Positions 1-64,000 of a DNA stretch of 64,000 nucleotides are shown here, piece after piece. Numbering within the stretch: position 1 is the stretch's first letter; each line of letters begins with the position of its first letter. The translations under genes and the position numbers were made by a program. The notes under the pieces were generated by a model, which saw nothing but the letters and a program-made list of their open reading frames with translations, ran no database searches and was not told the DNA's origin. Origin of the DNA: Chloroflexota bacterium (GTDB lineage: Bacteria; Chloroflexota; Dormibacteria; Dormibacterales; Dormibacteraceae); contig VBFH01000031.1 of NCBI GenBank assembly GCA_005883575.1, positions 1 to 64,000 of the forward strand, in the 5' to 3' direction.

Positions 1-108
1 GAAGAACGCCGCGCGCGCCCCGGCCTTCCTCAGCTCCTCAGGCTTCGCCTCGCACCGAGGTGCGCCGAGGAAGGTCAATGTCTCTGGGCTGGACCAGATG
101 TCTCGCAT
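1..108 (-). CDS. N-terminus of an unidentified gene, cut by the window edge (possibly agmatinase-like)
   Basis: Not in the ORF track. An ATG at 108-106 opens a frame of 36 codons that runs off the left edge. A GGAGGAG Shine-Dalgarno sequence lies 8 nt ahead of it, inside the last codons of the upstream nucleotidyltransferase gene, and the ATG is 2 nt past that gene's stop, so the two look like one operon. The N-terminal 'LTFLGAP' followed by 'AGARAAF' recalls the start of agmatinase/arginase-family ureohydrolases, but the catalytic residues lie outside the window, so the family is only a guess. Confidence 0.5.
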   Translation of the reverse strand, partial: MRDIWSSPETLTFLGAPRCEAKPEELRKAGARAAFF

Positions 109-110
109 GC

Positions 111-875
111 TCAGATCTCCTCCGGCTCCTCGTACCAGCGCATTCGCTCGCCCACCTTTGCCCGCAGCCGCCACGCCACGGACTTTGGTTTCGCGTCAAT
201 CGCCTGCCGCAGCTTGCGGATTCGGTCGTCAACCACCGTCCGCTGACCCTCGGTGAGCTGGTAGCTCGGGGGATCGCTGCCAAGACGGTTCAGCGTCCGA
301 ATGACGGTGTGGTGCAGGCCCCAGTCCCGCCCGCACAGGTCAGCTATCCGATCGCCATTGATCTGATCGACGTCGGACGGGCCGACGTCGCATGCAATCA
401 GGAGCGAATGCATGTCGGTCAGGTCCTTCTCGTTGAGCTGCACGATCTGGAGCTTCGTCAGCATGAGCTCGGCGAGCGGCAGCGTCTCGCGCTCGATCCC
501 AAGTCGCTCCGCGAGCGGCAGCGTGTGGCACATTTCCAGGGCGCCCAGGAACACCTCCAGCTTTCTGTCTCGCGCGCGATCCCAAAAGAGCAGTCGACTG
601 GCCCCGTGACGGGCGTTGAAGTCCCTTTCTCCGGCGTAGCCCAGGTCGGCCAAAAACCTGACCGTCCGGCGCTCCGTGCCAGATGGAGCAACGAGGTCGA
701 TGTCCTGCAGTGGCGATCGAGGTAGGCGCGCCCGATCTCCCACACGAAGCTGGAACGCCACGCTGCCTGTGACCCTGAGAACCTCCCCACGCGCGCTTGC
801 CTCTGCCACAACGCGGCGTGACTCCTGCACGATGTCTGTCAGTGTCTGCATTTCAGAAATTGCTAAGTTCGTCAT
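111..875 (-). CDS. Nucleotidyltransferase-fold protein (AbiEii-like)
   Basis: A 254-residue protein. 'RVTGSVAFQL' (about residue 33) followed by 'LQDIDLV' resembles the G-S and D-x-D elements of minimal or AbiEii-type nucleotidyltransferases, with the later helix 'LPLAELMLTKLQIVQLNEKD' matching the region where those proteins carry a conserved Lys and Asp. The ORF track extends it to 1196, but that would run through the P450 gene; I start it at the ATG at 875 ('MTNLAIS'), which has no clear Shine-Dalgarno sequence. No partner antitoxin regulator (AbiEi-like) is next to it, so a toxin role is not supported; it sits between a P450 and a cut-off gene and could be a housekeeping nucleotidyltransferase. 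Confidence 0.6.
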   Translation of the reverse strand: MTNLAISEMQTLTDIVQESRRVVAEASARGEVLRVTGSVAFQLRVGDRARLPRSPLQDIDLVAPSGTERRTVRFLADLGYAGERDFNARHGASRLLFWDRARDRKLEVFLGALEMCHTLPLAERLGIERETLPLAELMLTKLQIVQLNEKDLTDMHSLLIACDVGPSDVDQINGDRIADLCGRDWGLHHTVIRTLNRLGSDPPSYQLTEGQRTVVDDRIRKLRQAIDAKPKSVAWRLRAKVGERMRWYEEPEEI

Positions 876-973
876 GTTAATGGCGTTGATGTCGGTACAC
901 CTTGTAGACCAGTTCGAGAGCCACCTGAGTGCGGGGGTGCCGATCAGATCGCATTCTTGAACCTCACACTCGA

Positions 974-2146
974 CTAGAGGCTGATCGGTAAGCGGGAGAT
1001 CCCCCGAAGCATTACGCCGGGGAAGCGTTCGGCCTCGCCTACCTCGAAGTCTGGTGAACGCGATAGCACTTTCTCGACGACGATCCGTCCCTCGAGTCGC
1101 GCTAGCGGCGCCCCGATGCAATGATGAATGCCCTCTCCAAACGCGAGATTGCGTTTCGGCTCGCGCGCGACGTCGAACTTCTCGCTGTCGACCCATCGCT
1201 CCTCGTCACGATTGGCGGAGGCCCACAGCAGGAGAACACGTTCGCCAGCCGCGATCGTGTGACCATGGATCTCCACGTCCTTCATCAGGACCCGTGTGTG
1301 ATGCTGCGCAGGAGACTCGAACCGAAGTATTTCCTCGATCGCACCTGGGATACGATCCGGTTCTTCGGTCAACAGTCGCCTCTGGTCTGGATAACGAGCC
1401 AAGAGCCACATGGAATTTGCCACCAACGCAGTCGTTGTGTTCCAACCGGCCAGCATCAGCAACACGCAGATAGCAGACACCTCTTCGGGAAGGATGTCTC
1501 CTGTCTTCTCGGCTGCAACAATCACAGACACGAGGTCGTCTTGCGGTCGCTTTCGTCGCTCTTCCGCGACGACCTCAGCGTGGTCCTTCAGGGCTTGCAC
1601 AGCCTGAATCGCACGCTTGGGGATCAGGTTACTGCCGGGCACTCTCGCCAGCGCGTCGTACATGAGGGGGGCGAGATGCGCCCCCTCATCACGGTATCCG
1701 AGCATTCCAAATATGATCGCCAACGGAAGGTTCGAGCCGACCTCTCCGACAAACTCTCCAGAGCCTCTCTCAAACAATGGGTCGAACAACTCGTCAACTT
1801 GACGGCGAATCTTGTCTTCGAGTTCCTGAATCAGGCGAGGCGTGAATGCATCTCTGAGAACGCCTCGGATCCGGTCATGTTTTGGAGGGTCTGAGTCCCC
1901 AAAGTCGCCTGCTCCAAAGAACCCGAATCCCACATCGATGTCCGAGCCGGCCGAGCTCGAGAAAACTTGCCAATTCCGAGCAACGCTCTGAACGTCGGAA
2001 TAGCGGGACAACACCCATAGGTTGCGGTCGGGATTGTGGAAGACTGGATACTCATTCCGGAGTTGGCGATAGATCGGATACGGGTCATCCATGACGGTGT
2101 GGACAAACGGGTCGTAAAGGCCGACTGGCGTGGGCAGCATCGTCAT
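974..2146 (-). CDS. Cytochrome P450
   Basis: A 390-residue soluble bacterial P450, a heme monooxygenase. Visible hallmarks are the I-helix 'AGWNTTT', the K-helix ExxR 'EEILRFES', and the heme-cysteine loop 'FGEGIHHCIGAPLAR'. The ATG at 2146 ('MTMLPTP') is preceded by GGTAGGAG at 6-7 nt, so I prefer it to the longer ORF-track start at 2188. In the I helix the usual acidic residue before the conserved Thr is Asn (W-N-T-T rather than x-D/E-T-T), which in other P450s alters proton delivery to oxygen. No reductase or ferredoxin is adjacent; the nearest ferredoxin is at 10434 on the same strand but in a different unit. Substrate unknown. Confidence 0.93.
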   Translation of the reverse strand: MTMLPTPVGLYDPFVHTVMDDPYPIYRQLRNEYPVFHNPDRNLWVLSRYSDVQSVARNWQVFSSSAGSDIDVGFGFFGAGDFGDSDPPKHDRIRGVLRDAFTPRLIQELEDKIRRQVDELFDPLFERGSGEFVGEVGSNLPLAIIFGMLGYRDEGAHLAPLMYDALARVPGSNLIPKRAIQAVQALKDHAEVVAEERRKRPQDDLVSVIVAAEKTGDILPEEVSAICVLLMLAGWNTTTALVANSMWLLARYPDQRRLLTEEPDRIPGAIEEILRFESPAQHHTRVLMKDVEIHGHTIAAGERVLLLWASANRDEERWVDSEKFDVAREPKRNLAFGEGIHHCIGAPLARLEGRIVVEKVLSRSPDFEVGEAERFPGVMLRGISRLPISL

Positions 2147-2215
2147 AACTCTCCTACCTTTCCAAGGGCTCGTGCATATACCGGACACCGATCATCCACC
2201 GGTCCGGGACGCTCG

Positions 2216-3181
2216 TTAGCCAGTCGTAAGCGTCCACGCGTCGACCTTGTGCGCGGAGACTTGCACAATGGCGCCCCGAAGAGTCGCGGTGTGGTAATCG
2301 CTCCCGGGGTTGATACATATCGAGCGGCCGATGCCCTTCATAGCCCGGCACTCATGAATGTGGCCGTGAAGGCCGAGAAGTGGCTGGTATCGCTCGATCG
2401 CATCGCGCACCGCGGTACTTCCCACAGGCACCATGCCAATTTCACCGCCACGGACGATCGGCTTCAGGCTGGCGTCTAGCTCGGGCGCCGAATCCAAGCC
2501 CGACTGATAGGGCGGGCAGTGAAGGTTGAAGATCGCCCCTTCATAGTCGTGTACCTGTGAAGCCATCGCCGTCAGATGGGCTCCAATGTCGCTTTCGCTC
2601 TGTTCTCGTGGTGTGTCCCATGGCGTGTGGTTCGACCAGCCCCAGCTAATCATTTCGTGCCCGCCGACATCGGCTACCTTGCCTTCTGGGTTCTGGACCC
2701 ACCCGGCGCGATCGATGACCTCTCCGACATCTCGATCGTCGTCATTTCCGGGGCTTACAAAACATGGGACGCCCAGCGGTCGGAGCCGTTCCTCGGCCAG
2801 ATTCATCCAGGACTCGACTCGCTCCAGCCTTTCCCTCTTGAAGCGCTCTTCGAGTGCGGTCTGGTCTGTAGCCAATACGAGCTCCTCCTCCGCTGTAACC
2901 ACAATCGGGTACATGCCGCGGGCGCTGAGTCGTTTTCGAGCGGCATCGAGCGCGTCGCGAGAATCCATCTTCTCTGCGGTTCGACCCGCACCAAGACGCC
3001 AACAACCATCCTCGTTGACGATCAGAGCCAACTGTTTACCTGTTATGTCGCCGCCCAGGATGAGTGCATTTGCCGAGTATGCGGTCGCCGCATTAACGAA
3101 TTTTCGAAAGCATGTCTCTGATCCGTGAACATCGGTGGCGAAAAAGATCCTCAACTGAGAACCTTTGCTTCGAATGAACAT
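2216..3181 (-). CDS. Calcineurin-like metallophosphoesterase
   Basis: A 321-residue two-metal phosphoesterase. The ordered metal-binding motifs are present: 'FATDVHGS' (about residue 14), 'GGDITG' (about 43), 'GNDDD' (about 144), 'NLHCPP' (about 221) and 'GLHGHIHE' (about 265). These give the D-x-H, GD, GN(D), H and GHxH ligands of the family. A stretch between motifs II and III (about residues 60-130) is longer than in minimal members. The start at 3181 has no strong ribosome binding site. It is 69 nt upstream of the P450 and may share its transcript. The phosphate ester hydrolysed cannot be named from sequence. Confidence 0.9.
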   Translation of the reverse strand: MFIRSKGSQLRIFFATDVHGSETCFRKFVNAATAYSANALILGGDITGKQLALIVNEDGCWRLGAGRTAEKMDSRDALDAARKRLSARGMYPIVVTAEEELVLATDQTALEERFKRERLERVESWMNLAEERLRPLGVPCFVSPGNDDDRDVGEVIDRAGWVQNPEGKVADVGGHEMISWGWSNHTPWDTPREQSESDIGAHLTAMASQVHDYEGAIFNLHCPPYQSGLDSAPELDASLKPIVRGGEIGMVPVGSTAVRDAIERYQPLLGLHGHIHECRAMKGIGRSICINPGSDYHTATLRGAIVQVSAHKVDAWTLTTG

Positions 3182-3208
3182 CTCGGGTGCGGTTTACGTA
3201 ATTGCGTC

Positions 3209-4828
3209 CTACTCAGGAGGCAGTTGTGCCTGGACCACGCCTAGGTCAAGCCCGCGCTGGCGAGCAAGCACCCACGCGATGACCCATACGGCTGCCAGAG
3301 CGGCCACCAGAACGGCCATAAAGATAATTGCGGTCTTATTTGTAGCGCCAGTCTGCGAACCGTAGACGAAAAGCAAAATCACATACAGGATCATCAGCGC
3401 CGCGTCGACCGCGCCGACTATCGAGAACAAAGGTAGCCCACCCAGCTTCTGCTTAGTGATTGGGGAGTCGTTGAACATTGCTTTCTGGCGAAATGGAAAA
3501 AGCACCGCGGAGATGCCGACCACGGCAAAGGTTCCGAACACAATCGCCCCGCCCGCCGAAAGGACTGCCGTAAAAGCGGTGGACGAGTAGACCCATCCCG
3601 CCAGCAGGCCAAGCATTATCACCATGACCACCACCGTAGCGACAATGGGTGTGTGGGTGCGATCGTTGACTTCGCTCAACCTAGTTGGGAGGACCCGGTC
3701 GAAGGAATATGCGAGCATGTTGCGCGTGCCCATGAGATATCCCGGCGCAGCAATTGCCCATATCCCGGCCACGGTGGCGACCCCAAGCAGCGCGGCAAGC
3801 CAAGCGTTCGGCAAAGCAATACCAATGAACAGGTTGATAAACGGCGTCGCCGGGACCGGCCACTTGCCGGCATTGGCCAGGAACTGAGCCGAGTTCATGA
3901 AGTCGGTACCAAACGCGTTAGCAGCTAGAAAGGCGATGGCGGCCAAGCCTACGCACGCAAGTCCGAGCGAAATAAGCATCCCCCGGAGGATCGTCTTGCC
4001 AGGTTGGCGCACCTCGCCGGCCACATACGATGACACCTGCCCGAGACCGATAGCGCCGAACAAGATCGTGATTGACAGAAAAGTTTGTCCAAAATCAAAC
4101 GATGAACTTCCTTCGCCTGCCGCGTGGGCATCCGAGACCAACTTTGACACGGACTCAAACTTGCCAAAGTTCGTTGCAAACTGACTCTGGTCGACGAATA
4201 GGAGGGCACCCACGGTGAGGACCACTCCTATCAGTGAGAAGACCATGAGCACGGCAAAGATGCGAAGCATCAGTGGCTGCCTGAAGATTATCAATAGGCC
4301 CACCAGCACGATCATTCCCCCCGAAATGAGGACCTGCCCGTTTTGGCTGGACACGTTCGTGGCTAGGCTCGCCCACTGCTGATTGCCCGTGACTATTGCT
4401 AGCGTCTGAAAGAGGGCAGGCAGGGCGAAGAGTGGGACGAAATTGATAATGAACGCCACCGAGAAAATTTGCCAGACCGTGAAAACGGAATTCACGACGA
4501 AGCCAACGAATGGATGAATTGACCGACTGATTGACAGATAGTCGCCGCCGGAGCGCGGCATGGCGCTGGCGAAGTTGCCATACACATACAGATGGGGAAG
4601 CGCAATAACTCCGGAGAGAATCACCGCCATACCAACGCTGACCCCGGCAAACAAGCCGCTCAACTGGGTGATGTAAAGAAGCCCAAGCGGGATGCTGATG
4701 AAGCAGATATTGAGGAAGACAGTGTCGCTAAGAGATAGCTGGCGAACCAGACCCGACGATTTCCGCGCGTAAAAGCCGCCTATTGCTCCCCCTGTGGCTA
4801 CCGGAGGCGATTGAGAAAGTCCCGACAT
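3209..4828 (-). CDS. APC-superfamily permease, probable rhamnose-locus transporter
   Basis: A 539-residue integral membrane protein with about 12 hydrophobic segments in the amino acid-polyamine-organocation pattern, beginning with an unwound first-helix-like stretch near 'FLNICFISIPLGLLYI' and 'MPRSGGDYLSISRSI', the latter typical of APC permeases. The ATG at 4828 has GGAGG at about 10 nt, so the extra 64 residues in the ORF track are rejected; they would also overlap the divergent regulator. It is divergent from the DeoR/rhamnose operon with a 127-nt gap containing an inverted repeat, which suggests co-regulation and possible uptake of rhamnose or a related compound. The family is best known for amino acids, so the substrate is inferred from position only. 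Confidence 0.85.
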   Translation of the reverse strand: MSGLSQSPPVATGGAIGGFYARKSSGLVRQLSLSDTVFLNICFISIPLGLLYITQLSGLFAGVSVGMAVILSGVIALPHLYVYGNFASAMPRSGGDYLSISRSIHPFVGFVVNSVFTVWQIFSVAFIINFVPLFALPALFQTLAIVTGNQQWASLATNVSSQNGQVLISGGMIVLVGLLIIFRQPLMLRIFAVLMVFSLIGVVLTVGALLFVDQSQFATNFGKFESVSKLVSDAHAAGEGSSSFDFGQTFLSITILFGAIGLGQVSSYVAGEVRQPGKTILRGMLISLGLACVGLAAIAFLAANAFGTDFMNSAQFLANAGKWPVPATPFINLFIGIALPNAWLAALLGVATVAGIWAIAAPGYLMGTRNMLAYSFDRVLPTRLSEVNDRTHTPIVATVVVMVIMLGLLAGWVYSSTAFTAVLSAGGAIVFGTFAVVGISAVLFPFRQKAMFNDSPITKQKLGGLPLFSIVGAVDAALMILYVILLFVYGSQTGATNKTAIIFMAVLVAALAAVWVIAWVLARQRGLDLGVVQAQLPPE

Positions 4829-4910
4829 CTCTAGCTTTCCTCCATTGCGCAAGGCGGCTTGCCCGCCATCGAGTACAGGCGGGCCAAATGGACCTAAACT
4901 ACCCGAAATT

Positions 4911-4929
4911 GATCGATTTACGTTCGATC
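4911..4929. promoter_or_regulatory. Inverted repeat, candidate DeoR operator
   Basis: GATCGA, a 7-nt spacer, then TCGATC: a perfect 6-bp inverted repeat in the gap between the divergent permease and DeoR-family regulator. Its position between two divergent start codons fits an operator for the adjacent regulator, controlling both permease and rhamnose operon. This is inference; no binding data can be seen. Confidence 0.45.
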
Positions 4930-4955
4930 TTGGTTCAGATAGACTACACGAGGCC

Positions 4956-5759
4956 GTGATCGAACGCAAGGGGCCAAAAGAGGGACGAATTTGGCCGCCT
5001 GAAGTGCGCCGGCGTGCCATCGCGGAACGTCTGCGCGTTCAGGGTGGACGCTCGGTGTCGGACCTCGAGTCGGAGTTTGAGGTTTCCGCAATGACTATCC
5101 GGCGCGACCTGAGTGAACTGGAGCGGCAGGGCCTCGCAAAACGCACATATGGCGGTGCTTTGGCCCCGGGGCTCGCTGCGCACGAAGACTCGTTCAGCCA
5201 ACGCTCGAACGTCGATGTCGAGATCAAGCAGCGTTTGGCCGTGGCGGCTGCCGCACTTGTCGAGCCCGAAGAGACCGTGTTTGTCGACTCATCCTCATCG
5301 GCGTATTACGTCGCGCGCCAGATCATCGCCAATGGAATCCCGTCGACGATCGTGACGAACTCGCTTCCGGTCATGCAGCTCTTCGCCTCGGCCGTCGCCA
5401 ATGTGGAGCTGACCGGAGTTGGCGGATGGCTCAGAGGCCTGACGCTATCGCTGGTGGGACCCACTGCTGTTCACACGATTCGCGAGCACTTCGCCGACAA
5501 GCTTTTCCTCAGCGTCAAGGGGATCGCATCGGATGGCTCGCTTACGGATCCGGATCCGCTCGAATGCGAGGTCAAGCGCGCGATGATCGACCGCGCCGAG
5601 GAATCAATTCTGCTGCTGCAGCCCAGAAAGCTACTAGAGCGCGGCTCGCATCTGATCGCAAGTTGTGATCGGCTTTCGCTCGTGCTGAGTGCTGACCTGT
5701 CGCCGAATCAAGTGAGGCAGCTGGAAGGTACCGGAGTCAAACTGAGATGCGTCGATTGA
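4956..5759 (+). CDS. DeoR-family transcriptional regulator of the rhamnose operon
   Basis: About 267 residues. An N-terminal winged helix-turn-helix ('RRRAIAERLRVQGGRSVSDL' then 'VSAMTIRRDLSELERQGL') is followed by the DeoR sugar-phosphate sensor domain, with 'VFVDSSSSAYYVARQI' and 'TNSLPVMQLF' as its ligand-site segments. The ORF track starts at an ATG at 4845, but that would leave only 16 nt before the divergent permease and add 37 unconserved residues; a GTG at 4956 gives the usual family length and leaves the putative operator outside the gene. Start uncertain (weak ribosome site). It heads the rhamnose genes, 81 nt before rhaM, and probably represses them until a rhamnose-derived phosphate binds. 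Confidence 0.85.
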   Translation: MIERKGPKEGRIWPPEVRRRAIAERLRVQGGRSVSDLESEFEVSAMTIRRDLSELERQGLAKRTYGGALAPGLAAHEDSFSQRSNVDVEIKQRLAVAAAALVEPEETVFVDSSSSAYYVARQIIANGIPSTIVTNSLPVMQLFASAVANVELTGVGGWLRGLTLSLVGPTAVHTIREHFADKLFLSVKGIASDGSLTDPDPLECEVKRAMIDRAEESILLLQPRKLLERGSHLIASCDRLSLVLSADLSPNQVRQLEGTGVKLRCVD

Positions 5760-5840
5760 TGAGAAGTGAGCGGTCACTTTTTAGAGGCGAATTCTTGGCG
5801 GGGAAGTGGTGGCTGCTGCGCACAACGAAATAGAGGAAGG

Positions 5841-6155
5841 ATGGAGCGGATCGCGTTCACGACGCTTGTCAAGGTAGACCAGGAGGCGGAATACCGTCGA
5901 CGCCACGAGGACATCTGGCCGGCTATGGTGCGGGCTTTGAAGATGGCCGGCTGTTCGAACTGCTCCAAACATATGGACGGGCAGGACCTGTTCGGCTACA
6001 TGGAGGTTGACAGCTTCAACCGCTTCAAGAGCTATATGTCGACGAGCCGAGAAGCCCAACGATGGGAGGCTCAAGTGGCTCCGATCCTGGAGCGCGCGGT
6101 TCAACCTGAGACCAGCTTGCATAAGGTGTTGCCGGAGGTGTTCCACCTTGTCTGA
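5841..6155 (+). CDS. rhaM: L-rhamnose mutarotase
   Basis: A 104-residue protein, exactly the family length, interconverting alpha- and beta-L-rhamnopyranose. Family features are '[12 protein letters not shown]' near the N-terminus (His of the HxxIWP motif) and the acidic 'GYMEVDS' segment. The ATG at 5841 follows GAGGAAGG closely; the longer ORF-track start at 5766 adds unrelated residues. Its stop overlaps the start of the isomerase gene by 8 nt, indicating translational coupling inside the rhamnose operon. Confidence 0.92.
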
Positions 6156-7356
6156 GGAGCAAGCTCGCCGATCCCAGGAACACGTGATCGACCGTATCAA
6201 CGCGCTTCGCGTGGAGACTCCATCATGGGGTTACGGGAACTCCGGGACCCGGTTCAAGGTGTTCGCGCAGTCCGGAGCTGCCCGCACCATCGAAGAAAAA
6301 CTGTCGGACGCCGGAATGGTCAACCGGCTGACAGGCGTCTGCCCCAGCGTCGCAATCCATATCCCGTGGGACCGCGTTGACGACTGGGACTCGCTAAGAC
6401 AATTCGCGGCTGGGCAAGGAGTCGCCATCGGGGCTGTCAACCCAAATCTCTTCCAAGATGACGAGTACATGCTGGGGAGCCTGGGGAACCCCTCGGCGGC
6501 GACTCGTATCCGAGCGGTCAATCACGTGCTCGAGTGCATCGAGATCGCGAAAAGGGTCGGATCGTCGATCGTCAGCCTGTGGTTGGCCGACGGAACCAAC
6601 TATCCGGGGCAAGACGACCTTCGCTCTCGTCGAAGACGAATGCGCGCGTGTCTCAGGGAGATCTACTCCGCCCTGCCCGGCGGCCTCCGGCTCTTGGTCG
6701 AGTACAAATTCTTCGAGCCCGGCTTCTACAGCACCGACCTCCCCGACTGGGGCACTGCATACGTCATCTGCCTCGAGCTCGGCCTGCAGGCCGAGGTGCT
6801 CGTCGATACCGGGCACCACGCCCAGGGGGTCAACGTCGAGCAGATCGTTGCCCAACTCCTCGATGTCGGGCGCCTGGGCGGATTCCACTTCAACGCGCGG
6901 AAGTACGCGGACGACGATCTCATCGTTGGGTCGACGAATCCGTTCGAGTTGTTCTTGATCTTCAACGAGCTCGTCGCAGCCGAGGACGACCACGACGCAG
7001 CGGTCTCGGGTTGTGCGCGCAAGGTTGCATACATGATCGACCAGTCGCACAACATCGAACCGAAGGTAGAGGCGATGGTGCAGTCGGTCATCAACATCCA
7101 GACGGCTCATGCCAAAGCACTTCTGGTCGATCGGAGTCGGCTCCGCGACGCCCAGCGGAAGGGTGATGTGCTCGACGCGCACCGGGTGCTCCTGGAGGCC
7201 TACGAGTCCGACGCGAGGCCGCTGCTACACGAGGCACGCAGACGCCTCGGGATCGACGTCGATCCGATTGCCGCCCTTCGTACGAGCGGATATTCAGATC
7301 GGATCGCGCGCGAGCGCGGCAAAGCGGCTTCCACCAGCGGGTACCCGGGGGCTTAG
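6148..7356 (+). CDS. rhaI: L-rhamnose isomerase, RhaI type
   Basis: 402 residues, converting L-rhamnose to L-rhamnulose. The TIM-barrel metal-site segments are visible: '[14 protein letters not shown]' (Glu ligand), '[10 protein letters not shown]' (Asp and His) and '[13 protein letters not shown]' (His/Asp). It belongs to the shorter RhaI group of Gram-positive and pseudomonad enzymes rather than E. coli RhaA. The ORF track begins at 6007 inside rhaM; I choose the TTG at 6148 because GGAGGTG lies 8 nt upstream and the following residues read SEEQARRS. The gene overlaps rhaM by 8 nt and is 2 nt before rhaB. Confidence 0.9.
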
Positions 7357-7358
7357 GA

Positions 7359-8837
7359 ATGCCAGAAACGATGCGCCTCCTGGCTGCCGATCTTGGCGCC
7401 GAGACCGGCCGCGCTGTGGTGGGTAGTTTCGTCGGTGACCGAATCGCGCTCGAGGAGGTTCACCGCTTCCCCAACCGAGCAGTCGATGTTGGAGGCACCC
7501 TGCACTGGGACGTCCTGCGGTTGTACGCCGACATGCTGGATGGAATCCGTGCCGCGGGACGGCTCGCGTCCGTGGGCATCGACACCTGGGGAGTCGACTT
7601 CGGGTTACTAGATCGAGCCGGCCATCTCCTTGGTAACCCGGTGCACTACCGCGATCGCCGCACTGAGGGAATGCTCGAAGAAGCCTTACGCCGCGTGCCG
7701 CGTCAGGAAATCTACTCGCGGACTGGAGTCCAGTTCTTGCCCATTAACACCCTGTATCAGCTGATGGCCCTTGTCAGGTCCGGCGATCCGCAGCTGGAAA
7801 CATCCGAGCGCCTCCTGACAATGCCCGCGCTCCTCGCGTATTGGCTGTGCGGGGTTCAGGCTGACGAGTTCACCGATGCGACGACGACCCAGTGCTACGA
7901 CGCGCGCGCCGGCGTCTGGGCCGCCGACCTGCTGGACAAGTTGGGCATCCCCAGCCGCATATTCGGTGAAGTTGTACCGCCCGGCACACAGCTCGGCTCC
8001 CTGCGGCCCGAGCTCACGCTCGGACCAGTGAAGGTAATCGCCCCTGGCACCCACGACACAGCCTCAGCTGTGGCCGCAGTGCCATTTGAGCCCGACCACC
8101 GGGCAGCCTACATCAGCTCCGGAACGTGGTCGCTGGTTGGCCTCGAGGTTCCGCGTCCGGTGATCACCGAGGTAGCACTGCATGCGAACCTTACGAACGA
8201 GGGCGGGGTCGGCGGGACGTTCCGACTGCTGAAGAATGTGATGGGTCTCTGGCTGCTCCAAGAGTGCCGGCGAGCATGGGCCGGCAGGGGTGGCGATATG
8301 CCTTACGAGGATTTGCTTCGATTGGCCGAGGAAGCGCCCGCGTTTGCAGCGGTGATTGACCCGGACGACGAACGACTGCTGCGCCCAGGCGATATGCCGG
8401 CTCGGATCGTGACGCTGTCTGCTGAAAACGGGATGGCGCTCGCTCCGGAGCCAGGCATGATCGTCCGCTGCATCTTTGAAAGCCTGGCGCTAAAGTACCG
8501 CCGGACGATCGAGCAGCTGGAACAGGTCACAGGCTCGGTCATTCAAACCATCCATGTAGTTGGTGGGGGTGCGCACAACCGGCTGCTCTGTCAGATGACA
8601 GCGGATGCCTGCGGGCGACCAGTCCTCGCCGGGCCAGTGGAGGCAACTGCAATCGGAAATCTGATGGTGCAGGCGATTGCGCTCGGCCTGGTGGCCTCGC
8701 TGTCCCAGGCACGGCAATTGGTCAAGCGCTCCGTCGCCATTGAGATCTATGAACCCGTGTCCAGCGAGGGCTGGGAGGAGGCTTGGCAGCGTATCCGTGG
8801 CAGCCAGCAGCCCGGAGTCGAGAGGAGGTTGGCATGA
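7359..8837 (+). CDS. rhaB: Rhamnulokinase
   Basis: A 492-residue FGGY-family sugar kinase that phosphorylates L-rhamnulose to L-rhamnulose 1-phosphate. The N-terminal phosphate-1 loop 'AADLGAETGRAVV', the substrate segment 'GIDTWGVDFGLLD', 'APGTHDTASAVAA' with the catalytic Asp, 'ISSGTWSLVG' and the adenosine loop 'VVGGGAHNRLLCQM' all match rhamnulokinases. Length is normal. It starts 2 nt after rhaI and its stop overlaps the aldolase start by 4 nt (ATGA). Confidence 0.95.
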   Translation: MPETMRLLAADLGAETGRAVVGSFVGDRIALEEVHRFPNRAVDVGGTLHWDVLRLYADMLDGIRAAGRLASVGIDTWGVDFGLLDRAGHLLGNPVHYRDRRTEGMLEEALRRVPRQEIYSRTGVQFLPINTLYQLMALVRSGDPQLETSERLLTMPALLAYWLCGVQADEFTDATTTQCYDARAGVWAADLLDKLGIPSRIFGEVVPPGTQLGSLRPELTLGPVKVIAPGTHDTASAVAAVPFEPDHRAAYISSGTWSLVGLEVPRPVITEVALHANLTNEGGVGGTFRLLKNVMGLWLLQECRRAWAGRGGDMPYEDLLRLAEEAPAFAAVIDPDDERLLRPGDMPARIVTLSAENGMALAPEPGMIVRCIFESLALKYRRTIEQLEQVTGSVIQTIHVVGGGAHNRLLCQMTADACGRPVLAGPVEATAIGNLMVQAIALGLVASLSQARQLVKRSVAIEIYEPVSSEGWEEAWQRIRGSQQPGVERRLA

Positions 8838-9481
8838 CCGAGGGCGAGCTTCGGGACCAGATGGTCAGTTTTGCGCGCCGGATGATTACGACCGGCCTGG
8901 TCAGGGGGACCTCCGGCAACTTGAGTGCAAGGGAACCAGGCGCCGAAACCTGTCTGATCACGCCGTCGGGTGTGGACTACGACAGCATGAAGGCGGAGGA
9001 CGTCGTCCTCGTCGACTTGTCTGGGCGGCCCGTTTCTCCCGGTCTAAAGCCCTCAGTGGATACACCGATCCACGTCGCCATATATCGTGCTAGACCAGAC
9101 GCCGGAGCCTGCATTCATACCCATTCGCTATATGCGGCGGCCTTCTCGACAGTCGGTCGCGAGATCCCGCCTCTGATCACAGAATCAGCCGGCTATCTAG
9201 GCGGCGCGGTGCGCGTGATGGAATACGTGCCTCCGGCACAGCCCGATACAGGCGAGCTCGTCGCCGCTGGACTTGGACGCGGCCGGGCGGTGCTGCTGCC
9301 AAATCACGGCGTAATCGCTGTCGGCGAGACCTTGAAAAAGGCCTTCGACGCGGCAATGGCTGTTGAGGAAGGCGCGAATATCGCATATATCGCTCTGCAG
9401 CTGGGCCAGCCCGCTCTCGTGACTGACGCAGAGGTTGCGCGGATGCACGAGTTCATTCACTTCCACTACGGGCAGCGCTGA
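8834..9481 (+). CDS. Class II aldolase, probable rhamnulose-1-phosphate aldolase
   Basis: A 215-residue Zn-dependent class II aldolase of the fuculose-phosphate aldolase/RhaD/AraD fold. Visible are 'RGTSGNLSAR' and 'TPSGVDYDSM' (phosphate binding), 'CIHTHSLYAAAF' (two zinc His) and 'LLPNHGVIAVG' (third zinc His). In this operon the expected reaction is cleavage of L-rhamnulose 1-phosphate to dihydroxyacetone phosphate and L-lactaldehyde; by sequence it is closer in length to fuculose aldolase than to E. coli RhaD (about 275). The ATG at 8834, with GAGGAGG 5 nt upstream, is clearly the start and overlaps rhaB by 4 nt. It overlaps the next gene by one base (TGATG). Confidence 0.88.
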   Translation: MTEGELRDQMVSFARRMITTGLVRGTSGNLSAREPGAETCLITPSGVDYDSMKAEDVVLVDLSGRPVSPGLKPSVDTPIHVAIYRARPDAGACIHTHSLYAAAFSTVGREIPPLITESAGYLGGAVRVMEYVPPAQPDTGELVAAGLGRGRAVLLPNHGVIAVGETLKKAFDAAMAVEEGANIAYIALQLGQPALVTDAEVARMHEFIHFHYGQR

Positions 9482-10272
9482 TGGCTGGGGCAAACCATTG
9501 GCACGAGCTTTCATTCAACGGCCGGTCCGCTGTCGTTACCGGCGCCGCCCGTGGAATCGGTCGTGCGGCCGCCCACCGCCTGGCAGGGTTAGGGGCCCGC
9601 ACAGTGATCTGGGACCTCGATGGCGAAGTCGCCGAGCAGGCCGCCACCGAGTTGCGGGAACTGCTGAAGTCTCAAGGGCGGCCCCATAGTGTGGATTGGG
9701 CGCATGTTGACATTTCGGATGCCGACGCGGTCGAGCAGTCGATGGAGCGAGCAGTCTCTGGCGACGGTCTCGATGTGCTGGTCAACAACGCAGGCACAAC
9801 CACTGTTCATGAAACCGAAAGCATGCCCCTCGAATTGTGGGAACGGACCCTCCGGATAAACCTAAGCGGGACATTCTATTGCTGCCGCGCCGCCATCCCC
9901 TACCTGAAACGCCGACCAGGAGCTGCGATCGTGAACATCTCGTCGAGCTCCGCGCTGGTCGGCGGCGGAGGTGGTGGCCACTACGCGGCGTCCAAGGCGG
10001 GCATCGATGGGTTGACCCGGCACCTCGCTCGCGAGCTAGCGCCCGATGTGAGGGTCAATTCGATTCAACCCCGCACGATCGAAACCGACCTCTTCCAAGC
10101 ACGCTATGCCCACGCACCGATGGAGCAGGAGAAACTGATTAACCAGATTCCCCTTCGGCGTCTTGGGCAGCCCGAAGACATCGCCGATGCCATCGCCTTT
10201 CTCGCCTCTGACTGGGCCGCTTACATCACGGGCCAGATCCTACTTATCGATGGGGGCCGCACGTATCAATGA
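9481..10272 (+). CDS. Short-chain dehydrogenase/reductase of the rhamnose operon
   Basis: 263 residues, classical SDR: cofactor loop 'VTGAARGIGRAAA', 'DVLVNNAG', catalytic Ser in 'NISSSSALVGG' and Tyr-Lys in 'HYAASKAG', C-terminal 'GQILLIDGGRTYQ'. Its start shares one base with the aldolase stop (TGATG), so the two are co-translated. In bifunctional RhaEW enzymes of other bacteria an aldolase is fused to an SDR domain acting on L-lactaldehyde; this pair looks like a split counterpart, which would make the SDR an L-lactaldehyde dehydrogenase. That role is inferred; a rhamnose or rhamnonate dehydrogenase is the main alternative. Confidence 0.88.
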   Translation: MAGANHWHELSFNGRSAVVTGAARGIGRAAAHRLAGLGARTVIWDLDGEVAEQAATELRELLKSQGRPHSVDWAHVDISDADAVEQSMERAVSGDGLDVLVNNAGTTTVHETESMPLELWERTLRINLSGTFYCCRAAIPYLKRRPGAAIVNISSSSALVGGGGGGHYAASKAGIDGLTRHLARELAPDVRVNSIQPRTIETDLFQARYAHAPMEQEKLINQIPLRRLGQPEDIADAIAFLASDWAAYITGQILLIDGGRTYQ

Positions 10273-10433
10273 AACGTATTTGGCGCATGTTGCACGGCAC
10301 GAGCTCGAGCTCGATATGACTCGGGCCGTTGGGGCAAGGAGGCTGCTAGACCGCCACAAGTTAAGAAGGGAGAAATGCTGCCGGTCTCTGCCACAGCGAC
10401 CTGAGTGTCATGAATGGCCATGTAGGCGTCTGC

Positions 10434-10646
10434 TTACGAATCTTCCTCCGCTACTTCAACTGTGATGGCCTGATTAGGACACCCCTGTTCAGCATCCCGG
10501 AGTAGATCGAGGTCTGCTTCAGAGAGATCGTCGCGCTTCACCCGTGAATAGCCCGCGGAACCAACCTCGAATATGCTCGGCGCGACAGCCAAGCAGTTTT
10601 CGGAGGCTGCACACCGCCTCGGGTTAACTGTGACCAGAATCTTCAC
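10434..10646 (-). CDS. 3Fe-4S type ferredoxin
   Basis: A 70-residue acidic ferredoxin of the kind that feeds electrons to P450s and other oxygenases. Cysteines are arranged 'RRCAASENCLAVAP' (C-x5-C) and a distal 'GCPNQAI', the three-cysteine pattern of the 3Fe-4S group, with the usual second cluster Cys replaced. The ATG at 10646 follows an excellent GGAGGTGA site. It is the last gene of a minus-strand group containing an FAD monooxygenase and a luciferase-like oxidoreductase; the only P450 in the window is 8 kb away, so the partner is uncertain. Confidence 0.9.
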   Translation of the reverse strand: MKILVTVNPRRCAASENCLAVAPSIFEVGSAGYSRVKRDDLSEADLDLLRDAEQGCPNQAITVEVAEEDS

Positions 10647-10703
10647 ATTCTCACCTCCATGCTCCGAGATTCCGCGGCCAGCTTACCTGCCCCCCGTGCA
10701 GCG

Positions 10704-10723
10704 GACATTAGTAGACATTAGTA
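10704..10723. repeat. Tandem 10-bp direct repeat upstream of the ferredoxin gene
   Basis: GACATTAGTA occurs twice in immediate succession in the 231-nt gap between the ferredoxin gene and the LLM oxidoreductase, about 60 nt upstream of the ferredoxin start. Direct repeats at this distance can be regulator sites; nothing else recognisable was seen in the gap. Confidence 0.4.
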
Positions 10724-10877
10724 AGAGGACGCGCGCGAAGGACGGCTCGCGCATATCTATGGCGCCGGCGCGCATCGCCGCGATTGGTGCCGTGACGGTT
10801 AAAACATTCGATGTTCGGAGGCACGGCACCCAATTGCGAGGGCAATGCTATTAGGGACTCAGCCCGGCTATGCACAG

Positions 10878-11816
10878 TTATGCGGCGGCGCTAGCTGTCA
10901 CCATTTCGCGGAAACGCTCCATATAACGGAGCAGCCCATCGCGGTTCTGAGCGTCCTTCTGGAATGCGACGTCGAAGAAAATCTCGTTGACGCCCGCCTC
11001 GCCCATCTTCCGTACGTCCTCCGCAATCTGGTCCCACGTGCCGTGCGCAACTGCGCGGCTGGCATCGTCAAGGCGCTCGTCGGTTCGGTTGACAATGCAC
11101 CGCATCACTGCGATCAGCTTGTCGGCATCGCGGCCCCTCTCCTCAGCCCCTTTCTTAACTGCTCGCATCATCGAGATCAGCGCGTCAACCGGCGCGCAGC
11201 AGCCAGTGAAGCCGTCGGCCAACCGGCCGGCTCGGTCAAGGGCCTTTGGCACAAATGCGCCGACGATGAGCGGCGGGTGGGGCTTCTGGACCGGCTTTGG
11301 GCCGATATAGGCCGGGTCCAGGTTGAAATACTTGCCGTGATATTCGACCGGGTCCGGGCCCCATACGGCGAGCAGGCACTGGATCGCTTCTTCGCCGATC
11401 CGGCCGCGCTCGCGGTAGGGAACGTTCGCCGCGTCGCACTCGTCCTGCGACCAGGCGAGCCCGACGCCGACTGTAATACGGCCGTTACTCAGCACGTCCA
11501 TCGCAGCCAGCCGCTTCGCGAGCAGAACCGGGTTGTACCAAGGGATGTTGATCACACTCACACCGAGTCGGATGCGCTCAGTGAGGGCAGACACAAATGT
11601 CATACAGGTCAGATGGTCGAGATGATTCTTGTACTCCTCGTCAAGAACGCCTTCGGCGTTCCCCGGGTAGGGCGTCTTCGCCTTAACGGGGACTAAGAGC
11701 CGCTCGTTGGTCCACAAGGAGTCGTAGCCCATCGATTCAGCCTCGGTTGCGACAAAACGCATGTTGTCTCTGGTGGCTACGGGGCCTTGGTGCGGAAGCG
11801 CAAAACCGACCTTCAT
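10878..11816 (-). CDS. LLM-class (F420/FMN-dependent) oxidoreductase
   Basis: 312 residues with the luciferase-like TIM-barrel pattern: 'FALPHQGPVATRDNM' at the N-terminus, 'LTERIRLGVSVINIPWYNP' and 'LAAMDVLSNGRITVGVGLAW', which is the cofactor-binding core of bacterial luciferase-like monooxygenases and F420-dependent reductases. The ATG at 11816 is preceded by GAGGAGG at 7 nt. It lies between a DUF3500 gene and the ferredoxin in a same-strand group with a flavin aromatic hydroxylase, so a role in oxidising or reducing an intermediate of a ring-degradation pathway is plausible. F420 versus FMN use cannot be decided here. Confidence 0.9.
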   Translation of the reverse strand: MKVGFALPHQGPVATRDNMRFVATEAESMGYDSLWTNERLLVPVKAKTPYPGNAEGVLDEEYKNHLDHLTCMTFVSALTERIRLGVSVINIPWYNPVLLAKRLAAMDVLSNGRITVGVGLAWSQDECDAANVPYRERGRIGEEAIQCLLAVWGPDPVEYHGKYFNLDPAYIGPKPVQKPHPPLIVGAFVPKALDRAGRLADGFTGCCAPVDALISMMRAVKKGAEERGRDADKLIAVMRCIVNRTDERLDDASRAVAHGTWDQIAEDVRKMGEAGVNEIFFDVAFQKDAQNRDGLLRYMERFREMVTASAAA

Positions 11817-11842
11817 ATCAGCCTCCTCGAGCGCTTTATCGA

Positions 11843-12973
11843 CTAATCGCGGGCACGCTGGACATGGTGCTCGCCAAGGATATCCATGCCGAAGTCGCCG
11901 TCAGGGTCACGCCAAACGCTATGAGCGTGGTTGCCTGCGCGTTGCGCGTTGTCGTACTCGATCAGAAGGCGAGGCCCCTGGACGCGGTAATAGTGTGGCA
12001 CTCCCCGCTCAACACCGCCAGCCCAAGCAAAGGAAAGATTGTTGACGGCTTCTTCCGTGTACTTCGCAATCTCAGCCTGGGCCAGCTCGTCGGGGAGACG
12101 GTTGAAATAGGCGGCGATGATCCGCTTGAGCATTTGGCGTTGGGCGCTGCTGAGGTCGTGCCCATTGATGCCCTTCGGCGCGTCAGTGAAGCGGACCGCC
12201 TCGAGGTGCTCCGTCTTTGTCTGCAGGCCATCCTCCAGCCGTTGCTGCAGAGTATCGACCAGCTCGCCGGTTGCACCCTCGAAACGACCACGCCAAATCT
12301 CAGGCAGCTTGAGCGGCAGGGCGCCGTTCTCGACTTTGGAGCGATTGGCGCTCACCAGGTCATATGGTGGAACAGGAGATACGATCGCCCGCGCGCGGGC
12401 GGCTTTGTCGAGCGAAGCGAGGAGCTCGCGGCCGACGTCCTCGGTGCTGCCGAGCGGCCTTAGCTCGTTCCCACCCAGCAGGGGCGAGCTGGCAGGGTCG
12501 GCGCCCATGAAGAGCGGGGTGCTCGCGCGGACCTTGCCGTCGACAACGAGGTGGTGGACGGATATGTGGTGGCCGCCGAAGCGCCACGACCATGCCTGCC
12601 GCCCGCCCGGGTTTCCGAAGACCCGCACGTAGTAGAGTCCGGGGTCGCGACCGCGGTCGCGCTCCCAACGCATTGTCCAGCCCTCGAGTTCGTCGAGAAC
12701 ATTGTCCAGCCCGACGATCATGCAAGCAGTGACGTATGCCGGGCGCGAGAGGCCAGCTGCAAGCAACTTGAAGGCGAGCTGCTGCTGGCTCGCCCGCATG
12801 CTGCTGAGCGGTAGGCCACCATGGTCGGTCGGCGTGTAGTACCAGCGGAGCCGCTCCTCGGTGGATGGGAAAGGCCAGTGGGCCGGGGGTCGTTGCTCTG
12901 GATTGAGGCTGTCGAGGAAGTTGCTCGCCGCCTCCGCCATGCGGGCGGCAACGTTCTCAGCGTCCGGGCTCAT
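11843..12973 (-). CDS. DUF3500 family protein
   Basis: 376 residues. It matches the uncharacterised DUF3500 family: 'RLRWYYTPTDHGGLPLSSM' near the N-terminus, 'LYYVRVFGNPGG', 'WSWRFGGHHISVHHLVV' with clustered His residues, 'FMGADPASSPLLGG' and 'NHAHSVWRDPDGDFGMDIL' at the C-terminus. The conserved His-rich motifs suggest a metal site, but no reaction is known to me. The start overlaps the end of the FAD monooxygenase gene by 17 nt, and it is 26 nt from the LLM gene, so the three are probably one transcript. Confidence 0.85.
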   Translation of the reverse strand: MSPDAENVAARMAEAASNFLDSLNPEQRPPAHWPFPSTEERLRWYYTPTDHGGLPLSSMRASQQQLAFKLLAAGLSRPAYVTACMIVGLDNVLDELEGWTMRWERDRGRDPGLYYVRVFGNPGGRQAWSWRFGGHHISVHHLVVDGKVRASTPLFMGADPASSPLLGGNELRPLGSTEDVGRELLASLDKAARARAIVSPVPPYDLVSANRSKVENGALPLKLPEIWRGRFEGATGELVDTLQQRLEDGLQTKTEHLEAVRFTDAPKGINGHDLSSAQRQMLKRIIAAYFNRLPDELAQAEIAKYTEEAVNNLSFAWAGGVERGVPHYYRVQGPRLLIEYDNAQRAGNHAHSVWRDPDGDFGMDILGEHHVQRARD

Positions 12974-14138
12974 AGAGTCCGAAGATCAGCTCAGGATCGC
13001 CCGGCGTCCAGTTGCAGTCAACCTGCGAGCGGCGGCCAATTCGCCTCGTCCGTGCGAGTAGGTTCCGGCCGAGTTCCAGCTGGCCCGGCTCCCACGCCCT
13101 GAGCGCGCTCTCGAAGTCAGGGTGTTCCGCAAGCGCTCTTGCCAGCTCCCAAGCATCGGACGCCGCCTTGGCGGTTCCCGCTGCAGCATGCGGTCGAACG
13201 ACGAACGCGGCATCGCCTAGTAGGCAAACGCGCCCAAAGGACATTTGCGGCACCTCCAGGTCGAAGATCGCCTGCACAAAAGGCGCTTTGACGGCGAGCA
13301 CGGCTCTCGCAATGCGCTCGGGTAGCCTGGCCGCCGCCGTCGCCCGCATCTCGTCGATGTGCACCGGCCGGGGGGTGCCTGGCGGCAGCGAGACCTCGTG
13401 GAGCTCATTGTCGGAGTCGGTCATCAGGTCAATCAGGTCGCCGCCAAGCAGGTAGTTGCGGTACCAGACGAAGTTGATTAACCGATCGCCGCGGCGGACT
13501 GAGCCGTCGATGCCAGGAATGGGATAGACGAGGATGTGGCTGTTCGCGTAGACGTGGTAGGTGATCGCGTCGCCAAAAGGCACTGCATCCTCGCCCAATT
13601 CCTGCTCGCTAACGACGCCGCGCCAAGCGACGTAGCCCGCGTACTGCGGTTTGACCTGAGGCAAGAGGCAAGAGCGCGCGCGGGAGCCGACCCCATCGGC
13701 GCACACAAGTAGGTCGACCTCGGTCTCCTTGCCGTCGGCAAGCATGATCTGGACCTTGCCATGTTCTTGGTGGATGTCGACGCACTCGTGGCCGAGGAGA
13801 TACCGTTCGCGGTCAAAACGCCGGAGGAGCGAGCGATAGACGGTATTCCAGTTGCTGAAGCGGTAGGGCTGTTTCTGCTCATGGATGACGAGGCCTTGCC
13901 GGTCGAGATAGCGAATGTATTTCGTAGAGATGCTGATCTCGTCCAGGTCGACGCCCGCCCTCTCGGCCAGGTACCGAGAACTGGCTGGCAGAAAGCCGAT
14001 TCCGGCACCCCTCTGCTCAAGCTCTGCCGCCGATCGCTCATAAACGATCACATCGTGACCGCTGTCGCGTAAGAGGAGTGCGGCGGTGAGTCCGCCCAAT
14101 GAGCCCCCAACGACAGCGACCCTGCCACGCCTGACCAT
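12957..14138 (-). CDS. FAD-dependent aromatic monooxygenase, 2,6-dihydroxypyridine hydroxylase-like
   Basis: 393 residues of the p-hydroxybenzoate hydroxylase-type flavoprotein family. The dinucleotide fold 'VVGGSLGGLTAALLL' ends in the acidic 'VYERS', the second FAD motif is 'LLVCADGVGSRARS', and the GD motif is 'GDAAFVVRPHAAAGTAKA'. The 'RPHAAAG' extension and overall layout resemble 2,6-dihydroxypyridine 3-monooxygenase (DhpH) of nicotine degraders. The likely reaction is NAD(P)H- and O2-dependent hydroxylation of an N-heterocycle or phenol. It leads a group with DUF3500, LLM and ferredoxin genes; a gap of 193 nt separates it from the CoA transferase gene upstream. Confidence 0.87.
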   Translation of the reverse strand: MVRRGRVAVVGGSLGGLTAALLLRDSGHDVIVYERSAAELEQRGAGIGFLPASSRYLAERAGVDLDEISISTKYIRYLDRQGLVIHEQKQPYRFSNWNTVYRSLLRRFDRERYLLGHECVDIHQEHGKVQIMLADGKETEVDLLVCADGVGSRARSCLLPQVKPQYAGYVAWRGVVSEQELGEDAVPFGDAITYHVYANSHILVYPIPGIDGSVRRGDRLINFVWYRNYLLGGDLIDLMTDSDNELHEVSLPPGTPRPVHIDEMRATAAARLPERIARAVLAVKAPFVQAIFDLEVPQMSFGRVCLLGDAAFVVRPHAAAGTAKAASDAWELARALAEHPDFESALRAWEPGQLELGRNLLARTRRIGRRSQVDCNWTPGDPELIFGLYEPGR

Positions 14139-14331
14139 CGCAGTTCAACCGCGATGATAGGTTCCCCGGCTGACGATGAAAACGCCAAATCGGCGCCCTA
14201 CGCCGACTTGGAGCTGGTCCAACGCTGTCATCGGGAGATCAGCCGGTGATGGCCTCCGGCTCTATAGCAATACAACGGCCGCCGCGCGATTCAGTTGTGC
14301 CGGTGGGACCAACTTGGTCGGTGCAGCGCTG

Positions 14332-15510
14332 TTATTCCTCCAATCCAAATTCTCTTAGCACCTCCGCAGTGTGCTGGCCCAGCCCGGGCGCAGCTTGCGG
14401 AGGCAGCGCCGCGTTTGCCCCAAACCGAATTGGCGAACCGACGGTCAAATAGCGGCCGAGGCCGGGGTGCTCAACCTCGTCCACCAACCTGCGTGGCGCC
14501 GAAGTCATGGTTCTACTTGCAATCAACTCCTTGAATGATTGGTAAGGTCCCCAGAGCACTCCCGCCGCCTCAAATAAGTCGCCAACTTCAGCCAGATCGC
14601 GCTGACCAATCCAGGATCCGAGCAATGCGCTGATCTCGGTGCGGGTACGCCACCTATCGCCCTCGGCCGACAAATCGACGCCCAAGCGGGCTTCGATCTC
14701 CGTGAATTGGCCGGCCAGACCAGTGGCCTGGCCCAGGGCTTTCCACTGACGTGGCGTCAGGGCCAGGACCATCACGCTCCTACAGTCCTTTGTCGCGAAG
14801 TCCCGACCGAAGGAACCGTATACGTAGTTGCCGAACCGGCCACGCGGTTCCTCGGTTATCTGCGCTTCAGCTATGAAGCCGAGGTGACCTGCAATTGCCA
14901 GGCCAACATCAGCAAGGCTCAATTCGACCAGCTGGCCCTTGCCGGTCAGCCGTCGATGCCGCTCGGCGCCAAGAATTGCTGTGGCAGCGAGGAAGCCCGT
15001 CATCGCATCCCATGCTGGGAGCACGTGATTGACAGGTCCCGCGTGACCCTCCGGGCCGGTAATCAGTGGAAAGCCCAAAGAGGCGTTCACGGTGTAGTCC
15101 ACCGCGGTGCCACCGTCACGACTGCCCGTGATGACCACCATGATCAGATCCGAACGGAGTCGAGACAACTCCTCATATGAGCTCCAACCGATGGCGGGCA
15201 GATTGGTGAGAAAAATCCCTCCGCCCTCGCCCGCGGCGGTGATCAGCCTGGAGGCCTGGCGACGGCCGGCTTCGGAGCGCATGTCGATTGTTACTGATCG
15301 TTTGCCTTGATTGAGGCCGGCCCAGTAAAGGCTGCGTCCGTTGTGCAACGGCCAACGACCGATATCGATGCCGCCTCCGGGCGGGTCGACGCGGATGACG
15401 TCTGCGCCGAGCGCGGCCAACGTTGCGCCGCCAAGGGGAGCCGCGATGAACGCAGAGATCTCGACGAGGCGAAGCCCGGACAGGAGGGGCGGGCTGCCTG
15501 CAGCCTTCAT
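14332..15510 (-). CDS. Class III CoA transferase, 2-methylfumaryl-CoA isomerase (Mct)-like
   Basis: 392 residues of the CaiB/BaiF family. Several stretches are characteristic of the mesaconyl-CoA C1-C4 CoA transferase subgroup rather than generic CaiB: 'IDIGRWPLHNGRSLYWAGLN', 'GKRSVTIDMRSEAGR', 'GIFLTNLPAIGW', 'GTAVDYTVNASLGFP' and 'NHVLPAWDAMTGF', where the Asp would be the catalytic nucleophile. Such enzymes move CoA within mesaconyl-CoA. The ATG at 15510 avoids overlap with the RraA-like gene; a TTG at 15561 (ORF track) is the alternative. It sits among ring-degradation genes; the window also has Mcd- and Mch-like genes at 50-52 kb acting on the same compound. Confidence 0.82.
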   Translation of the reverse strand: MKAAGSPPLLSGLRLVEISAFIAAPLGGATLAALGADVIRVDPPGGGIDIGRWPLHNGRSLYWAGLNQGKRSVTIDMRSEAGRRQASRLITAAGEGGGIFLTNLPAIGWSSYEELSRLRSDLIMVVITGSRDGGTAVDYTVNASLGFPLITGPEGHAGPVNHVLPAWDAMTGFLAATAILGAERHRRLTGKGQLVELSLADVGLAIAGHLGFIAEAQITEEPRGRFGNYVYGSFGRDFATKDCRSVMVLALTPRQWKALGQATGLAGQFTEIEARLGVDLSAEGDRWRTRTEISALLGSWIGQRDLAEVGDLFEAAGVLWGPYQSFKELIASRTMTSAPRRLVDEVEHPGLGRYLTVGSPIRFGANAALPPQAAPGLGQHTAEVLREFGLEE

Positions 15511-15526
15511 TTGCGGGGCGGGACCG

Positions 15527-16147
15527 TCATTTGCTGGTGGGGCGAAGACCGAGGAGGTCAAGGGTCAGCTCGCCGCTCTTCAGTCTGGCGATGATCCCGG
15601 ACTCCCGAGTGGCCCTGCCGTCCGCCTTGCGGAGAGTCGCCTCGAACGTGGCTGAATGCGTGACCAGAACTCCGTCGGCGTCGGCCACAACCACCGCGCC
15701 ACGGGCCACGGTGACTCCACCGACGTCGATCGACTCGCCTATCTCGCCAGCCTCGCGTTTAGCGGTGCGCCTCATGCTTATCCAACGCGAGAAAACCGGG
15801 AATCCTATCCTCTCGAACGCATCGATGTCTCGCACGCCCCCATTGACGACGGCGCCAATCAGACCCCGCGCCTGCGCTGCATTCGCCAGCACCTCGCCGA
15901 AGTATCCGGAGCTGTCGCCGCCGGCGTCGACGACCAGCACATCGCCCGGCTCGCCTTGCTCGAGCGCGCGATGGATGGCGAGGTTGTCGCCAACTACGCA
16001 CTTTACGGGGAAGGCCGGGCCGCAAACAGCGGCGCCTTTCCAAACCGGCCGGATCGCCGGATCCATGGCGCCTAGTCCGCCAGCCGCTTCATAGATCGTC
16101 GAAGCGCCGAGGCTTAGCGCACGCTGGTAGAGCTCTCGCCAGATCAC
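15527..16147 (-). CDS. RraA-like protein / HMG-CHA aldolase family
   Basis: 206 residues. 'GDVLVVDAGGDSSGYFGEV', 'GLIGAVVNGGVRDIDAF' and 'GFPVFSRWISMRRTAKRE' are the metal- and pyruvate-binding segments of 4-hydroxy-4-methyl-2-oxoglutarate/4-carboxy-4-hydroxy-2-oxoadipate aldolases, which share a fold with the RNase E inhibitor RraA. The ORF track begins at 16375 within the NHL gene; the GTG at 16147 overlaps that gene's stop by 4 nt (GTGA) and begins 'VIWRELYQRA', typical for the family. In this catabolic setting a retro-aldol or oxaloacetate decarboxylase role is more likely than RNA regulation. Confidence 0.85.
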   Translation of the reverse strand: MIWRELYQRALSLGASTIYEAAGGLGAMDPAIRPVWKGAAVCGPAFPVKCVVGDNLAIHRALEQGEPGDVLVVDAGGDSSGYFGEVLANAAQARGLIGAVVNGGVRDIDAFERIGFPVFSRWISMRRTAKREAGEIGESIDVGGVTVARGAVVVADADGVLVTHSATFEATLRKADGRATRESGIIARLKSGELTLDLLGLRPTSK

Positions 16148-16993
16148 GCGTGACCAACCGGTGTGTACTTGATCACGGACCTGCCCGCGGTGGAGGCGAC
16201 GAAGACATTTCCCGCCCGGTCGCAACACACCCCGTGAGTGTCGTGGTAGGCGCGGATCTTGACAAGCACCCGGCCCGAGGTGTCGAGCGCCGTCACTGTC
16301 GGTATGTGGTCGGAGACAAAGATTCTTTCTCGCTCGTCGATGCTGACGTCGGTCGGCCCGCGGAAGGCGTCCCAAACATCGAGCAACGTGCCCGCCAGAT
16401 CGAAGACCTGCACGCGATCGTTCTCGCGATCCGCTACGTACACCCGGTTGCGCGAATCGACCGCTATCCCGTGAGGCACGCTGAACTGTCCGGGGCCACG
16501 GCCAGCCTCACCCCAGCTCCGGACAAGCCTGCCGTCCGCAGAGAACACATGGATCCGCGAGTTCCCATAGCCATCGGCTACAAACGTCGTTCCGTCGGCG
16601 GCGACTGCGACGTCCGCTGGATGGTTGAACGGAGCTTCCGGCGACGCGTGGTCTCGCGTGCCCAGTTCTTTTATCAGCTTCCCGTCGGGACCGAAGACCA
16701 CCACGACATGTCGGTCTCGGTCAGCGACGTAAATGTTGCCCTTGAGGTCAGTCGTGATGCCGTGCGGGTCGATCACCTCGCCGTCGCCCAAACTTCCGAC
16801 AACCGCACCCGCTGGGTCCAGGATCAGGACACTCGGTTCAAAGCGGTGGCACAGGTAAATTCGACCGTCGGGACTCGCCGCGACTGATGTGACAGGGCCA
16901 AGTGTTCAGGTTAGCCGGCAGGCGGGCCCAGTTTGGGTTGACCTCGTACGTCTGCTCGCCCCAACCTACCCGCAGGCCAACGACGGTCTTCAT
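16144..16993 (-). pseudogene. NHL-repeat beta-propeller gene with a frameshift near its 5' end
   Basis: The ORF track shows only 16144-16791 from a TTG. The real gene appears to start at the ATG at 16993, which overlaps the cupin stop by 4 nt (ATGA), and reads 'MKTVVGLRVGWGEQTYEVN' then 'PNWARLPANLN'. Around 16900-16910 the frame breaks: in the next frame the protein resumes as 'LGPVTSVAASPDGRIYLCHR' and continues without interruption through NHL repeats ('GIAVDSRNRVYVADRENDR' and similar) to the stop. Removing one base near 16903 restores a 282-residue propeller resembling peptidyl-hydroxyglycine-lyase-like NHL proteins. Either a genuine one-base mutation or a sequencing/assembly error. Because neighbours are coupled to both ends, the operon arrangement itself is intact. 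Confidence 0.8.
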
Positions 16994-17358
16994 CGGGTGT
17001 CCGCGACGACCGTGCGTGTCGCGTTGACGGATCCAAACACGAAAAGGATGCGAAGCCGGTTTGGACCGGGATTGCGAAAGCGATGGACGGTGCCTGTCGG
17101 CACGAGGGTGGCCGCATTCTGAGCCAGATTGCCCTCCTCGCCAGCCGCCTCGAATACAGCCCTGCCCTCGAGTACGGTGACCGATTCCTGGCAGTTGTGG
17201 AAATGCGGTGCAAGCGAAGTGCCTGGGTCGAACTCGGTGATCCAGGTCAGGAATTCGATGGCACCGCGCTCCCTCGTAACGAGATACCAGGTCCGGACTC
17301 CACCGCCACGCTCGAGGGGAGGCTCATCCAGTCCAGGTAGGACTAGCGCCGAGGTCAC
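16990..17358 (-). CDS. Single-domain cupin protein
   Basis: 122 residues forming one conserved beta-barrel. The first cupin motif is 'LAPHFHNCQESVTVLEG' with HxH and Glu metal ligands and the second is 'PTGTVHRFRNPGP' with the distal His. The GTG at 17358 follows GAGGAGGGG and overlaps the AroQ-like gene's stop by 4 nt (GTGA); its own stop overlaps the NHL gene start (ATGA). Such small cupins act as sensors, dioxygenases or isomerases; function cannot be assigned. Confidence 0.85.
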   Translation of the reverse strand: MTSALVLPGLDEPPLERGGGVRTWYLVTRERGAIEFLTWITEFDPGTSLAPHFHNCQESVTVLEGRAVFEAAGEEGNLAQNAATLVPTGTVHRFRNPGPNRLRILFVFGSVNATRTVVADTR

Positions 17359-17879
17359 CTGCCCCTCCTCTTACGTTCGTCGAAGAGCCCCGGTTTCTGG
17401 AAGTCGCCGTCGTCAAGCATCGCGACCAACGCGACGAGGGCTGCGGTGTAGGAGTGCTTGCGAAGGCCCTGACATGTCCCGACGACCGACTCGGTAAAGA
17501 TGGAAGGCTTACCTCGTCGGTTCGGGTTGGCAAAGTGAATCTCGATCACAGGCAGACCTGTGTCGTAGAGGGCGTGCCGAGTCGCCTCACCGGTCCAGGT
17601 GAGCCCCGCCGGGTTCACTAGTAGGCCATCAAGGTCATCAGTCTGCGTCTGGATCCAATCGAGGATCTCGCCTTCGTGGTTGGAGACGCACGTGCGAACA
17701 AGCTCCACGCCCAGGGCGTCGGCCAGCGTCCGTATCCGCGCTTCCAGATCTCGGATCGTGCCGACGTCGCCGAACCGTTCTCTCTCCCGCTTTTCGAGAT
17801 GAGGCATGTTCGGACCGTTGACGAGCCCGATGCGCCACCGCTGCTCGCTTGTGCGGATCACGCTAATGAGATCCGGCAT
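17355..17879 (-). CDS. AroQ-like (type II dehydroquinase fold) protein lacking the catalytic Tyr
   Basis: 174 residues with the type II 3-dehydroquinate dehydratase layout: 'GLVNGPNMPHLEKRERERFG', 'VSNHEGEILDWIQ', 'GLLVNPAGLTWTGEATRHAL', 'LPVIEIHFANPNRR' and a final helix 'YTAALVALVAML'. In true AroQ the segment after NGPN carries R-x4-YG with the catalytic Tyr; here it is 'RFG' (Phe). The 'HTS' His in the NPGA-H-T segment is also replaced ('LTWTG'). It is therefore unlikely to be a shikimate-pathway dehydratase and more likely acts on another ring or diacid in this operon. The ATG at 17879 has GAAGGAG upstream and shares a base with the upstream stop (TGATG). Confidence 0.8.
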   Translation of the reverse strand: MPDLISVIRTSEQRWRIGLVNGPNMPHLEKRERERFGDVGTIRDLEARIRTLADALGVELVRTCVSNHEGEILDWIQTQTDDLDGLLVNPAGLTWTGEATRHALYDTGLPVIEIHFANPNRRGKPSIFTESVVGTCQGLRKHSYTAALVALVAMLDDGDFQKPGLFDERKRRGR

Positions 17880-18576
17880 CACATCGCTCCTTCGTAAATC
17901 AAAGCCGCCCACTGATGCTCGATTGCGCTCGCAATCTGGACCAGCCTCTCGTCCATCCCGTGGTGTCCCACAACCTGGATACCCACAGGGACGGCAGCTC
18001 CAAGCACAGGTAGGCAAACGACCGGCTGGCCTGTTGTGTTGAAGGGCCGCGTGTAGCTCGTAAGGTCCGATCTCTCGAAACGATCAGTCCTGAGAGGGGC
18101 GACGATCCTCGTCGCTGGTGCCAGCAAAGCGTCGACCCTGCCCGCTTCCATAGCTTGATCGGCAGCGACGCGAAGCTTCGACTGTGTAGGCAGCGCGGCT
18201 GAGTATTCAGCGCGCCTGACCTGAAGACCACGCAACAGCGGCTCGAGCACATCCTGGCCGTACTTCTCAGGCACGGCTACTAGCCCACCGCCGCGTAATG
18301 CTGGTTCACGCTGGTCACACCGAAAGCGAATTCGTGGAGGTTGGTCTTTCCCACAATCAAGCAACCGCAGGCACGCATCGCGGTCACCACCGGGGCATCT
18401 TCTTGGCTTACATCGGACGGGAGGATGATGGCGCCGCCGGTGTTGATCGTGCCCCGTACCTCGACAACATAACTGACACCGACAATCGTCCCCTCGCCCG
18501 ACTCATCAGTCAGCGAGATGAACGCCTTGACGTCCGAGCGGGCGCGGATGCGTTCTCGGGCCGTCTCTGCGTTCAC
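17879..18576 (-). pseudogene. Amidase-signature gene with the catalytic core deleted
   Basis: Two adjoining frames hold the two ends of one amidase. The N-terminal piece (to 18280) reads 'RERIRARSDVKAFISLTDES' and ends 'GKTNLHEFAFGVTSVNQHY', normally followed by the GGSSGGSA core. The second piece (to 17879) resumes directly with 'VPEKYGQDVLEPLLRGL' and ends 'GQPVVCLPVLGAAVPVGIQV', the usual C-terminal amidase region. Together they give about 230 residues against 450-470 for the family, so roughly 220 residues with the Ser nucleophile and cis-Ser are gone, with a frame change at the junction near 18290. The usual AVKD Lys segment is also altered ('SYVVEVRG'). No ATG start remains. It precedes and overlaps the AroQ-like gene, so transcription may persist. 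Confidence 0.85.
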
Positions 18577-18624
18577 GACGGAGACGAGCGGGGAGCGCGA
18601 AAAGCTAGCGAGTAGACTCTCACT

Positions 18625-18637
18625 GGATTGTCATTCC
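18625..18637. promoter_or_regulatory. GGATTGTCATTCC palindrome, candidate shared operator
   Basis: One mismatch from the inverted repeat GGAATGnCATTCC that recurs at other gene starts in this window. It lies between the divergent amidase remnant and the E1 alpha gene and overlaps the likely TTG start of the latter. Repressor site is an inference. Confidence 0.4.
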
Positions 18638-19731
18638 AAAAGGATGAACTTAGCACCCGCAAGCTGCCGGCCGCGCTAGCCCTTCCCGCCGAGGCGGTTC
18701 GCATCCTTCAGCCTGATGGCCAGTTGCGGCGCGGTCATTCGGCCCCGATGTCGGATGAGGAGACTGCCGCCGCGCTCCGGCTGATGATGCTCTCGCGAGC
18801 AGTCGACGAGTGGGCGGTCAAGCTTCAACGCATGGGCCGCCTCGGAACCTATGGCCCCGTTCAAGGCCAGGAGGCGTCTGTCGTTGGCTCGAGCTGGGCG
18901 CTTGATACGCGCGTCGACTGGCTGGCGCCGGCTTACAGGGAGCAGCCAGCGATGCTGCGTCATGGGATGCCTCTCGAGAAGCTGCTCGCCGTGTATATGG
19001 GAAAGCTCACAGCGGGCCGCATTCCCGACGACGTCCGCATGTTGCCTCGCAATCAGTCGGTCGGAGCGCAGCTGCCCCACGCGGTCGGTCTCGCCTGGGC
19101 GCAGAAGCTGCGCCGCACCGGCGCGGCCGTGATGGTCTTTCTGGGCGAGGGAGCTTCGTCCGAGGGTGACTTTCACGAGTCGTGCAACCTGGCCGGCGTG
19201 CTGCATGCACCGATCGTATTCGTGATCCAAAACAACAGCTGGGCGATTTCGACGCCATCTTCGATGCAGACGGCAGGAGCGCTGTGGACTCGGGGTGCGG
19301 GTTACGGCTTTCCCGGCTTTGTAGTCGATGGGAATGATCTGTTTGCCGTCTACGAAACGGCTCGAGCCGCCGTGCGGCGCGCCCGCGCCGGCGAAGGTCC
19401 CACCCTCATGGAGAACCGGACCTATCGAATGGGCATGCACAACACGACCGACAATCCGAAGGCTTATCGCGACCCGACCGAAGTCGAGGCCGCCACTGCG
19501 GTGGATCCGATCCGGCGCGTCCAGCTCTACCTGGAAGCGCGCGGAGCCTGGAGCGTGGACATCGAGCGGGCCTGGACCGAACAGATCGAAGCCGAGATTC
19601 GGGCCGCGATGGAACGCGCGGCCACCTACCCTGCGCCTAAGCCGGATGACGTTTTCGATCATATTTATGCCAATCCGCCTGCGCGCGTCGCCGGTCAGCG
19701 GCGGCAGCTGATGAAGCGATTCGAAAGCTAG
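18628..19731 (+). CDS. 2-oxoacid dehydrogenase E1 component, alpha subunit
   Basis: 367 residues, thiamine diphosphate-dependent. The N-terminal 'LPAEAVRILQPDGQL' and 'RMGRLGTYGPVQGQEA' match pyruvate/branched-chain E1 alpha; the ThDP/Mg motif is 'GEGASSEGDFHESCNLAGV' ending in 'VIQNN', and the phosphorylation-loop region 'ENRTYRMGMHNTTDNPKAYR' is present. The only in-frame start covering the conserved N-terminus is a TTG at 18628 (or CTG at 18664); no ribosome site is evident, so the start is uncertain. It converges on the E1 beta gene with overlapping stops. No E2 or E3 gene is nearby. Confidence 0.9.
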   Translation: MSFQKDELSTRKLPAALALPAEAVRILQPDGQLRRGHSAPMSDEETAAALRLMMLSRAVDEWAVKLQRMGRLGTYGPVQGQEASVVGSSWALDTRVDWLAPAYREQPAMLRHGMPLEKLLAVYMGKLTAGRIPDDVRMLPRNQSVGAQLPHAVGLAWAQKLRRTGAAVMVFLGEGASSEGDFHESCNLAGVLHAPIVFVIQNNSWAISTPSSMQTAGALWTRGAGYGFPGFVVDGNDLFAVYETARAAVRRARAGEGPTLMENRTYRMGMHNTTDNPKAYRDPTEVEAATAVDPIRRVQLYLEARGAWSVDIERAWTEQIEAEIRAAMERAATYPAPKPDDVFDHIYANPPARVAGQRRQLMKRFES

Positions 19732-20705
19732 TAGGCAGCGACGCGCTTGACGGCCTGCACCACCTGCTCCACCGAAGGCAGGTAGTGGTTCTCTAGCGAC
19801 CCGGGCGGATATGGCGTGTCCCAGGCTGCAACCCGTTCGATTGGCGCGTCGAGTGACATGAAAGCCTCCTGCTGCAGGGTGGCCACAATCTCGGAGCCGA
19901 AACCGCCGCTCAGCGGAGCCTCGTGAACCACCACCGCGCGGCCACTCGCCGAGACGTTCCTGACCAGTCCGTCGATATCGAGCGGGACGAGGGTGCGCAG
20001 ATCGAGCACCGCGGCTGAGATGCCGTCTGCGGACACCTGGTCGGCTGCTCTCAGGCTGAGTTCGACCGCGGCGCTCCACGCGATGATCACCACATCCTTT
20101 CCGTCCCGGGCAATGCGAGACTGGCCGAACGGGATCTGGTAGTCATCGTCGGGCACAGTGACCCTTTCGCTTCTGTAGAGACGCTGGGGTTCTAGGAAAA
20201 GCACGGGATCCGGATCTCGAATGGCTTCGAGCAACAGGCCTTTGGCGTCGTAAGGGTTGGCCGGACACACGATTTTGATTCCGGGTTGCTGGACGAACTG
20301 CGCTTCGATCGCGTCTGGATGGAACTCGGGAGTTCGGACTCCGCCACCAAATGGCGCGCGGATCGTGACCGGACAGCTGAACCGGCCTCGGCTGCGATAT
20401 CGATATCGACCCAATTGCGGCCCGATCTGGTGCATGGCCTGATGCGTGAATCCGAGAAACTGGATCTCCGGAACCGGGATCATCCCCCCGATCGCCAGGC
20501 CGATCGACGACCCGATGATGGCGCCCTCGGCGAGGGGCATGTCCACGACCCGTTCCGGACCGAAGCGTTCAAGCAAACCCTGGGTGACGCGAAAGACGCC
20601 GCCAAGCCGTCCGACGTCCATGCCGAGCACCATCACTCGCTCGTCCCGCTCCATCTCGGAACGCAATGTCGAGCGAAGAGCCTCGACCATGTTCAGCTCG
20701 GTCAT
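19728..20705 (-). CDS. 2-oxoacid dehydrogenase E1 component, beta subunit
   Basis: 325 residues. Motifs of the transketolase pyrimidine-binding domain are visible: 'VVDMPLAEGAIIGSSIGLAI' (catalytic Glu region), 'EIQFLGFTHQAMHQI', 'RAPFGGGVRTPEFHPDAIEA' and 'DPDPVLFLEPQRLYR', followed by the C-terminal domain 'ISAAVLDLRTLVPLDIDGL'. ATG at 20705 with TGGAG upstream. It is on the opposite strand to E1 alpha and its stop codon shares the four bases CTAG with the E1 alpha stop; normally these subunits are in one operon with alpha first. Confidence 0.93.
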   Translation of the reverse strand: MTELNMVEALRSTLRSEMERDERVMVLGMDVGRLGGVFRVTQGLLERFGPERVVDMPLAEGAIIGSSIGLAIGGMIPVPEIQFLGFTHQAMHQIGPQLGRYRYRSRGRFSCPVTIRAPFGGGVRTPEFHPDAIEAQFVQQPGIKIVCPANPYDAKGLLLEAIRDPDPVLFLEPQRLYRSERVTVPDDDYQIPFGQSRIARDGKDVVIIAWSAAVELSLRAADQVSADGISAAVLDLRTLVPLDIDGLVRNVSASGRAVVVHEAPLSGGFGSEIVATLQQEAFMSLDAPIERVAAWDTPYPPGSLENHYLPSVEQVVQAVKRVAAY

Positions 20706-20755
20706 GACACTCCAGCGCCGGAACCGCAGGCGATGGTCCAGCCGAAAATTTGAAA

Positions 20756-20771
20756 GTCATTCTAGAATGAC
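20756..20771. promoter_or_regulatory. Perfect 16-bp palindrome between divergent genes
   Basis: GTCATTCTAGAATGAC reads identically on both strands. It lies in the 119-nt interval between the divergent E1 beta and PEP mutase-family genes, where an operator controlling both would be expected. It contains the same CATTC/GAATG half sites as the recurring GGAATGnCATTCC motif, but in the reverse arrangement. Confidence 0.5.
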
Positions 20772-20824
20772 CCGCGGGCACCAACCATGCGAACAGACCG
20801 AGCATTGACGCGCGGGAGGTCCAC

Positions 20825-21775
20825 GTGACGGCGCACGATTCCGGCCGAGCATCGAACCCCGGGCAACAGCTGCGAAAGCTGATCGCGGCGCCTTCCATCC
20901 TTCTAATGCCGGGCGTGTTCGACGGATTCAGCGCCAGGCTGATCGAAACGTGCGGATTCAAGGCGGCGTTCATCACTGGCTCCGGAGTGTCGGAGAGCAG
21001 GTGGGGATGGCCGGATGTGGGTCTGATGGGGCTCGCTGAAAACCTCGAAGCATGCAGGGTCCTAGCGCGGAGCACGTCGCTGCCACTGCTCGGGGACGGC
21101 GACACGGGTTATGGCAACGCCGTCAACGTGCACCTCGCTGTGAGAGCGTTCGAGCAGGCGGGTTTGGCGGGTGTGATGTTCGAAGACCAGACGTGGCCCA
21201 AGCGCTGCGGGCACATGTCGGGCAAGGAGCTGATCGACGCGGATGAGATGGTGCAGAAGGTTCGAGCTGCGGTCGAAGGCCGCGCCGACCCGAACTTCGT
21301 GATCATGGCTCGGACCGACGCCGCCGGCCCATTGGGAATCGACGAGGCGATCAATCGCGCCAACCTGTACGCGGACGCGGGCGCCGACCTGCTCTTCGCG
21401 GACGCCGTGCTCTCGGAAGCAGACATCGCGCGCATGTGCGACAAGGTGTCGGGACCGGTCCTCGTCAACATGGGCTTTGGGATCCGCAAAAGGTCCACCA
21501 CCCCACTCCTGCCTCCGACTCGTCTCGAGCAGCTTGGGGTCGCGGCCGTGATCTATCCCCGGATGCTTACCGCCGCTTCCGCCATGGGCATGCGGAACGC
21601 GATGACCGCGTTGCTCGAGAGCGCCGAATCCGGCGAAGCAGTCGACCGTCCGGACCTGGCCATTTCCTTTGAGGACCTGAATTCTCTGATGGGCCTTCGC
21701 CAGATCGAGGAGATCGAGAGCCGCTACCTAACCTCAGACGAGCTGAATCGAAAGTACGGCTCCAGCCGATCGTGA
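20825..21775 (+). CDS. PEP mutase/isocitrate lyase superfamily enzyme
   Basis: 316 residues. The TIM-barrel enzyme motifs are 'LLMPGVFDGFSARLIE', 'LPLLGDGDTGYGNAVNV' with the Mg-binding DxDTG, and 'VMFEDQTWPKRCGHMSGKEL', the KRCGH loop with the catalytic Cys used by C-C lyases of the family. Together they favour a 2-methylisocitrate lyase, dimethylmalate lyase or oxaloacetate decarboxylase type over a phosphonate mutase. The GTG at 20825 follows GGGAGGT. It is the first gene of an operon continuing with an HD protein (4-nt overlap), HyuA, HyuB and a racemase-fold protein, so it may cleave the acid produced by them. Confidence 0.9.
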   Translation: MTAHDSGRASNPGQQLRKLIAAPSILLMPGVFDGFSARLIETCGFKAAFITGSGVSESRWGWPDVGLMGLAENLEACRVLARSTSLPLLGDGDTGYGNAVNVHLAVRAFEQAGLAGVMFEDQTWPKRCGHMSGKELIDADEMVQKVRAAVEGRADPNFVIMARTDAAGPLGIDEAINRANLYADAGADLLFADAVLSEADIARMCDKVSGPVLVNMGFGIRKRSTTPLLPPTRLEQLGVAAVIYPRMLTAASAMGMRNAMTALLESAESGEAVDRPDLAISFEDLNSLMGLRQIEEIESRYLTSDELNRKYGSSRS

Positions 21776-22323
21776 AGCCAGCGCTCGACTTCCAGGCGCT
21801 GTTTCCGGAGGTGAAGCTGATCCAGGATGCGAGCCTGGCATCCCGTGTCGAGGCGGTCTGGCAGGAGCTCTGGCAGATGTCGGACTGGGACTCGATCGAC
21901 TCGCTCGCGGTGTCACCCGAGATTCGCTACCCCCACCTGCCGCACAACCGCGCCGTCGTCGAGATGGCGCTCGCCGTGGCGGCCTCCTTCGAGCGGTTTC
22001 ACGGGGTGAAGGTCGATCGCGACGCCCTGGTCGCCGCGGGCCTGCTTCAGGACGCTTCGAAATTGGTTGAGTACACGATTACCGAAGGGGAGATGACACT
22101 CTCGGCGCTGGGGCGCGCATACCCCCACTCGTTTTGGGCCGCGCACATGGCGCTGAAGCACGGCGTGCCGGAGGCGATCTGCCACATCATCCTCACACAC
22201 TCACCTCAGGCTGCCACGTTTCCAACCAGCCTGGAAGGCAAGATCCTCTACTACGTGGATCAACTCGATGTGCTTGCGATTCACGGCGACCGATGGCGCA
22301 AGCAGTTGATGATCAGCAAGTAA
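21772..22323 (+). CDS. HD-domain-fold protein with altered HD motif
   Basis: 183 residues, alpha-helical. The first metal His is in 'PHNRAVVEMALAVA'; the signature position that normally reads HD is 'LLQDASKLVEY', i.e. Gln-Asp, though the following DxSK is kept; later 'FWAAHMALKHG' and 'IILTHSP' offer further His ligands. Small HD proteins near catabolic operons are usually phosphohydrolases; the Gln could weaken or change metal binding. The GTG start at 21772 overlaps the previous stop (GTGA), and the HyuA gene starts 9 nt downstream. Confidence 0.75.
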   Translation: MKPALDFQALFPEVKLIQDASLASRVEAVWQELWQMSDWDSIDSLAVSPEIRYPHLPHNRAVVEMALAVAASFERFHGVKVDRDALVAAGLLQDASKLVEYTITEGEMTLSALGRAYPHSFWAAHMALKHGVPEAICHIILTHSPQAATFPTSLEGKILYYVDQLDVLAIHGDRWRKQLMISK

Positions 22324-22332
22324 GGATTCGCA

Positions 22333-24393
22333 TTGGTCTTGCTCGCCGTCGACATCGGCGGCACATTTACAGATGTCGTCGCGATCGACCCAACCAATGG
22401 TCAGTATCAGGCGGCAAAGGTTCCTACCACCCCGAGCCGCCTTATTGACGGGGTTCGACAGGGCACGCAGATGGCGCTGCACCTTGCCGGAGCCGAGGCA
22501 TCGGATGTGGAGAGGTTCGTGCATGGGACAACCATCGGCACGAACGCAGTCCTGGAAAGACGCGGCGCGACCACGGCGATCCTGGCCACCGATGGATTCG
22601 AGGACAGTCTTGAGATCGGCCGCCTGAGACGCACTCGCATGTATGACCTTTTCATGGATGCGGAGACACCCGTCTTCCTCGCGCCGCGTCGCCGCCGGCG
22701 AGGCGTCCCCGAGCGAGTCGCCGCCGACGGCAGCGTGGTACTGGCCCTTGACGAAAGGGGGGTCGTCGAAACAGTTCGCGAACTCAAGGAAGAAGAGCAT
22801 GCCTCGGCTTTTGCGGTCTGCTTGCTCTTCAGCTTTCGAAATCCTTCGCACGAGCGGCGCATCCGCGAGCTCATCCGGGAGCTGGATCCCACCCTCAGCG
22901 TCTCGCTGTCAAGCGAGGTCGATCCGATGTTCAGGGAATACGAGCGAACCGTGGTCACAGCCTTCGACGCCTACATCCGGCCGGTCATCCAGGGCTATCT
23001 GACCGAGCTGACGCGCGAGCTGGACGAAATCGGCATTCACGCCCCGGTCCAGATCATGCAGTCACGCGGCGGAATTACCTCGGCGCGGCTGGTTGCTGAA
23101 CGACCGGTGTCGGTCCTTCTGTCGGGCCCGGCGGCCGGTGTGATCGGCGCTCGGCACGCGGGTTCCTTGTCCGGCCTCAGCGACTTGATCACCATCGACA
23201 TGGGCGGCACCAGCGCTGACATTTGCCTCGTCCAGTCCAACAAGCCATTGGTCACGGCCGAAGGGACGATCGACTCCCATCCCCTCCGCATTCCCATGGT
23301 GGATGTCTCAACCATCGGCGCCGGCGGTGGCAGCATCGCGTGGGTGGATCCGGCGGGGAATTTCCGGGTGGGGCCGCGCTCTGCCGCCGCCGACCCCGGC
23401 CCAGCCTGTTACCGACGCGGCGGGATGGACGCGACGGTGACCGACGCGAGCCTGGTGCTCGGCTACCTCAATCCCGACTTTTTCGCCGGCGGAAGCCTCC
23501 GCCTGGACGTGGATGCGGCCCACCGCGCAGTTGAGGCGTTCGGGATGAAGCTGGGCCTATCGACGATCGAGGCCGCCTCGGGCATCCATCGGCTCATCAA
23601 CTCCCAGATGGCCGACGCCATCCGGCTCGTGTCAATTCGTCGTGGATACGACACTCGCGACTTCGCGCTTGTCCTACTCGGCGGAGCCGGTCCGGTTCAC
23701 GGCGGCCGCCTCGCCTCGGAGCTCGCGATCTCGACGATGGTGGTGCCAGCGGTTCCCGGGGTGCTGTCCGCCCTCGGGCTGATGGTGGCCGCAATCGAAC
23801 ACGATCAGGTGCTGACGGTCGCCGTTCGCCTCGACAGTGCGTGGCCTGAAAGCCTCGAGGCGACCTTCCTCGACCTCGAGGCCCAGGTAGCAGCTCGCAT
23901 GAAGGCCGACAAGGCTCCTCCGAACGAAACCGCGACCGCGCGCTCGGCCGACGCACGCTACGTGGGCCAGGCCTACACCCTCGAGATTCCGATGGAGGGC
24001 CCGGTCTCGACCCGAGCGCTCGCCGCCTATCGTGATGCCTTCGACGCGGCGCATCGGCGGATCTATGGTCACGCCGGCCCGGAGGCCGCGATCGAGCTGG
24101 TCAATGTGCGCGTGGTCCAGTCGTGGGCGTTTCCATCGTTCGACCTCCAGGCGGCCAGCTTGCCATCGGGTCAGACCGGTCCCCGGGCACGCCAGGCCTA
24201 TTTCGCGGAGCTTGGCGGTTACGTGAGAGTGCCGGTGCATCGTCGGGACGAGCTCGAGGTCGGGAGCCAGATCACCGGCCCCGCGATCGTGGAGCAGTTC
24301 GACTCCACCCTGGTGCTGTACCCGGGAAACCATGCGGAGGTCCAAGGCACAGGCAACGTGATCGTGACCGCAACCTCAGGCGCGAATAGATGA
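22333..24393 (+). CDS. Hydantoinase/oxoprolinase subunit A (HyuA), copy 1
   Basis: 686 residues of the ASKHA-fold HyuA family, which uses ATP to activate the carbonyl of hydantoins, 5-oxoproline or ketones. The N-terminal phosphate loop is 'AVDIGGTFTDVVAID', followed by 'VHGTTIGTNAVLERRGA', the second phosphate loop 'LITIDMGGTSADICLV', 'IGAGGGSIAWVD' and 'VLLGGAGPVHGGRLA'. Start is a TTG at 22333 with AAGGA about 8 nt upstream (a second TTG is at 22339). It overlaps HyuB by 4 nt. Hydantoinase, oxoprolinase and ketone carboxylase activities cannot be separated by sequence reading. Confidence 0.92.
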   Translation: MVLLAVDIGGTFTDVVAIDPTNGQYQAAKVPTTPSRLIDGVRQGTQMALHLAGAEASDVERFVHGTTIGTNAVLERRGATTAILATDGFEDSLEIGRLRRTRMYDLFMDAETPVFLAPRRRRRGVPERVAADGSVVLALDERGVVETVRELKEEEHASAFAVCLLFSFRNPSHERRIRELIRELDPTLSVSLSSEVDPMFREYERTVVTAFDAYIRPVIQGYLTELTRELDEIGIHAPVQIMQSRGGITSARLVAERPVSVLLSGPAAGVIGARHAGSLSGLSDLITIDMGGTSADICLVQSNKPLVTAEGTIDSHPLRIPMVDVSTIGAGGGSIAWVDPAGNFRVGPRSAAADPGPACYRRGGMDATVTDASLVLGYLNPDFFAGGSLRLDVDAAHRAVEAFGMKLGLSTIEAASGIHRLINSQMADAIRLVSIRRGYDTRDFALVLLGGAGPVHGGRLASELAISTMVVPAVPGVLSALGLMVAAIEHDQVLTVAVRLDSAWPESLEATFLDLEAQVAARMKADKAPPNETATARSADARYVGQAYTLEIPMEGPVSTRALAAYRDAFDAAHRRIYGHAGPEAAIELVNVRVVQSWAFPSFDLQAASLPSGQTGPRARQAYFAELGGYVRVPVHRRDELEVGSQITGPAIVEQFDSTLVLYPGNHAEVQGTGNVIVTATSGANR

Positions 24394-26183
24394 TCGAGAC
24401 CCCGCACCAGACGCTGGACCCAATCACCCTGGAGGTCGTCCGCAACAAGCTCGACGCGGTCGCCGACGAGATGGAGATCACGCTTCTCAAGAGCTCCCAT
24501 TCGGCGATCGTGAAAGAGGCACTCGATGCGTCGGCAGCCATCTTCGACGCCGCCGGTGATCAAGTGGCCCAGGCCGCTGCATCGCCGATTCACCTCGGGA
24601 TGATCATTCCGGCGGTCCAGCGCTTCGTTGAGAAATTCCCGACGCACACCATGCGGGATGGCGACGTCTACGTGTTGAACGACCCCTTTGACGGAGGGAC
24701 CCACTTGCCAGACCTCGTGATGACGATGCCTGTCTTCGCGGGGGATCGCTTGATCGCGATGGTGACCGCGATCACTCACCACCAGGACATGGGCGGACGA
24801 AGCCCGGGTTCAACGCCGGTGGACGCGCGCGAGATCTACCAGGAGGGCCTTCGCATCCCACCGCTGAAGCTGTATGACGAAGGCCGGCTGAACACGACGC
24901 TCATGGAGCTGATCTCTCGAAACGTGCGCATCCCCGATGTCGTGATCGGGGACATCTTCGGACAGTTTGCCGCCTGCCATGTGGGCAAGAAGGGAATGCT
25001 CTCGCTGGCAGAGCGACTCGGCCCAGATACGCTTGCGACTTACACGCGCGAGCTCCTCGATCGCGCCGAAAGATTGACCCGCCAGTCCCTGGAAGCGATT
25101 CCAGACGGCACCTATCACTTCGTGGACTACCTCGACAACGACGGGGTCGAGCTCGATCGCCTGGTAAGGATCGAAGTCACCGCGACGATCGCAGGCTCCG
25201 AGCTCACGGTCGACTTCACTGGCTCGGACTCCCAGGTCGCGGGCCCGATCAACTGCGTTCCGGCATCGACACTGTCGGCCGTGTACTACATCGTCAAGGT
25301 CGCGATCGATCCCGATGTCCCGAACAACGCCGGTTGTTACCGGCCGGTTCACGTTGTCCTGCCTGAGGGCAGCATCGTGAACGCCAGGCCTCCCGCGGCG
25401 GTCAACTCACGCTCGGTGGTCGTCCGCAGAATCGTGGACTGCCTGCTGGGGGCACTGAACCAGGCTTTGCCTGGAAGACTGCCGGCGGCCTCCAATGGTC
25501 ATCCCCTTGTGATGTCGATGGGTGGCGTCGATCCCGCCGACGGACGCACCTACGTGACCGCGGAGATCGGCGCCGGAGGGATGGGCGCACGGCCGACGAA
25601 GGATGGGGTGGAAACGATCCAGACCGACACGTCGAATGCTCAGAACATCCCCGCGGAAGCGCTCGAGCTCGAATTTCCAATCCGGGTCGCCCACTGGCGG
25701 TTGCGAGATGACTCAGGCGGCGCCGGGCAGTTCCGGGGCGGACTCGGGTTCGAGAAGCGTTTCGAGGTCCTGCGCGGGGCGGCTCGGGTTTCGCACCGAG
25801 GGGAGCGGCACCGGACCGCCCCCTGGGGATTATTCGGCGGCGGCGCCGGCGCCAGCGCGAAATCGTTACTCCTACCTGACGGCGAAGCGCCGGTTCTGAT
25901 CCCGTCGAAGCTTGAGTTCACGATGCATCCTGGCGACGTGCTCGACGTGTGGACTACAGGCGGCGGAGGCTATGGCGACCCGCTCGAACGGGCGCCTCAA
26001 GCCGTGCTCGCCGATGTGCTCGACCGCAAGGTGAGTGTGAGCTCCGCGCGAATCGACTATGGGGTGGTGATTGAAGGCCGCGAGGTCGTTGAGGAGGCCA
26101 CCTCGGCGCTGCGCGACGAACTCCGCCGCAAGCGAGGGCCCATCACGTGGCGGTACGACCGAGGACCGCTCGGCCGGGAATGA
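24390..26183 (+). CDS. Hydantoinase/oxoprolinase subunit B (HyuB), copy 1
   Basis: 597 residues. Family landmarks are 'LDPITLEVVRNKLDAVADEM' at the N-terminus, 'VYVLNDPFDGGTHLPDLVM', 'TAITHHQDMGGRSPGS' (metal/hydrolysis region), 'VDFTGSDSQVAGPINC' and 'DVWTTGGGGYGDPLERAP' at the C-terminus. It forms the catalytic complex with HyuA; in this complex HyuB carries the hydrolytic or carboxylating site. ATG overlaps the HyuA stop by 4 nt (ATGA), and the racemase-fold gene overlaps its own stop. Confidence 0.92.
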   Translation: MIETPHQTLDPITLEVVRNKLDAVADEMEITLLKSSHSAIVKEALDASAAIFDAAGDQVAQAAASPIHLGMIIPAVQRFVEKFPTHTMRDGDVYVLNDPFDGGTHLPDLVMTMPVFAGDRLIAMVTAITHHQDMGGRSPGSTPVDAREIYQEGLRIPPLKLYDEGRLNTTLMELISRNVRIPDVVIGDIFGQFAACHVGKKGMLSLAERLGPDTLATYTRELLDRAERLTRQSLEAIPDGTYHFVDYLDNDGVELDRLVRIEVTATIAGSELTVDFTGSDSQVAGPINCVPASTLSAVYYIVKVAIDPDVPNNAGCYRPVHVVLPEGSIVNARPPAAVNSRSVVVRRIVDCLLGALNQALPGRLPAASNGHPLVMSMGGVDPADGRTYVTAEIGAGGMGARPTKDGVETIQTDTSNAQNIPAEALELEFPIRVAHWRLRDDSGGAGQFRGGLGFEKRFEVLRGAARVSHRGERHRTAPWGLFGGGAGASAKSLLLPDGEAPVLIPSKLEFTMHPGDVLDVWTTGGGGYGDPLERAPQAVLADVLDRKVSVSSARIDYGVVIEGREVVEEATSALRDELRRKRGPITWRYDRGPLGRE

Positions 26184-27277
26184 GGCCGGGTCACCACACA
26201 CAGAACCGCTTCGACGTCGACCTGAGAGCGATCGCCGCGAACGTTGCCACGGTTCGCCGCAGCATCGGCGCCGGGGTCTGGCTCTGTGTCGCTCTGAAAG
26301 CAGATGCCTACGGTTTCGGCCTCCTGCCGGTGGCGAAGACCGTTCTCGACGCGGGCGCTGACGCGGTGGCGGTTGGTTCCGTCGCCGACGGCATCACGCT
26401 CAGGCAGCATCGGATCAGGGCGCCCATCCTAGTCTACGGCGGTGAACGCTTGGGCCCTTCGTCGGTGCGCGAGCTCGAGCAATACCGCCTGATCGGGACA
26501 GTCCATAATGCCGATTCGCTTCGCATGTGCAGGCAATCGGCGCGTCGCGGCCTCGAGGTGATGATCGAAGTCGACGTCGGTCTTTGGCGCTTGGGCTTCG
26601 ATCGCCACGATGTCGCCCAGGTCGCCGAAGCTATACGAGCGGAAGACGCACTCCGGCTACGCGGAATCTACACGCATATGCGAGTTGAAGCGCGACCCGA
26701 TGCGCGCGGAATGAAGAACCAGTTCGCCGCTTTTCTGGCAGCGCTGAGGAGCGCCGGTCCGGTTCCCTTGACCATCGCGGCGAGCAGCCGCGTCCTCGAT
26801 CGCTCGTCGGCGATGGTTTTGAACGGCGTTGACGTCGGCCGGGCCGTGTACGGTCTGCTTCCTTCGAGAAGCGGGCGGCTGGGGCCGCGGCTCAAGCCGG
26901 CATTCGCGCGACTGCGCTCGCAACTGACAACGCTCAAGCCGGTCCCCCCGCAAAGCCGCACCGGGAGCCTCGCCGCGGTACGTCTGCTTGGCGTCATACC
27001 TTTTGGGCGCGCCTCCGGCATGCCGGGAATCAGCGTAGGAGCCGTACTCATACGCGGCCGTCGCGCGAGGGTCGTCGGCGCCCCTTCTCTAGAACACACG
27101 CGCATCGACCTGAGCCGGCACCCGACAGCTCGCGTTGGCGACGAGGTGGTCGTGTTGGGTCGGCAGGGCACGGCCGAGATCAGCGCGGCCGAGGTACTCC
27201 GTGCGCATCCCGAGCTCCCGGATTCAGCGCTTGCCCTCCAGGTCGGGGCTGCGGTTGAACGCTTCTATCTCAGTTAA
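26180..27277 (+). CDS. Alanine racemase-fold PLP protein with altered catalytic residues
   Basis: 365 residues of the alanine racemase family: 'VALKADAYGFGLLPVAKTV' carries the PLP Lys and neighbouring Tyr, 'VDVGLWRLGF', 'LRGIYTHM' and 'VDVGRAVYGLLPS' follow in order, and a C-terminal beta-domain is present. In true racemases the C-terminal domain supplies a second catalytic base in 'VSYG'; the aligned stretch here reads 'QSRTG', the 'GYADG' loop reads 'GRASG' and the 'MDQ' motif reads 'RIDLS'. It may epimerise by another route, bind PLP without racemising, or do other chemistry. The ATG at 26180 overlaps HyuB by 4 nt; context suggests an amino acid derivative as substrate. Confidence 0.8.
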   Translation: MRPGHHTQNRFDVDLRAIAANVATVRRSIGAGVWLCVALKADAYGFGLLPVAKTVLDAGADAVAVGSVADGITLRQHRIRAPILVYGGERLGPSSVRELEQYRLIGTVHNADSLRMCRQSARRGLEVMIEVDVGLWRLGFDRHDVAQVAEAIRAEDALRLRGIYTHMRVEARPDARGMKNQFAAFLAALRSAGPVPLTIAASSRVLDRSSAMVLNGVDVGRAVYGLLPSRSGRLGPRLKPAFARLRSQLTTLKPVPPQSRTGSLAAVRLLGVIPFGRASGMPGISVGAVLIRGRRARVVGAPSLEHTRIDLSRHPTARVGDEVVVLGRQGTAEISAAEVLRAHPELPDSALALQVGAAVERFYLS

Positions 27278-27283
27278 GGATCG

Positions 27284-27595
27284 TCAGGGGATCTCCAGCT
27301 CGAGAAGCGGTGCGTACTGCTGCGCTCCGAAGACGTCGGTTTCGCCCGGATCACCGCTTGCTATGGGTCTTCGCATGTTGATCTTGATTGCATTCCCGGG
27401 CTCAAAAGCGATGATCGAGATCACGTCGGCCAATTCGACTCCGTAGCACGCGGCGATTGCCTCGGGGGTCACGGCACCCGAGTCTAGGACGCGCCGGTAT
27501 GTCTCCTTGGCGTCGAAAACGATGTCGAACGTCAGATGGAAGTTGCCCGCGTTCTTGGAGGAGAGACCGCTCGCCAGGTCAGAAAGCTTACTCAG
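27284..27595 (-). CDS. DUF4387 protein, copy 1 (partner of AtuA-like 1)
   Basis: About 103 residues. Conserved signature: 'SSKNAGNFHLTFDIVFD' near the N-terminus and 'SGDPGETDVFGAQQYAPLLE' at the C-terminus. The function of DUF4387 is unknown; it typically follows a DUF1446/AtuA-like gene, as here. The only codon that starts at the conserved boundary is a CTG overlapping the AtuA-like stop (CTGA); the ORF-track start at 27667 would overlap that gene by 76 nt. Start therefore tentative. It converges with the racemase-fold gene, only 6 nt apart. Confidence 0.78.
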   Translation of the reverse strand: MSKLSDLASGLSSKNAGNFHLTFDIVFDAKETYRRVLDSGAVTPEAIAACYGVELADVISIIAFEPGNAIKINMRRPIASGDPGETDVFGAQQYAPLLELEIP

Positions 27596-28962
27596 CTGAC
27601 GCTCTCCACCTCTACGCGGCAGCAGTCGAAGGGATTGGCGATGGTGACCAGGTGATCGATTGTCCACCGGTATGCCTCCTGGTCCGGCGAGAGGACCTCA
27701 TCACCCGGAAGAGCGGCACCGCCTCCCTTACCGAACTTGCCACCGTACTGTGCTCGGAGTGACCCGTACTTCACCAGCTTGGCGATTCGGGTTGCCGTCC
27801 CTTCGTCCGGTGCGATGGCCTGGGCGAGAACTGCGATCTCGTGCCCCGAATTGGCGTTCATCAGGTCGCGAGCGCCCATGATTGCGTCTCTCCCATATAC
27901 GGAAAAGTGAAGCTGCCATCCGTCGGCGCCGACCACCCGCACGACCTCGCGGCGGATGTCCTCGAGGATCTCGTTGATGTGCGCGATCGCTACCGGGTCG
28001 CGAAAGCCGAATATAACCACCTTGCGGGCGCCGACCCAGCCCGAACCTTCCACCTTGACTCGATACTCGGCCGCTTCGACCCACCGCGAACCGGTGACCC
28101 TGACCACTCGATCCGACATCGCCTCGTATGCGACATGGGTCATGTCGACCATGCCTCCAGGCCCTGCCTGGTGAAATGGGTCGAGGCGTTCATAAAGAGT
28201 GTGGCCCGTCACCGAAGCGGGCGTGCACCGCATCGCCGGGTGAAGAGGCTCGACGGTGAATCCGTCCACATCGACGATTCCTATCACCGACTCCCGCTGC
28301 AGAGGCGGAGTCGCGACTAGCGGTCCACACTCGATGCATTTGCCCATGTGCAGCGAAAGGCCGCGCTCCAGGCCTAACCACACTGGGTGAGCTGCGAAGA
28401 GCACGTCGTCACACGACCTCCCAGCGATGATCACGTCGGCGCCATCGTCAAGGGCGCGCAGGTAGGGCTCAACTCCGATCATGGCGACAGCGTTCGCGGT
28501 CTCATCGATCACCTGGTCGGTAAGCGGCCACGGCGCCCCCAGCGGTGCCGAGTACGCAACGCGATCTCGAAGCCAGTCCTTGGTGACCTGGCTGTAGATG
28601 CGCGCGATCTTCAACGGCCCGAGGCGTTCGCGCCGGATCGTCGCCGACACAAGGTCGAAATAGAGGTCAACCGCCTTGTCGAGACCTGCCCCGCCCGCTG
28701 AGCCAACAATCATCCGGGCGCCGCACGCGCGGGCACCCATGAGCATGGTGGTAAGGTCCTGGTCCTCCCACTCGCGGAGGTTGTACCAGTGCCCAGAGCC
28801 GAGATAGAACGGACCGATGTCACCGGAGCCTGCATCCGCGGCAACGACGTCAGGACGCATCTTGATACCGGCCCAGAAAGAATCCGGATGAAAAGGCGTC
28901 AGTCCGAGCGAGCCAGAGGCGCAGAGAACCGCGGAGCGCTTAGCGGCCTGTCCTCGCGTCAT
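27592..28962 (-). CDS. AtuA-like (DUF1446) acyclic terpene utilisation family protein, copy 1
   Basis: 456 residues. Conserved positions shared with two other copies in this window are 'ADAGSGDIGPFYLGSG', 'IVGSAGGAG', 'VIIAGRSCDDVLFAAHP', 'HMGKCIECGPL' and 'YGRDAIMGARD'. The family is named after AtuA of terpene (citronellol) degradation, but its reaction is not established. It lies between an IclR regulator (4-nt overlap) and DUF4387, so the three are co-translated. The adjacent transcription factor suggests substrate-induced expression. Confidence 0.88.
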   Translation of the reverse strand: MTRGQAAKRSAVLCASGSLGLTPFHPDSFWAGIKMRPDVVAADAGSGDIGPFYLGSGHWYNLREWEDQDLTTMLMGARACGARMIVGSAGGAGLDKAVDLYFDLVSATIRRERLGPLKIARIYSQVTKDWLRDRVAYSAPLGAPWPLTDQVIDETANAVAMIGVEPYLRALDDGADVIIAGRSCDDVLFAAHPVWLGLERGLSLHMGKCIECGPLVATPPLQRESVIGIVDVDGFTVEPLHPAMRCTPASVTGHTLYERLDPFHQAGPGGMVDMTHVAYEAMSDRVVRVTGSRWVEAAEYRVKVEGSGWVGARKVVIFGFRDPVAIAHINEILEDIRREVVRVVGADGWQLHFSVYGRDAIMGARDLMNANSGHEIAVLAQAIAPDEGTATRIAKLVKYGSLRAQYGGKFGKGGGAALPGDEVLSPDQEAYRWTIDHLVTIANPFDCCRVEVESVS

Positions 28963-29849
28963 CGAGCCGCAGCATCATCCACCCCGACCTGCCATCGGCT
29001 ACGCCCGAGCAGGTCTGAGATCTCGCGCGTGGCCTTAGTCAGGTGCGGCGCCCATGCCTTGAGCTTCTCGAGCGTGCAGCGCTCGGCGGGCCCGGCCAGC
29101 GTTAGGGCTGCGCTGACCATGCCGCCAGGCTCGGGGATCGGCGCCGAGATCGCTGAAATGCCCCGAACGCGATCTTTGACTGCCAACGCGTAGCCGCGGT
29201 GCCGGATCTCCTCGAGCTCGTTTGCGAGCGTTGCGCTGTCCGGAACCCCCGACTCCTCCTGCCGCCGCGTGCTCAATGACCGCAAATAGGCACCGGTTTC
29301 CTTGGGCGTGGCGAACGCCAGCAGCACCTTGCCGGTGACACCGCTGTGGAGCGGCACGATGCGGCCGATCTCCGCGACCCATCTCACTTCGTGGCCGCTT
29401 TCGACCTGCTCGATGCAGACACGGTTCAGACCGGATCTGACGTTGAGAGTCGCCGTCTCTTCGGTCAGGTCCCGGAGCCTGACCATCCTCGGGTGAGCCA
29501 GGGTTCGCACGTCGGCCCGTGCGCTGAGCGAGCGGGCCAGGCTTAGTACCGACCACGCCAGCGTGTAACGCTGGCTGTCCTCGTCCTGCGCGACGAGATC
29601 CTTGCGCTTGAGCGCGGTCAGGATGCGGTGCACTGCGCTGCCTGTGGAACCTGTTGTTTCGGCAAGCTCGCTGACCGAGCCGTCTCCCCATTCCGCGAGC
29701 AGGAACATAATCTCCGCCGCCCTCTCCACCGCCAGGGCCGACGCGTTGGGTCGCTCAATGACCTTGGGCGAACGGCGCGGCGCCACCGCACTCTTGCCGG
29801 CGATCGCGGGTCGCCCACGAGTGGAGATGCGGACTGCGCCGTTGCTCAA
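28959..29849 (-). CDS. IclR-family transcriptional regulator
   Basis: 296 residues. An N-terminal winged helix ('AAEIMFLLAEWGDGSVSEL' then 'STGSAVHRILTALKRKDLVA', about residues 45-90) is followed by the GAF-like IclR effector domain with 'GHEVRWVAEIGRIVPLHSGV', 'TGKVLLAFA', 'GYALAVKDRVRGISAISAPI' and 'AALTLAGPA'. Start is TTG at 29849; the first 40 residues are basic and unconserved, so an internal start is possible. It begins an operon with AtuA-like 1 and DUF4387 and is the only IclR gene in the window, hence the best candidate to bind the recurring GGAATGnCATTCC-like sites, although direct evidence is lacking. Confidence 0.92.
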   Translation of the reverse strand: MSNGAVRISTRGRPAIAGKSAVAPRRSPKVIERPNASALAVERAAEIMFLLAEWGDGSVSELAETTGSTGSAVHRILTALKRKDLVAQDEDSQRYTLAWSVLSLARSLSARADVRTLAHPRMVRLRDLTEETATLNVRSGLNRVCIEQVESGHEVRWVAEIGRIVPLHSGVTGKVLLAFATPKETGAYLRSLSTRRQEESGVPDSATLANELEEIRHRGYALAVKDRVRGISAISAPIPEPGGMVSAALTLAGPAERCTLEKLKAWAPHLTKATREISDLLGRSRWQVGVDDAAAR

Positions 29850-29891
29850 TCTGCTGCGACTCTAGAGGCTAGCCTTCCGCCGCACAAGGTG

Positions 29892-30815
29892 TTACTGCTT
29901 CCACTCATGGCTGTGGTCAAGCCACCAATGTGCGATCTCGTCGCGGCGCGCAAACCACACGCCGCCTTTGTTCAGCGCGTGCTCGATGAACTCTCGCAGC
30001 GCGTTCGTCCGACCGGCCTGGCCAGTCCAGCGGCTGTGGAGGCCAACCGACATCATCTTCGGGTACCCGCGCTCGCCTTCGCGATGCAACTCGTCGACCG
30101 CCCGCCGCAACATGCCCGAAAACGTGTCAGGCGTGACCGATCCTTCGGCCAGGATGAATCGGACGTCGTTGTAGGTCTGGCTGTAGGGGATGACCAGATG
30201 GCGCTTGCCCTGTGCTTCCGTGAAATAAGGGAGGTCATCGTTGTAGGTCTCTGAGTCGTATATGAAACCGCCCTCTTCGACCAGCAGATCCCGCGTCCAG
30301 GGTGTGGAGCTATACCGCCAGTACCAGCCGACGGGCCTTGATCCGGTGGTGCGGCGTATCGCGTCGACGGCGCGGTCGATCTCTTGCCTTTCTTCCTCAC
30401 GTGTCTTGAAATCGGTTGGTGTGCTCCAGCGGTAGCCGTGAGAGCACGGCTCATGTCCACGCTCGCGGATCGCACCCGCAACCGCCGGGTTCAGCTCCAG
30501 CGCCATGCCACACGCGAAGAACGTGCACTTGATCCTGTACTCGTCGAACATGTTGAGTAGGCGCCACACGCCAGCCCGGCTTCCATACTCGTACACGGCC
30601 TCCATCGCGAAGTCGCGATGGTCCTTGCCGTAGGCCCAGTTCAGCTCAGCCAGGCCATCGGTATGTGAGTCGCCGAGCCGCTCGTAGGCCTCCGAGCCTT
30701 CCTCGTAGTTGATGACCAGGTTCACCGCAACCTTGGCATCGTTGGGCCAGACGACCTTCGGCGGGCGGCCTCCGTAACCGATCAGGTCCCGAGGACGAAC
30801 CTCAGTTGACTGCAT
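29892..30815 (-). CDS. Polysaccharide deacetylase-family protein, PuuE (allantoinase)-like
   Basis: 307 residues of the NodB-like fold. 'KVAVNLVINYEEGSE' at the N-terminus, 'KCTFFACGMALELNPAVAG', 'GHEPCSHGYRWS' with the metal His, 'GSRPVGWYWRYSSTPWTRDL' and 'MMSVGLHSRWTGQAGR' match the allantoinase-type PuuE branch of the family, which opens a hydantoin ring, more than chitin deacetylases. The ATG at 30815 has GGAAGGGAG about 8 nt upstream; the longer ORF-track start is not needed. Its promoter region carries a candidate operator, and the gene lies between a FAD reductase and IclR on the same strand. Confidence 0.85.
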   Translation of the reverse strand: MQSTEVRPRDLIGYGGRPPKVVWPNDAKVAVNLVINYEEGSEAYERLGDSHTDGLAELNWAYGKDHRDFAMEAVYEYGSRAGVWRLLNMFDEYRIKCTFFACGMALELNPAVAGAIRERGHEPCSHGYRWSTPTDFKTREEERQEIDRAVDAIRRTTGSRPVGWYWRYSSTPWTRDLLVEEGGFIYDSETYNDDLPYFTEAQGKRHLVIPYSQTYNDVRFILAEGSVTPDTFSGMLRRAVDELHREGERGYPKMMSVGLHSRWTGQAGRTNALREFIEHALNKGGVWFARRDEIAHWWLDHSHEWKQ

Positions 30816-30859
30816 GGCGCGCACTCCCTTCCATAGCCCGAGCCCCATTCGGTATAACC

Positions 30860-30872
30860 GAAATGCCATTCC
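30860..30872. promoter_or_regulatory. GAAATGCCATTCC palindrome, candidate shared operator
   Basis: One mismatch from GGAATGnCATTCC. It lies in the 63-nt gap just upstream of the PuuE-like gene (minus strand), close to AT-rich TTATAC and GATAAT stretches that could serve as a -10 element, so a bound protein would block transcription. Confidence 0.45.
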
Positions 30873-30878
30873 ATATTA

Positions 30879-32279
30879 TCAGCCGCCATCCGGCTGTCCC
30901 GGAGACGCGCGACTTCGCGCTGACTTCGCGGCCGATTGCACATATGCCGCGATGGACTCTGCCGCAATGTATCCAAACGTTGCCGCGGTTGCGAGTCCAC
31001 CCACGTATCCGCCGTTAGGGCCACCCTGGATTCCCCCCGCCGTGCTTCCTGCCGCGAACAGACCGGGGATCGCTCGTCCGCCAGGGGCGCGAACAGCCGC
31101 GTCCGGGCCGATTTTTGCGCCACCCATGGTGAAAGTGATGCCGGGGATGACGCGCGCGGCGTGGAATGGCGGGCGCGAGACCGGGCACGCACCGCGGACG
31201 GTGTTGTGTGCGGCAATGGCCCGGGCCAGTCGATCCGGCTTGCAGGCAAGTCGCTGGGCGAGCCCCGAGATCGTGTCCGAACTGACGAGGTGAGCACCCC
31301 TTCTCATGAGCTCCGGATTTGGCGCCGGTAGGCCGAGCTTGCCGCGGCCGGGTTCGCCGTTCCAGATTTCCTCGTCGAACACAACTGCAAAGCCACGTGG
31401 GTCTTCGCTGCGCGCCATTCGTGTGACGAGGCCCACCGCGGACGTGTCTACGGGGACGCGATCGCCGTGGCGCGTGACAACGACGCCAACCATGCATAGC
31501 TCGTCGAGGTGTGGAAACGGCCAGAGCTCGTCGGACTCGAGCGCATTGATTGACACTAGGTGGCCGTAGACACGACCCAGCCCCACCGCCTCGGCCCCGT
31601 TCTCGAGCAGCATGCGCAGGCCGTCACCTGTGCCGGTAGTCGAGGCGCGCAACAGGCAGAGCCCGGCGTTGGGGCCAACATACCGACTCAACATCTCCTG
31701 GTTGGCTTGAAACCCGCCATCGGCAAACAGCACTGTGCCGGCCTCCAGGCTCGCCTCGCCGGCCTCTGTTTGAAACCCGACTTGCCAGCCGCCGCTGAGC
31801 CTGTGGAGCGAGTGCGCGGCAGCGCCCATCCGCAGGTCGCCTCGCCACTCCCGAAACCGCTCGTAAAGGCGCTGCATCGCCTTCGACGGCCCGAGGTCTG
31901 GGAGTAGCCGGCGTCCAGTGCCAACTCGGAACGGCCAGAGCGTCCAGCGTGTGGCGGGTTCCTCGGTCTTGGCCCGCATCTCGACCCCTTCGGCCTGCAA
32001 CCAGGGAATGATGTTTCCGGACTGCGAGGCGAGCGCGCCGGCGAGCTCGTCGTCGATCTCCCCGCTTGTCTCGGCCAGCAACCGCTCGCGTTTCACGTCC
32101 GCGGGCGAATCAGGCGGTTCCCACGCGATGTGGAGCAGACCTCCTGAGATGACCGCGTTGCCCAGGCCACCGTCGACGTCGCCCTTCTCCAGCACAGTCG
32201 CGCGAACTCCGATTTGCTGGAGCCGCCGGGCGGCTACCATGCCCGCAAAACCGCCGCCCACGATGACACAAGGATTCAT
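30879..32279 (-). CDS. FAD-dependent fumarate reductase-type oxidoreductase
   Basis: 466 residues. The N-terminal FAD fold is 'VIVGGGFAGMVAARRLQQIG' ending in 'TVLEKG', followed by 'GLGNAVISGGLLHIAW'; 'GTVLFADGGFQANQEMLSRY' and the C-terminal 'GLFAAGSTAGGIQGGPNGGY' with 'GGLATAATFGYIAAESI' are the conserved elements of the succinate dehydrogenase/fumarate reductase flavoprotein superfamily (including ketosteroid and tricarballylate dehydrogenases). The ATG at 32279 starts immediately before the FAD motif. It is divergent from the ABC ATPase gene; the 93-nt interval contains an operator-like palindrome. Substrate unknown. Confidence 0.85.
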   Translation of the reverse strand: MNPCVIVGGGFAGMVAARRLQQIGVRATVLEKGDVDGGLGNAVISGGLLHIAWEPPDSPADVKRERLLAETSGEIDDELAGALASQSGNIIPWLQAEGVEMRAKTEEPATRWTLWPFRVGTGRRLLPDLGPSKAMQRLYERFREWRGDLRMGAAAHSLHRLSGGWQVGFQTEAGEASLEAGTVLFADGGFQANQEMLSRYVGPNAGLCLLRASTTGTGDGLRMLLENGAEAVGLGRVYGHLVSINALESDELWPFPHLDELCMVGVVVTRHGDRVPVDTSAVGLVTRMARSEDPRGFAVVFDEEIWNGEPGRGKLGLPAPNPELMRRGAHLVSSDTISGLAQRLACKPDRLARAIAAHNTVRGACPVSRPPFHAARVIPGITFTMGGAKIGPDAAVRAPGGRAIPGLFAAGSTAGGIQGGPNGGYVGGLATAATFGYIAAESIAAYVQSAAKSARSRASPGQPDGG

Positions 32280-32323
32280 AGGTCGCAGCCGAACGCCATT
32301 AGGACATACATGATCACGCATTT

Positions 32324-32336
32324 GGAATGCCGTTTC
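32324..32336. promoter_or_regulatory. GGAATGCCGTTTC palindrome, candidate shared operator
   Basis: Two mismatches from GGAATGnCATTCC, in the short interval between the divergent FAD reductase and ABC transporter ATPase genes. The flanks also match the site at 30860 when read on the opposite strand (CCGAAAxGxCATTCCA), extending the similarity beyond the core. Confidence 0.4.
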
Positions 32337-32372
32337 GGTTGTGGACGGTCGCGCTAGCATGAGGTTGCGAGC

Positions 32373-33938
32373 GTGACCACCGCAGGGAGCATCGACGGCG
32401 TCCAGCCGATTATCAGCGTCCGCAACATCTCAAAGACTTTCACTGGGAAGCGGGTGCTTGAGAACTTCGATCTCGACGTCATGCCCGGCGAGGTCCATGG
32501 CCTAGTCGGCCAGAACGGATCTGGCAAGTCGACGTTCATAAAGATCCTCGCCGGCTTTCACGCGCCAGACGCGACTTCGGATTCGTCCGTGAACGTCCGT
32601 GGGCATGACGTCACTTTTCCGATGCGTCCCGGGGAGGCCGCTCGGCTTGGCCTCGCGTTCGTCCATCAGGACCTCGGTCTGGTCGAGACCGCCAGCGTGC
32701 TGGAGAATATGCGCGTCCGCCGTTACGATCTCGGCCTGGGCTGGCGAATCAAGTGGCGTCGCGAGCGCCAGTACGTGAGGAGGATCCTCGAGGCCTTCGG
32801 GCTCGACATCGATCCGGAGGCGCAGATCTCGTCGTTGCGCCAGGCGGACAAGGCGCAGATCGCGATCGTCCGAGCGTTTGACCAGCTCCGGCAGTCCGAG
32901 CGTGGCCTTCTCGTCCTCGATGAGCCGACTCCCTACCTACCCAGAGATGGCGTCGAGCGCGTCTTCAGGACCGTGCGGGACGTCGCCGCCAGGGGCTTTG
33001 GCGTCCTGTTCGTGTCGCACCGCCTCGAGGAGGTGTTTGAGATCACCCGCCGGGTGACGACACTCCGGGATGGGAAAGTTGTCGATTGCATGCCCACTTC
33101 GTCGCTAACCGAAGAGACGCTGATCGAGCGAATTCTCGGTTTCTCGCTGGAGCAGCTCTACCCGGAGCCACATACCCCGAGGACCGAGCGAATGCTCTCT
33201 GTCAAGAACGTGTCAGGCGCCACCGTCGACGATGTGTCCTTCGACTTGCACAAGGGTGAGATCCTCGGCGTGACTGGACTGCTCGGCATGGGTTGGGACC
33301 GGCTGCCTTACCTGCTATTTGGAGCCGAAAAAGCCAGCCGTGGCCTCCTCGAGCTTGGCTCGCGGACGATCCGACTTGAGACTCTTCAGCCGCAAGGTGC
33401 GATCAAGAGCGGGATCGCTTTTCTGCCCGCAAACCGGCTCGGCGATGGCTCGCTCCAGACCGCGACGGTGAAGGAGAATGTGACTCTTGCGAAGCTTGAC
33501 GAGTTCTTCCTAAGCGGCTTCCTGCGCCTAGGGCGCGAGCGCGACACGGTCGAGCGAATCCTCTCCGATTATGACGTCCGTCCGCGCGATCCCGAGCGCG
33601 TGTTCTCGACACTGAGCGGCGGGAACCAGCAGAAGGTGTTGCTTGCCAAATGGTTTGAGACGCGTCCCAAAGTTCTGCTCCTGCACGAGCCGACTCAGGG
33701 CGTCGACGTCGGGGCGCGGGCGCAGATCTTCCGTCGGATCAGGGACGCCGCTGCGGCTGGCGCTGCCATCCTGCTGGCCACTTCAGAGTACGAAGACCTG
33801 CCTTTCCTGTGTGATCGGGTCATCGTCTTCCGGGGCGGTCGGGCGGTAGCACAGCTGCACGGTCCGTCGCTGACCACGGAAAGAATTGTCGAGCAGAGCT
33901 TCCGGGTCACTCTCCCGAGCAATCTCGCCGTCAGCTAG
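32373..33938 (+). CDS. Ribose-type ABC importer, double ATP-binding subunit
   Basis: 521 residues with two fused nucleotide-binding domains in the RbsA/MglA style. Domain 1 has an intact Walker A 'GLVGQNGSGKST' and Walker B 'GLLVLDEPTPYLP' but a degenerate signature. Domain 2 has lost Walker A ('GVTGLLGMGWDRLPYL') yet keeps 'LSGGNQQKVLLAKW' and 'LLLHEPTQGVDVGA', with His replacing the Walker B Asp. This asymmetry is common in the family. GTG start at 32373 with GAGG upstream. The matching permease and binding protein are 3.7 kb downstream, separated by enzymes probably acting on the imported compound. Confidence 0.93.
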   Translation: MTTAGSIDGVQPIISVRNISKTFTGKRVLENFDLDVMPGEVHGLVGQNGSGKSTFIKILAGFHAPDATSDSSVNVRGHDVTFPMRPGEAARLGLAFVHQDLGLVETASVLENMRVRRYDLGLGWRIKWRRERQYVRRILEAFGLDIDPEAQISSLRQADKAQIAIVRAFDQLRQSERGLLVLDEPTPYLPRDGVERVFRTVRDVAARGFGVLFVSHRLEEVFEITRRVTTLRDGKVVDCMPTSSLTEETLIERILGFSLEQLYPEPHTPRTERMLSVKNVSGATVDDVSFDLHKGEILGVTGLLGMGWDRLPYLLFGAEKASRGLLELGSRTIRLETLQPQGAIKSGIAFLPANRLGDGSLQTATVKENVTLAKLDEFFLSGFLRLGRERDTVERILSDYDVRPRDPERVFSTLSGGNQQKVLLAKWFETRPKVLLLHEPTQGVDVGARAQIFRRIRDAAAAGAAILLATSEYEDLPFLCDRVIVFRGGRAVAQLHGPSLTTERIVEQSFRVTLPSNLAVS

Positions 33939-34045
33939 CTGGAACGGTTCCTCGAAAGAAGCCGACGAAAATTGAAATGGTATACTAGCTTTGCTGTGGC
34001 CCCAGCCGCACTGAGTATCGCTGCGCACTGCAGGAGGTGCCCGGA

Positions 34046-34750
34046 GTGAAAGAGGTCTTCGGCAAGATGGTCTGCGAGACCATCGAAGAGGTGCTCAATC
34101 CTGACTGGTGCGCGGTGCTCCCAATCGATCTTCAGAACGATTTCATGCTGCCGAGCGGCGTGGTCGGCAAGGCCGGAGGCGACCTCACAGCGATGGGCGA
34201 GCTGCTTCCCAAGGCGGAGCACTTCATCAAGCGAACTCGTGATTTCGGGGTCAAGCTCGTGCACATTCGCATCGTCGACCTACCAAACGGTGAGAGCGAT
34301 TCACCCTCGTGGATCCGCTCGAAGGGCTTGATGTCCAACGTTCACGCGTTTGCGGTCGAAGGCACTTGGGGCGCCGAGTTCTGCGAGGGCTGCGAGCCCC
34401 GGCCCGGTGAGCTTGTCGTAACCAAGCATCGATCGAGCGCGTTCGTCGGTACGAACCTCGACATGATCCTCAAGAACAACGGCGTCAAGACCGTTGTAAT
34501 CATTGGCGAGCAGACGCCGGGTTGCGTCGAAGCGACCTACCGCGACGCGGCTTATTACGACTTCTACAACGTGTTGGTCGAGGACTGTGTGGCCGCCCGC
34601 GACCGCCAGCTACACGATGCGTCAATCAATATCCAGAAGGCACGCCACGACGTGGTGACCATGGATCAGGTCTTCTCCATCTGGAGCAAGTATCGCAATG
34701 GATCGCTGGTCGCTCTTGAGGCGAGCGCGGTCACTGAAATGGCGAAGTAG
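34046..34750 (+). CDS. Isochorismatase-like cysteine hydrolase
   Basis: 234 residues. The catalytic triad of cysteine amidohydrolases is visible: Asp in 'LPIDLQNDFMLPSG', Lys in 'VTKHRSSAFVGTNL' and Cys in 'GEQTPGCVEATYRDAAYYDF'. Such enzymes hydrolyse carbamates, ureidoacrylates, N-carbamoylsarcosine or nicotinamide. The GTG at 34046 lies 7-8 nt after AGGAGGT and is preferred over the GTG at 34037 that sits within that site. With the neighbouring AtuA-like/DUF4387 pair and the ABC importer it probably releases ammonia or carbamate from an imported compound. Confidence 0.88.
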   Translation: MKEVFGKMVCETIEEVLNPDWCAVLPIDLQNDFMLPSGVVGKAGGDLTAMGELLPKAEHFIKRTRDFGVKLVHIRIVDLPNGESDSPSWIRSKGLMSNVHAFAVEGTWGAEFCEGCEPRPGELVVTKHRSSAFVGTNLDMILKNNGVKTVVIIGEQTPGCVEATYRDAAYYDFYNVLVEDCVAARDRQLHDASINIQKARHDVVTMDQVFSIWSKYRNGSLVALEASAVTEMAK

Positions 34751-34815
34751 CCGCCCTCCGCCGCCGCCACGCAACTCAGATCGGACCAGCTTCCATCGCT
34801 ACAGGCGCCACTCAC

Positions 34816-36180
34816 GTGCTAGAGCCACTTCCCGTTCTGTCCGCGACCGGCATGCTGGGGTCGGGGTTCCGCGAGGAATCGATTTACCGCGCACTCGACC
34901 TCGGCGTAAGGATGATCGGTTGCGACGCCGGAACCACCGACTTCGGACCTCATCTCCTCGCGACCGGAGATTCCCAATTCTCTCGGGCTGCTGTGAAGCG
35001 CGATACGTCGATCATCCTCGCAGCGGCCGTCCGAGCCGGCATTCCCCTGGTGATCGGGTCGGCCGGCGGAGCCGGCGGCGATGTCAACCTCGAATGGATG
35101 CGCAGGGTGCTGCTCGAAACCGCGAGGGAGCAGGGGCTGCATTTTCGGCTCGCGCTCATCCACGCCGAGCAGTCCAAGGACAAGGTGCGCGAGCTTATGC
35201 GGCAGGGGCGTGTCCTCCCGCTTCCGCCCTCGGAGCCGCTGAGCGATTTCGCGGTGGACGAGGCGCTCCACATCGTCGCGATGATGGGTGCAGAGCCGGT
35301 CCAGGCGGCCCTGGACAGCGCGCAAGTAGTCCTGGCTGGCAGGTCAAGCGACGCAGCAATCTACTCGGCGCTGCCACTGAAGCTCGGATATGCGTCCGCG
35401 GTGTGCTGGCATGCAGCCAAGATCCTTGAATGCGGCGCGGCGGCGGTCGCACAGCGCGCTGCCCCGGACAGCATGGTCGCTGTTCTGCACTCTGACTCAT
35501 TTGACGTCTTTCCGATGCGCGACGACTATCGCTGCACCCCGCAAAGCATTGCTTCGCACACGCTGTATGAGAACGTCGATCCGTTTCATCTTGTCGAGCC
35601 ATCTGGGATCCTTAACACTCTCGAATCCGAGTACGTGGCAATCGACAATCGCGCAGTCAACGTGAGTGGTTCGACATTCGAACTCGCCGAGCGATACGGT
35701 GTGAAGATCGAGGGGGCGCGGCTCGTGGGTTATTCGACGATCATCCTCGGCGCGATCCGAGACCCACTCATCATCCGTCAGCTCGACAACTGGCTGGAGC
35801 GACTGGATGAGAACTTGAAGGAGCGTTTGCGAAATACCGTCGGCGACGCTGCGCAGCATCAGATCACAGCTCGGATCTACGGCCGCGACGGCGTCATGGG
35901 CGCGCTCGAACCGCGCAAGACGATCGAGGGTCACGAGGTAATGGTCTTGTGGGATGTGATCTCCGCCAGCCAGGGGCTGTCGCACTCAATCGCCGCCAGC
36001 CTCAGCCATATGGCCGTCCACAACCCGATCCCCGAATGGGATGGGCTAATCAGTGGTGTCGCCTTCCCATTTGCGCCGTCCGAGGTCGACCGGGGCCCCG
36101 TCTACGAGTTTCACCTCAATCACGTGGTCTACCCGGATAGTCCGACGTCCCTCTTTCCGACCGATTACGAGAGCGTCTGA
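34816..36180 (+). CDS. AtuA-like (DUF1446) protein, copy 2
   Basis: 454 residues. Same ordered motifs as copies 1 and 3: 'CDAGTTDFGPHLLATG', 'VIGSAGGAGGD', 'VVLAGRSSDAAIYSALP', 'KILECGAAA' and 'YGRDGVMGALEPRK'. The first motif is the most divergent of the three ('LLATGDSQFSR' in place of 'YLGSG'). Starts with GTG at 34816, 65 nt after the cysteine hydrolase. It is followed 4 nt later by its DUF4387 partner. Confidence 0.87.
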   Translation: MLEPLPVLSATGMLGSGFREESIYRALDLGVRMIGCDAGTTDFGPHLLATGDSQFSRAAVKRDTSIILAAAVRAGIPLVIGSAGGAGGDVNLEWMRRVLLETAREQGLHFRLALIHAEQSKDKVRELMRQGRVLPLPPSEPLSDFAVDEALHIVAMMGAEPVQAALDSAQVVLAGRSSDAAIYSALPLKLGYASAVCWHAAKILECGAAAVAQRAAPDSMVAVLHSDSFDVFPMRDDYRCTPQSIASHTLYENVDPFHLVEPSGILNTLESEYVAIDNRAVNVSGSTFELAERYGVKIEGARLVGYSTIILGAIRDPLIIRQLDNWLERLDENLKERLRNTVGDAAQHQITARIYGRDGVMGALEPRKTIEGHEVMVLWDVISASQGLSHSIAASLSHMAVHNPIPEWDGLISGVAFPFAPSEVDRGPVYEFHLNHVVYPDSPTSLFPTDYESV

Positions 36181-36184
36181 TCTA

Positions 36185-36517
36185 TTGAGCACGCTCGCCG
36201 AAGTAGCGAAGCTGATCCGATCGAAAAACGCCGGGCCGTTCTGGCTGACCCTTGATGTGATGTTCGATGACCGCCAGACATACGAGGCGGTTCGCGACCA
36301 GCACGTTCTCAGTGTGGAGCTGATCAGCCGGCTGTATATGCAACCGCGCGAGTGCGTTCGTGTATTTGCCCACGACGCCGCGATGGCGATAAAGGTGAGC
36401 ATTCCGAGGCCACATAGCTCCGGGTCGCCAATGGACACCGATGTGTTCGGAGGGCAGCAATACGCTCCGCTTCTCGACCTAGCGGTGGAGTTCCCCCGCC
36501 ACCAGGGTCACAAATAG
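36185..36517 (+). CDS. DUF4387 protein, copy 2 (partner of AtuA-like 2)
   Basis: 110 residues. Signature 'RSKNAGPFWLTLDVMFDD' and 'SGSPMDTDVFGGQQYAPLLD'. The ORF track lists this frame from 36053, but the conserved domain starts at a TTG at 36185, just after the AtuA-like stop. Ribosome site weak (GAGAG), consistent with translational coupling. Function unknown; see the three-pair finding. Confidence 0.82.
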   Translation: MSTLAEVAKLIRSKNAGPFWLTLDVMFDDRQTYEAVRDQHVLSVELISRLYMQPRECVRVFAHDAAMAIKVSIPRPHSSGSPMDTDVFGGQQYAPLLDLAVEFPRHQGHK

Positions 36518-36538
36518 CTCGTGAAAGTGAGGAATCGC

Positions 36539-37384
36539 ATGAACGTTCCTAACCGCCCATCGCTCAAGACCAGACTGGCTCACGGACAGACCGTGATCGG
36601 CTGCCTCGTCGCGTTTGACGCACCCTGGCTCGTCGAAATCATCGGCCGAAGTGGTTTCGATTTCGTGACCATCGACGTCGAGCATGAAGCCTTCGACGAG
36701 CAAGGTGTTGTCAACCTGATCCGCAGCGCCGAAACTGTGGGTCTTTCATCGATCGTCCGAATGTCGATCTCGGACCGTCTGCTCGCATACCTTGACGCGG
36801 GCGTCAACGGGGTCAAGGTTCCTGATCTACGAGACCGTGACCACGCGGAGCAGCTCGTCTCGCTGACCCATTTCTACCCACAAGGCAAGCGCACGTACTA
36901 CACGATGGGGCGGGCGGCTCGCTATGGCATCGATATCGACGATCACGAGTGGATGTCTCGGGCAAACGACGAGATGTTTCTGATGGCGATGATTGAGGAC
37001 ATCGGTGTCGTTGAGCAGCTCGACGACATACTGGACGTCGAGGAAATCGACGCCTTCCACGTCGGCCCACACGACCTCGCCCAGTCGATGGGTTTTCCGG
37101 CACCCGGAGCGCTCGATGACGTGATCAAGGGTGTGGTGCACAGATGCCGCGACGCAGGCAAGTACGTATCGGTTGGCGTCGTCACGCCCTGGAACCTCGT
37201 CAAGGCCGACAGCTGGCGACGCGAGGGTTGTCAGATCCTCACTGTCGGCTCGTCCTGGGTCGTCTCACACAGCATGGTCGAGATGCACAACCAGCTGCGC
37301 GGCGCGATCCCGGCAGATCAGCAATCTCGGGTCGAGCCGACTGCGGTCAGTCGAAGCTCATACCTGGCACCGAATACCCCGTAG
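36539..37384 (+). CDS. HpcH/HpaI-family aldolase
   Basis: 281 residues, class II pyruvate/oxaloacetate aldolase or lyase fold. 'FDFVTIDVEHEAFDEQGVVN', 'GVNGVKVPDLRDRDHAEQLV', 'MIEDIGVVEQLDDILDVEEI' and 'DAFHVGPHDLAQSMGFP' correspond to the metal-binding and substrate loops of 2,4-dihydroxyhept-2-ene-1,7-dioate aldolase and relatives. The ATG at 36539 has AGTGAGGA 7 nt upstream and is preferred to the GTG at 36521. It follows the DUF4387 gene by 21 nt and would cleave a hydroxy-oxo acid, perhaps the product of the preceding enzymes. Confidence 0.88.
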   Translation: MNVPNRPSLKTRLAHGQTVIGCLVAFDAPWLVEIIGRSGFDFVTIDVEHEAFDEQGVVNLIRSAETVGLSSIVRMSISDRLLAYLDAGVNGVKVPDLRDRDHAEQLVSLTHFYPQGKRTYYTMGRAARYGIDIDDHEWMSRANDEMFLMAMIEDIGVVEQLDDILDVEEIDAFHVGPHDLAQSMGFPAPGALDDVIKGVVHRCRDAGKYVSVGVVTPWNLVKADSWRREGCQILTVGSSWVVSHSMVEMHNQLRGAIPADQQSRVEPTAVSRSSYLAPNTP

Positions 37385-37621
37385 AGGCAGGTCCTTTACG
37401 CACGATACGTGTCTCATGATCGGTGCTTTCGGCTTGACCGTCCGAACTTGACAATCCAACCGCGGCCGATAACATTCAGCGCCAGATAGGAACGTGATTC
37501 TAAATGCCGCTCGGCGGCCGCTGTGCTGGACATAGAGCTGATTCGCGGAGGTTACAAACGTTGAACCCGTCGATCTCCTCGGCACTGGGGCCAGCGCTCG
37601 TAGCGTGGCTGGGAGGTCGGA

Positions 37622-38659
37622 TTGGCGGAGCCTAGGAACTCTGAAGTCGACTCGGTTACCCTGCCCCGGGGCGCCTCAACCATCAGGCGCTTCGCTAGTG
37701 GATTTCGGGTTCCCAACCCAGCTGAACTGGCCGACCGATTCGGCATCCTCGTGGCCTGGGCAGTAATCATCGCCATGTTTTCGGTCGTTGAACCGAATAC
37801 GTTCTTCACTTTTGCAAATTTAAGAATCGTTCTCGGGACGCAGGCGGTGTTGCTCATCCTGGCCCTGGCCCTGCTGCTCCCGTTGACGGTAGGCGAGTTC
37901 GACCTCTCTGTGACGGGGGCACTCGGGATAGCGTTGATCTTGATCGGCTACCTCAACATCATTCGAGGTTGGTCGATTCTGGCAGCCATCGCAGCCGCCC
38001 TGCTGTCGGGAGTAGTGATCGGTCTGGTGAATGTCTTTTTCGTCATGGTCGTCAGGGTGGAGTCGATCGTCGTGACGCTCGGTTCGGGAACGATGTGGCT
38101 GGGGGTCGGATATGGCATCTGGGGCGCGAACATCTCGGGTGTTTCTGACGCCCTCGTTTCTGTAACCAGAAATAACTTCATCCTTGATGTGCCGTTCGCC
38201 TTCTGGTACGGGCTTCTTCTGACTCTCCTCTTCTGGTATCTCTACGCGCTGACGCCACTTGGTCGCTACCTGTACTTCGTCGGCGCCAACCGCCAGGTTT
38301 CACGGCTATCCGGAATTCCGGTAAGTGCGATACGTGCGGGCTCGCTCATGGCTTCCGCAATAGTCAGCTCGATCGCAGGCATCATATTGGCCGGGGTCCT
38401 CGGTGGCTCGGGCCCGAACATCGCCGCCGGCTATCTGCTGCCAGCTTTTGCTGCGGTGTTCCTGGGCGCGACGGCGATCAGCCCGGGCCGCTTCAACCCG
38501 CTGGGAACGTTCATCGCGGTGTACTTCCTCATCACTGGCATCACCGGGCTCGAGTTGCTGGGATTCAGCGGGTGGGTCGAAAACGTCTTCTACGGAGCAT
38601 CACTGGTTCTGGCGGTGGCGCTTTCACGCCTCGCCGCACGACGGCGCTTCACGCAATGA
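37622..38659 (+). CDS. Ribose-type ABC importer, permease subunit
   Basis: 345 residues with about nine hydrophobic segments in the RbsC/BPD_transp_2 pattern. 'LPLTVGEFDLSVTGALGIAL' and 'GNRQVSRLSGIP'-like 'GANRQVSRLSGIPVSAIRAG' (the cytoplasmic coupling loop) and 'LLPAFAAVFLGATAISPGRF' are typical. TTG start at 37622 with GGGAGG upstream. The 237-nt gap before it contains a weak copy of the recurring palindrome (GGAACGTGATTCT at 37489), suggesting its own promoter. It pairs with the ATPase at 32373 and the binding protein downstream. Confidence 0.9.
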   Translation: MAEPRNSEVDSVTLPRGASTIRRFASGFRVPNPAELADRFGILVAWAVIIAMFSVVEPNTFFTFANLRIVLGTQAVLLILALALLLPLTVGEFDLSVTGALGIALILIGYLNIIRGWSILAAIAAALLSGVVIGLVNVFFVMVVRVESIVVTLGSGTMWLGVGYGIWGANISGVSDALVSVTRNNFILDVPFAFWYGLLLTLLFWYLYALTPLGRYLYFVGANRQVSRLSGIPVSAIRAGSLMASAIVSSIAGIILAGVLGGSGPNIAAGYLLPAFAAVFLGATAISPGRFNPLGTFIAVYFLITGITGLELLGFSGWVENVFYGASLVLAVALSRLAARRRFTQ

Positions 38660-38734
38660 GAACCGCTGTGCCGCCTTGACGCACCTGGTTATCCCGTACG
38701 GCAACCCGAAATACATGAGATGGAGGATGGAGTG

Positions 38735-39919
38735 ATGGTAGGTATCGGCAGAGTCCCTGGGCGGTGGCGGCGTCCACTGCTCCTGGGCATGGTCGTGGCT
38801 CTCCCGTTAGCCGCATGCGGAGGAAGCACACCCACGACCACTTCCCAGGGCATGAGCGCCGATGCCCTCGCCCAGGTCAAAGCGCTGTATCAAAAGGAAT
38901 CCGGGCCTTCGCAGTTCCAGGGCGGTCCCGCGTTCGATGCCACCAAGGCCAAGGGCAAGAAGGTCTGGTGGATCAGCAACCTTGGCAGCAACTCATTCAC
39001 ACCACTCATTTACAACCCGTTCAAGGAAGCAATGAACGCCGCCGGCGTACAGGTCACGTTCTTCGATGGTCAGGGCTCCGCGCAAGAAGAGATCCATGGG
39101 ATGCAGAACGCAATCGCGGCAAAGGCCGACTTGATCGTGGACCAGGACTACCCGGTTGCGCAGACGCGAGCTGGGTTCGACGCCGCCAAAAAGGCAAACA
39201 TTCCAGTTCTCGAGTGGGCGAACAACGATGAAGGCGCTGGCCCGACGCCCAACGGCGGTGTCGCCGAGGTCACATACGCCTACAAGAACGCTGGCGTGCT
39301 GATGGCTGACGCGATCATGACCATATCGGACGGGAAGCCGGTCAACGCCGTCTTCATCAACAGCTCGGACGTTGAGCCAGCCGGAGAAGTTGGCGACGGC
39401 CTAAAGGCAGAATTCCAGAAGTACTGTCCATCTGCATGCAAGGTCACGACCAAGGACGTCGTGATCGCTGATTGGAGCACCAAGCTGGCGGTAACGGCCA
39501 GCACTTCGGTGGCTGACACCAGCGTGAACTGGATCGTTCCGGCTTTCGATCCGGAAACTGCCTTTGTCGACCCGGCGATCATTCAGGCTGGCGCGGCCAG
39601 CCGCGTCAAGGTCTGCGCATACAACGCGACCAAAGGCAACGTCGACCGGCTGAAGCAGAATGGCGACCCGCTGACATGTGACGTCGGATCGCCGCTTGGT
39701 TGGAGTGGGTATGGGATCGCCGACGATGCACTCCGCCTTCTATCGGGCGTCACACCGATCTGCAAGGCTCCGCCGCCGTGCGGAGAAGGCGAAAAGATCC
39801 CTCAGCGAATCTTCGACCGCACCAACATCCAGCAGTACGATCTAAACGCATCGGACGCCACCTGGTATGGACCGACAGACTACAAGGCTGCATACAAGAA
39901 GCTTTGGGGAATTGGCTAG
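38735..39919 (+). CDS. ABC importer substrate-binding lipoprotein
   Basis: 394 residues. The N-terminus has an Arg-rich n-region, a hydrophobic core and lipobox 'LPLAACGG', so it is exported and lipid-anchored. The mature part reads as a type I periplasmic sugar-binding fold ('KVWWISNLGSNSFTPLIYNP', 'VTFFDGQGSAQEEIHGMQNA', 'ADLIVDQDYPVAQTRAGFD'). The ATG at 38735 follows TGGAGG by 8 nt. Ligand unknown; given the intervening enzymes it need not be a sugar. Followed by a strong terminator. Confidence 0.92.
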   Translation: MVGIGRVPGRWRRPLLLGMVVALPLAACGGSTPTTTSQGMSADALAQVKALYQKESGPSQFQGGPAFDATKAKGKKVWWISNLGSNSFTPLIYNPFKEAMNAAGVQVTFFDGQGSAQEEIHGMQNAIAAKADLIVDQDYPVAQTRAGFDAAKKANIPVLEWANNDEGAGPTPNGGVAEVTYAYKNAGVLMADAIMTISDGKPVNAVFINSSDVEPAGEVGDGLKAEFQKYCPSACKVTTKDVVIADWSTKLAVTASTSVADTSVNWIVPAFDPETAFVDPAIIQAGAASRVKVCAYNATKGNVDRLKQNGDPLTCDVGSPLGWSGYGIADDALRLLSGVTPICKAPPPCGEGEKIPQRIFDRTNIQQYDLNASDATWYGPTDYKAAYKKLWGIG

Positions 39920-39945
39920 ACCGCGGGTTGTTCCGGCGACTGATT

Positions 39946-39977
39946 GAGAAAGGGCCCCGAATCCGGGGCCCTTTCTC
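39946..39977 (+). terminator. Rho-independent terminator, probably bidirectional
   Basis: A 14-bp stem GAGAAAGGGCCCCG / CGGGGCCCTTTCTC with a 4-nt AATC loop, lying 27 nt after the binding-protein stop and 20 nt before the end of the convergent DUF4387 gene. The A/T-flanked stem could stop transcription from both sides. Confidence 0.85.
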
Positions 39978-39997
39978 TTGACGGACGAGCAGTAAGC

Positions 39998-40324
39998 TCA
40001 GGAACGCTCGGCAGGTACCTCCAGAGATATCAAAGGTGCCCACATCTGCGAACCGAACACAGATCGATCGCCGAAGTCGCCGGAAGAGATATCGCGGACG
40101 AGGTTGAACTTGATCACCCGACCGGCTGGGTAGTCATGGATGGAGAGAATCCTGCTTTCGGGCACGTGGAATAGCTTCGCGATCCGCGCCTTGGTGAACA
40201 CCTTGGCGCGGCGGACCATCTCGAAGGTGGCCTCGTCCTTGAAGACCACATCGAACGTGATCAGGTACGGGCCGGCGTTCTTGCTGAAAAGGAACTCCAC
40301 AAGGTCGATCAACTTGCGGTTCAC
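39998..40324 (-). CDS. DUF4387 protein, copy 3 (partner of AtuA-like 3)
   Basis: 108 residues. Signature 'FSKNAGPYLITFDVVFKD' and 'SGDFGDRSVFGSQMWAPLIS'; the C-terminal motif departs from copies 1 and 2 ('GAQQYAPLL', 'GGQQYAPLL'). GTG at 40324 overlaps the AtuA-like stop by 4 nt (GTGA). It is the last gene of a coupled chain from 47455. Confidence 0.85.
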   Translation of the reverse strand: MNRKLIDLVEFLFSKNAGPYLITFDVVFKDEATFEMVRRAKVFTKARIAKLFHVPESRILSIHDYPAGRVIKFNLVRDISSGDFGDRSVFGSQMWAPLISLEVPAERS

Positions 40325-41709
40325 GGTTCGGCTCCGACCTTGAAGTATTCGATCGGAAACAGACTGGTCAACTCGGATGGTTTCGCCAGCTCGGCGACGT
40401 GCAGGACGCTGAACCGGTAGACCGCGCCCGTATCGTTCACCAGCGGCGAGAACGGGAACGCCACGTGCGCCGTGCGAGTCTTTGCCCCGGAATAAGGGAA
40501 TCCGATCATGCGCGCCTCCAGTAGGGCGGCGACATCGTGGGCGACCTCCTGGCTGGGGCCCAAAATCTGCGCCAGGATCCCCACCTCATGGCCTGGATGG
40601 TCACGTTCTGGTTCCATCTCGCCCATCACGCCGTCGCGGCCGTAGACGATCCAGTTCAGGCTCACGCCCGGCTGGTCGGCAAGTGCCAGGGTCTGCTCCG
40701 TACAGCCGGCCATGTATTCGTCGAGCTTGGCGATCAGAAAAGGGTCGCGGATGCCGCCCAGCACGATCGAGCGGAAGCCCACACGCTCCGCTCCCTCGAA
40801 CCTGATCGTCGGCCGCTGGTGGACGTGGAACTGTGTCCCGCGCACCAGGGTCGACCTGTTACCGGTTTCCTCGAAGACCACGTCTGAAAAGTCGAGGACT
40901 CCCGTCGGCTCACCTTGCAGATAGGGGTGTTCGACTTCATAAACCATGTGCGCGGCTACCGAGAATGGCGTCACTTTGCGAGCCGGATTCGGTGCCACGA
41001 CCTCGAACTGGTCGCCGTCGACAATCGCCATAAGGCAATCCCGTCCGGTGGGCGGCACTGCGCTCATGGCCCCGCATTCCAGGATCTTGCCCATGTGCAA
41101 GGCGGGACCTGCCTCGATGCCGGCCCTGACCGGGTAGGCGGCAAAGATTGCGCTGTCGCAAGCTCGTCCCGCGAGCACCACCTGTGCGCCATGGTCCATT
41201 GCCTCGATGAACGGTTCGACGCCCATCTGGCCGACGATCCTCTCGCACGCATCCACGCGTTCGGCCGTCAGCTCCGGGACGCCGGGCATGGGCCGTACCT
41301 TTCCTGCCGCCAGGCGCTCCTTCAAATAGCGCTTTTCCTGCTGCGAGTGCACCAGCGCGAGGGTGAAGCTCATCCCCTTCTCGCGGGCGATTTCTTTAAT
41401 GATCTCGTGCGCCCAGGCCAGGTGTGGATCGGCTCCGGCGCCTCCCGCGTTGCCGATCAGCACCGGCAGCCCGTTGGCCAGCCCTGCCTCGATGATCAGC
41501 GACATGTCGCGCTTCATCGTCGCGCGAGAGTGGTAGGGCCTCCCGCTCCCAAGGTAGTAGGGGCCCATGTCCGTAGAACCCGAGTCGGCGCCAATCACGT
41601 CCAGCCCGCTCGCCACTGCGCGCTGCAGGCTGTCGGCGTTTACGCCATAGCCGATCGAGCCGCCCGGGCTGACGACGCGGATTGCCCGTGCCCGGCTAGG
41701 CGCCGTCAT
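40321..41709 (-). CDS. AtuA-like (DUF1446) protein, copy 3
   Basis: 462 residues with 'ADSGSTDMGPYYLGSGRPYH', 'VLIGNAGGAGAD', 'VVLAGRACDSAIFAAYP', 'HMGKILECGAM' and 'YGRDGVMGEMEPER'. Its ATG overlaps the HyuB stop by 4 nt, so it is translated with a hydantoinase-like subunit, unlike the other two copies. Confidence 0.88.
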   Translation of the reverse strand: MTAPSRARAIRVVSPGGSIGYGVNADSLQRAVASGLDVIGADSGSTDMGPYYLGSGRPYHSRATMKRDMSLIIEAGLANGLPVLIGNAGGAGADPHLAWAHEIIKEIAREKGMSFTLALVHSQQEKRYLKERLAAGKVRPMPGVPELTAERVDACERIVGQMGVEPFIEAMDHGAQVVLAGRACDSAIFAAYPVRAGIEAGPALHMGKILECGAMSAVPPTGRDCLMAIVDGDQFEVVAPNPARKVTPFSVAAHMVYEVEHPYLQGEPTGVLDFSDVVFEETGNRSTLVRGTQFHVHQRPTIRFEGAERVGFRSIVLGGIRDPFLIAKLDEYMAGCTEQTLALADQPGVSLNWIVYGRDGVMGEMEPERDHPGHEVGILAQILGPSQEVAHDVAALLEARMIGFPYSGAKTRTAHVAFPFSPLVNDTGAVYRFSVLHVAELAKPSELTSLFPIEYFKVGAEP

Positions 41710-43331
41710 TCAGCGGTGACGTAGCCGAACTCGATGTCGCGCCGGCGCTGCTCAGGGTCCCGGGCCTCGGGCGGCCCGAAGCCGCCGCCGCCCGGCGTGC
41801 GCATGCTCAAGACCTCGCCGGGCTGCAACTCGGTGCGACCCTTTGGCGGCACGCTGCCGCCGCCTGACCTGGTCAGTATGTTCGGCGCGGCCGGATGTCC
41901 GCCATGCCGGCCCAGGGGTGGGTGCGTAACCCGGTCGGTCATCATCGAGAGCACCGCGGATTTTTTCGAGCGGAGCTCGATGTCGGTCGCCACCCCGAGG
42001 CCGCCGCGATACGTGCCGTCGCCGCCCGAGTTGGGAACCAGCGCGCGACGCCTGAAGAGCAGCTCCGTCGTTGACTCGACGATCTCCGCCGAGGTGGTGC
42101 CCGCGTTCGATGGCCACGGGGCGGCGGACAAACCGTCCCGATTGTTCTTGGCGCCCATTCCGCCGGAGAGCAGGAAGGAGCTCCCCCACTTTCTGCCGTC
42201 CGGAAACATCCCGCTGATGACAAATCGCGGACAAGGAGAGCCGGAATCAGCCAGGACTCGATCGGGGAGGATCTGGGCCAGGGCGCCGAATACCGTCGCC
42301 GAGATCGAGTGGCCGATGATCTGGCGCGAAGCCACGGCGGCGGGGAAGCGACAGTTGATGATCGTCCCCTCGGGTGCGACCATCGTGATCGGTCGGTAGG
42401 AGCCCTGGTTGTTGGGGACGTCGGGCAGCAGGGCGCACTTGATCGGATAGACAGTCATCGCGTAGGCGTGGTTGAAGGAATCGTTGATAGCCCATTGCGT
42501 CTGCGGTGACGACCCCGTCCAGTCGACGACGATCGATTCATCTTCGATCGTGACCGCCGCCCGAAGGACCAGGGGACCATCGACGCCATCGAGCTCCATC
42601 TCGTGCCTGTACGTTCCGTTGGGGACCTCCCGGATGGCGGCCCGCATCGCGCTCTCAGACCTCGTCTCGATCTCGTTGAAGATCGAGGCAGGATCGTCAA
42701 GCGACATCTCGTCGAGCAGATCTGTGAGCCGCTGGGCACCGACATCGAGGGTCGCCAGCTGAGCGTAGATGTCACCTCGCACCTGCTCCGGAAGGCGGAC
42801 GTTGGCAAGAACGATCGAAAGCAGGTCATCGTTAACCTTGCCTCGATTGCGAATCTTGGAGAGCGGGATTCGAAGACCCTCTTCGAAGAGCTCACGGCTG
42901 TCGGCTGACCAGATGGCTCCGCCGATGTCGGCCCAATGGCCGATACACCCGACGTAGGCGACGATGCGGCCGCTCCGAAACACCGGCCGCACCATGGTCA
43001 TGTCAGGCAGGTGCCCGGTGCCCAGCCACGGGTCGTTGGTGCCCAGGACGTCACCGGGTTGCCATGTGGAGGCCGGAAATCGCTCGAGCGCGGCTTGCAT
43101 CGTGCGCGGAAGCGTCCCCACGAACGACGGCATGCTCCGCTGCGATTGGCTGACGGAGCCTCCCTGGCTGTCGAGCAGAACGACCCCGAAGTCGAATGCC
43201 TCGCGGATGATGGGCGAGAACGCGGTCCGCATCAACGTGACCTCGGCCTCGTCGATGACGGCCTGAAGGCGGCCCCACACGATCTCGAGCGTGACCGGAT
43301 CCAGGCTGAGTTGAGACTTCACCGCTTTCAT
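41706..43331 (-). CDS. Hydantoinase/oxoprolinase subunit B (HyuB), copy 2
   Basis: 541 residues. 'LDPVTLEIVWGRLQAVIDEA' at the N-terminus, 'VLGTNDPWLGTGHLPDMTMV', 'GCIGHWADIGGAIWS', 'VVDWTGSSPQTQWAIND' and 'MRTPGGGGFGPPEARDPEQ' at the end are the HyuB landmarks. It is shorter than copies 1 (597) and 3 (579). It is separated from its HyuA by the aminotransferase gene, with which it overlaps by 4 nt (ATGA). Confidence 0.9.
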   Translation of the reverse strand: MKAVKSQLSLDPVTLEIVWGRLQAVIDEAEVTLMRTAFSPIIREAFDFGVVLLDSQGGSVSQSQRSMPSFVGTLPRTMQAALERFPASTWQPGDVLGTNDPWLGTGHLPDMTMVRPVFRSGRIVAYVGCIGHWADIGGAIWSADSRELFEEGLRIPLSKIRNRGKVNDDLLSIVLANVRLPEQVRGDIYAQLATLDVGAQRLTDLLDEMSLDDPASIFNEIETRSESAMRAAIREVPNGTYRHEMELDGVDGPLVLRAAVTIEDESIVVDWTGSSPQTQWAINDSFNHAYAMTVYPIKCALLPDVPNNQGSYRPITMVAPEGTIINCRFPAAVASRQIIGHSISATVFGALAQILPDRVLADSGSPCPRFVISGMFPDGRKWGSSFLLSGGMGAKNNRDGLSAAPWPSNAGTTSAEIVESTTELLFRRRALVPNSGGDGTYRGGLGVATDIELRSKKSAVLSMMTDRVTHPPLGRHGGHPAAPNILTRSGGGSVPPKGRTELQPGEVLSMRTPGGGGFGPPEARDPEQRRRDIEFGYVTAE

Positions 43332-44242
43332 GAGTAGATCGCAGTGCCCTCGGAACGTGCCATCTCGACGAAAGCGGAGTAAAGAGTCTGGGTCGCACGG
43401 CCTGCCGTGCCGTGGCCGATGCGCCGACCTTCGACCTCGATGACAGGCGTGATCTCGGTCCCGGTGCCGGTCAGGAAAACCTCGTCCGCGTTGAGTACTT
43501 CAGTGACCGTGATGTCACGCTCGACGACCCGGAACCCCTGGGCGGCCGCAAGCTCCATCACGGTGCGCCGTGTGATGCCCTCCAGGCATGCCTTGGACCA
43601 TGGGGTCACGACCTGTCCCTCCTTGACGATGAACAGGTTGGCGGCGCTTGCTTCCGCAAGGAAGCCATCCGCGTCCAGCATGAGGGCGTCGTCGGCGCCG
43701 CGGCGAACGGCCTCGAGGCGGGCCAGGAGGTTGTTACCGTAGTTCAGGCTTTTGATCTTAGGATCCAGCGCATCGCTGTTGATCTGCCGCACGCTCGAGA
43801 CGACCAACCTCTGACCGCGCATATCCGCGGGTGAGATTGGACCGCCGAGCAGGATCACATTTGGCTGGTCGGAACAAAAGCGCGGGTCGAGCCGCGGTGG
43901 AATGCGGTTGCCGCGGGTGACAATCGGCCGAAGGTGGAAGTTGTCGCGGATCTCGTTGACCCGAAGCCAATCGAGGACCACGGCCGTGAACTCGGTCGGT
44001 GACATCCCGATGTTGATCTCAAACGCGTTCGCCGATTCATAAAGGCGTTTGACGTGCTGGTCGAGGCGGAAGACCGAGCCGGCGTAGACGCGAACTCCCT
44101 CAAAGACACCGTCGGCGAAATTCAGCCCGCTGTCGAAGACGGAGATCGTCGCTTCTTCGCTTGGAACCAACCGACCATTGATGTAGACCTTCAACGATGA
44201 GGATCGAGTGCGGGCTTCGTCTAGTGCTTTCACGTCTTTCAT
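43328..44242 (-). CDS. Branched-chain-type class IV aminotransferase
   Basis: 304 residues, PLP fold type IV. 'KVYINGRLVPSEEATISVFD' and 'GVFEGVRVYAGSVFRLDQHV' open the protein; the PLP Lys is in 'KIKSLNYGNNLLARLEA' and the phosphate-binding loop in 'LEGITRRTVMELA' and 'FLTGTGTEITPV'. Usual length for IlvE-like or D-amino acid transaminases. The ATG at 44242 shares one base with the HyuA stop (TGATG); the ORF-track TTG at 44245 is the alternative. It is inserted between the HyuA and HyuB genes of one complex. Confidence 0.9.
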   Translation of the reverse strand: MKDVKALDEARTRSSSLKVYINGRLVPSEEATISVFDSGLNFADGVFEGVRVYAGSVFRLDQHVKRLYESANAFEINIGMSPTEFTAVVLDWLRVNEIRDNFHLRPIVTRGNRIPPRLDPRFCSDQPNVILLGGPISPADMRGQRLVVSSVRQINSDALDPKIKSLNYGNNLLARLEAVRRGADDALMLDADGFLAEASAANLFIVKEGQVVTPWSKACLEGITRRTVMELAAAQGFRVVERDITVTEVLNADEVFLTGTGTEITPVIEVEGRRIGHGTAGRATQTLYSAFVEMARSEGTAIYS

Positions 44243-46374
44243 CAAGTTCGTCTTCCCCCTCGTCGCGAATTGCCGTTATCGGGCGTCGGTTTGTGGCTTT
44301 CCGCGAAGCTAACCAGCACGTTTCCGAGGTCGTCGACACGCCACACAGCCGACGGACCGACGACGATCGTCGACTCGCGCTCCTCGATCAGCGCTGGGCC
44401 CTTGACGTCGTTGTCCGCAACCAGCTGGTAGCGGTCGAACACGGCGCAGTCGACGTAATCGTCGAGCTCCGGAAAATAGGTCCGGCGCTGAGATTTGAGC
44501 GCCCCCCCGCGTGCCGACGTCGGAAAGGTCACCGAGACCTGTTTTGACTCAACCCTGGCCGTCAGACGCCAGTGCACGCACTCCACGCCCGCAGTCTCCA
44601 GGCTGGTGCCGAATCGTTCCCTGTAAAGCCGGTTGAAGCTGCTCCGAAGCTCCGCCTCGATCCCCGGCCCGAGCTCGGCTTGGGTGAGCGGGACCGGGAC
44701 CTCGTAGCCCTGCCCGACGTATCGCATGTCGACTCGCTTTTCGATGTCCGCAGAGCTGACATCAGCCCCGCCTTTCTTAAGCATCTCGCGAGCCCGGGCT
44801 TCCATTTCGGCCAGGCGCGCGACGACCGGCGCCCAGTCAACTCTGCCAAGCCGGCCCAGATGGGTCCAGGCGAGATCCACCGAAAAGGGTGAAACGAGAA
44901 AACCGAGTGCGGACGCGACACCGGCGGCGGGCGGGCAGATCAGCCGCTTGATGCCAAGGTGCCGGGCAACCTCGTACGCATGCACGGGGCCGGCACCTCC
45001 GAACGCGACGAGGGTGAAGCGGCGCGGGTCGTGTCCCCGCTCGACGACATGGGTGCGCATGGCCAGCGCCATCTGCCGGTTGACGATGTCGAACATGCCG
45101 CGCGCACACTGCTCCGCGCTCATTCCGACTTCGTCTCCCAGTTGGGCGAGCGCCCGCTCCGCGTTCTCTGCGTCCAGCTCCATGGAGCCGCCGAGAAAGT
45201 AATCTGGATTCAGATATCCGAGATGGAGGTCGGCGTCGGTGACGGTGGCCGCCGTGCCTCGGCCGTAGCACGCCGGGCCAGGGTCGGCGCCGGCGCTTAT
45301 CGGGCCCACCTTGAGCAGCCCCAGCGCACCTTTGTGGCCGATCGATCCGCCGCCGGTTCCGATCTCGATCATCTCGATTGTCGGCAGCTTGAGGGGCAGG
45401 CCGCTGCCGCGCTTGAAGCGCGCGACCCTGGCCACCTCCAACTCGGGAACCTGGAGGGGAACACCGCTCTCGATCAGGCTCACCTTGGCGGTGGTGCCCC
45501 CCATGTCAAACGAGATCAGGTTATGAAGGCCGAGCCGGCGGCCGAAGAAGCCGGCAGCGCTGACCCCACCCGCAGGGCCGGACTCGACGAGCTGGATGGC
45601 GAACTCGGCCGCCTGCCGGGCAGATGTCACGCCGCCCTGCGACATCATCACATAAAGGCGGTCTGGAGCTCCGAGGTCACGGAAGCCTTGCTCGAGGTGC
45701 GCGAGGTATTTGCGCGCGAGGGGGCGTACAAATGCGTTGGCGGCCGCCGTTGAAGTTCTTTCGTACTCCCGCCACTCGGGCGCGATGTCCGACGAAAGCG
45801 TGATGTCGATGCCTGGCGCTTCGGCCGCGACGATCTCACCGAGGCGACGTTCATGCGCTGGATTGGCGTATGCGTGGAGAAGGCAGACGGCGACGCTCTC
45901 GACGCCGAGCTCACGCAGCCTCCGTGACAGCCTCACTGCCTCCGCCTCATCGAGAGGCTCCAGTTCGGTGCCGTCGGCGAGCACGCGCTCGCCAATCTCA
46001 AAGCGGAGCGGTCGCGGGATGAGGGGTTCGGGGCGCTCGAGCTCCAGGTCGTACAGGTCATAGCGCGCCTCTCGACCGATCTCCAGCACGTCGCGGAAAC
46101 CAACCGTCGTTATGAGAGCGGTGCGTGCGCCGCGGCGCTCAATCAGGCTGTTCGCAACCAGCGTCGTTCCATGAATGATGCGCACGATGTCTGGAAATGG
46201 AATCTTCTCGCGATGAGCGAATCGCACGATCCCGTCGAGCACCCCGAGCGATGGATCCGCCGGCGTGGTCAGATGCTTGAACACCGTGACCACGCCGTCA
46301 TCGATGGCGACGAAGTCGGTAAAAGTCCCTCCGACGTCGATTCCGACGGCGCGGCTCAGGTCTCGGGCACCCAA
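44242..46374 (-). CDS. Hydantoinase/oxoprolinase subunit A (HyuA), copy 2
   Basis: 710 residues. 'AVGIDVGGTFTDFVAIDDG', 'IHGTTLVANSLIERRGA', 'LISFDMGGTTAKVSLIESG', 'IEIGTGGGSIGH' and 'LVAFGGAGPVHAYEVA' are the ATP-binding landmarks. Start is TTG at 46374, 16 nt after the threonine aldolase stop, without a strong ribosome site. The C-terminal tail is basic and extends beyond copy 1. Interacts with HyuB copy 2. Confidence 0.9.
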   Translation of the reverse strand: MGARDLSRAVGIDVGGTFTDFVAIDDGVVTVFKHLTTPADPSLGVLDGIVRFAHREKIPFPDIVRIIHGTTLVANSLIERRGARTALITTVGFRDVLEIGREARYDLYDLELERPEPLIPRPLRFEIGERVLADGTELEPLDEAEAVRLSRRLRELGVESVAVCLLHAYANPAHERRLGEIVAAEAPGIDITLSSDIAPEWREYERTSTAAANAFVRPLARKYLAHLEQGFRDLGAPDRLYVMMSQGGVTSARQAAEFAIQLVESGPAGGVSAAGFFGRRLGLHNLISFDMGGTTAKVSLIESGVPLQVPELEVARVARFKRGSGLPLKLPTIEMIEIGTGGGSIGHKGALGLLKVGPISAGADPGPACYGRGTAATVTDADLHLGYLNPDYFLGGSMELDAENAERALAQLGDEVGMSAEQCARGMFDIVNRQMALAMRTHVVERGHDPRRFTLVAFGGAGPVHAYEVARHLGIKRLICPPAAGVASALGFLVSPFSVDLAWTHLGRLGRVDWAPVVARLAEMEARAREMLKKGGADVSSADIEKRVDMRYVGQGYEVPVPLTQAELGPGIEAELRSSFNRLYRERFGTSLETAGVECVHWRLTARVESKQVSVTFPTSARGGALKSQRRTYFPELDDYVDCAVFDRYQLVADNDVKGPALIEERESTIVVGPSAVWRVDDLGNVLVSFAESHKPTPDNGNSRRGGRRT

Positions 46375-46390
46375 ATGCCGGCGGGCCTGC

Positions 46391-47455
46391 TCATGTCGCG
46401 ACCGCGGCGGGGCTCAGCACATGTTTCGTGGCCGCAATCGCCGACTCGGCCGCCGCGTCGTCGATCTCGCAGTGCGTCATCATCTTGAAGACATTGGGTT
46501 GTCGCAGCAGGACGAGCACTCCCCGCTCGGCGAGCGCGTCGACGACCTCGGCTGCGGGTCTTCCGCTGGGTGCCGTGGAGACCCTCACCTGGTTCGTCTG
46601 TGGGTGGTTGACCTCGATCCCCGGGATGTCTCTGATACTGTCCGCGATGAGTCTCGCTCGCCGCTGGTCGTCGGCAAGGCGTTCGACCATATTGTCGAGG
46701 GCATAAAGCCCGGCGGCGGCGAAAAATCCTCCGCGGTGCATGCCGGACGCGCCCAGCCACTTGAGTCCACGCATCCTGGCTTCTTCAATATTTTTCACCG
46801 ACCCGCACAGCAGAGCGCCCAACGGAGCGCTCAGCCCTTTGTTGAGGCTAACCGTCACAGTGTCGAGCGGCTGCGTAAATGTGCGGATGGCCAGGCCGGT
46901 TGCGACTGCCGCATTGTGTATGCGAGCGCCGTCCATATGCAGATGGCATCCATTCCGGTGAGCAAGTTCGGACAGCGACTCCACATACTCGAGCGGCACG
47001 ATTGTGCCGCCGTGATCGTTGTGAGGTGATTCGAGCGCGATGAACGAGGTGCGAGGACGAGCCGGCCCGCGCCACTCGGTGAGGATCGCCTCTACCTCCG
47101 CCAGCGGCATGGCGCCTGTTTCAGAGACAATCAATCGTGGATAGACTCCGCAGACGTAAGCTAGATTCCATCCTTCGATCCAGACCTGGTGAGCATCGGC
47201 CTCGAGGATGACCTGGTCTCCCCTCACGGTCGAGATCATCATCGCGAGCAGGTTGGCGAGGCTGGCGGTGAACACGAAAAGCCCGGCTTCCATGCCCGTC
47301 ATTTCGGCGGCGCGCTTCTCGAGTTCGTTCACGTTCTGGTCCTCGCCACGCTGAGGCCAGCCTATGTCGGCCGCTTGCATAGCTCTCCACATCTCGGCGG
47401 TAGGTCTTGTCACGACCTCGGAGCGCAGATCGATGCGGCGCCCTTGCGAAATCAT
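46391..47455 (-). CDS. Threonine aldolase-family PLP lyase
   Basis: 354 residues of the fold type I beta-eliminating lyase/low-specificity L-threonine aldolase family. 'IDLRSEVVTRPTAEMWRAM' at the N-terminus, 'EADAHQVWIE', 'LHMDGARIHNAAVATG' with the PLP-ring Asp, and the PLP Lys in 'TVSLNKGLSAPLGALLCGS'. It would split a beta-hydroxy amino acid into glycine and an aldehyde. First gene of the coupled chain with HyuA, aminotransferase, HyuB, AtuA-like and DUF4387; its start codon is 5 nt from a palindrome-like site at 47460. Confidence 0.92.
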   Translation of the reverse strand: MISQGRRIDLRSEVVTRPTAEMWRAMQAADIGWPQRGEDQNVNELEKRAAEMTGMEAGLFVFTASLANLLAMMISTVRGDQVILEADAHQVWIEGWNLAYVCGVYPRLIVSETGAMPLAEVEAILTEWRGPARPRTSFIALESPHNDHGGTIVPLEYVESLSELAHRNGCHLHMDGARIHNAAVATGLAIRTFTQPLDTVTVSLNKGLSAPLGALLCGSVKNIEEARMRGLKWLGASGMHRGGFFAAAGLYALDNMVERLADDQRRARLIADSIRDIPGIEVNHPQTNQVRVSTAPSGRPAAEVVDALAERGVLVLLRQPNVFKMMTHCEIDDAAAESAIAATKHVLSPAAVAT

Positions 47456-47565
47456 TCTTGGAAGAGCATTCTAAACTGGCTCGATAAGGTGTCAAGCGTA
47501 GGCGGCGCGTCCTTCGCCATGTGCGCGGATGGATTCACACGTGTGCGAGAAAAGGAAGTCAGGGG

Positions 47566-48186
47566 ATGAGTCAACGAGCGCTCCTGTTGGCGATCATGGA
47601 GCCCGCCTTGGCCATGGAAGAAGAGTTCAACGATTGGTACGACCTGGAGCACCTGCCGCAGATGCAGGCAATTCCCGGCATCGATACCGCCCTCCGTTTC
47701 GTCGCTGTGGACGGCTGGCCGCGGTATCTCGCCGTCTACGACTTGAAAGAATTCGCGGTGCTCAGAAGCACCACCTACCGCTTGATTACCGGGTCGGGTT
47801 TCACGCCATGGAGCAGGCGCATTCTCTCTCGGGTCAAAGGCTGGCAAAGGCTTACTTTCAAGCAGGAATCGCCGGGCGACGCGATCATCGATGAGGACTG
47901 CCGTGCCCTGCTTGTCTTCGTCTTCAAGGGCCGGCCTGACCTGAGGCCCGCCGCTCGGTCGTTCTCAGGCGAGCCAGGCGTGACGCAGGTTAGATGCTTC
48001 GGCCCTGGCGAGGAGACCAATGACGGTGCCGCCCTTTTGGTTGAGGCAGGCGCCGTCGGCGCACTGCCACGGCCGTCCGGTTCAAATCTCGCCTCCATGC
48101 TCGGACTCGTCTTTTCGGCCGCGTACGTCCGTTACTCACGAACAGATCCGGTGGCAAAGTTCCACGCGCTTGAAAAAAGCGAGTGA
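47566..48186 (+). CDS. Dimeric alpha-beta barrel protein of unknown function
   Basis: 206 residues. The 'EEEFNDWYDLEHLPQMQAIP' stretch near the N-terminus is seen in EthD-like/dimeric ferredoxin-like-fold proteins near catabolic operons; a second half with 'RALLVFVFKGRPD' may be a repeat of the fold. The ATG at 47566 follows AAAGGAAG. It begins a plus-strand unit divergent from the threonine aldolase (110-nt gap). Enzymatic or small-ligand binding role cannot be assigned. Confidence 0.75.
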   Translation: MSQRALLLAIMEPALAMEEEFNDWYDLEHLPQMQAIPGIDTALRFVAVDGWPRYLAVYDLKEFAVLRSTTYRLITGSGFTPWSRRILSRVKGWQRLTFKQESPGDAIIDEDCRALLVFVFKGRPDLRPAARSFSGEPGVTQVRCFGPGEETNDGAALLVEAGAVGALPRPSGSNLASMLGLVFSAAYVRYSRTDPVAKFHALEKSE

Positions 48187-48217
48187 GGACTTGGACCACC
48201 GAGCGAACGGTCGCGAT

Positions 48218-48230
48218 GGAACGCCATTTC
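48218..48230. promoter_or_regulatory. GGAACGCCATTTC palindrome, candidate shared operator
   Basis: Two mismatches from GGAATGnCATTCC, in the 81-nt gap upstream of the RraA-like gene, 38 nt before its presumed start, a normal position for a repressor site. Confidence 0.35.
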
Positions 48231-48267
48231 ACTTACCATTGTCCCGTCGCGTGACCAGGGCAATCCA

Positions 48268-48990
48268 TTGATACCTGTCAGGGGGGACGTCGGGGTCGGC
48301 AGCTTCGAGCCTGGCGTCGTGACGCCGGCGGAATTTCGTCGCCTCCCGCGGCAGCGCCTGAGAGCCGTCGCCGAGCTCACCGGTCTGTCGAGCACGGCAT
48401 CGGACGTGCTTGACGAGCTGGGGTTTGCGCTCGCGGTTTCTAGTGATGTCCTGGCCCTGCGGACCGGCCCGGCCCGGGTCGTCGGTCAGGCGCTCACGAT
48501 CCGGTACTTGCCAGAGCGACGTTCCTCGTCACACCCGGATTTGCGGCACACCCCGAGTCGACTCACTCACCACGCCGCGTTCGCCGTGGCACAACCGGGC
48601 GATGTGGCCGTCATCGAGGTAGGTGGAATGCCGGCGGTCTCAGTGCTGGGTGGCATCGGAGCGCAGAGCGCGATTCGGGCCGGGTTGGCCGGCTGCATAG
48701 TCGACGGAGGGATCCGCGATCTGGAGCAGATTCAGTCCATGGGATTGCCGGTTTGGGCGCGCACGCTGACACCCCGCACGGGCAAGTGGCGGGTCGAGGC
48801 GGTCGCCATCAACCAGCCGGTGGCGTGCGGCGGCGTGCAGGTCCACGCGGGTGATCTCGTGATCGCTGACGAGACCGGTCTGTGTTTCGTGCCGATCGCA
48901 GTTGCGGAAGTGGCGATTGATCGCATCCTCGAGGTCACACGACAGGAAGCGGAGCAGTTGGCCTCCTCCCCGCATCGTCCACCGGCGTAA
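48268..48990 (+). CDS. RraA-like / HMG-CHA aldolase-family protein, second copy
   Basis: 240 residues. 'SSTASDVLDELG' at the start of the fold, 'GDVAVIEVGGMPAVSVLGGI', 'GLAGCIVDGGIRDLEQI' with the conserved Arg-Asp, 'GLPVWARTLTPRTGKWRVE' and 'GDLVIADETGLCFVP' match the family, as in the gene at 15527. Start is TTG at 48268; no strong ribosome site, so a start further in is possible. It precedes the MmgE/PrpD gene by 19 nt. Confidence 0.82.
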   Translation: MIPVRGDVGVGSFEPGVVTPAEFRRLPRQRLRAVAELTGLSSTASDVLDELGFALAVSSDVLALRTGPARVVGQALTIRYLPERRSSSHPDLRHTPSRLTHHAAFAVAQPGDVAVIEVGGMPAVSVLGGIGAQSAIRAGLAGCIVDGGIRDLEQIQSMGLPVWARTLTPRTGKWRVEAVAINQPVACGGVQVHAGDLVIADETGLCFVPIAVAEVAIDRILEVTRQEAEQLASSPHRPPA

Positions 48991-49009
48991 CCCGACGGGG
49001 GGCACGCAG

Positions 49010-50425
49010 GTGAGCACCGGAGCAGAGCGGATAAGCCTTTTCGCGCACGAGCTCCGGTGGAACGACGTGCCTTCGCCCGTCGTTGCCGCCGCCAAGCTCC
49101 ATATGCTCGACACGATCGGATGCGGTCTGGCCGCGCGCGGCCTCGGCGTCGGGGGTGAAGCTCTATCCGTTGCAGTCGAACAGGGTGGCCGGCCGGAGAG
49201 CACGGCGATCGGTTGCGAACAGCGGCTGCCGGCGCCGAGCGCCGCCTTCGCGAACGGAATGCACTGCCACTTCCTCGATTACGACGACACACACACGGCG
49301 TCCGGCACCCACGTGAGCGTCACGGTGGTTCCAGCGGCGCTCGCGGCGGCCGAGGCGGCCGGCGCGTCTGGTCGCGAGCTGCTGATCGCGGCGATCATCG
49401 GCTCAGAGACCGCCATTCGAATCGGCATGGCGGCGCCGCTCGAATTTCATCGACGTGGATTCCATCCCACATCTGTGTGCGGAGTGTTCGGTGCCACCGT
49501 CGCTGCGAGCCGCATCTTCGGGCTGGGACCGGAAGCAACGGCCAACGCGCTTGGCATCGCGGGCAGCCTGGCTTCAGGTCTTTTCGAATACCTCGGCGAC
49601 GGCTCCGCAACCAAGCCACTTCATCCCGGCTGGGCCGCGCAATCAGGAATCCAGGCGGCCCGCCTCGCGTCACATGGAACGACCGGGCCGCGCACCGTCC
49701 TAGAGGGCCGCTTCGGCCTGTATGCAGCGTTCGTCGGCAAATCGGAAACCAAGATCGATTCCCAGCTCGCCGAGCTCGGCCACGGTTGGGAGACTCCGAA
49801 CATCGCGTTCAAGCCATACCCCGCCTGCCACTTCTCGCACGCGACGCTCGACGCGACTCGCAAGCTGGTCAACGACAGGCGGCTGCGCCTGGCCGACGTC
49901 GACCGCGTCGTCGCTCTCGTTCCGGCGGACGCCGTGGCCTTCGTCCTTGAACCCGCCGAGGCCAAACTCCGTCCGCGCACCCCATACGAGGCGAAATTCA
50001 GCCTGCAGTTTTCGATCGCCGCCTTATTGGTCGACGGTAGGGTCGGCGTGGATACGTTCACCGAGCGCCGGATCGCGGATCCGCAATTGCTCGAGGTCGC
50101 TAGGCGCGTCGACTTCGAGGTCCGCGACTACCCAACCTATCCGGCCGCATTTCCTGGTGGCGTGCGCATCACGACCCGCGACGGGACGGCTCTCGAAGTG
50201 GACCTGCCCCATCAGCGGGGCAGCAGCGCCAACCCCATGCGCGATCAGGACATCCGGGGAAAGTTCCAGGCCAATGCCACGCTCGCGCTGGGCGAGACGG
50301 CCGCACGCAAGCTTGGGATCGAGCTGCTTGCACTGGATTCGCGATCAGACGTAGGCGACGTACTGGTTCATCTGGGTCGCGCGAAGTCGAATGAGCCAGG
50401 CGTGCTGTCGCCGACCGGAGGTTGA
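49010..50425 (+). CDS. MmgE/PrpD-family protein
   Basis: 471 residues. 'VVAAAKLHMLDTIGCGLAAR', 'AFANGMHCHFLDYDDTH' and 'HVSVTVVPAALAAAEAAG' are the signature N-terminal half of the family, and 'FKPYPACHFSHATLDATRKL' with 'YEAKFSLQFSIAALLVDG' the conserved C-terminal part. Family members include 2-methylcitrate dehydratase and cis-aconitate decarboxylase; dehydration or decarboxylation of a tricarboxylate is the expected chemistry. The GTG at 49010 replaces the longer ORF-track start, which overlaps the RraA gene. It ends 2 nt from the convergent MaoC gene. Confidence 0.9.
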   Translation: MSTGAERISLFAHELRWNDVPSPVVAAAKLHMLDTIGCGLAARGLGVGGEALSVAVEQGGRPESTAIGCEQRLPAPSAAFANGMHCHFLDYDDTHTASGTHVSVTVVPAALAAAEAAGASGRELLIAAIIGSETAIRIGMAAPLEFHRRGFHPTSVCGVFGATVAASRIFGLGPEATANALGIAGSLASGLFEYLGDGSATKPLHPGWAAQSGIQAARLASHGTTGPRTVLEGRFGLYAAFVGKSETKIDSQLAELGHGWETPNIAFKPYPACHFSHATLDATRKLVNDRRLRLADVDRVVALVPADAVAFVLEPAEAKLRPRTPYEAKFSLQFSIAALLVDGRVGVDTFTERRIADPQLLEVARRVDFEVRDYPTYPAAFPGGVRITTRDGTALEVDLPHQRGSSANPMRDQDIRGKFQANATLALGETAARKLGIELLALDSRSDVGDVLVHLGRAKSNEPGVLSPTGG

Positions 50426-50427
50426 CG

Positions 50428-50928
50428 TCAGGATTGCGGTCTGAAGCGGGCGATCTTCGGAGCCTGACCGCGTTTATAGATCAAGGCGGTTCGCTTGAAC
50501 GAAAGCACCTCTTTGCCGTCCTGGTTGAAACCGGTCGTCTTGACGGTGACCAGACCAACATTGGGTCGCGAGCGAGATTCTCGCTTTTGGAGCACCTCCG
50601 ACCGCGAGTAGAGCGTGTCACCCTCGAAGACCGGGTTCGGGATTCGCACCTCATCCCAACCGAGGTTGGCCATGACGTTTTGCGAGATGTCCGTGACCGA
50701 CTGGCCGGTGATCAGGGCGAGCGTGAAACACGAGTTCACGATCGGCCGACCGAATTCAGTCTGGGCCGCGTAGTTGGCGTCGAAATGAAGCGGCGCGGTG
50801 TTTTGGGTCAGAAGGGTGAACCAGCTGTTGTCCGCGGCGAGAATCGTCCTACCGAGTGGATGCTCGTAGATGTCTCCGACCTCGAAGTCCTCCCAGAAAC
50901 GCCCGCGCCAGCCCTCTTTCAGTCCCAT
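50428..50928 (-). CDS. MaoC-like hotdog dehydratase, mesaconyl-CoA hydratase-like
   Basis: 166 residues, single hotdog. The hydratase motif is 'LTQNTAPLHFDANYAAQTEF' (Asp-His pair in the overhang segment), with 'GRFWEDFEVGDIYEHPLGRT' and 'FEGDTLYSRSEVLQKRESRS'. The sequence and the divergent Mcd-like gene 55 nt away fit the single-domain mesaconyl-CoA (or itaconyl-CoA) hydratases of actinobacteria. The ATG at 50928 follows CGGGAG; residues ahead of it in the ORF track are not conserved. Confidence 0.85.
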   Translation of the reverse strand: MGLKEGWRGRFWEDFEVGDIYEHPLGRTILAADNSWFTLLTQNTAPLHFDANYAAQTEFGRPIVNSCFTLALITGQSVTDISQNVMANLGWDEVRIPNPVFEGDTLYSRSEVLQKRESRSRPNVGLVTVKTTGFNQDGKEVLSFKRTALIYKRGQAPKIARFRPQS

Positions 50929-50983
50929 CGTTCGCTCCCGGTGGAAACAAGAATAAGGACACGATGCACGCGGGGCGGATCTG

Positions 50984-52525
50984 ATGCCCTCGCGTGAGCC
51001 TGCGGGGGCCGAGCACATAGCAGGGCCCTCGCTCGATCAGCTGACAGCCGCACGCGCGGATCTAGTTGCGAAGGTCCGCTCTCTGATCCCAAGTGGCGAC
51101 GTCGATGAGAACCAGGTGGCCGCCAACGAGCTTGCGTGGACATACGCACGCGTGGAGGCCGCAGCGGCCTGCGATGACTGGGCTCAGGCTACGGGCGATC
51201 CGACGGCCCGAGCAGTCGCCGGCGCGGCGATCATCGAAGCGCTCGAGCAGCTCGGTATGCGCACCACACTGAGCACCATCGGTCGAGCGGACCATCTGGA
51301 GTGGATCGCCCACAATCCGCCACCAGCTGAGCTTGGAGCGGCGCCGGAGCAGCGCATGCTCCGCGCGACGTTTCGGGATTTCGCCCGCGCCAGGATCGCG
51401 CCCCGGGCCGCGGCTATCCACCGCGACGACCTCGACATACCTGAAGACATCATCCAGGGGCTGGCTGAGCTAGGTGTGTTCGGCCTTTCGATTCCGGAAG
51501 CGTTTGGAGGATTGCGGGGTGCCGCCGATGACTTCGAAGCGATGCTCATCGTCACCGAGGAGCTCTCCTATGTCTCGCTCGCGGCGGGTGGGAGCCTCAT
51601 CACGCGCCCGGAGATCCTGGTCCGGGCACTCGTTCGCGCGGGCACTCTGGAGCAAAAGCAGCGGTGGCTGCCGGCCATCGCAAGCGGTCGGCAGCTCGTC
51701 GCGGTGGCAACGACCGAACCAGACTTCGGTTCGGACGTCGCGGGAATCCGTTGCCGCGCCGACCCCGCCGAGGGGGGCTGGTTCGTCACCGGAACCAAGC
51801 TATGGTGCACGTTTGCCGGCCGCGCGGAGCTACTCATGCTGCTGTTGCGGACCAGTGAGGCGGGACACCGCGGGCTATCGGTGTTCGTCCTCGAGAAGCC
51901 TGCGTTTCCCGGCCATGAATTCCTGTACGCACAAGACACTGGCGGTGTCTTGAAAGGGCGCGCGATTCCGACCATTGGCTACCGCGGCATGCACACGTTC
52001 GAGCTGGCTTTCGACAGATTCTTCCTCCCCGACTCCGCGCTTGTCGGCGGCCAGGACTGGTTGAACCGAGGCTTCTACCTTCAGCTCGAGAGCTTTGCCA
52101 TGGGTAGGTTGCAGACGGCGGGACGAGCTGTTGGCTTGATGCAGGCGGCAGTGGACTCCACCATGCGCTACACGAATGAACGAGTCGTATTCGGGCGTGC
52201 TATCAGCGCCTACGGATTACCGAAGGCAACGCTCGGCAAGATGGTGCTGCGGCTGGCTGCGTCGCGCCAGCTCAGCTATCGGGCAGCGCGGCTAGTCGGG
52301 CGCGGAGAAGGGCAGATGGAGGCGTCGCTCGCCAAGCTGTACGCCTCGCGCGCTGCCGAGCAGGTGACACGGGACGCCATGCAATTGCACGGCGGGATGG
52401 GCTACGCGGAAGAGACCGACGTCTCGCGGTACTTCGTCGACGCGCGCGTGCTCAGCATCTTCGAAGGCGCAGAGGACGTGCTTGCGCTGCGCGTGATCGC
52501 CAAGAGCTTGCTGAGGCCTGGCTGA
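50984..52525 (+). CDS. Acyl-CoA dehydrogenase, (2S)-methylsuccinyl-CoA dehydrogenase-like
   Basis: 513 residues, against about 380 for ordinary acyl-CoA dehydrogenases. The first 120 or so residues form an extra helical region, as in methylsuccinyl-CoA dehydrogenase (Mcd). In the common core, 'GYRGMHTFELAFDRFFLPD', 'GRGEGQMEASLAKLYASRA', 'QLHGGMGYAEETDVSRYFVD' and 'ARVLSIFEGAEDVLALRVIA' closely resemble Mcd sequences I know. It would oxidise methylsuccinyl-CoA to mesaconyl-CoA with FAD, passing electrons to ETF. Divergent from the MaoC hydratase and 2 nt before the FAH gene. Confidence 0.85.
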   Translation: MPSREPAGAEHIAGPSLDQLTAARADLVAKVRSLIPSGDVDENQVAANELAWTYARVEAAAACDDWAQATGDPTARAVAGAAIIEALEQLGMRTTLSTIGRADHLEWIAHNPPPAELGAAPEQRMLRATFRDFARARIAPRAAAIHRDDLDIPEDIIQGLAELGVFGLSIPEAFGGLRGAADDFEAMLIVTEELSYVSLAAGGSLITRPEILVRALVRAGTLEQKQRWLPAIASGRQLVAVATTEPDFGSDVAGIRCRADPAEGGWFVTGTKLWCTFAGRAELLMLLLRTSEAGHRGLSVFVLEKPAFPGHEFLYAQDTGGVLKGRAIPTIGYRGMHTFELAFDRFFLPDSALVGGQDWLNRGFYLQLESFAMGRLQTAGRAVGLMQAAVDSTMRYTNERVVFGRAISAYGLPKATLGKMVLRLAASRQLSYRAARLVGRGEGQMEASLAKLYASRAAEQVTRDAMQLHGGMGYAEETDVSRYFVDARVLSIFEGAEDVLALRVIAKSLLRPG

Positions 52526-52526
52526 G

Positions 52527-53357
52527 ATGCGAGTTGGACGCTTCTCTCTCGACGGCAGGGCGCCGCGCCTGGGACTCTTCAAGGAAGACGCCGTGTACGA
52601 GGTACCTGGTGCGCCCATCGAGATGCTCGGCGACATTGACGAGGCCGCGGTTTTGAGAGGACCGCGGCACGAGCTTGCCAGGGTTAGGCTGCTGCCTCCA
52701 GTAGCACGGCCGTCGAAGGTCCTTTGCGTCGGGATCAACTACGTGCCGCACATGGAAGAGTCCGACTTCGAGCGGCCCGCCGAGCCGATCTTTTTCTCCA
52801 AGCTGCCCTCTGCGATCATCGGTCCAGACGAGGCAATCATCCTGCCCAAAGCCGCGCCCCGCAGGGTCGACTACGAGGCCGAGCTCGTCGTGGTCGTCGG
52901 GCGCCGCGGCCGGGACATCGAAGCCGCAGAGGCGCTTGAGCATGTGGCTGGCTACACGGTCGGCAACGACGTGTCGGCACGCGATTGGCAACTCAAGAAG
53001 CCAGGGGCCCAATGGCTGCTGGGCAAGAGCTTCGACACCTTCCTGCCCCTTGGCCCGTGGATCGTCACGCCTGATGAGTTCGGCGATCCGGCGTCGCGCC
53101 GCGTCCGGTGCACGGTCAACGGCGAGCAGCTCCAGGAGGACGCGCTCGCGAACTTGATCTTCGACATCCCGGCGTTGATCGCCTATGTATCGCAGGTCGC
53201 GACGCTCGAGCCGGGAGATCTCATCATGACCGGCACACCCGGCGGCGTCGGTCAGTCGCGCACGCCTCCCCGATGGCTTCAGGACGGTGATGTCGTCGAA
53301 ACGTCGATCGACAGCATCGGCGGCATCCGCAACCCAGTGCGCGCCTCGCCGGCATGA
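52527..53357 (+). CDS. Fumarylacetoacetate hydrolase-family protein
   Basis: 276 residues. 'VLCVGINYVPHMEES', 'FFSKLPSAIIGP', metal ligands in 'RVDYEAELVVVVGRRGRDIE', 'GNDVSARDWQLKK' and the C-terminal 'MTGTPGGVGQSRTPP' mark the FAH C-C bond hydrolase/2-oxoacid decarboxylase fold. Family members hydrolyse acylpyruvates or decarboxylate oxaloacetate. ATG starts 2 nt after the Mcd-like gene and overlaps HyuA copy 3 by 4 nt, so it is co-translated with both. Confidence 0.9.
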   Translation: MRVGRFSLDGRAPRLGLFKEDAVYEVPGAPIEMLGDIDEAAVLRGPRHELARVRLLPPVARPSKVLCVGINYVPHMEESDFERPAEPIFFSKLPSAIIGPDEAIILPKAAPRRVDYEAELVVVVGRRGRDIEAAEALEHVAGYTVGNDVSARDWQLKKPGAQWLLGKSFDTFLPLGPWIVTPDEFGDPASRRVRCTVNGEQLQEDALANLIFDIPALIAYVSQVATLEPGDLIMTGTPGGVGQSRTPPRWLQDGDVVETSIDSIGGIRNPVRASPA

Positions 53358-55414
53358 TTGCTGCCTGGACAGTCGCCGTCGACATCGGCGGTACGTTCAC
53401 CGACCTCGCGGCCTGGCGCCACGAGTCGAACGAGATCAAACGCGCCAAGGTGCTCACCGTGCCGGATGAGCCCGTCCGCGGGGTGATCGCCGCCATCGAG
53501 AAGGCCGGCATCGAGCTTCGAGACACGTCGATGTTCCTCCACGGCTCGACTGTCGCGATCAACGCCGTATTGCAGGGCACCGGCGCGAGGACGGCGCTGC
53601 TGACCACACGCGGTTTTCGCGACGTCCTTGAGATGGGACGGAAGAACCGACCCGACATGTACAACCTGTTCTTCAAGGCTCCGCCTTGCCCAGTCGCTCG
53701 CGAGGACCGATTCGAGGTCGACGAGCGGCTGTCCGCCGACGGCGCGGTGATCAAGGAGATTGAAGAGGAGGAGCTGCGCGCGATCGTCGCGGCTCTGCCC
53801 GCGGAGATTCAGGCGGTCGCGATCTGCTTCATCCATGCGTATGCGAACCCCGGCCACGAGCGGCGCGCGGCGGATGTTGTCCGAGACGCGCGACCCGACG
53901 TGTACACGTGCATCTCGACGGAGCTTTCCGGCGAGGCGCGTGAGTACGAAAGAACCTGCACCGCCGTGGCGAACGCGTACGTCGGGCCGCTTGTCGCGAC
54001 CTATGTAGCGGAGCTCGCCGCATATCTCGAGCGCAGCGGCTCGTCGGCGCCCCTGTTGATCACCCAGTCCAATGGTGGAGTGATGACGTCTGATGTGGCG
54101 GTTCGGCAGCCCGTCAGAACCATGGAGTCCGGGCCCGCTGCCGGCGTCACCGGAGCCGCGTGGCTCGGCAGGACCCTCCAGCTCAACGACCTGATCGCGT
54201 TTGATATGGGGGGCACCAGCGCGAAGGCATGTGTCGTGCAGCACGGCGAGCCTGAGGCCGCCGCGGAGTACTACGTCGGAGGCCGCCAGAACGGCCTTCC
54301 GGTTCAGGTTCCATTTCTCGACATCGTTGAGGTGGGCGCTGGCGGGGGGAGCATCGCCTACGTCGACGCCGGCAGGGCGCTCAAAGTTGGACCACGCAGC
54401 GCAGGGTCGGTACCTGGTCCGGCGGCGTATGGCCTCGGTGGGACCGAGCCGACCATCACCGACGCGAACATTGTCGTCGGCCGGATCACACCGGAATACT
54501 TCCTCGGCGGCGAGATGCGGCTCCGGATGGACCTGGCACGGTCAGCCGTGGGCAAGCTTGCGGCCGCACTTGGAATGGAACTCGAGTCCTGCGCCCTCGG
54601 CGTGATCCAGGTCGCCAACGCGATCATGGCTGGCGCGATCCGAGCCGTCACCGTCGAGCGGGGACGCGACCCCCGCGATTTCACGCTGGTGGCCTATGGC
54701 GGCGCCGGACCGCTACACGCCACCGCGCTCGCCGCTGAGCTGGGCATCCCGCGCGTGCTGATCCCGGCCGGTCCCGGAACCCACGGCGCGTTCGGCATGC
54801 TCGTCACAGAAATCCGACACGACCAGGCGCGGACCGTCCACCGTCGGCTTGACGCGTTTGCCGAGGCCGAGATGGGCTCGATGTTCGCCGGTCTCGAAGA
54901 AGAGGCGGCGACCTACGTCGGCTCCGAACTCACAGTCGACATCGCGCCGAGGCCCGATTTCGTACGGCGCCTGGACCTGCGCTACGTCGGCCAGTTCCAC
55001 CCGCTGACGCTCACGCTCCCGACGGCCTGCGACGGCCTGCATGCACGCATCCCGGATCTGTTCCATGCCGCACACCTCGAGCGCTACGGCCACAACGCGC
55101 CGGTCGAGCCGATCGAGGTGACGGCGATTCGCGTGACTTCTGTGCTGAAGATCGCCAAGCCGGAGACCTCGGGCATATCCCGGATGCGCCCGCCCTCGAG
55201 TGTTCATCAGCGTTCGCGGCGCGTGATGTTCGATGACGGCTCCTGGCACACGTGCCGTGTGAGCCGCCGCCACGAGCTCGTTTCGGGCCAGTCGCTGCGC
55301 GGCCCCGCCATCGTCGAGGATGCCGACACCAACATCGTCCTCGGCCCCACAGACAAAGCGGAAGTTGTGCCCGGCGGCCACCTGATGATCACCGTCGGAG
55401 GGACGGCCGCATGA
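53354..55414 (+). CDS. Hydantoinase/oxoprolinase subunit A (HyuA), copy 3
   Basis: 686 residues. 'WTVAVDIGGTFTDLAAWRH', 'LHGSTVAINAVLQGTGARTA', 'LIAFDMGGTSAKACVVQHGE', 'VEVGAGGGSIAYVDAG' and 'LVAYGGAGPLHATALAAELG' show the ATPase landmarks of the family. ATG start overlaps FAH by 4 nt and its stop overlaps HyuB by 4 nt. It is embedded in a unit of CoA-ester enzymes, which favours ring opening or carboxylation of a compound that becomes a dicarboxylic acid, rather than classic hydantoin use. Confidence 0.92.
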   Translation: MIAAWTVAVDIGGTFTDLAAWRHESNEIKRAKVLTVPDEPVRGVIAAIEKAGIELRDTSMFLHGSTVAINAVLQGTGARTALLTTRGFRDVLEMGRKNRPDMYNLFFKAPPCPVAREDRFEVDERLSADGAVIKEIEEEELRAIVAALPAEIQAVAICFIHAYANPGHERRAADVVRDARPDVYTCISTELSGEAREYERTCTAVANAYVGPLVATYVAELAAYLERSGSSAPLLITQSNGGVMTSDVAVRQPVRTMESGPAAGVTGAAWLGRTLQLNDLIAFDMGGTSAKACVVQHGEPEAAAEYYVGGRQNGLPVQVPFLDIVEVGAGGGSIAYVDAGRALKVGPRSAGSVPGPAAYGLGGTEPTITDANIVVGRITPEYFLGGEMRLRMDLARSAVGKLAAALGMELESCALGVIQVANAIMAGAIRAVTVERGRDPRDFTLVAYGGAGPLHATALAAELGIPRVLIPAGPGTHGAFGMLVTEIRHDQARTVHRRLDAFAEAEMGSMFAGLEEEAATYVGSELTVDIAPRPDFVRRLDLRYVGQFHPLTLTLPTACDGLHARIPDLFHAAHLERYGHNAPVEPIEVTAIRVTSVLKIAKPETSGISRMRPPSSVHQRSRRVMFDDGSWHTCRVSRRHELVSGQSLRGPAIVEDADTNIVLGPTDKAEVVPGGHLMITVGGTAA

Positions 55415-57150
55415 GCCAAACGCGCGTGGGAATCGATCCAATAACCGTCGAGGTCGTGCGCCACGGTCTGATTGCCGCGGCCGGCGAGATGATGATCAAC
55501 GTCAAGCACGCGGCTTACAGCCCGAGCATCCATGAGATCCAGGACGTTTGCGTCGGCCTGCTCGACAACCGCGCCGACATCCTCGCCTGCGCGCCCGGCT
55601 TGCCGATGTTCCTCGCCGACATCGGAGAGGTGGTACGGGACGGCTTCGAGGTGCTGGGTCCCGATGCGTTTCAGCCCGGAGACGTGTACATCTCAAACGA
55701 TCCTTTTACCATCGGCACGCACGTCAACAACATCGCGACGTACTCGCCTGTCTTTGTCGAAGGCGAGAGGGTCGGGTTCGCCGTCGTACGCGGCCATATG
55801 GTCGATATGGGCGGAACCGTCCCGGGTTCTCGGTCCAGCCGCCTGACCGAGATCTTCCAGGAGGGCCTGCGGATCCGCCAGCTGCAGCTGTACGCGGAAG
55901 GCACGCCGGTCGCCGCGATTCACCGGCTCATCGCCGACAACACGCGGATGCCGGAGGCCGTCCTCGGTGACCTCAGGGCCCAGGTCGCAGCGTGCCGCAC
56001 CGGCGAGCGCCGGATGACCGCGATTGTGCGTAAGTACGGGCGGGAGGCATTCGACGAATCATGCCGAATGCTGCTCGATCACGGCGAGAGGCTGGCGCGC
56101 AGGTCGGTGCGCGAGATCCCCGACGGCGTCTACCGCGCCGAAGCGTTTCTCGATGACGACGGCGTCGCGGTCGGCCGGAGGGTGCCGATACGCGTGCGCG
56201 TCGAAGTCACTGGCGACGGCATGACGATCGACTTCTCGGATTTCGCGGATCAGACGGAAGGTTCGATCAACACCGGACCGGCGGGCGCCGTCGCGATCGC
56301 GCGGCACGCATTCAAATGCCTGACCACGCCCAACGAGAGCCCGAACGAAGGTCATTTCCGGCCGCTGAACGTCGTCGCACCGCCGGGCAAGGTGATCAGC
56401 GCCCGCCCTCCAGCCGCATGTGGGTGGTGGTCGCGAACGACCAGCACCACGATCGACTGCATATTGCGGGCGGTCAGCGATGCAATCCCGGCGGCAGTGC
56501 CTGCGGCACATTTCGGCGACATTCCAATGTGCCTGATCAACGGATACGATCTGCGCGGAAACCGCTTCGTGTTCTTCGAGCCGGTACCTGGCGGACATGG
56601 CGGCAGGCCGACCGAGGATGGAGTCAGCGCCACCGTCTGCTTTCACGAAGGCGACACGCCCGACGTTCCGGTCGAGATCCAAGAGGCGATGCTCCCAGTG
56701 TTCGTCGAGGAGTCGACGCTCGACCAGGACAGCGCAGGGCCGGGACTCCATCGAGGAGGTCTCGGGTACCGGCGCACGTTTCGCCTGCTGTCGTCCGAAG
56801 CCTCCATGCAGCTCAACGTGGACCGGCACTACTGCCCGCCGTGGGGGCTCCGCGGAGGCGCGGCCGCCAGACCGAACAGCGCCTATATCGAAACCCCAGG
56901 CGGCGGCCGGCCCGAGCTCGTATTGAAGCGCGACGGCATCCGCCTCGAAGCCGGCGACAGGGTCATCCTGTGTGGTGGTGGTGGCGGCGGCTGGGGCGAT
57001 CCGCTGGAGAGGCCGCCGGAGGCGGTCCTGCGCGACGTCATAGCCGGCTACGTGAGCCGCACGGCGGCGCGCGCGGATTATGGCGTCGAAGTCGACCCGG
57101 AAAGGCGGACCGCGACCCGGATTAGGCAGCCCGAAGGAGAGGTCGAGTGA
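55411..57150 (+). CDS. Hydantoinase/oxoprolinase subunit B (HyuB), copy 3
   Basis: 579 residues. 'IDPITVEVVRHGLIAAAGEM', 'VYISNDPFTIGTHVNNI', 'VVRGHMVDMGGTVPGSRSS', 'IDFSDFADQTEGSINTG' and 'GGGGGGWGDPLERPPEAVLR' are present. The stretch after 'SARPPAACG' ('WWSRTTSTT') departs from the family, yet flanking residues align without a frame change. The ATG at 55411 overlaps the HyuA stop by 4 nt; the ORF-track start at 55252 is inside HyuA. Confidence 0.9.
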   Translation: MSQTRVGIDPITVEVVRHGLIAAAGEMMINVKHAAYSPSIHEIQDVCVGLLDNRADILACAPGLPMFLADIGEVVRDGFEVLGPDAFQPGDVYISNDPFTIGTHVNNIATYSPVFVEGERVGFAVVRGHMVDMGGTVPGSRSSRLTEIFQEGLRIRQLQLYAEGTPVAAIHRLIADNTRMPEAVLGDLRAQVAACRTGERRMTAIVRKYGREAFDESCRMLLDHGERLARRSVREIPDGVYRAEAFLDDDGVAVGRRVPIRVRVEVTGDGMTIDFSDFADQTEGSINTGPAGAVAIARHAFKCLTTPNESPNEGHFRPLNVVAPPGKVISARPPAACGWWSRTTSTTIDCILRAVSDAIPAAVPAAHFGDIPMCLINGYDLRGNRFVFFEPVPGGHGGRPTEDGVSATVCFHEGDTPDVPVEIQEAMLPVFVEESTLDQDSAGPGLHRGGLGYRRTFRLLSSEASMQLNVDRHYCPPWGLRGGAAARPNSAYIETPGGGRPELVLKRDGIRLEAGDRVILCGGGGGGWGDPLERPPEAVLRDVIAGYVSRTAARADYGVEVDPERRTATRIRQPEGEVE

Positions 57151-58382
57151 CGGCAGGCGCGCTTCGCGATTCGGCCGAGCGGCATCGGCAGAAAGCCGCA
57201 CAGCAAACCGCGGCGCTGCGTGCCGAGCTGCCGCTTCGTTACCTCCGCCAGCAGGCACACCTGACCGCGCCGGCTTCCGACGCAAAGCTTGCCGAGAAGG
57301 CATTGAGCAACGCCACGGGCGTCGCATCGCGGCTGCTCGATCGGTACGGTCTCGACGCGGAGGCAGTCGGTGAGCGGCTCGGCGTCGATGCGGGGGTCGT
57401 CACGTCGGTGCTCGAAGAAGTGGGCGCTCCGGTGGTGGTGCTCGACCTCGAGGATGGCGTGCCGCCGCACCTCGTCGACGCCGCGCGGGCGAACGTGGTC
57501 AGGCTGGCACGCGAGATCGACCGCGGCCGAACTCTCTGTTTTGTACGTCCGCCGGGCATCACAGATCCACGCTGCGCAGACGACCTCGTCTCGATGCTGG
57601 TGGACGCTGGGCACGGGCTTGCGGCGAACCGCTACCCGATTGACGGAATCGTCTTTCCCAAAGTTCGCCACGTCCACGAGGTCCGCTGGCTCGACGAGCT
57701 ACTCGCCAAGATCGAGAAGGACGTCAGCCTTCCGCCGGACAGCATTCGCGTCTGCTTTCTGGTCGAGACGGGATGGGGTGTGGCCAAACTTCCCGAGTTG
57801 GCTGCGGCCGGGCTCAACCGCCTTGCCGGAATCATCCTGGGCACGGTCGACCTGGGCGCCGACGTCCTCCTGCCCGAGGTCAGGTTCGAGCACCCGATCG
57901 CGGAGTGGGCGCGGATGATGATCGTGACGGTAGCCGGCGCGTGCGGTGTGCCCGCGATCGACGGCATGACGCTCGACTTTCCCGTGGGCCGTCCGGAGCT
58001 GGACGCACAAGCCAATCGGAAATTCGTTCTGGACCGCATGGCCACGAACTTCAACGACGCGCTTCACTCGATCGACCTTGGCATGTCCGGTCGCTGGGTC
58101 GGTCACCCACTTCAGCTGGTTGCGACGCTGCTCGCGTTTCGATCCTTTTTTAGTGAGGACTCCATCCGGGAACATGTGGCGACGCTTGAGGAGTTCTCGC
58201 GCGCCATCGCCAACGACCTGGGAGCCGTCGCCGCCTCTTCGGGCCAGCTCCTGGACATCGGCACCGATCGGCACGTGCGCCAACTGCTGCGGCGCGCGAC
58301 GGCCTGGGGTCTGCTCTCCGCCGATCGCGCGCACGAGCTTCATCTGATCACCGACTTGGAGCGGCGCGCCTACACCACATGA
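57147..58382 (+). CDS. CitE/HpcH-family aldolase (CoA-ester lyase-like)
   Basis: 411 residues. After a helical N-terminal extension of about 90 residues comes the TIM barrel: 'VVVLDLEDGVPPHLVDAARA' (Mg ligands), 'LCFVRPPGITD', 'GIVFPKVRHVHEVRWLDELL', 'VCFLVETGWGVAKLPEL' and 'GIILGTVDLGADVL'. The DLEDG and VET motifs are those of citrate/malyl-CoA/citramalyl-CoA lyases; at 411 residues it is longer than typical CitE proteins (about 300). With the MaoC hydratase and CoA transferase it would cleave a hydroxyacyl-CoA such as methylmalyl- or citramalyl-CoA. GTG overlaps HyuB (GTGA). Confidence 0.85.
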   Translation: MTAGALRDSAERHRQKAAQQTAALRAELPLRYLRQQAHLTAPASDAKLAEKALSNATGVASRLLDRYGLDAEAVGERLGVDAGVVTSVLEEVGAPVVVLDLEDGVPPHLVDAARANVVRLAREIDRGRTLCFVRPPGITDPRCADDLVSMLVDAGHGLAANRYPIDGIVFPKVRHVHEVRWLDELLAKIEKDVSLPPDSIRVCFLVETGWGVAKLPELAAAGLNRLAGIILGTVDLGADVLLPEVRFEHPIAEWARMMIVTVAGACGVPAIDGMTLDFPVGRPELDAQANRKFVLDRMATNFNDALHSIDLGMSGRWVGHPLQLVATLLAFRSFFSEDSIREHVATLEEFSRAIANDLGAVAASSGQLLDIGTDRHVRQLLRRATAWGLLSADRAHELHLITDLERRAYTT

Positions 58383-59575
58383 CCGAAGCCGGACCGCTCG
58401 CCAACGTGAAGGTGCTCGACGCCGCCTCGTTCATGGCCGCACCGATGACCGCGATGTGGCTCGCCGACTTTGGCGCCGACGTGATCAAGATCGAGCACCC
58501 GAAAGGCGACATGATGCGCTCTTGGGGCAGCTCCAAAGACGGGGTACCGCTGTTCTGGAAGGTTGTCGGTCGCAACAAGAAGTCGATGACTCTTGACCTT
58601 CATCAACCAAAGGGCCAGGAGATTCTGAAATCGATGGCCGCGAAGGCCGATGTCCTTGTCGAGAACTTTCGGCCCGGCACGCTGGCGCGCTGGGACCTGG
58701 ACTACGAGTCGCTGAGGCGGGTCAATCCGCGTCTCGTGATGCTCAGCATCTCGGCCTTTGGACAAACGGGGCCGTACAGCCGGCGGGCCGGCTTTGGAAC
58801 TCTGGCTGAGGCGATGAGCGGATTCGCGCACATGACCGGCAGCCCGGATGGACCGCCGACGCTGCCAGGATTCGGGCTCGCCGACGGGATCACCGGCCTG
58901 TGCGGCGCCTACGCCATCATGGTCGCGCTCCACGAACGCGACACGGTGAGCGGGCAAGGCCAGGCCATCGACCTTGCGATCTACGAGCCGTTGATGACGG
59001 TCCTCGGACACCCCTTCATCGAGTTCGACCAGCTCGGCGTCATCGCAGAACGGCTCGGATCCAGACTGACCTTTGCATCTCCTCGCAACACTTACCGCAG
59101 CCGCGACGGACGGTGGCTCGCCATGTCTTGCAGCGCGCAGAGCGTTTTCGCACGCGCGTGTCACGCGATCGGCCGGCCAGAATTGATCACGGATCCGCGG
59201 TTCGTCGACAACCCGGCTCGAACGGTCAACCACAAAGCCATCGACGACATCTTTGCGGAGTGGATTGGCAACCGAGATGCGGATGAAGTGCTCACGACTT
59301 TGAACGGGGCCGGAGCGGCGGTGGCGCCCATCTACGACATGCGCGACATCTTCGCCGACCCACATTTCGCGGCGCGCGAGAACATCGCAACCCTGGCCGA
59401 TGACGAGCTCGGCAAAGTGCGCATGCAAAACGTGGTCTCGAAGCTGTCGCGCACGCCTGGCCGGATCAAGCACGCGGGGCCACGTCTCGGCGAGCACACC
59501 GCGCAGGTCCTGCATGAATGGCTTGGGCTCGGCAGGCGCGAGCTGGACGAGCTTCGAGCCGCCGGCGTCATCTGA
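58379..59575 (+). CDS. Class III CoA transferase (CaiB/BaiF family)
   Basis: 398 residues. 'VLDAASFMAAPMTAMWLADF', 'GADVIKIEHPKGDMMRSWG', 'SMTLDLHQPKGQEILKSMAA', 'VLVENFRPGTLARWDLDYES' and 'LPGFGLADGITGLCGAYAIM', with the nucleophilic Asp in the last. C-terminal 'GPRLGEHTAQVLHEWLGL' is normal. It is distinct from the Mct-like gene at 14332 and closer to generic dicarboxylate CoA transferases. It probably activates the free acid made by the preceding enzymes. ATG overlaps the lyase stop by 4 nt. Confidence 0.9.
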   Translation: MTEAGPLANVKVLDAASFMAAPMTAMWLADFGADVIKIEHPKGDMMRSWGSSKDGVPLFWKVVGRNKKSMTLDLHQPKGQEILKSMAAKADVLVENFRPGTLARWDLDYESLRRVNPRLVMLSISAFGQTGPYSRRAGFGTLAEAMSGFAHMTGSPDGPPTLPGFGLADGITGLCGAYAIMVALHERDTVSGQGQAIDLAIYEPLMTVLGHPFIEFDQLGVIAERLGSRLTFASPRNTYRSRDGRWLAMSCSAQSVFARACHAIGRPELITDPRFVDNPARTVNHKAIDDIFAEWIGNRDADEVLTTLNGAGAAVAPIYDMRDIFADPHFAARENIATLADDELGKVRMQNVVSKLSRTPGRIKHAGPRLGEHTAQVLHEWLGLGRRELDELRAAGVI

Positions 59576-59583
59576 GGTTTCAC

Positions 59584-60792
59584 ATGCGGTCGCTCAGCTT
59601 GCCGGTCCGAAGTCTGGCCGGCCGCCCGACTTCGGTCCTGGTGATGGCCACTGGCCTGCTGGCGGCCACCGCGGCCTATCAGACGGTTCCAGGAGTCCTG
59701 GGTCCGCTGCTGGAGACCGACCTCGGCATCAACCAGGCCGCATTGGGATTGCTCTCGGCGGCCCTCATCGGCGGCATGGCTATCGGATTGCTCCCCGGCG
59801 GGGTGTTGAGCGACCGCTTCAGCGAACGCACGATCATGACTATCGGTGTCGGCGGCGGCGGACTGGCAATGTTCGCCGCGTCTTTCTCGACCAGCTTCCC
59901 GGTGCTTGCCGTCCTCTTCTTCGTCGCGAGCATCGGCGCGGCGTTCGCGGCGACGGGCGGACCCAAGACGATCATCCGCTGGTTCGCGCCGAACCGCCGC
60001 GGGACCGCTCTAGGCATCCGGCAGACTGGCGTGCCGCTTGGCGGCGTGGTGGCCTCGGTTTTGCTCCCCGCGATCGCAGTCGCCGGTGAATGGCGCCTCG
60101 CCACCCGATGCGTCGCCATCGCCGCGGTGTTGGTCGCCTTCCTGTTCTGGGCGCTCTATCGAGACCGTGATGGCAAGCCGCTGGTGGAAAGCGGAATCGA
60201 CCAACCGTCGATCTATCGCAGCCGCCGCTTCGTGGCCGCGACAGGTTGTGCGCTCACGTTGCAGGCGGCCCAGGCGTGCACCCTCACGTATCTCACGGTC
60301 GACTTGCACCAGACATTGGGCCTGCCCGCAGCCACTGCCGCTCTGTTTCTCGCCGTCGCCCTGATCGGCGCGGTCGTAGGCCGGGTCGGCTGGGGAACGG
60401 TCGGCGACCTGATCGGAAATCGGCGGGCGCTAACTTCTGTCAGTGCGCTAGCCGCCGTCTGCTGCTGCCTCATGTCCCTGGTCGATTCGACGAGCAGCCT
60501 GGTCGCAGTCGCTCTCGTCTGCCTGGTTCTCGGCTTGGCCGCAATGAGCTGGAACGCCGTCTACATCAGCCTGGTCACTACGATGGCACCTCGACGGTCG
60601 ATCGGGTCGGCGCTGGGTACCGGCCTCAGCATCGTCTTGCTTGGATTCTCCGTGGCTCCTCTGTTCGGGCGTGTGGCAGATGTTGCCCATTCCTTTCGTC
60701 CGGCCTGGGTTGCGCTCGCGCTCTTGGTCACCGTTGGCGTCGCTCTTTCTTTCGTCGCACGCACACCAAAACCGGAGCCGGCAGTGGTGTGA
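59584..60792 (+). CDS. Major facilitator superfamily transporter
   Basis: 402 residues with about 12 hydrophobic segments and the loop 2-3 motif 'GGVLSDRFSERTIMTIGVGG', plus 'GTALGIRQTGVPLGGVV' and a mirrored loop in the second half. The ATG at 59584 follows GAGGT by 7 nt. It closes the CoA-ester unit, presumably moving its starting compound or product across the membrane; its stop shares one base with the next start (TGATG). Confidence 0.9.
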   Translation: MRSLSLPVRSLAGRPTSVLVMATGLLAATAAYQTVPGVLGPLLETDLGINQAALGLLSAALIGGMAIGLLPGGVLSDRFSERTIMTIGVGGGGLAMFAASFSTSFPVLAVLFFVASIGAAFAATGGPKTIIRWFAPNRRGTALGIRQTGVPLGGVVASVLLPAIAVAGEWRLATRCVAIAAVLVAFLFWALYRDRDGKPLVESGIDQPSIYRSRRFVAATGCALTLQAAQACTLTYLTVDLHQTLGLPAATAALFLAVALIGAVVGRVGWGTVGDLIGNRRALTSVSALAAVCCCLMSLVDSTSSLVAVALVCLVLGLAAMSWNAVYISLVTTMAPRRSIGSALGTGLSIVLLGFSVAPLFGRVADVAHSFRPAWVALALLVTVGVALSFVARTPKPEPAVV

Positions 60793-62006
60793 TGGAACGC
60801 GGGCTAGCGCCGACGAAGGACTCCGCCGCCACGGCGGTGGTTGGCGCTGGGGTGGTCGGCGGCGCCATCGCCCACCTCCTCGCCAAGGCCGGCCAGCGCG
60901 TGGTCATCCTCGAAGGCGACTCCGTCGGCTCGGGCTCGAGTGGTCACGGACATGGAGTCGTAAGCCTGATCGGCAAGGACTTCCGCCCCGGCCCGCACTT
61001 TGAGCTTGGCTGTATCGGCGCCGAGATCTACCCGAATTACGTCGCCGAACTCATCGAGGACAGCGGCCTCGACCCGATGTACCACCGGCTGCCAAGCCTC
61101 GCTCTGGCGATCATCGATGAGGAGGAGCGCATCTTCCGCGAACAGTTCGAGTTGCACAAGGATCGCCTCGAGCTGCGTTGGATCGACGGCGACGAGTGCC
61201 GCATGCTCGAACCACGAATCACTGAGGACGCCCGCGGCGCGGTCTTGTACGAGCACGGTCAGGTGGACGGGTACCGACTGAGCCTCGCGACCGCCCGCGC
61301 AGTCGAACAGCTTGGAGGCCGGCTCGAGATGCGCAAGCTCGTCGGTCTAATGAGCGAGGGCGACCGCGTTGTCGGCGTTCAGCATGCCGGCGGCCAGATC
61401 GCTTGCCAGACCGTGGTGCTGGCGATGGGCGCCTGGGTCCGGGAAGCAGAAGCTTGGATCGGGTGGCCGATCCCCGTCCGGCCGTTGCACGGAGAGGTCC
61501 TCAACGTGAGGCTACCCGGACCAAGAGTCCGCGCGTTCATCCTGACCGCCCGCCACGGACCGATCCTTCAGCGAAAGGACGGAATCCTGCTTGTCGGAAG
61601 TCTGGGTGGTGTGACTATGAGCGGGATGGACGTCGATGCCAAGCACGTCTTCGATCCACATGACACAAGCCCGCCGGTGTTCGACCTCGCTGCACACGAA
61701 GAGAACGGCAAATTCATGATCGAACGCGCTCTTCGTGTGATGCCGGCGCTGGAGGAGGCTGACTTGGTAGCGCACTTAGCCGGCGTTCGCCCTCTGTCCG
61801 CCGACCGGATGCCGATCATCGGACCGGTTCCATCGATGCGGGGAGTCATCATTGCGACTGGCCATGGCACTAAGGGCATTCATCTGGCGCCCATCACAGG
61901 TCGGATGGTCGCGGAGATGATCCTAAATGGGCGCGACCTTGCCGGCGTTCCGACCGACGCGTTCTCGCCCAGCCGCTTTCAACCTGCCGTAGGGATAGGG
62001 GCTTAA
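60792..62006 (+). CDS. FAD-dependent amino acid/amine oxidase-like protein (DAO family)
   Basis: 404 residues. FAD fold 'AVVGAGVVGGAIAHLLAKAG' ends in 'VVILEGDSVGSGSSGHGHG'; 'QVDGYRLSLATARAVEQLGG', 'VVLAMGAWVREAEAWIGWPI', 'PVRPLHGEVLNVR' and 'VIIATGHGTKGIHLAPITGR' are the glycine oxidase/sarcosine dehydrogenase-type landmarks. It would oxidise an amine or amino acid, linking to the nitrogen-compound theme of the locus. The ORF track starts it at 60246, inside the MFS gene; the TGATG overlap at 60792 is the natural start. Confidence 0.9.
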   Translation: MERGLAPTKDSAATAVVGAGVVGGAIAHLLAKAGQRVVILEGDSVGSGSSGHGHGVVSLIGKDFRPGPHFELGCIGAEIYPNYVAELIEDSGLDPMYHRLPSLALAIIDEEERIFREQFELHKDRLELRWIDGDECRMLEPRITEDARGAVLYEHGQVDGYRLSLATARAVEQLGGRLEMRKLVGLMSEGDRVVGVQHAGGQIACQTVVLAMGAWVREAEAWIGWPIPVRPLHGEVLNVRLPGPRVRAFILTARHGPILQRKDGILLVGSLGGVTMSGMDVDAKHVFDPHDTSPPVFDLAAHEENGKFMIERALRVMPALEEADLVAHLAGVRPLSADRMPIIGPVPSMRGVIIATGHGTKGIHLAPITGRMVAEMILNGRDLAGVPTDAFSPSRFQPAVGIGA

Positions 62007-62748
62007 CAGATGGCTGACCGGTGATCGGTGATTCATATCAAAGGACGCGCGCGGGAGGTCCGCACAAACTCGCCTTATCGCTACTCGCGTCAGGCTCAGT
62101 GGATGCCGTCATATATGAGGACGCGCACAAGGCATAGGGGTGAGTCGGAGGGTGCTACTACATGACCTCGCCGGCTTGCCGCGACGCTTTGACCAGAGTG
62201 ACCTCGGTTGGACCGTTCGTCGCGTCCGGCATGGTTCCTGCTCACCCTTTCAGATGCCCCAGGGTTGTGGCGTCGTAGAGACTTAGCGCTGAGCCAAGGC
62301 CTTCACGATTACCACCCCTATCACGATCCACAAAGCAGGGAAACCTAAACCCGTGGCGCCCAGTAAGTCTGCCATCACCCGCACAAGGACATTCGACGGT
62401 GCCGAGCGCTACAACGGGACACCTTTCACTGACCGCGGATTTCAGAACATTCCAGCTCTGGCTCACCTGAACCCATGGCTCGACAGCCTGCTAAATGCCG
62501 CTTACGGCCTAGTGCCAGATGTGTCCAGGAATCTCAGCTAGCCATTCTCGGCTCTTCAACCACGCCGATTGTTGGGCGCTCATCTACACGATGTGGCTAG
62601 CGACCAGCCAGAGGAGCGCAGCCGCGGCCGATGTCGAACATCGCGCTCCAACTTCGAGATCTGAGACAGTGCCGCGAGCGCCTTTCCACATCATTAGTGA
62701 CGCTCTGTAGCTGCTTGCTTCGCCGCCAGCTAACAGCGATTGGCGGAA
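62007..62748. other. Gene-free interval of 742 nt
   Basis: No open frame here shows a recognisable family or a supported start. The listed frames of 60-75 codons have no ribosome site and no conserved motif. It may be decayed sequence: it lies between two opposing gene groups, but no terminator hairpin or tRNA could be made out. Confidence 0.7.
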
Positions 62749-63219
62749 CTAGGCCCCGCCGGCGCTCCGAATAATCTCGACTCCATGCCGGGCAGCTATG
62801 TCATCGAGGACTCGGTCGCTGGGAGGGCCAGATGGAAACTCCGCCAACTCTTCGAAGTAGCTCGCCATGTCGGCGGCTGGGGTGAAACAGAAGAGAATCC
62901 GGCCCTCGTCGGGTCCTATGTTCACGTAGGTGTGAGCAACGCCCTCCGGCACGAAAAGAAACGTCCCCGTTGGTGCGATAACAGCCTCCGATCCGATTTT
63001 GAACCTGAACTGGCCATCGAGGACGTATAGCGTCTCCGCACAATCGTGGTGGACATGCAGCGGGGGGCCTGAGCCTGGCGGTGCCGCTTGCTCGAAGGCT
63101 TCCAGAAGTTTTCCAGTTTGGAGTCCATCGGCCTTCATGAGGGTCGCCGCGCCAGCGGCGCCTCTCACGGCACGTCCTTCGGCAGGCTGGATCACAACGC
63201 AACCGTCGGAAGTAATCAT
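62749..63219 (-). CDS. Cupin-domain protein
   Basis: 156 residues. Cupin motif 1 'PLHVHHDCAETLYVLDGQF' (HxH and Glu) and motif 2 'FVPEGVAHTYVNIGPD'. A YbfI/quercetinase-like small cupin; function cannot be set. ATG at 63219 with TAGGAGG upstream, overlapping the MFS stop by 4 nt (ATGA). Confidence 0.87.
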   Translation of the reverse strand: MITSDGCVVIQPAEGRAVRGAAGAATLMKADGLQTGKLLEAFEQAAPPGSGPPLHVHHDCAETLYVLDGQFRFKIGSEAVIAPTGTFLFVPEGVAHTYVNIGPDEGRILFCFTPAADMASYFEELAEFPSGPPSDRVLDDIAARHGVEIIRSAGGA

Positions 63220-64000
63220 GTCTGCCTCCTAGGTGTAGTTCCCACCTCTGTCCGGGCTTGATCCGCCCGCAGTGTCGCGAGGCAGATTAGCGCGGCGAAC
63301 GCACAAAGGATGCCAACGAGCAAGAATGGAACCGCGAAACCTGCCGTGTCCGCGAGGGCCGATAGGGCGACCGCGCCGATCGCTCCACCTGCCGCCCAGG
63401 CCGCGTTCGTGACCGCCACCGCAACGGCCTGACTTGAGGGCTCAGCCTCGGCGGCGTCGCTGACTATTGCAGCCGTCGGCGTCCACAATCCCGACGCTGC
63501 CGAGCCAGCGATAACGGTCGCGGTTGCCAGAAATACCAGAGAACCGATACCAGGTAGAAAAGGCAAAATCGCAGCCGCCAACGTGAAGCCGACCGTTACC
63601 GGGACCAGTCGGCCGACCCTGTCGGCGATCCGTCCCAGGACGACGTTCCAGAACGAAGCCAACAGGTAGCTTGCGACAAAGATGGCGGCAATCGCTGCCG
63701 GCGGCCCAAGCCGCCGCGAGACCAGCAGCGGGACCAGGCTTGCAAGGGTGCCGTTGATCACCCCAATCACAGCAATGAGGGCGTTCCCCAGTGCGGCGCG
63801 CCGGATCCTGAGGAGGCCGAGGAGCGCTCGAAAAGAGCTTCCGTGCTCCCCAGTTGACTGCTGTGGTACGAGTGTAAGCGCCGCCATCGCGGCCAGCACC
63901 ACCGCGATCCCGCTGAAGACGATTCCGCGCCCGATCCAGGTCGCTGCGGAGCCGATCACCGGTCCGACGACCATGCCGATCAGTGCCGCTCCAACTGCGC
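63216..64000 (-). CDS. Major facilitator superfamily transporter, 5' end beyond the window
   Basis: At least 261 codons are open to the right edge; the frame continues upstream of the listed Met at 63974 with 'AVGAALIG', a hydrophobic segment, so that Met is internal. About seven or eight membrane segments are visible with the loop motif 'VLGRIADRVGRLVPVTVGF' and 'LVPLLVSRRLGPPAAIAAIF'. Coupled to the cupin gene. Confidence 0.88.
   Translation of the reverse strand, partial: AVGAALIGMVVGPVIGSAATWIGRGIVFSGIAVVLAAMAALTLVPQQSTGEHGSSFRALLGLLRIRRAALGNALIAVIGVINGTLASLVPLLVSRRLGPPAAIAAIFVASYLLASFWNVVLGRIADRVGRLVPVTVGFTLAAAILPFLPGIGSLVFLATATVIAGSAASGLWTPTAAIVSDAAEAEPSSQAVAVAVTNAAWAAGGAIGAVALSALADTAGFAVPFLLVGILCAFAALICLATLRADQARTEVGTTPRRQT

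Follow-up and report, generated by a model that had tools for sequence, protein, structure and literature searches.

A threonine-aldolase-like enzyme (TA), the HyuA subunit, a class IV aminotransferase (AT), the HyuB subunit, an AtuA-family protein and a DUF4387 protein are encoded in this order on the minus strand of the 64,000-nucleotide stretch of Dormibacteraceae DNA analyzed here (the window), and the complete order recurs in another genus of the same family. The enzymes all belong to known types, but together the six genes look like an undescribed route that would open a cyclic nitrogen compound taken up by the cell, remove its amino group and cleave its carbon skeleton; no description of it was found in the literature and databases searched. 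There is about an even chance that the six genes constitute one catabolic operon, in which a cyclic amide would be opened with ATP, followed by PLP-dependent processing and the splitting of a tertiary-hydroxy acid.

All six open reading frames are present, comprising TA (46391..47455, 354 aa), HyuA (44242..46374, 710 aa), AT (43328..44245, 305 aa from a TTG or 304 aa from an ATG start), HyuB (41706..43331, 541 aa), AtuA (40321..41709, 462 aa) and DUF4387 (39998..40324, 108 aa). Their Pfam assignments (PF01212; PF05378/PF01968/PF19278; PF01063; PF02538; PF07287; and PF14330, respectively) all exceed the curated cut-offs. As a sequence-only reading of this DNA had described, the genes are separated by a 16-nt gap and then by overlaps of 1-4 nt: the gap lies between TA and HyuA, the HyuA-AT overlap is 1 or 4 nt depending on the choice of ATG or TTG start, and the AT-HyuB, HyuB-AtuA and AtuA-DUF4387 overlaps are 4 nt each. 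Upstream of TA, a promoter-like site (TTGACA-16-TAGAAT; 47468..47495, minus strand) matches 11 of 12 consensus positions and ends about 13 nt before the start codon, a near-leaderless arrangement; it is the sole match in the window, where 0.07 would be expected. In the related locus (L006, 806-833) both hexamers and the downstream GCTCTTCCA are identical and lie at the same place before TA. At the other end, a perfect 14-bp hairpin (39946..39977) separates the convergent ends of the DUF4387 gene and an ABC binding-protein gene, with RNA folding z-scores of -5.6 and -5.7 on the two strands, and is probably a bidirectional terminator; strong hairpins of different sequence occupy the same place after DUF4387 in L006. 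Because both genomes have an identical promoter before TA and a strong hairpin behind DUF4387, the six genes are probably transcribed as one unit, in line with the coupled unit proposed earlier.

The second genome with the complete order is a Dormibacteraeota metagenome-assembled genome (S106_Bin_1, contig CATPBP010000276.1; hereafter G371). Its six proteins share about 60-82% amino-acid identity with those of the window, the spacing differs at several junctions while the gene order is unchanged, and synteny extends over about 20 kb around the chain. The search for the same order in other genomes thus places the exact chain in one relative, and in one only; a lack of conservation in all relatives, which would have spoken against the sequence-only reading, is therefore not what is observed. 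Since the order is kept in another genus within a syntenic block, the chain is neither a chance row of genes nor a misassembly. An assembly or binning artefact could have been suspected, as the window comes from a fragmented metagenome-assembled genome of 127 contigs and congeners are without the DUF4387 and AT genes; this explanation is rejected as having a negligible probability, given the same order with diverged junctions in an independent genome of another genus, frames that are all open and an even window composition (59-66% GC). The bacterium carrying the chain is of soil type. Among 400 genomes of the phylum and 110 of the class, only G371 was found to contain the exact chain besides the window; it was also the sole orthologue in a GTDB-wide scan with AT, which used two short peptide patterns that diverged copies would escape, and the second match of that scan lies on a contig without Hyu neighbors. 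Among plasmid records, none reaches 80% coverage of the six-protein query. A widespread exact chain is therefore rejected on the plasmid, GTDB-wide, phylum and class scans, whereas partial modules (HyuAB with AT, and HyuAB with AtuA/DUF4387) are found repeatedly in Pseudomonadota and in other members of the phylum.

The HyuA and HyuB proteins resemble the two subunits of ATP-dependent hydrolases of the hydantoinase/oxoprolinase/lactamase type, HyuA being the ATP-binding subunit and HyuB (PF02538, 515.5 bits; 82% identity to its G371 counterpart) the metal-binding coupling subunit. The reference for their active-site residues is the caprolactamase CapAB (PMC8453981). HyuA contains the ASKHA-type motifs DVGGTFTD (D13) and DMGGTTAK (D290), which align with D11 and D295 of CapA, and D13, K33 and D290 together align with CapA ATP-site residues; the Asp-His-Asp-His metal tetrad is formed in HyuB by D47, H107, D110 and H132, equivalent to D41, H99, D102 and H124 of CapB. 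In two-subunit make-up, ATP motifs and tetrad the pair thus matches CapAB and the N-methylhydantoinase HyuAB, but it scores below the caprolactamase equivalogs NF050156/NF050157 (508.9 and 235.1 bits against a cut-off of 1000) and has an aminotransferase gene between its subunit genes. The sequence-only reading had allowed for carboxylation by HyuAB. In a rival explanation, HyuAB would be an ATP-dependent carboxylase of the acetone/acetophenone type, acting on a ketone made by AT or TA, and the product would go to the AtuA lyase. Both carboxylases are homologues of HyuAB (E-values as low as 7e-80), and hydrolases and carboxylases have the metal tetrad in common (PMC8453981). Hydrolysis is nevertheless likelier, because solved hydrolases rank ahead of the carboxylases, the nearest relatives of HyuA being N-methylhydantoinase (7hk5) and then caprolactamase (6yra). 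In length, HyuB (541 aa) is also near CapB (581), the homologous carboxylase subunits being much longer (684-776), and PF08882, the acetone carboxylase gamma-type subunit, has no match in the window's own genome, a weak argument given that the control genomes are equally without a match. We therefore regard a carboxylase as improbable.

HyuA and HyuB genes had been described as normally adjacent, and they are direct neighbors in nearly all other loci examined; in the window and G371, AT lies between them. This separation is rare rather than unique, since in G390, a further locus, the two are separated by another, short gene. AT belongs to the class IV enzymes of branched-chain/D-amino-acid type (PF01063, 197.6 bits), with K165, E198 and the motif GTGTEITPV, and exceeds the cut-off of the branched-chain aminotransferase family TIGR01122 (ilvE_I; 256.1 against 245.55) while remaining below that of the related PRK08320 (303.4 against 363). 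Its score in TIGR01122 would suit a bystander, namely a branched-chain aminotransferase copy that landed between HyuA and HyuB, is tolerated through translation coupling and has no substrate in common with HyuAB. The G390 gene likewise indicates that the junction tolerates insertions, and in a tree the HyuAB-associated aminotransferases found elsewhere do not form one clade, so that a common origin for them is not supported. Against a bystander, AT is kept at 74-75% identity in exactly the same place in two genera, although both genomes encode further class IV aminotransferases (two in the window's genome, another in G371), and HyuAB has become associated with a class IV aminotransferase independently elsewhere. 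AT also differs from branched-chain aminotransferases at two substrate-pocket positions, having F43 and H104 where the other aminotransferases of the genome have aligned tyrosines; in E. coli IlvE the two pocket tyrosines are Y31 and Y95. A bystander is thus unlikely, though the acquisition of class IV aminotransferases may be unrelated to HyuAB. The presence of the two other class IV enzymes also led us to reject AT as the sole housekeeping branched-chain aminotransferase. In the caprolactam pathway, an aminotransferase step likewise follows ring opening. Clusters in which an aminotransferase is next to or near HyuA/HyuB occur on a Methylobacterium aquaticum plasmid and in Shinella and Antarctobacter (L048, L049 and L050), but there it lies outside the HyuA-HyuB pair, belongs to other clades and is about 31-32% identical to that of the window, and the clusters are without TA and AtuA/DUF4387. 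Amino-acid transporters are encoded nearby in these three clusters.

TA, the first gene of the chain, encodes a PLP enzyme (PF01212, 242.9 bits; 74% identity to its G371 counterpart) of the GntG/L-allo-threonine aldolase group, scoring 279 against a cut-off of 230 in NF041359, with the PLP lysine K206 in the motif SLNKGLSAPLG. The nearest solved structure is L-allo-threonine aldolase (2fm1/1jg8), while the score for low-specificity L-threonine aldolase, NF007825, is below the cut-off (210.8 against 312).

By sequence and predicted structure, the AtuA/DUF4387 pair is homologous to CmlAB, a citramalate lyase of two subunits (PDB 9ERQ/9EVF). AtuA matches CmlA (9erq_A; phmmer, 1.1e-111) over residues 7-442 and is 41% identical to it, and DUF4387 (PF14330, 97.2 bits), whose gene adjoins that of AtuA with a 4-nt overlap, matches CmlB (9erq_B; phmmer, 4.4e-17). 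The predicted structures were compared using Foldseek, giving TM-scores of 0.85/0.86 for AtuA to 9evf_A and 0.92/0.95 for DUF4387 to 9evf_B, the only matches with E <= 0.001. The predicted last step is thus likely to break a C-C bond in a tertiary hydroxy acid. A hand-over to an "AtuA-like pair" had been proposed earlier; this scheme fits the families, but the pair is not one of unknown function. The substrate is not necessarily citramalate, because AtuA shares no more than 41% identity with CmlA and three divergent pairs are encoded in the window (37% for the second AtuA and 33% for the third). In the methylaspartate cluster of E. coli, where it had been unclear what becomes of citramalate (PMC4682846), the AtuA protein shares 91% identity with the solved CmlA. 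CmlA and CmlB are the same two subunits encoded by adjacent genes; their neighbors are glutamate mutase, methylaspartate ammonia-lyase and fumarase, whereas the window pair follows HyuAB and two PLP enzymes. Tertiary hydroxyls are the site of action of other C-C lyases in the AtuA family: ThnQS of anaerobic naphthalene degradation cleaves a tertiary beta-hydroxy acid (PMC12016498) and AtuA of acyclic terpene utilization has been assigned as 3-hydroxy-3-isohexenylglutaryl-CoA lyase (PMC4847356), but these act on CoA-thioesters and have unrelated neighbors. In clusters of Variovorax (L016), Cupriavidus (L051) and the genome G137 (L054, in the order HyuA-HyuB-AtuA-DUF4387), HyuAB adjoins the pair or lies one gene away; they differ in being without AT or TA, with a dehydrogenase and a TTT transporter instead in Variovorax and Cupriavidus. 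A literature search on DUF4387 returned no papers, nor did the papers searched include a description of the CmlAB structures.

The meaningful unit is larger than six genes and spans a syntenic block at 27592-48186, in which two more CmlAB-type pairs are accompanied by an ABC transporter, an IclR regulator and further hydrolases. The importer genes, the isochorismatase-like hydrolase and the regulator are conserved in the G371 block. On the plus strand lie a sugar-type ABC periplasmic binding protein (38720..39919, PF13407, 73% identity in G371), probably part of the importer for the block, a BPD_transp_2 permease (37622..38659, PF02653, 74%), an HpcH/HpaI-type aldolase (36521..37384, PF03328, 74%), the second AtuA/DUF4387 pair (34816..36517, with AtuA at 34816-36180 and the DUF4387 domain at about 36194-36481; PF07287 and PF14330, syntenic in G371), an isochorismatase-family hydrolase of the biuret/ureidoacrylate/N-carbamoylsarcosine amidohydrolase group (34037..34750, PF00857, 78%) and a double ABC ATPase of a sugar-type transporter, RbsA/XylG-like below the cut-offs (32373..33938, PF00005, 74%). 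The minus strand encodes an FAD_binding_2 dehydrogenase, TcuA-like below the cut-off (30879..32360, 66%), a PuuE-allantoinase-like hydrolase of polysaccharide-deacetylase fold (29892..30869; TIGR03212, 308 bits against a cut-off of 424.6; 1z7a/3cl6; 82%), the IclR-family regulator (28959..29849, PF01614/PF09339, 79%) and the third AtuA/DUF4387 pair (27284..28962, with AtuA at 27592-28962 and DUF4387 at 27284-27667). A second, directly adjacent HyuA/HyuB pair (22333..26183, plus strand) belongs to the wider conserved neighborhood, its 67% and 78% identical orthologues lying beside the third DUF4387 on G371 contig C65 (L105). The genome has three HyuB genes and three AtuA/DUF4387 pairs, and every one of them is located within this one 64-kb window. 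This content bears on whether the operon might be biosynthetic, producing for example a beta-hydroxy or unusual amino acid. Threonine aldolases are able to work in reverse, as synthetic enzymes, and the GntG subfamily of TA is named for guanitoxin biosynthesis; the annotated neighbors, though, include no ligase, NRPS or PKS gene, and the importer, IclR regulator, hydrolases and several C-C lyases are a catabolic make-up, which leaves a biosynthetic role highly unlikely.

For the catabolic operon we infer the following reaction types, their order and the import step. The single promoter before TA would drive all six genes, and the adjacent ABC transporter would bring in a cyclic amide of lactam or hydantoin type. 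This would be hydrolyzed by HyuA and HyuB, with ATP-dependent activation of the amide by HyuA and hydrolysis at the metal site of HyuB. AT would then transfer the amino group of the freed amino acid to a 2-oxo acid, TA would cleave a beta-hydroxy-alpha-amino acid to glycine and an aldehyde, and the CmlAB-type lyase would act on a citramalate-like acid with a tertiary hydroxyl, giving pyruvate and a fragment of acetate type. Of the pathway proposed in the sequence-only reading, ring opening, deamination and hand-over fit the families, while carboxylation is less likely and the unit is bigger than six genes. One substrate for all activities in order could not be derived. A dedicated pathway for a cyclic amide with a tertiary hydroxyl, such as the lactam derived from a 4-hydroxy-4-methylglutamate-like amino acid, is a long shot; here HyuAB would open the ring, AT would form the 2-oxo acid while physically part of the HyuAB complex, with direct hand-over, and the CmlAB-type lyase would yield pyruvate units.

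The proposed operon ties the large, mostly unassigned HyuAB family to the AtuA/DUF4387 family, whose members the 2025 citramalate lyase structure makes likely C-C lyases. Because HyuAB lies beside AtuA/DUF4387 in distantly related bacteria as well, identifying a single substrate could assign a function to one step in several phyla, and the chain offers a pathway open to experiment in a lineage that has received little study.

The chain runs on the minus strand from 47455 down to 39998 and comprises genes for a threonine-aldolase-like PLP enzyme (TA, 46391-47455), HyuA, a class IV aminotransferase (AT, 43328-44245), HyuB, AtuA and DUF4387. The earlier claim of six minus-strand open reading frames is borne out, TA and HyuA lying 16 nt apart and the genes at the remaining junctions overlapping by 1-4 nt, and the family names of all six proteins are backed by Pfam and NCBIfam profiles. 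HyuA starts at a TTG codon, and AT has two possible starts (TTG at 44245 or ATG at 44242). Each enzyme of the chain is of a known kind; as far as searched, the combination of the six genes and the position of the AT gene between those for HyuA and HyuB are new.

The conservation in a relative that the sequence-only reading had called for is found in the Dormibacteraeota MAG S106_Bin_1 (G371), a member of the same family but of a different genus: it carries all six genes in unchanged order. They lie within a syntenic block that begins at the third AtuA pair (window 27592) and reaches one gene past TA (48186), at ~60-82% amino-acid identity, and on a second G371 contig the synteny carries on with the terminal part of the third DUF4387 (85%) and with orthologues of the second HyuA/HyuB pair (22333-26183; 67% and 78%). 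A promoter-like TTGACA-16-TAGAAT element, matching 11 of 12 consensus positions, precedes TA; a match of this type occurs once in the whole window, against 0.07 expected. In G371, the hexamers, their spacing and their distance to TA all equal those of the window and the bases TTAGAATGCTCTTCCA are identical too; the spacer and upstream sequence have diverged. In both genomes only ~13 nt separate the end of the -10 hexamer from the TA start codon (window 47455-47495), which would imply a near-leaderless mRNA. A 14-bp perfect hairpin lies 3′ of DUF4387, towards a convergent ABC binding-protein gene, and G371 has strong hairpins at the same place, unrelated to that of the window. Given the promoter-like site, the hairpin and the gene overlaps, a single transcript covering all six genes would be the simplest reading, and at the sequence level conservation and predicted co-transcription are well supported.

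The distribution is patchy. Of 400 phylum genomes, 14 have DUF4387; none of six congeners has it, and within the sampled family it is limited to this genome and G371. The AT orthologue, sought in 400 genomes of the phylum and 110 of the class, turned up in these two alone. The genes have probably been gained horizontally or lost often; base composition is even. Window 14332-59575 is a dense catabolic island: none of the three HyuB genes or three AtuA/DUF4387 pairs of the genome (3.6 Mb) lies outside it, and it also contains two RraA-like, two HpcH/HpaI-like, two CoA-transferase III and one PEP-mutase/ICL family genes. In a genome from another family of the class (G159, locus L099, 2793-14159), other parts of this island recur in rearranged form: IclR, MaoC, CoA-transferase and 2-oxoacid dehydrogenase parts accompany an AtuA/DUF4387 pair that shares 66-71% identity with the second pair of the window (34816-36517).

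AlphaFold models of AtuA and DUF4387, built from alignments of five sequences each (mean pLDDT 81 and 85), each have one significant PDB match, namely chains A (TM 0.85) and B (TM 0.92) of 9EVF, a citramalate lyase structure containing ADP and pyruvate. Sequence searches agree with the fold, matching AtuA to 9erq_A (CmlA, 1.1e-111) and DUF4387 to 9erq_B (CmlB, 4.4e-17), where the CmlA/CmlB identity is taken from the deposited structure names. The AtuA proteins of the window's three pairs are 41, 37 and 33% identical to CmlA, so the pairs may serve different substrates. Elsewhere in the family, ThnQS (PMC12016498, citing partly unpublished results) and AtuA of terpene degradation (PMC4847356) act at a tertiary hydroxyl. 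E. coli plasmid pC16EC0292-1 carries the DUF1446/DUF4387 pair of the enterobacterial methylaspartate cluster (locus L011, 6998-8682), whose AtuA is 91% identical to solved CmlA over the CmlA portion printed in the alignment. The fate of citramalate in this cluster was reported as unclear (PMC4682846), and the enterobacterial pair apparently fills this missing step.

The nearest solved relatives of HyuAB are N-methylhydantoinase and the ATP-dependent caprolactamase CapAB, with carboxylases clearly weaker, so that the favoured prediction is an enzyme that hydrolyses a cyclic amide at the expense of ATP; HyuB Asp47, His107, Asp110 and His132 occupy the caprolactamase metal positions, and HyuA has the ATP-site residues. 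AT retains the class IV lysine and passed one BCAT model, and its Phe43 and His104 stand at positions where IlvE carries tyrosines, a difference that points to another substrate. In TA the PLP lysine is conserved, and the protein groups with GntG/L-allo-threonine aldolases. The function of the six genes can be proposed at the level of reaction type, with about an even chance of being correct.

Partial modules occur elsewhere, in examples selected among the hits of searches that started from proteins of the window. HyuAB accompanies a class IV aminotransferase in Methylobacterium aquaticum (AT-HyuA-HyuB) and in Shinella and Antarctobacter (HyuB-HyuA-TPP enzyme-SDR-BCAT), and AtuA/DUF4387 in Variovorax, Cupriavidus and the compared genome G137 (HyuA-HyuB-AtuA-DUF4387); the window chain therefore joins two associations found separately. 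These aminotransferases are ~31-32% identical to AT and fall in different clades, so aminotransferases have become linked to HyuAB on more than one occasion. A second G137 locus combines AtuA, DUF4387, two isochorismatase-like genes and HyuB/HyuA akin to the window's second pair. In G390, of the same phylum, another gene (L062, 7879-8400) lies between HyuA and HyuB, encoding a 173-aa protein that by eye is apparently PPOX/FMN-type.

Also conserved in the block are a complete sugar-type ABC transporter, an HpaI-type aldolase, a TcuA-like flavoprotein, an IclR regulator, a PuuE-allantoinase-like hydrolase and an isochorismatase-family amidohydrolase with biuret, ureidoacrylate and N-carbamoylsarcosine amidohydrolases among its relatives. 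A divergent protein of 221 aa encoded at 47521-48186 has no Pfam match; judged by eye, its sequence is suggestive of an EthD-like dimeric alpha/beta barrel, and it has counterparts in G371 (64%) and in L099 (36%) next to related catabolic genes. No one known compound accounts for all parts of the block, which, judged from its gene content, looks like a system for importing and degrading a ring compound that contains nitrogen.
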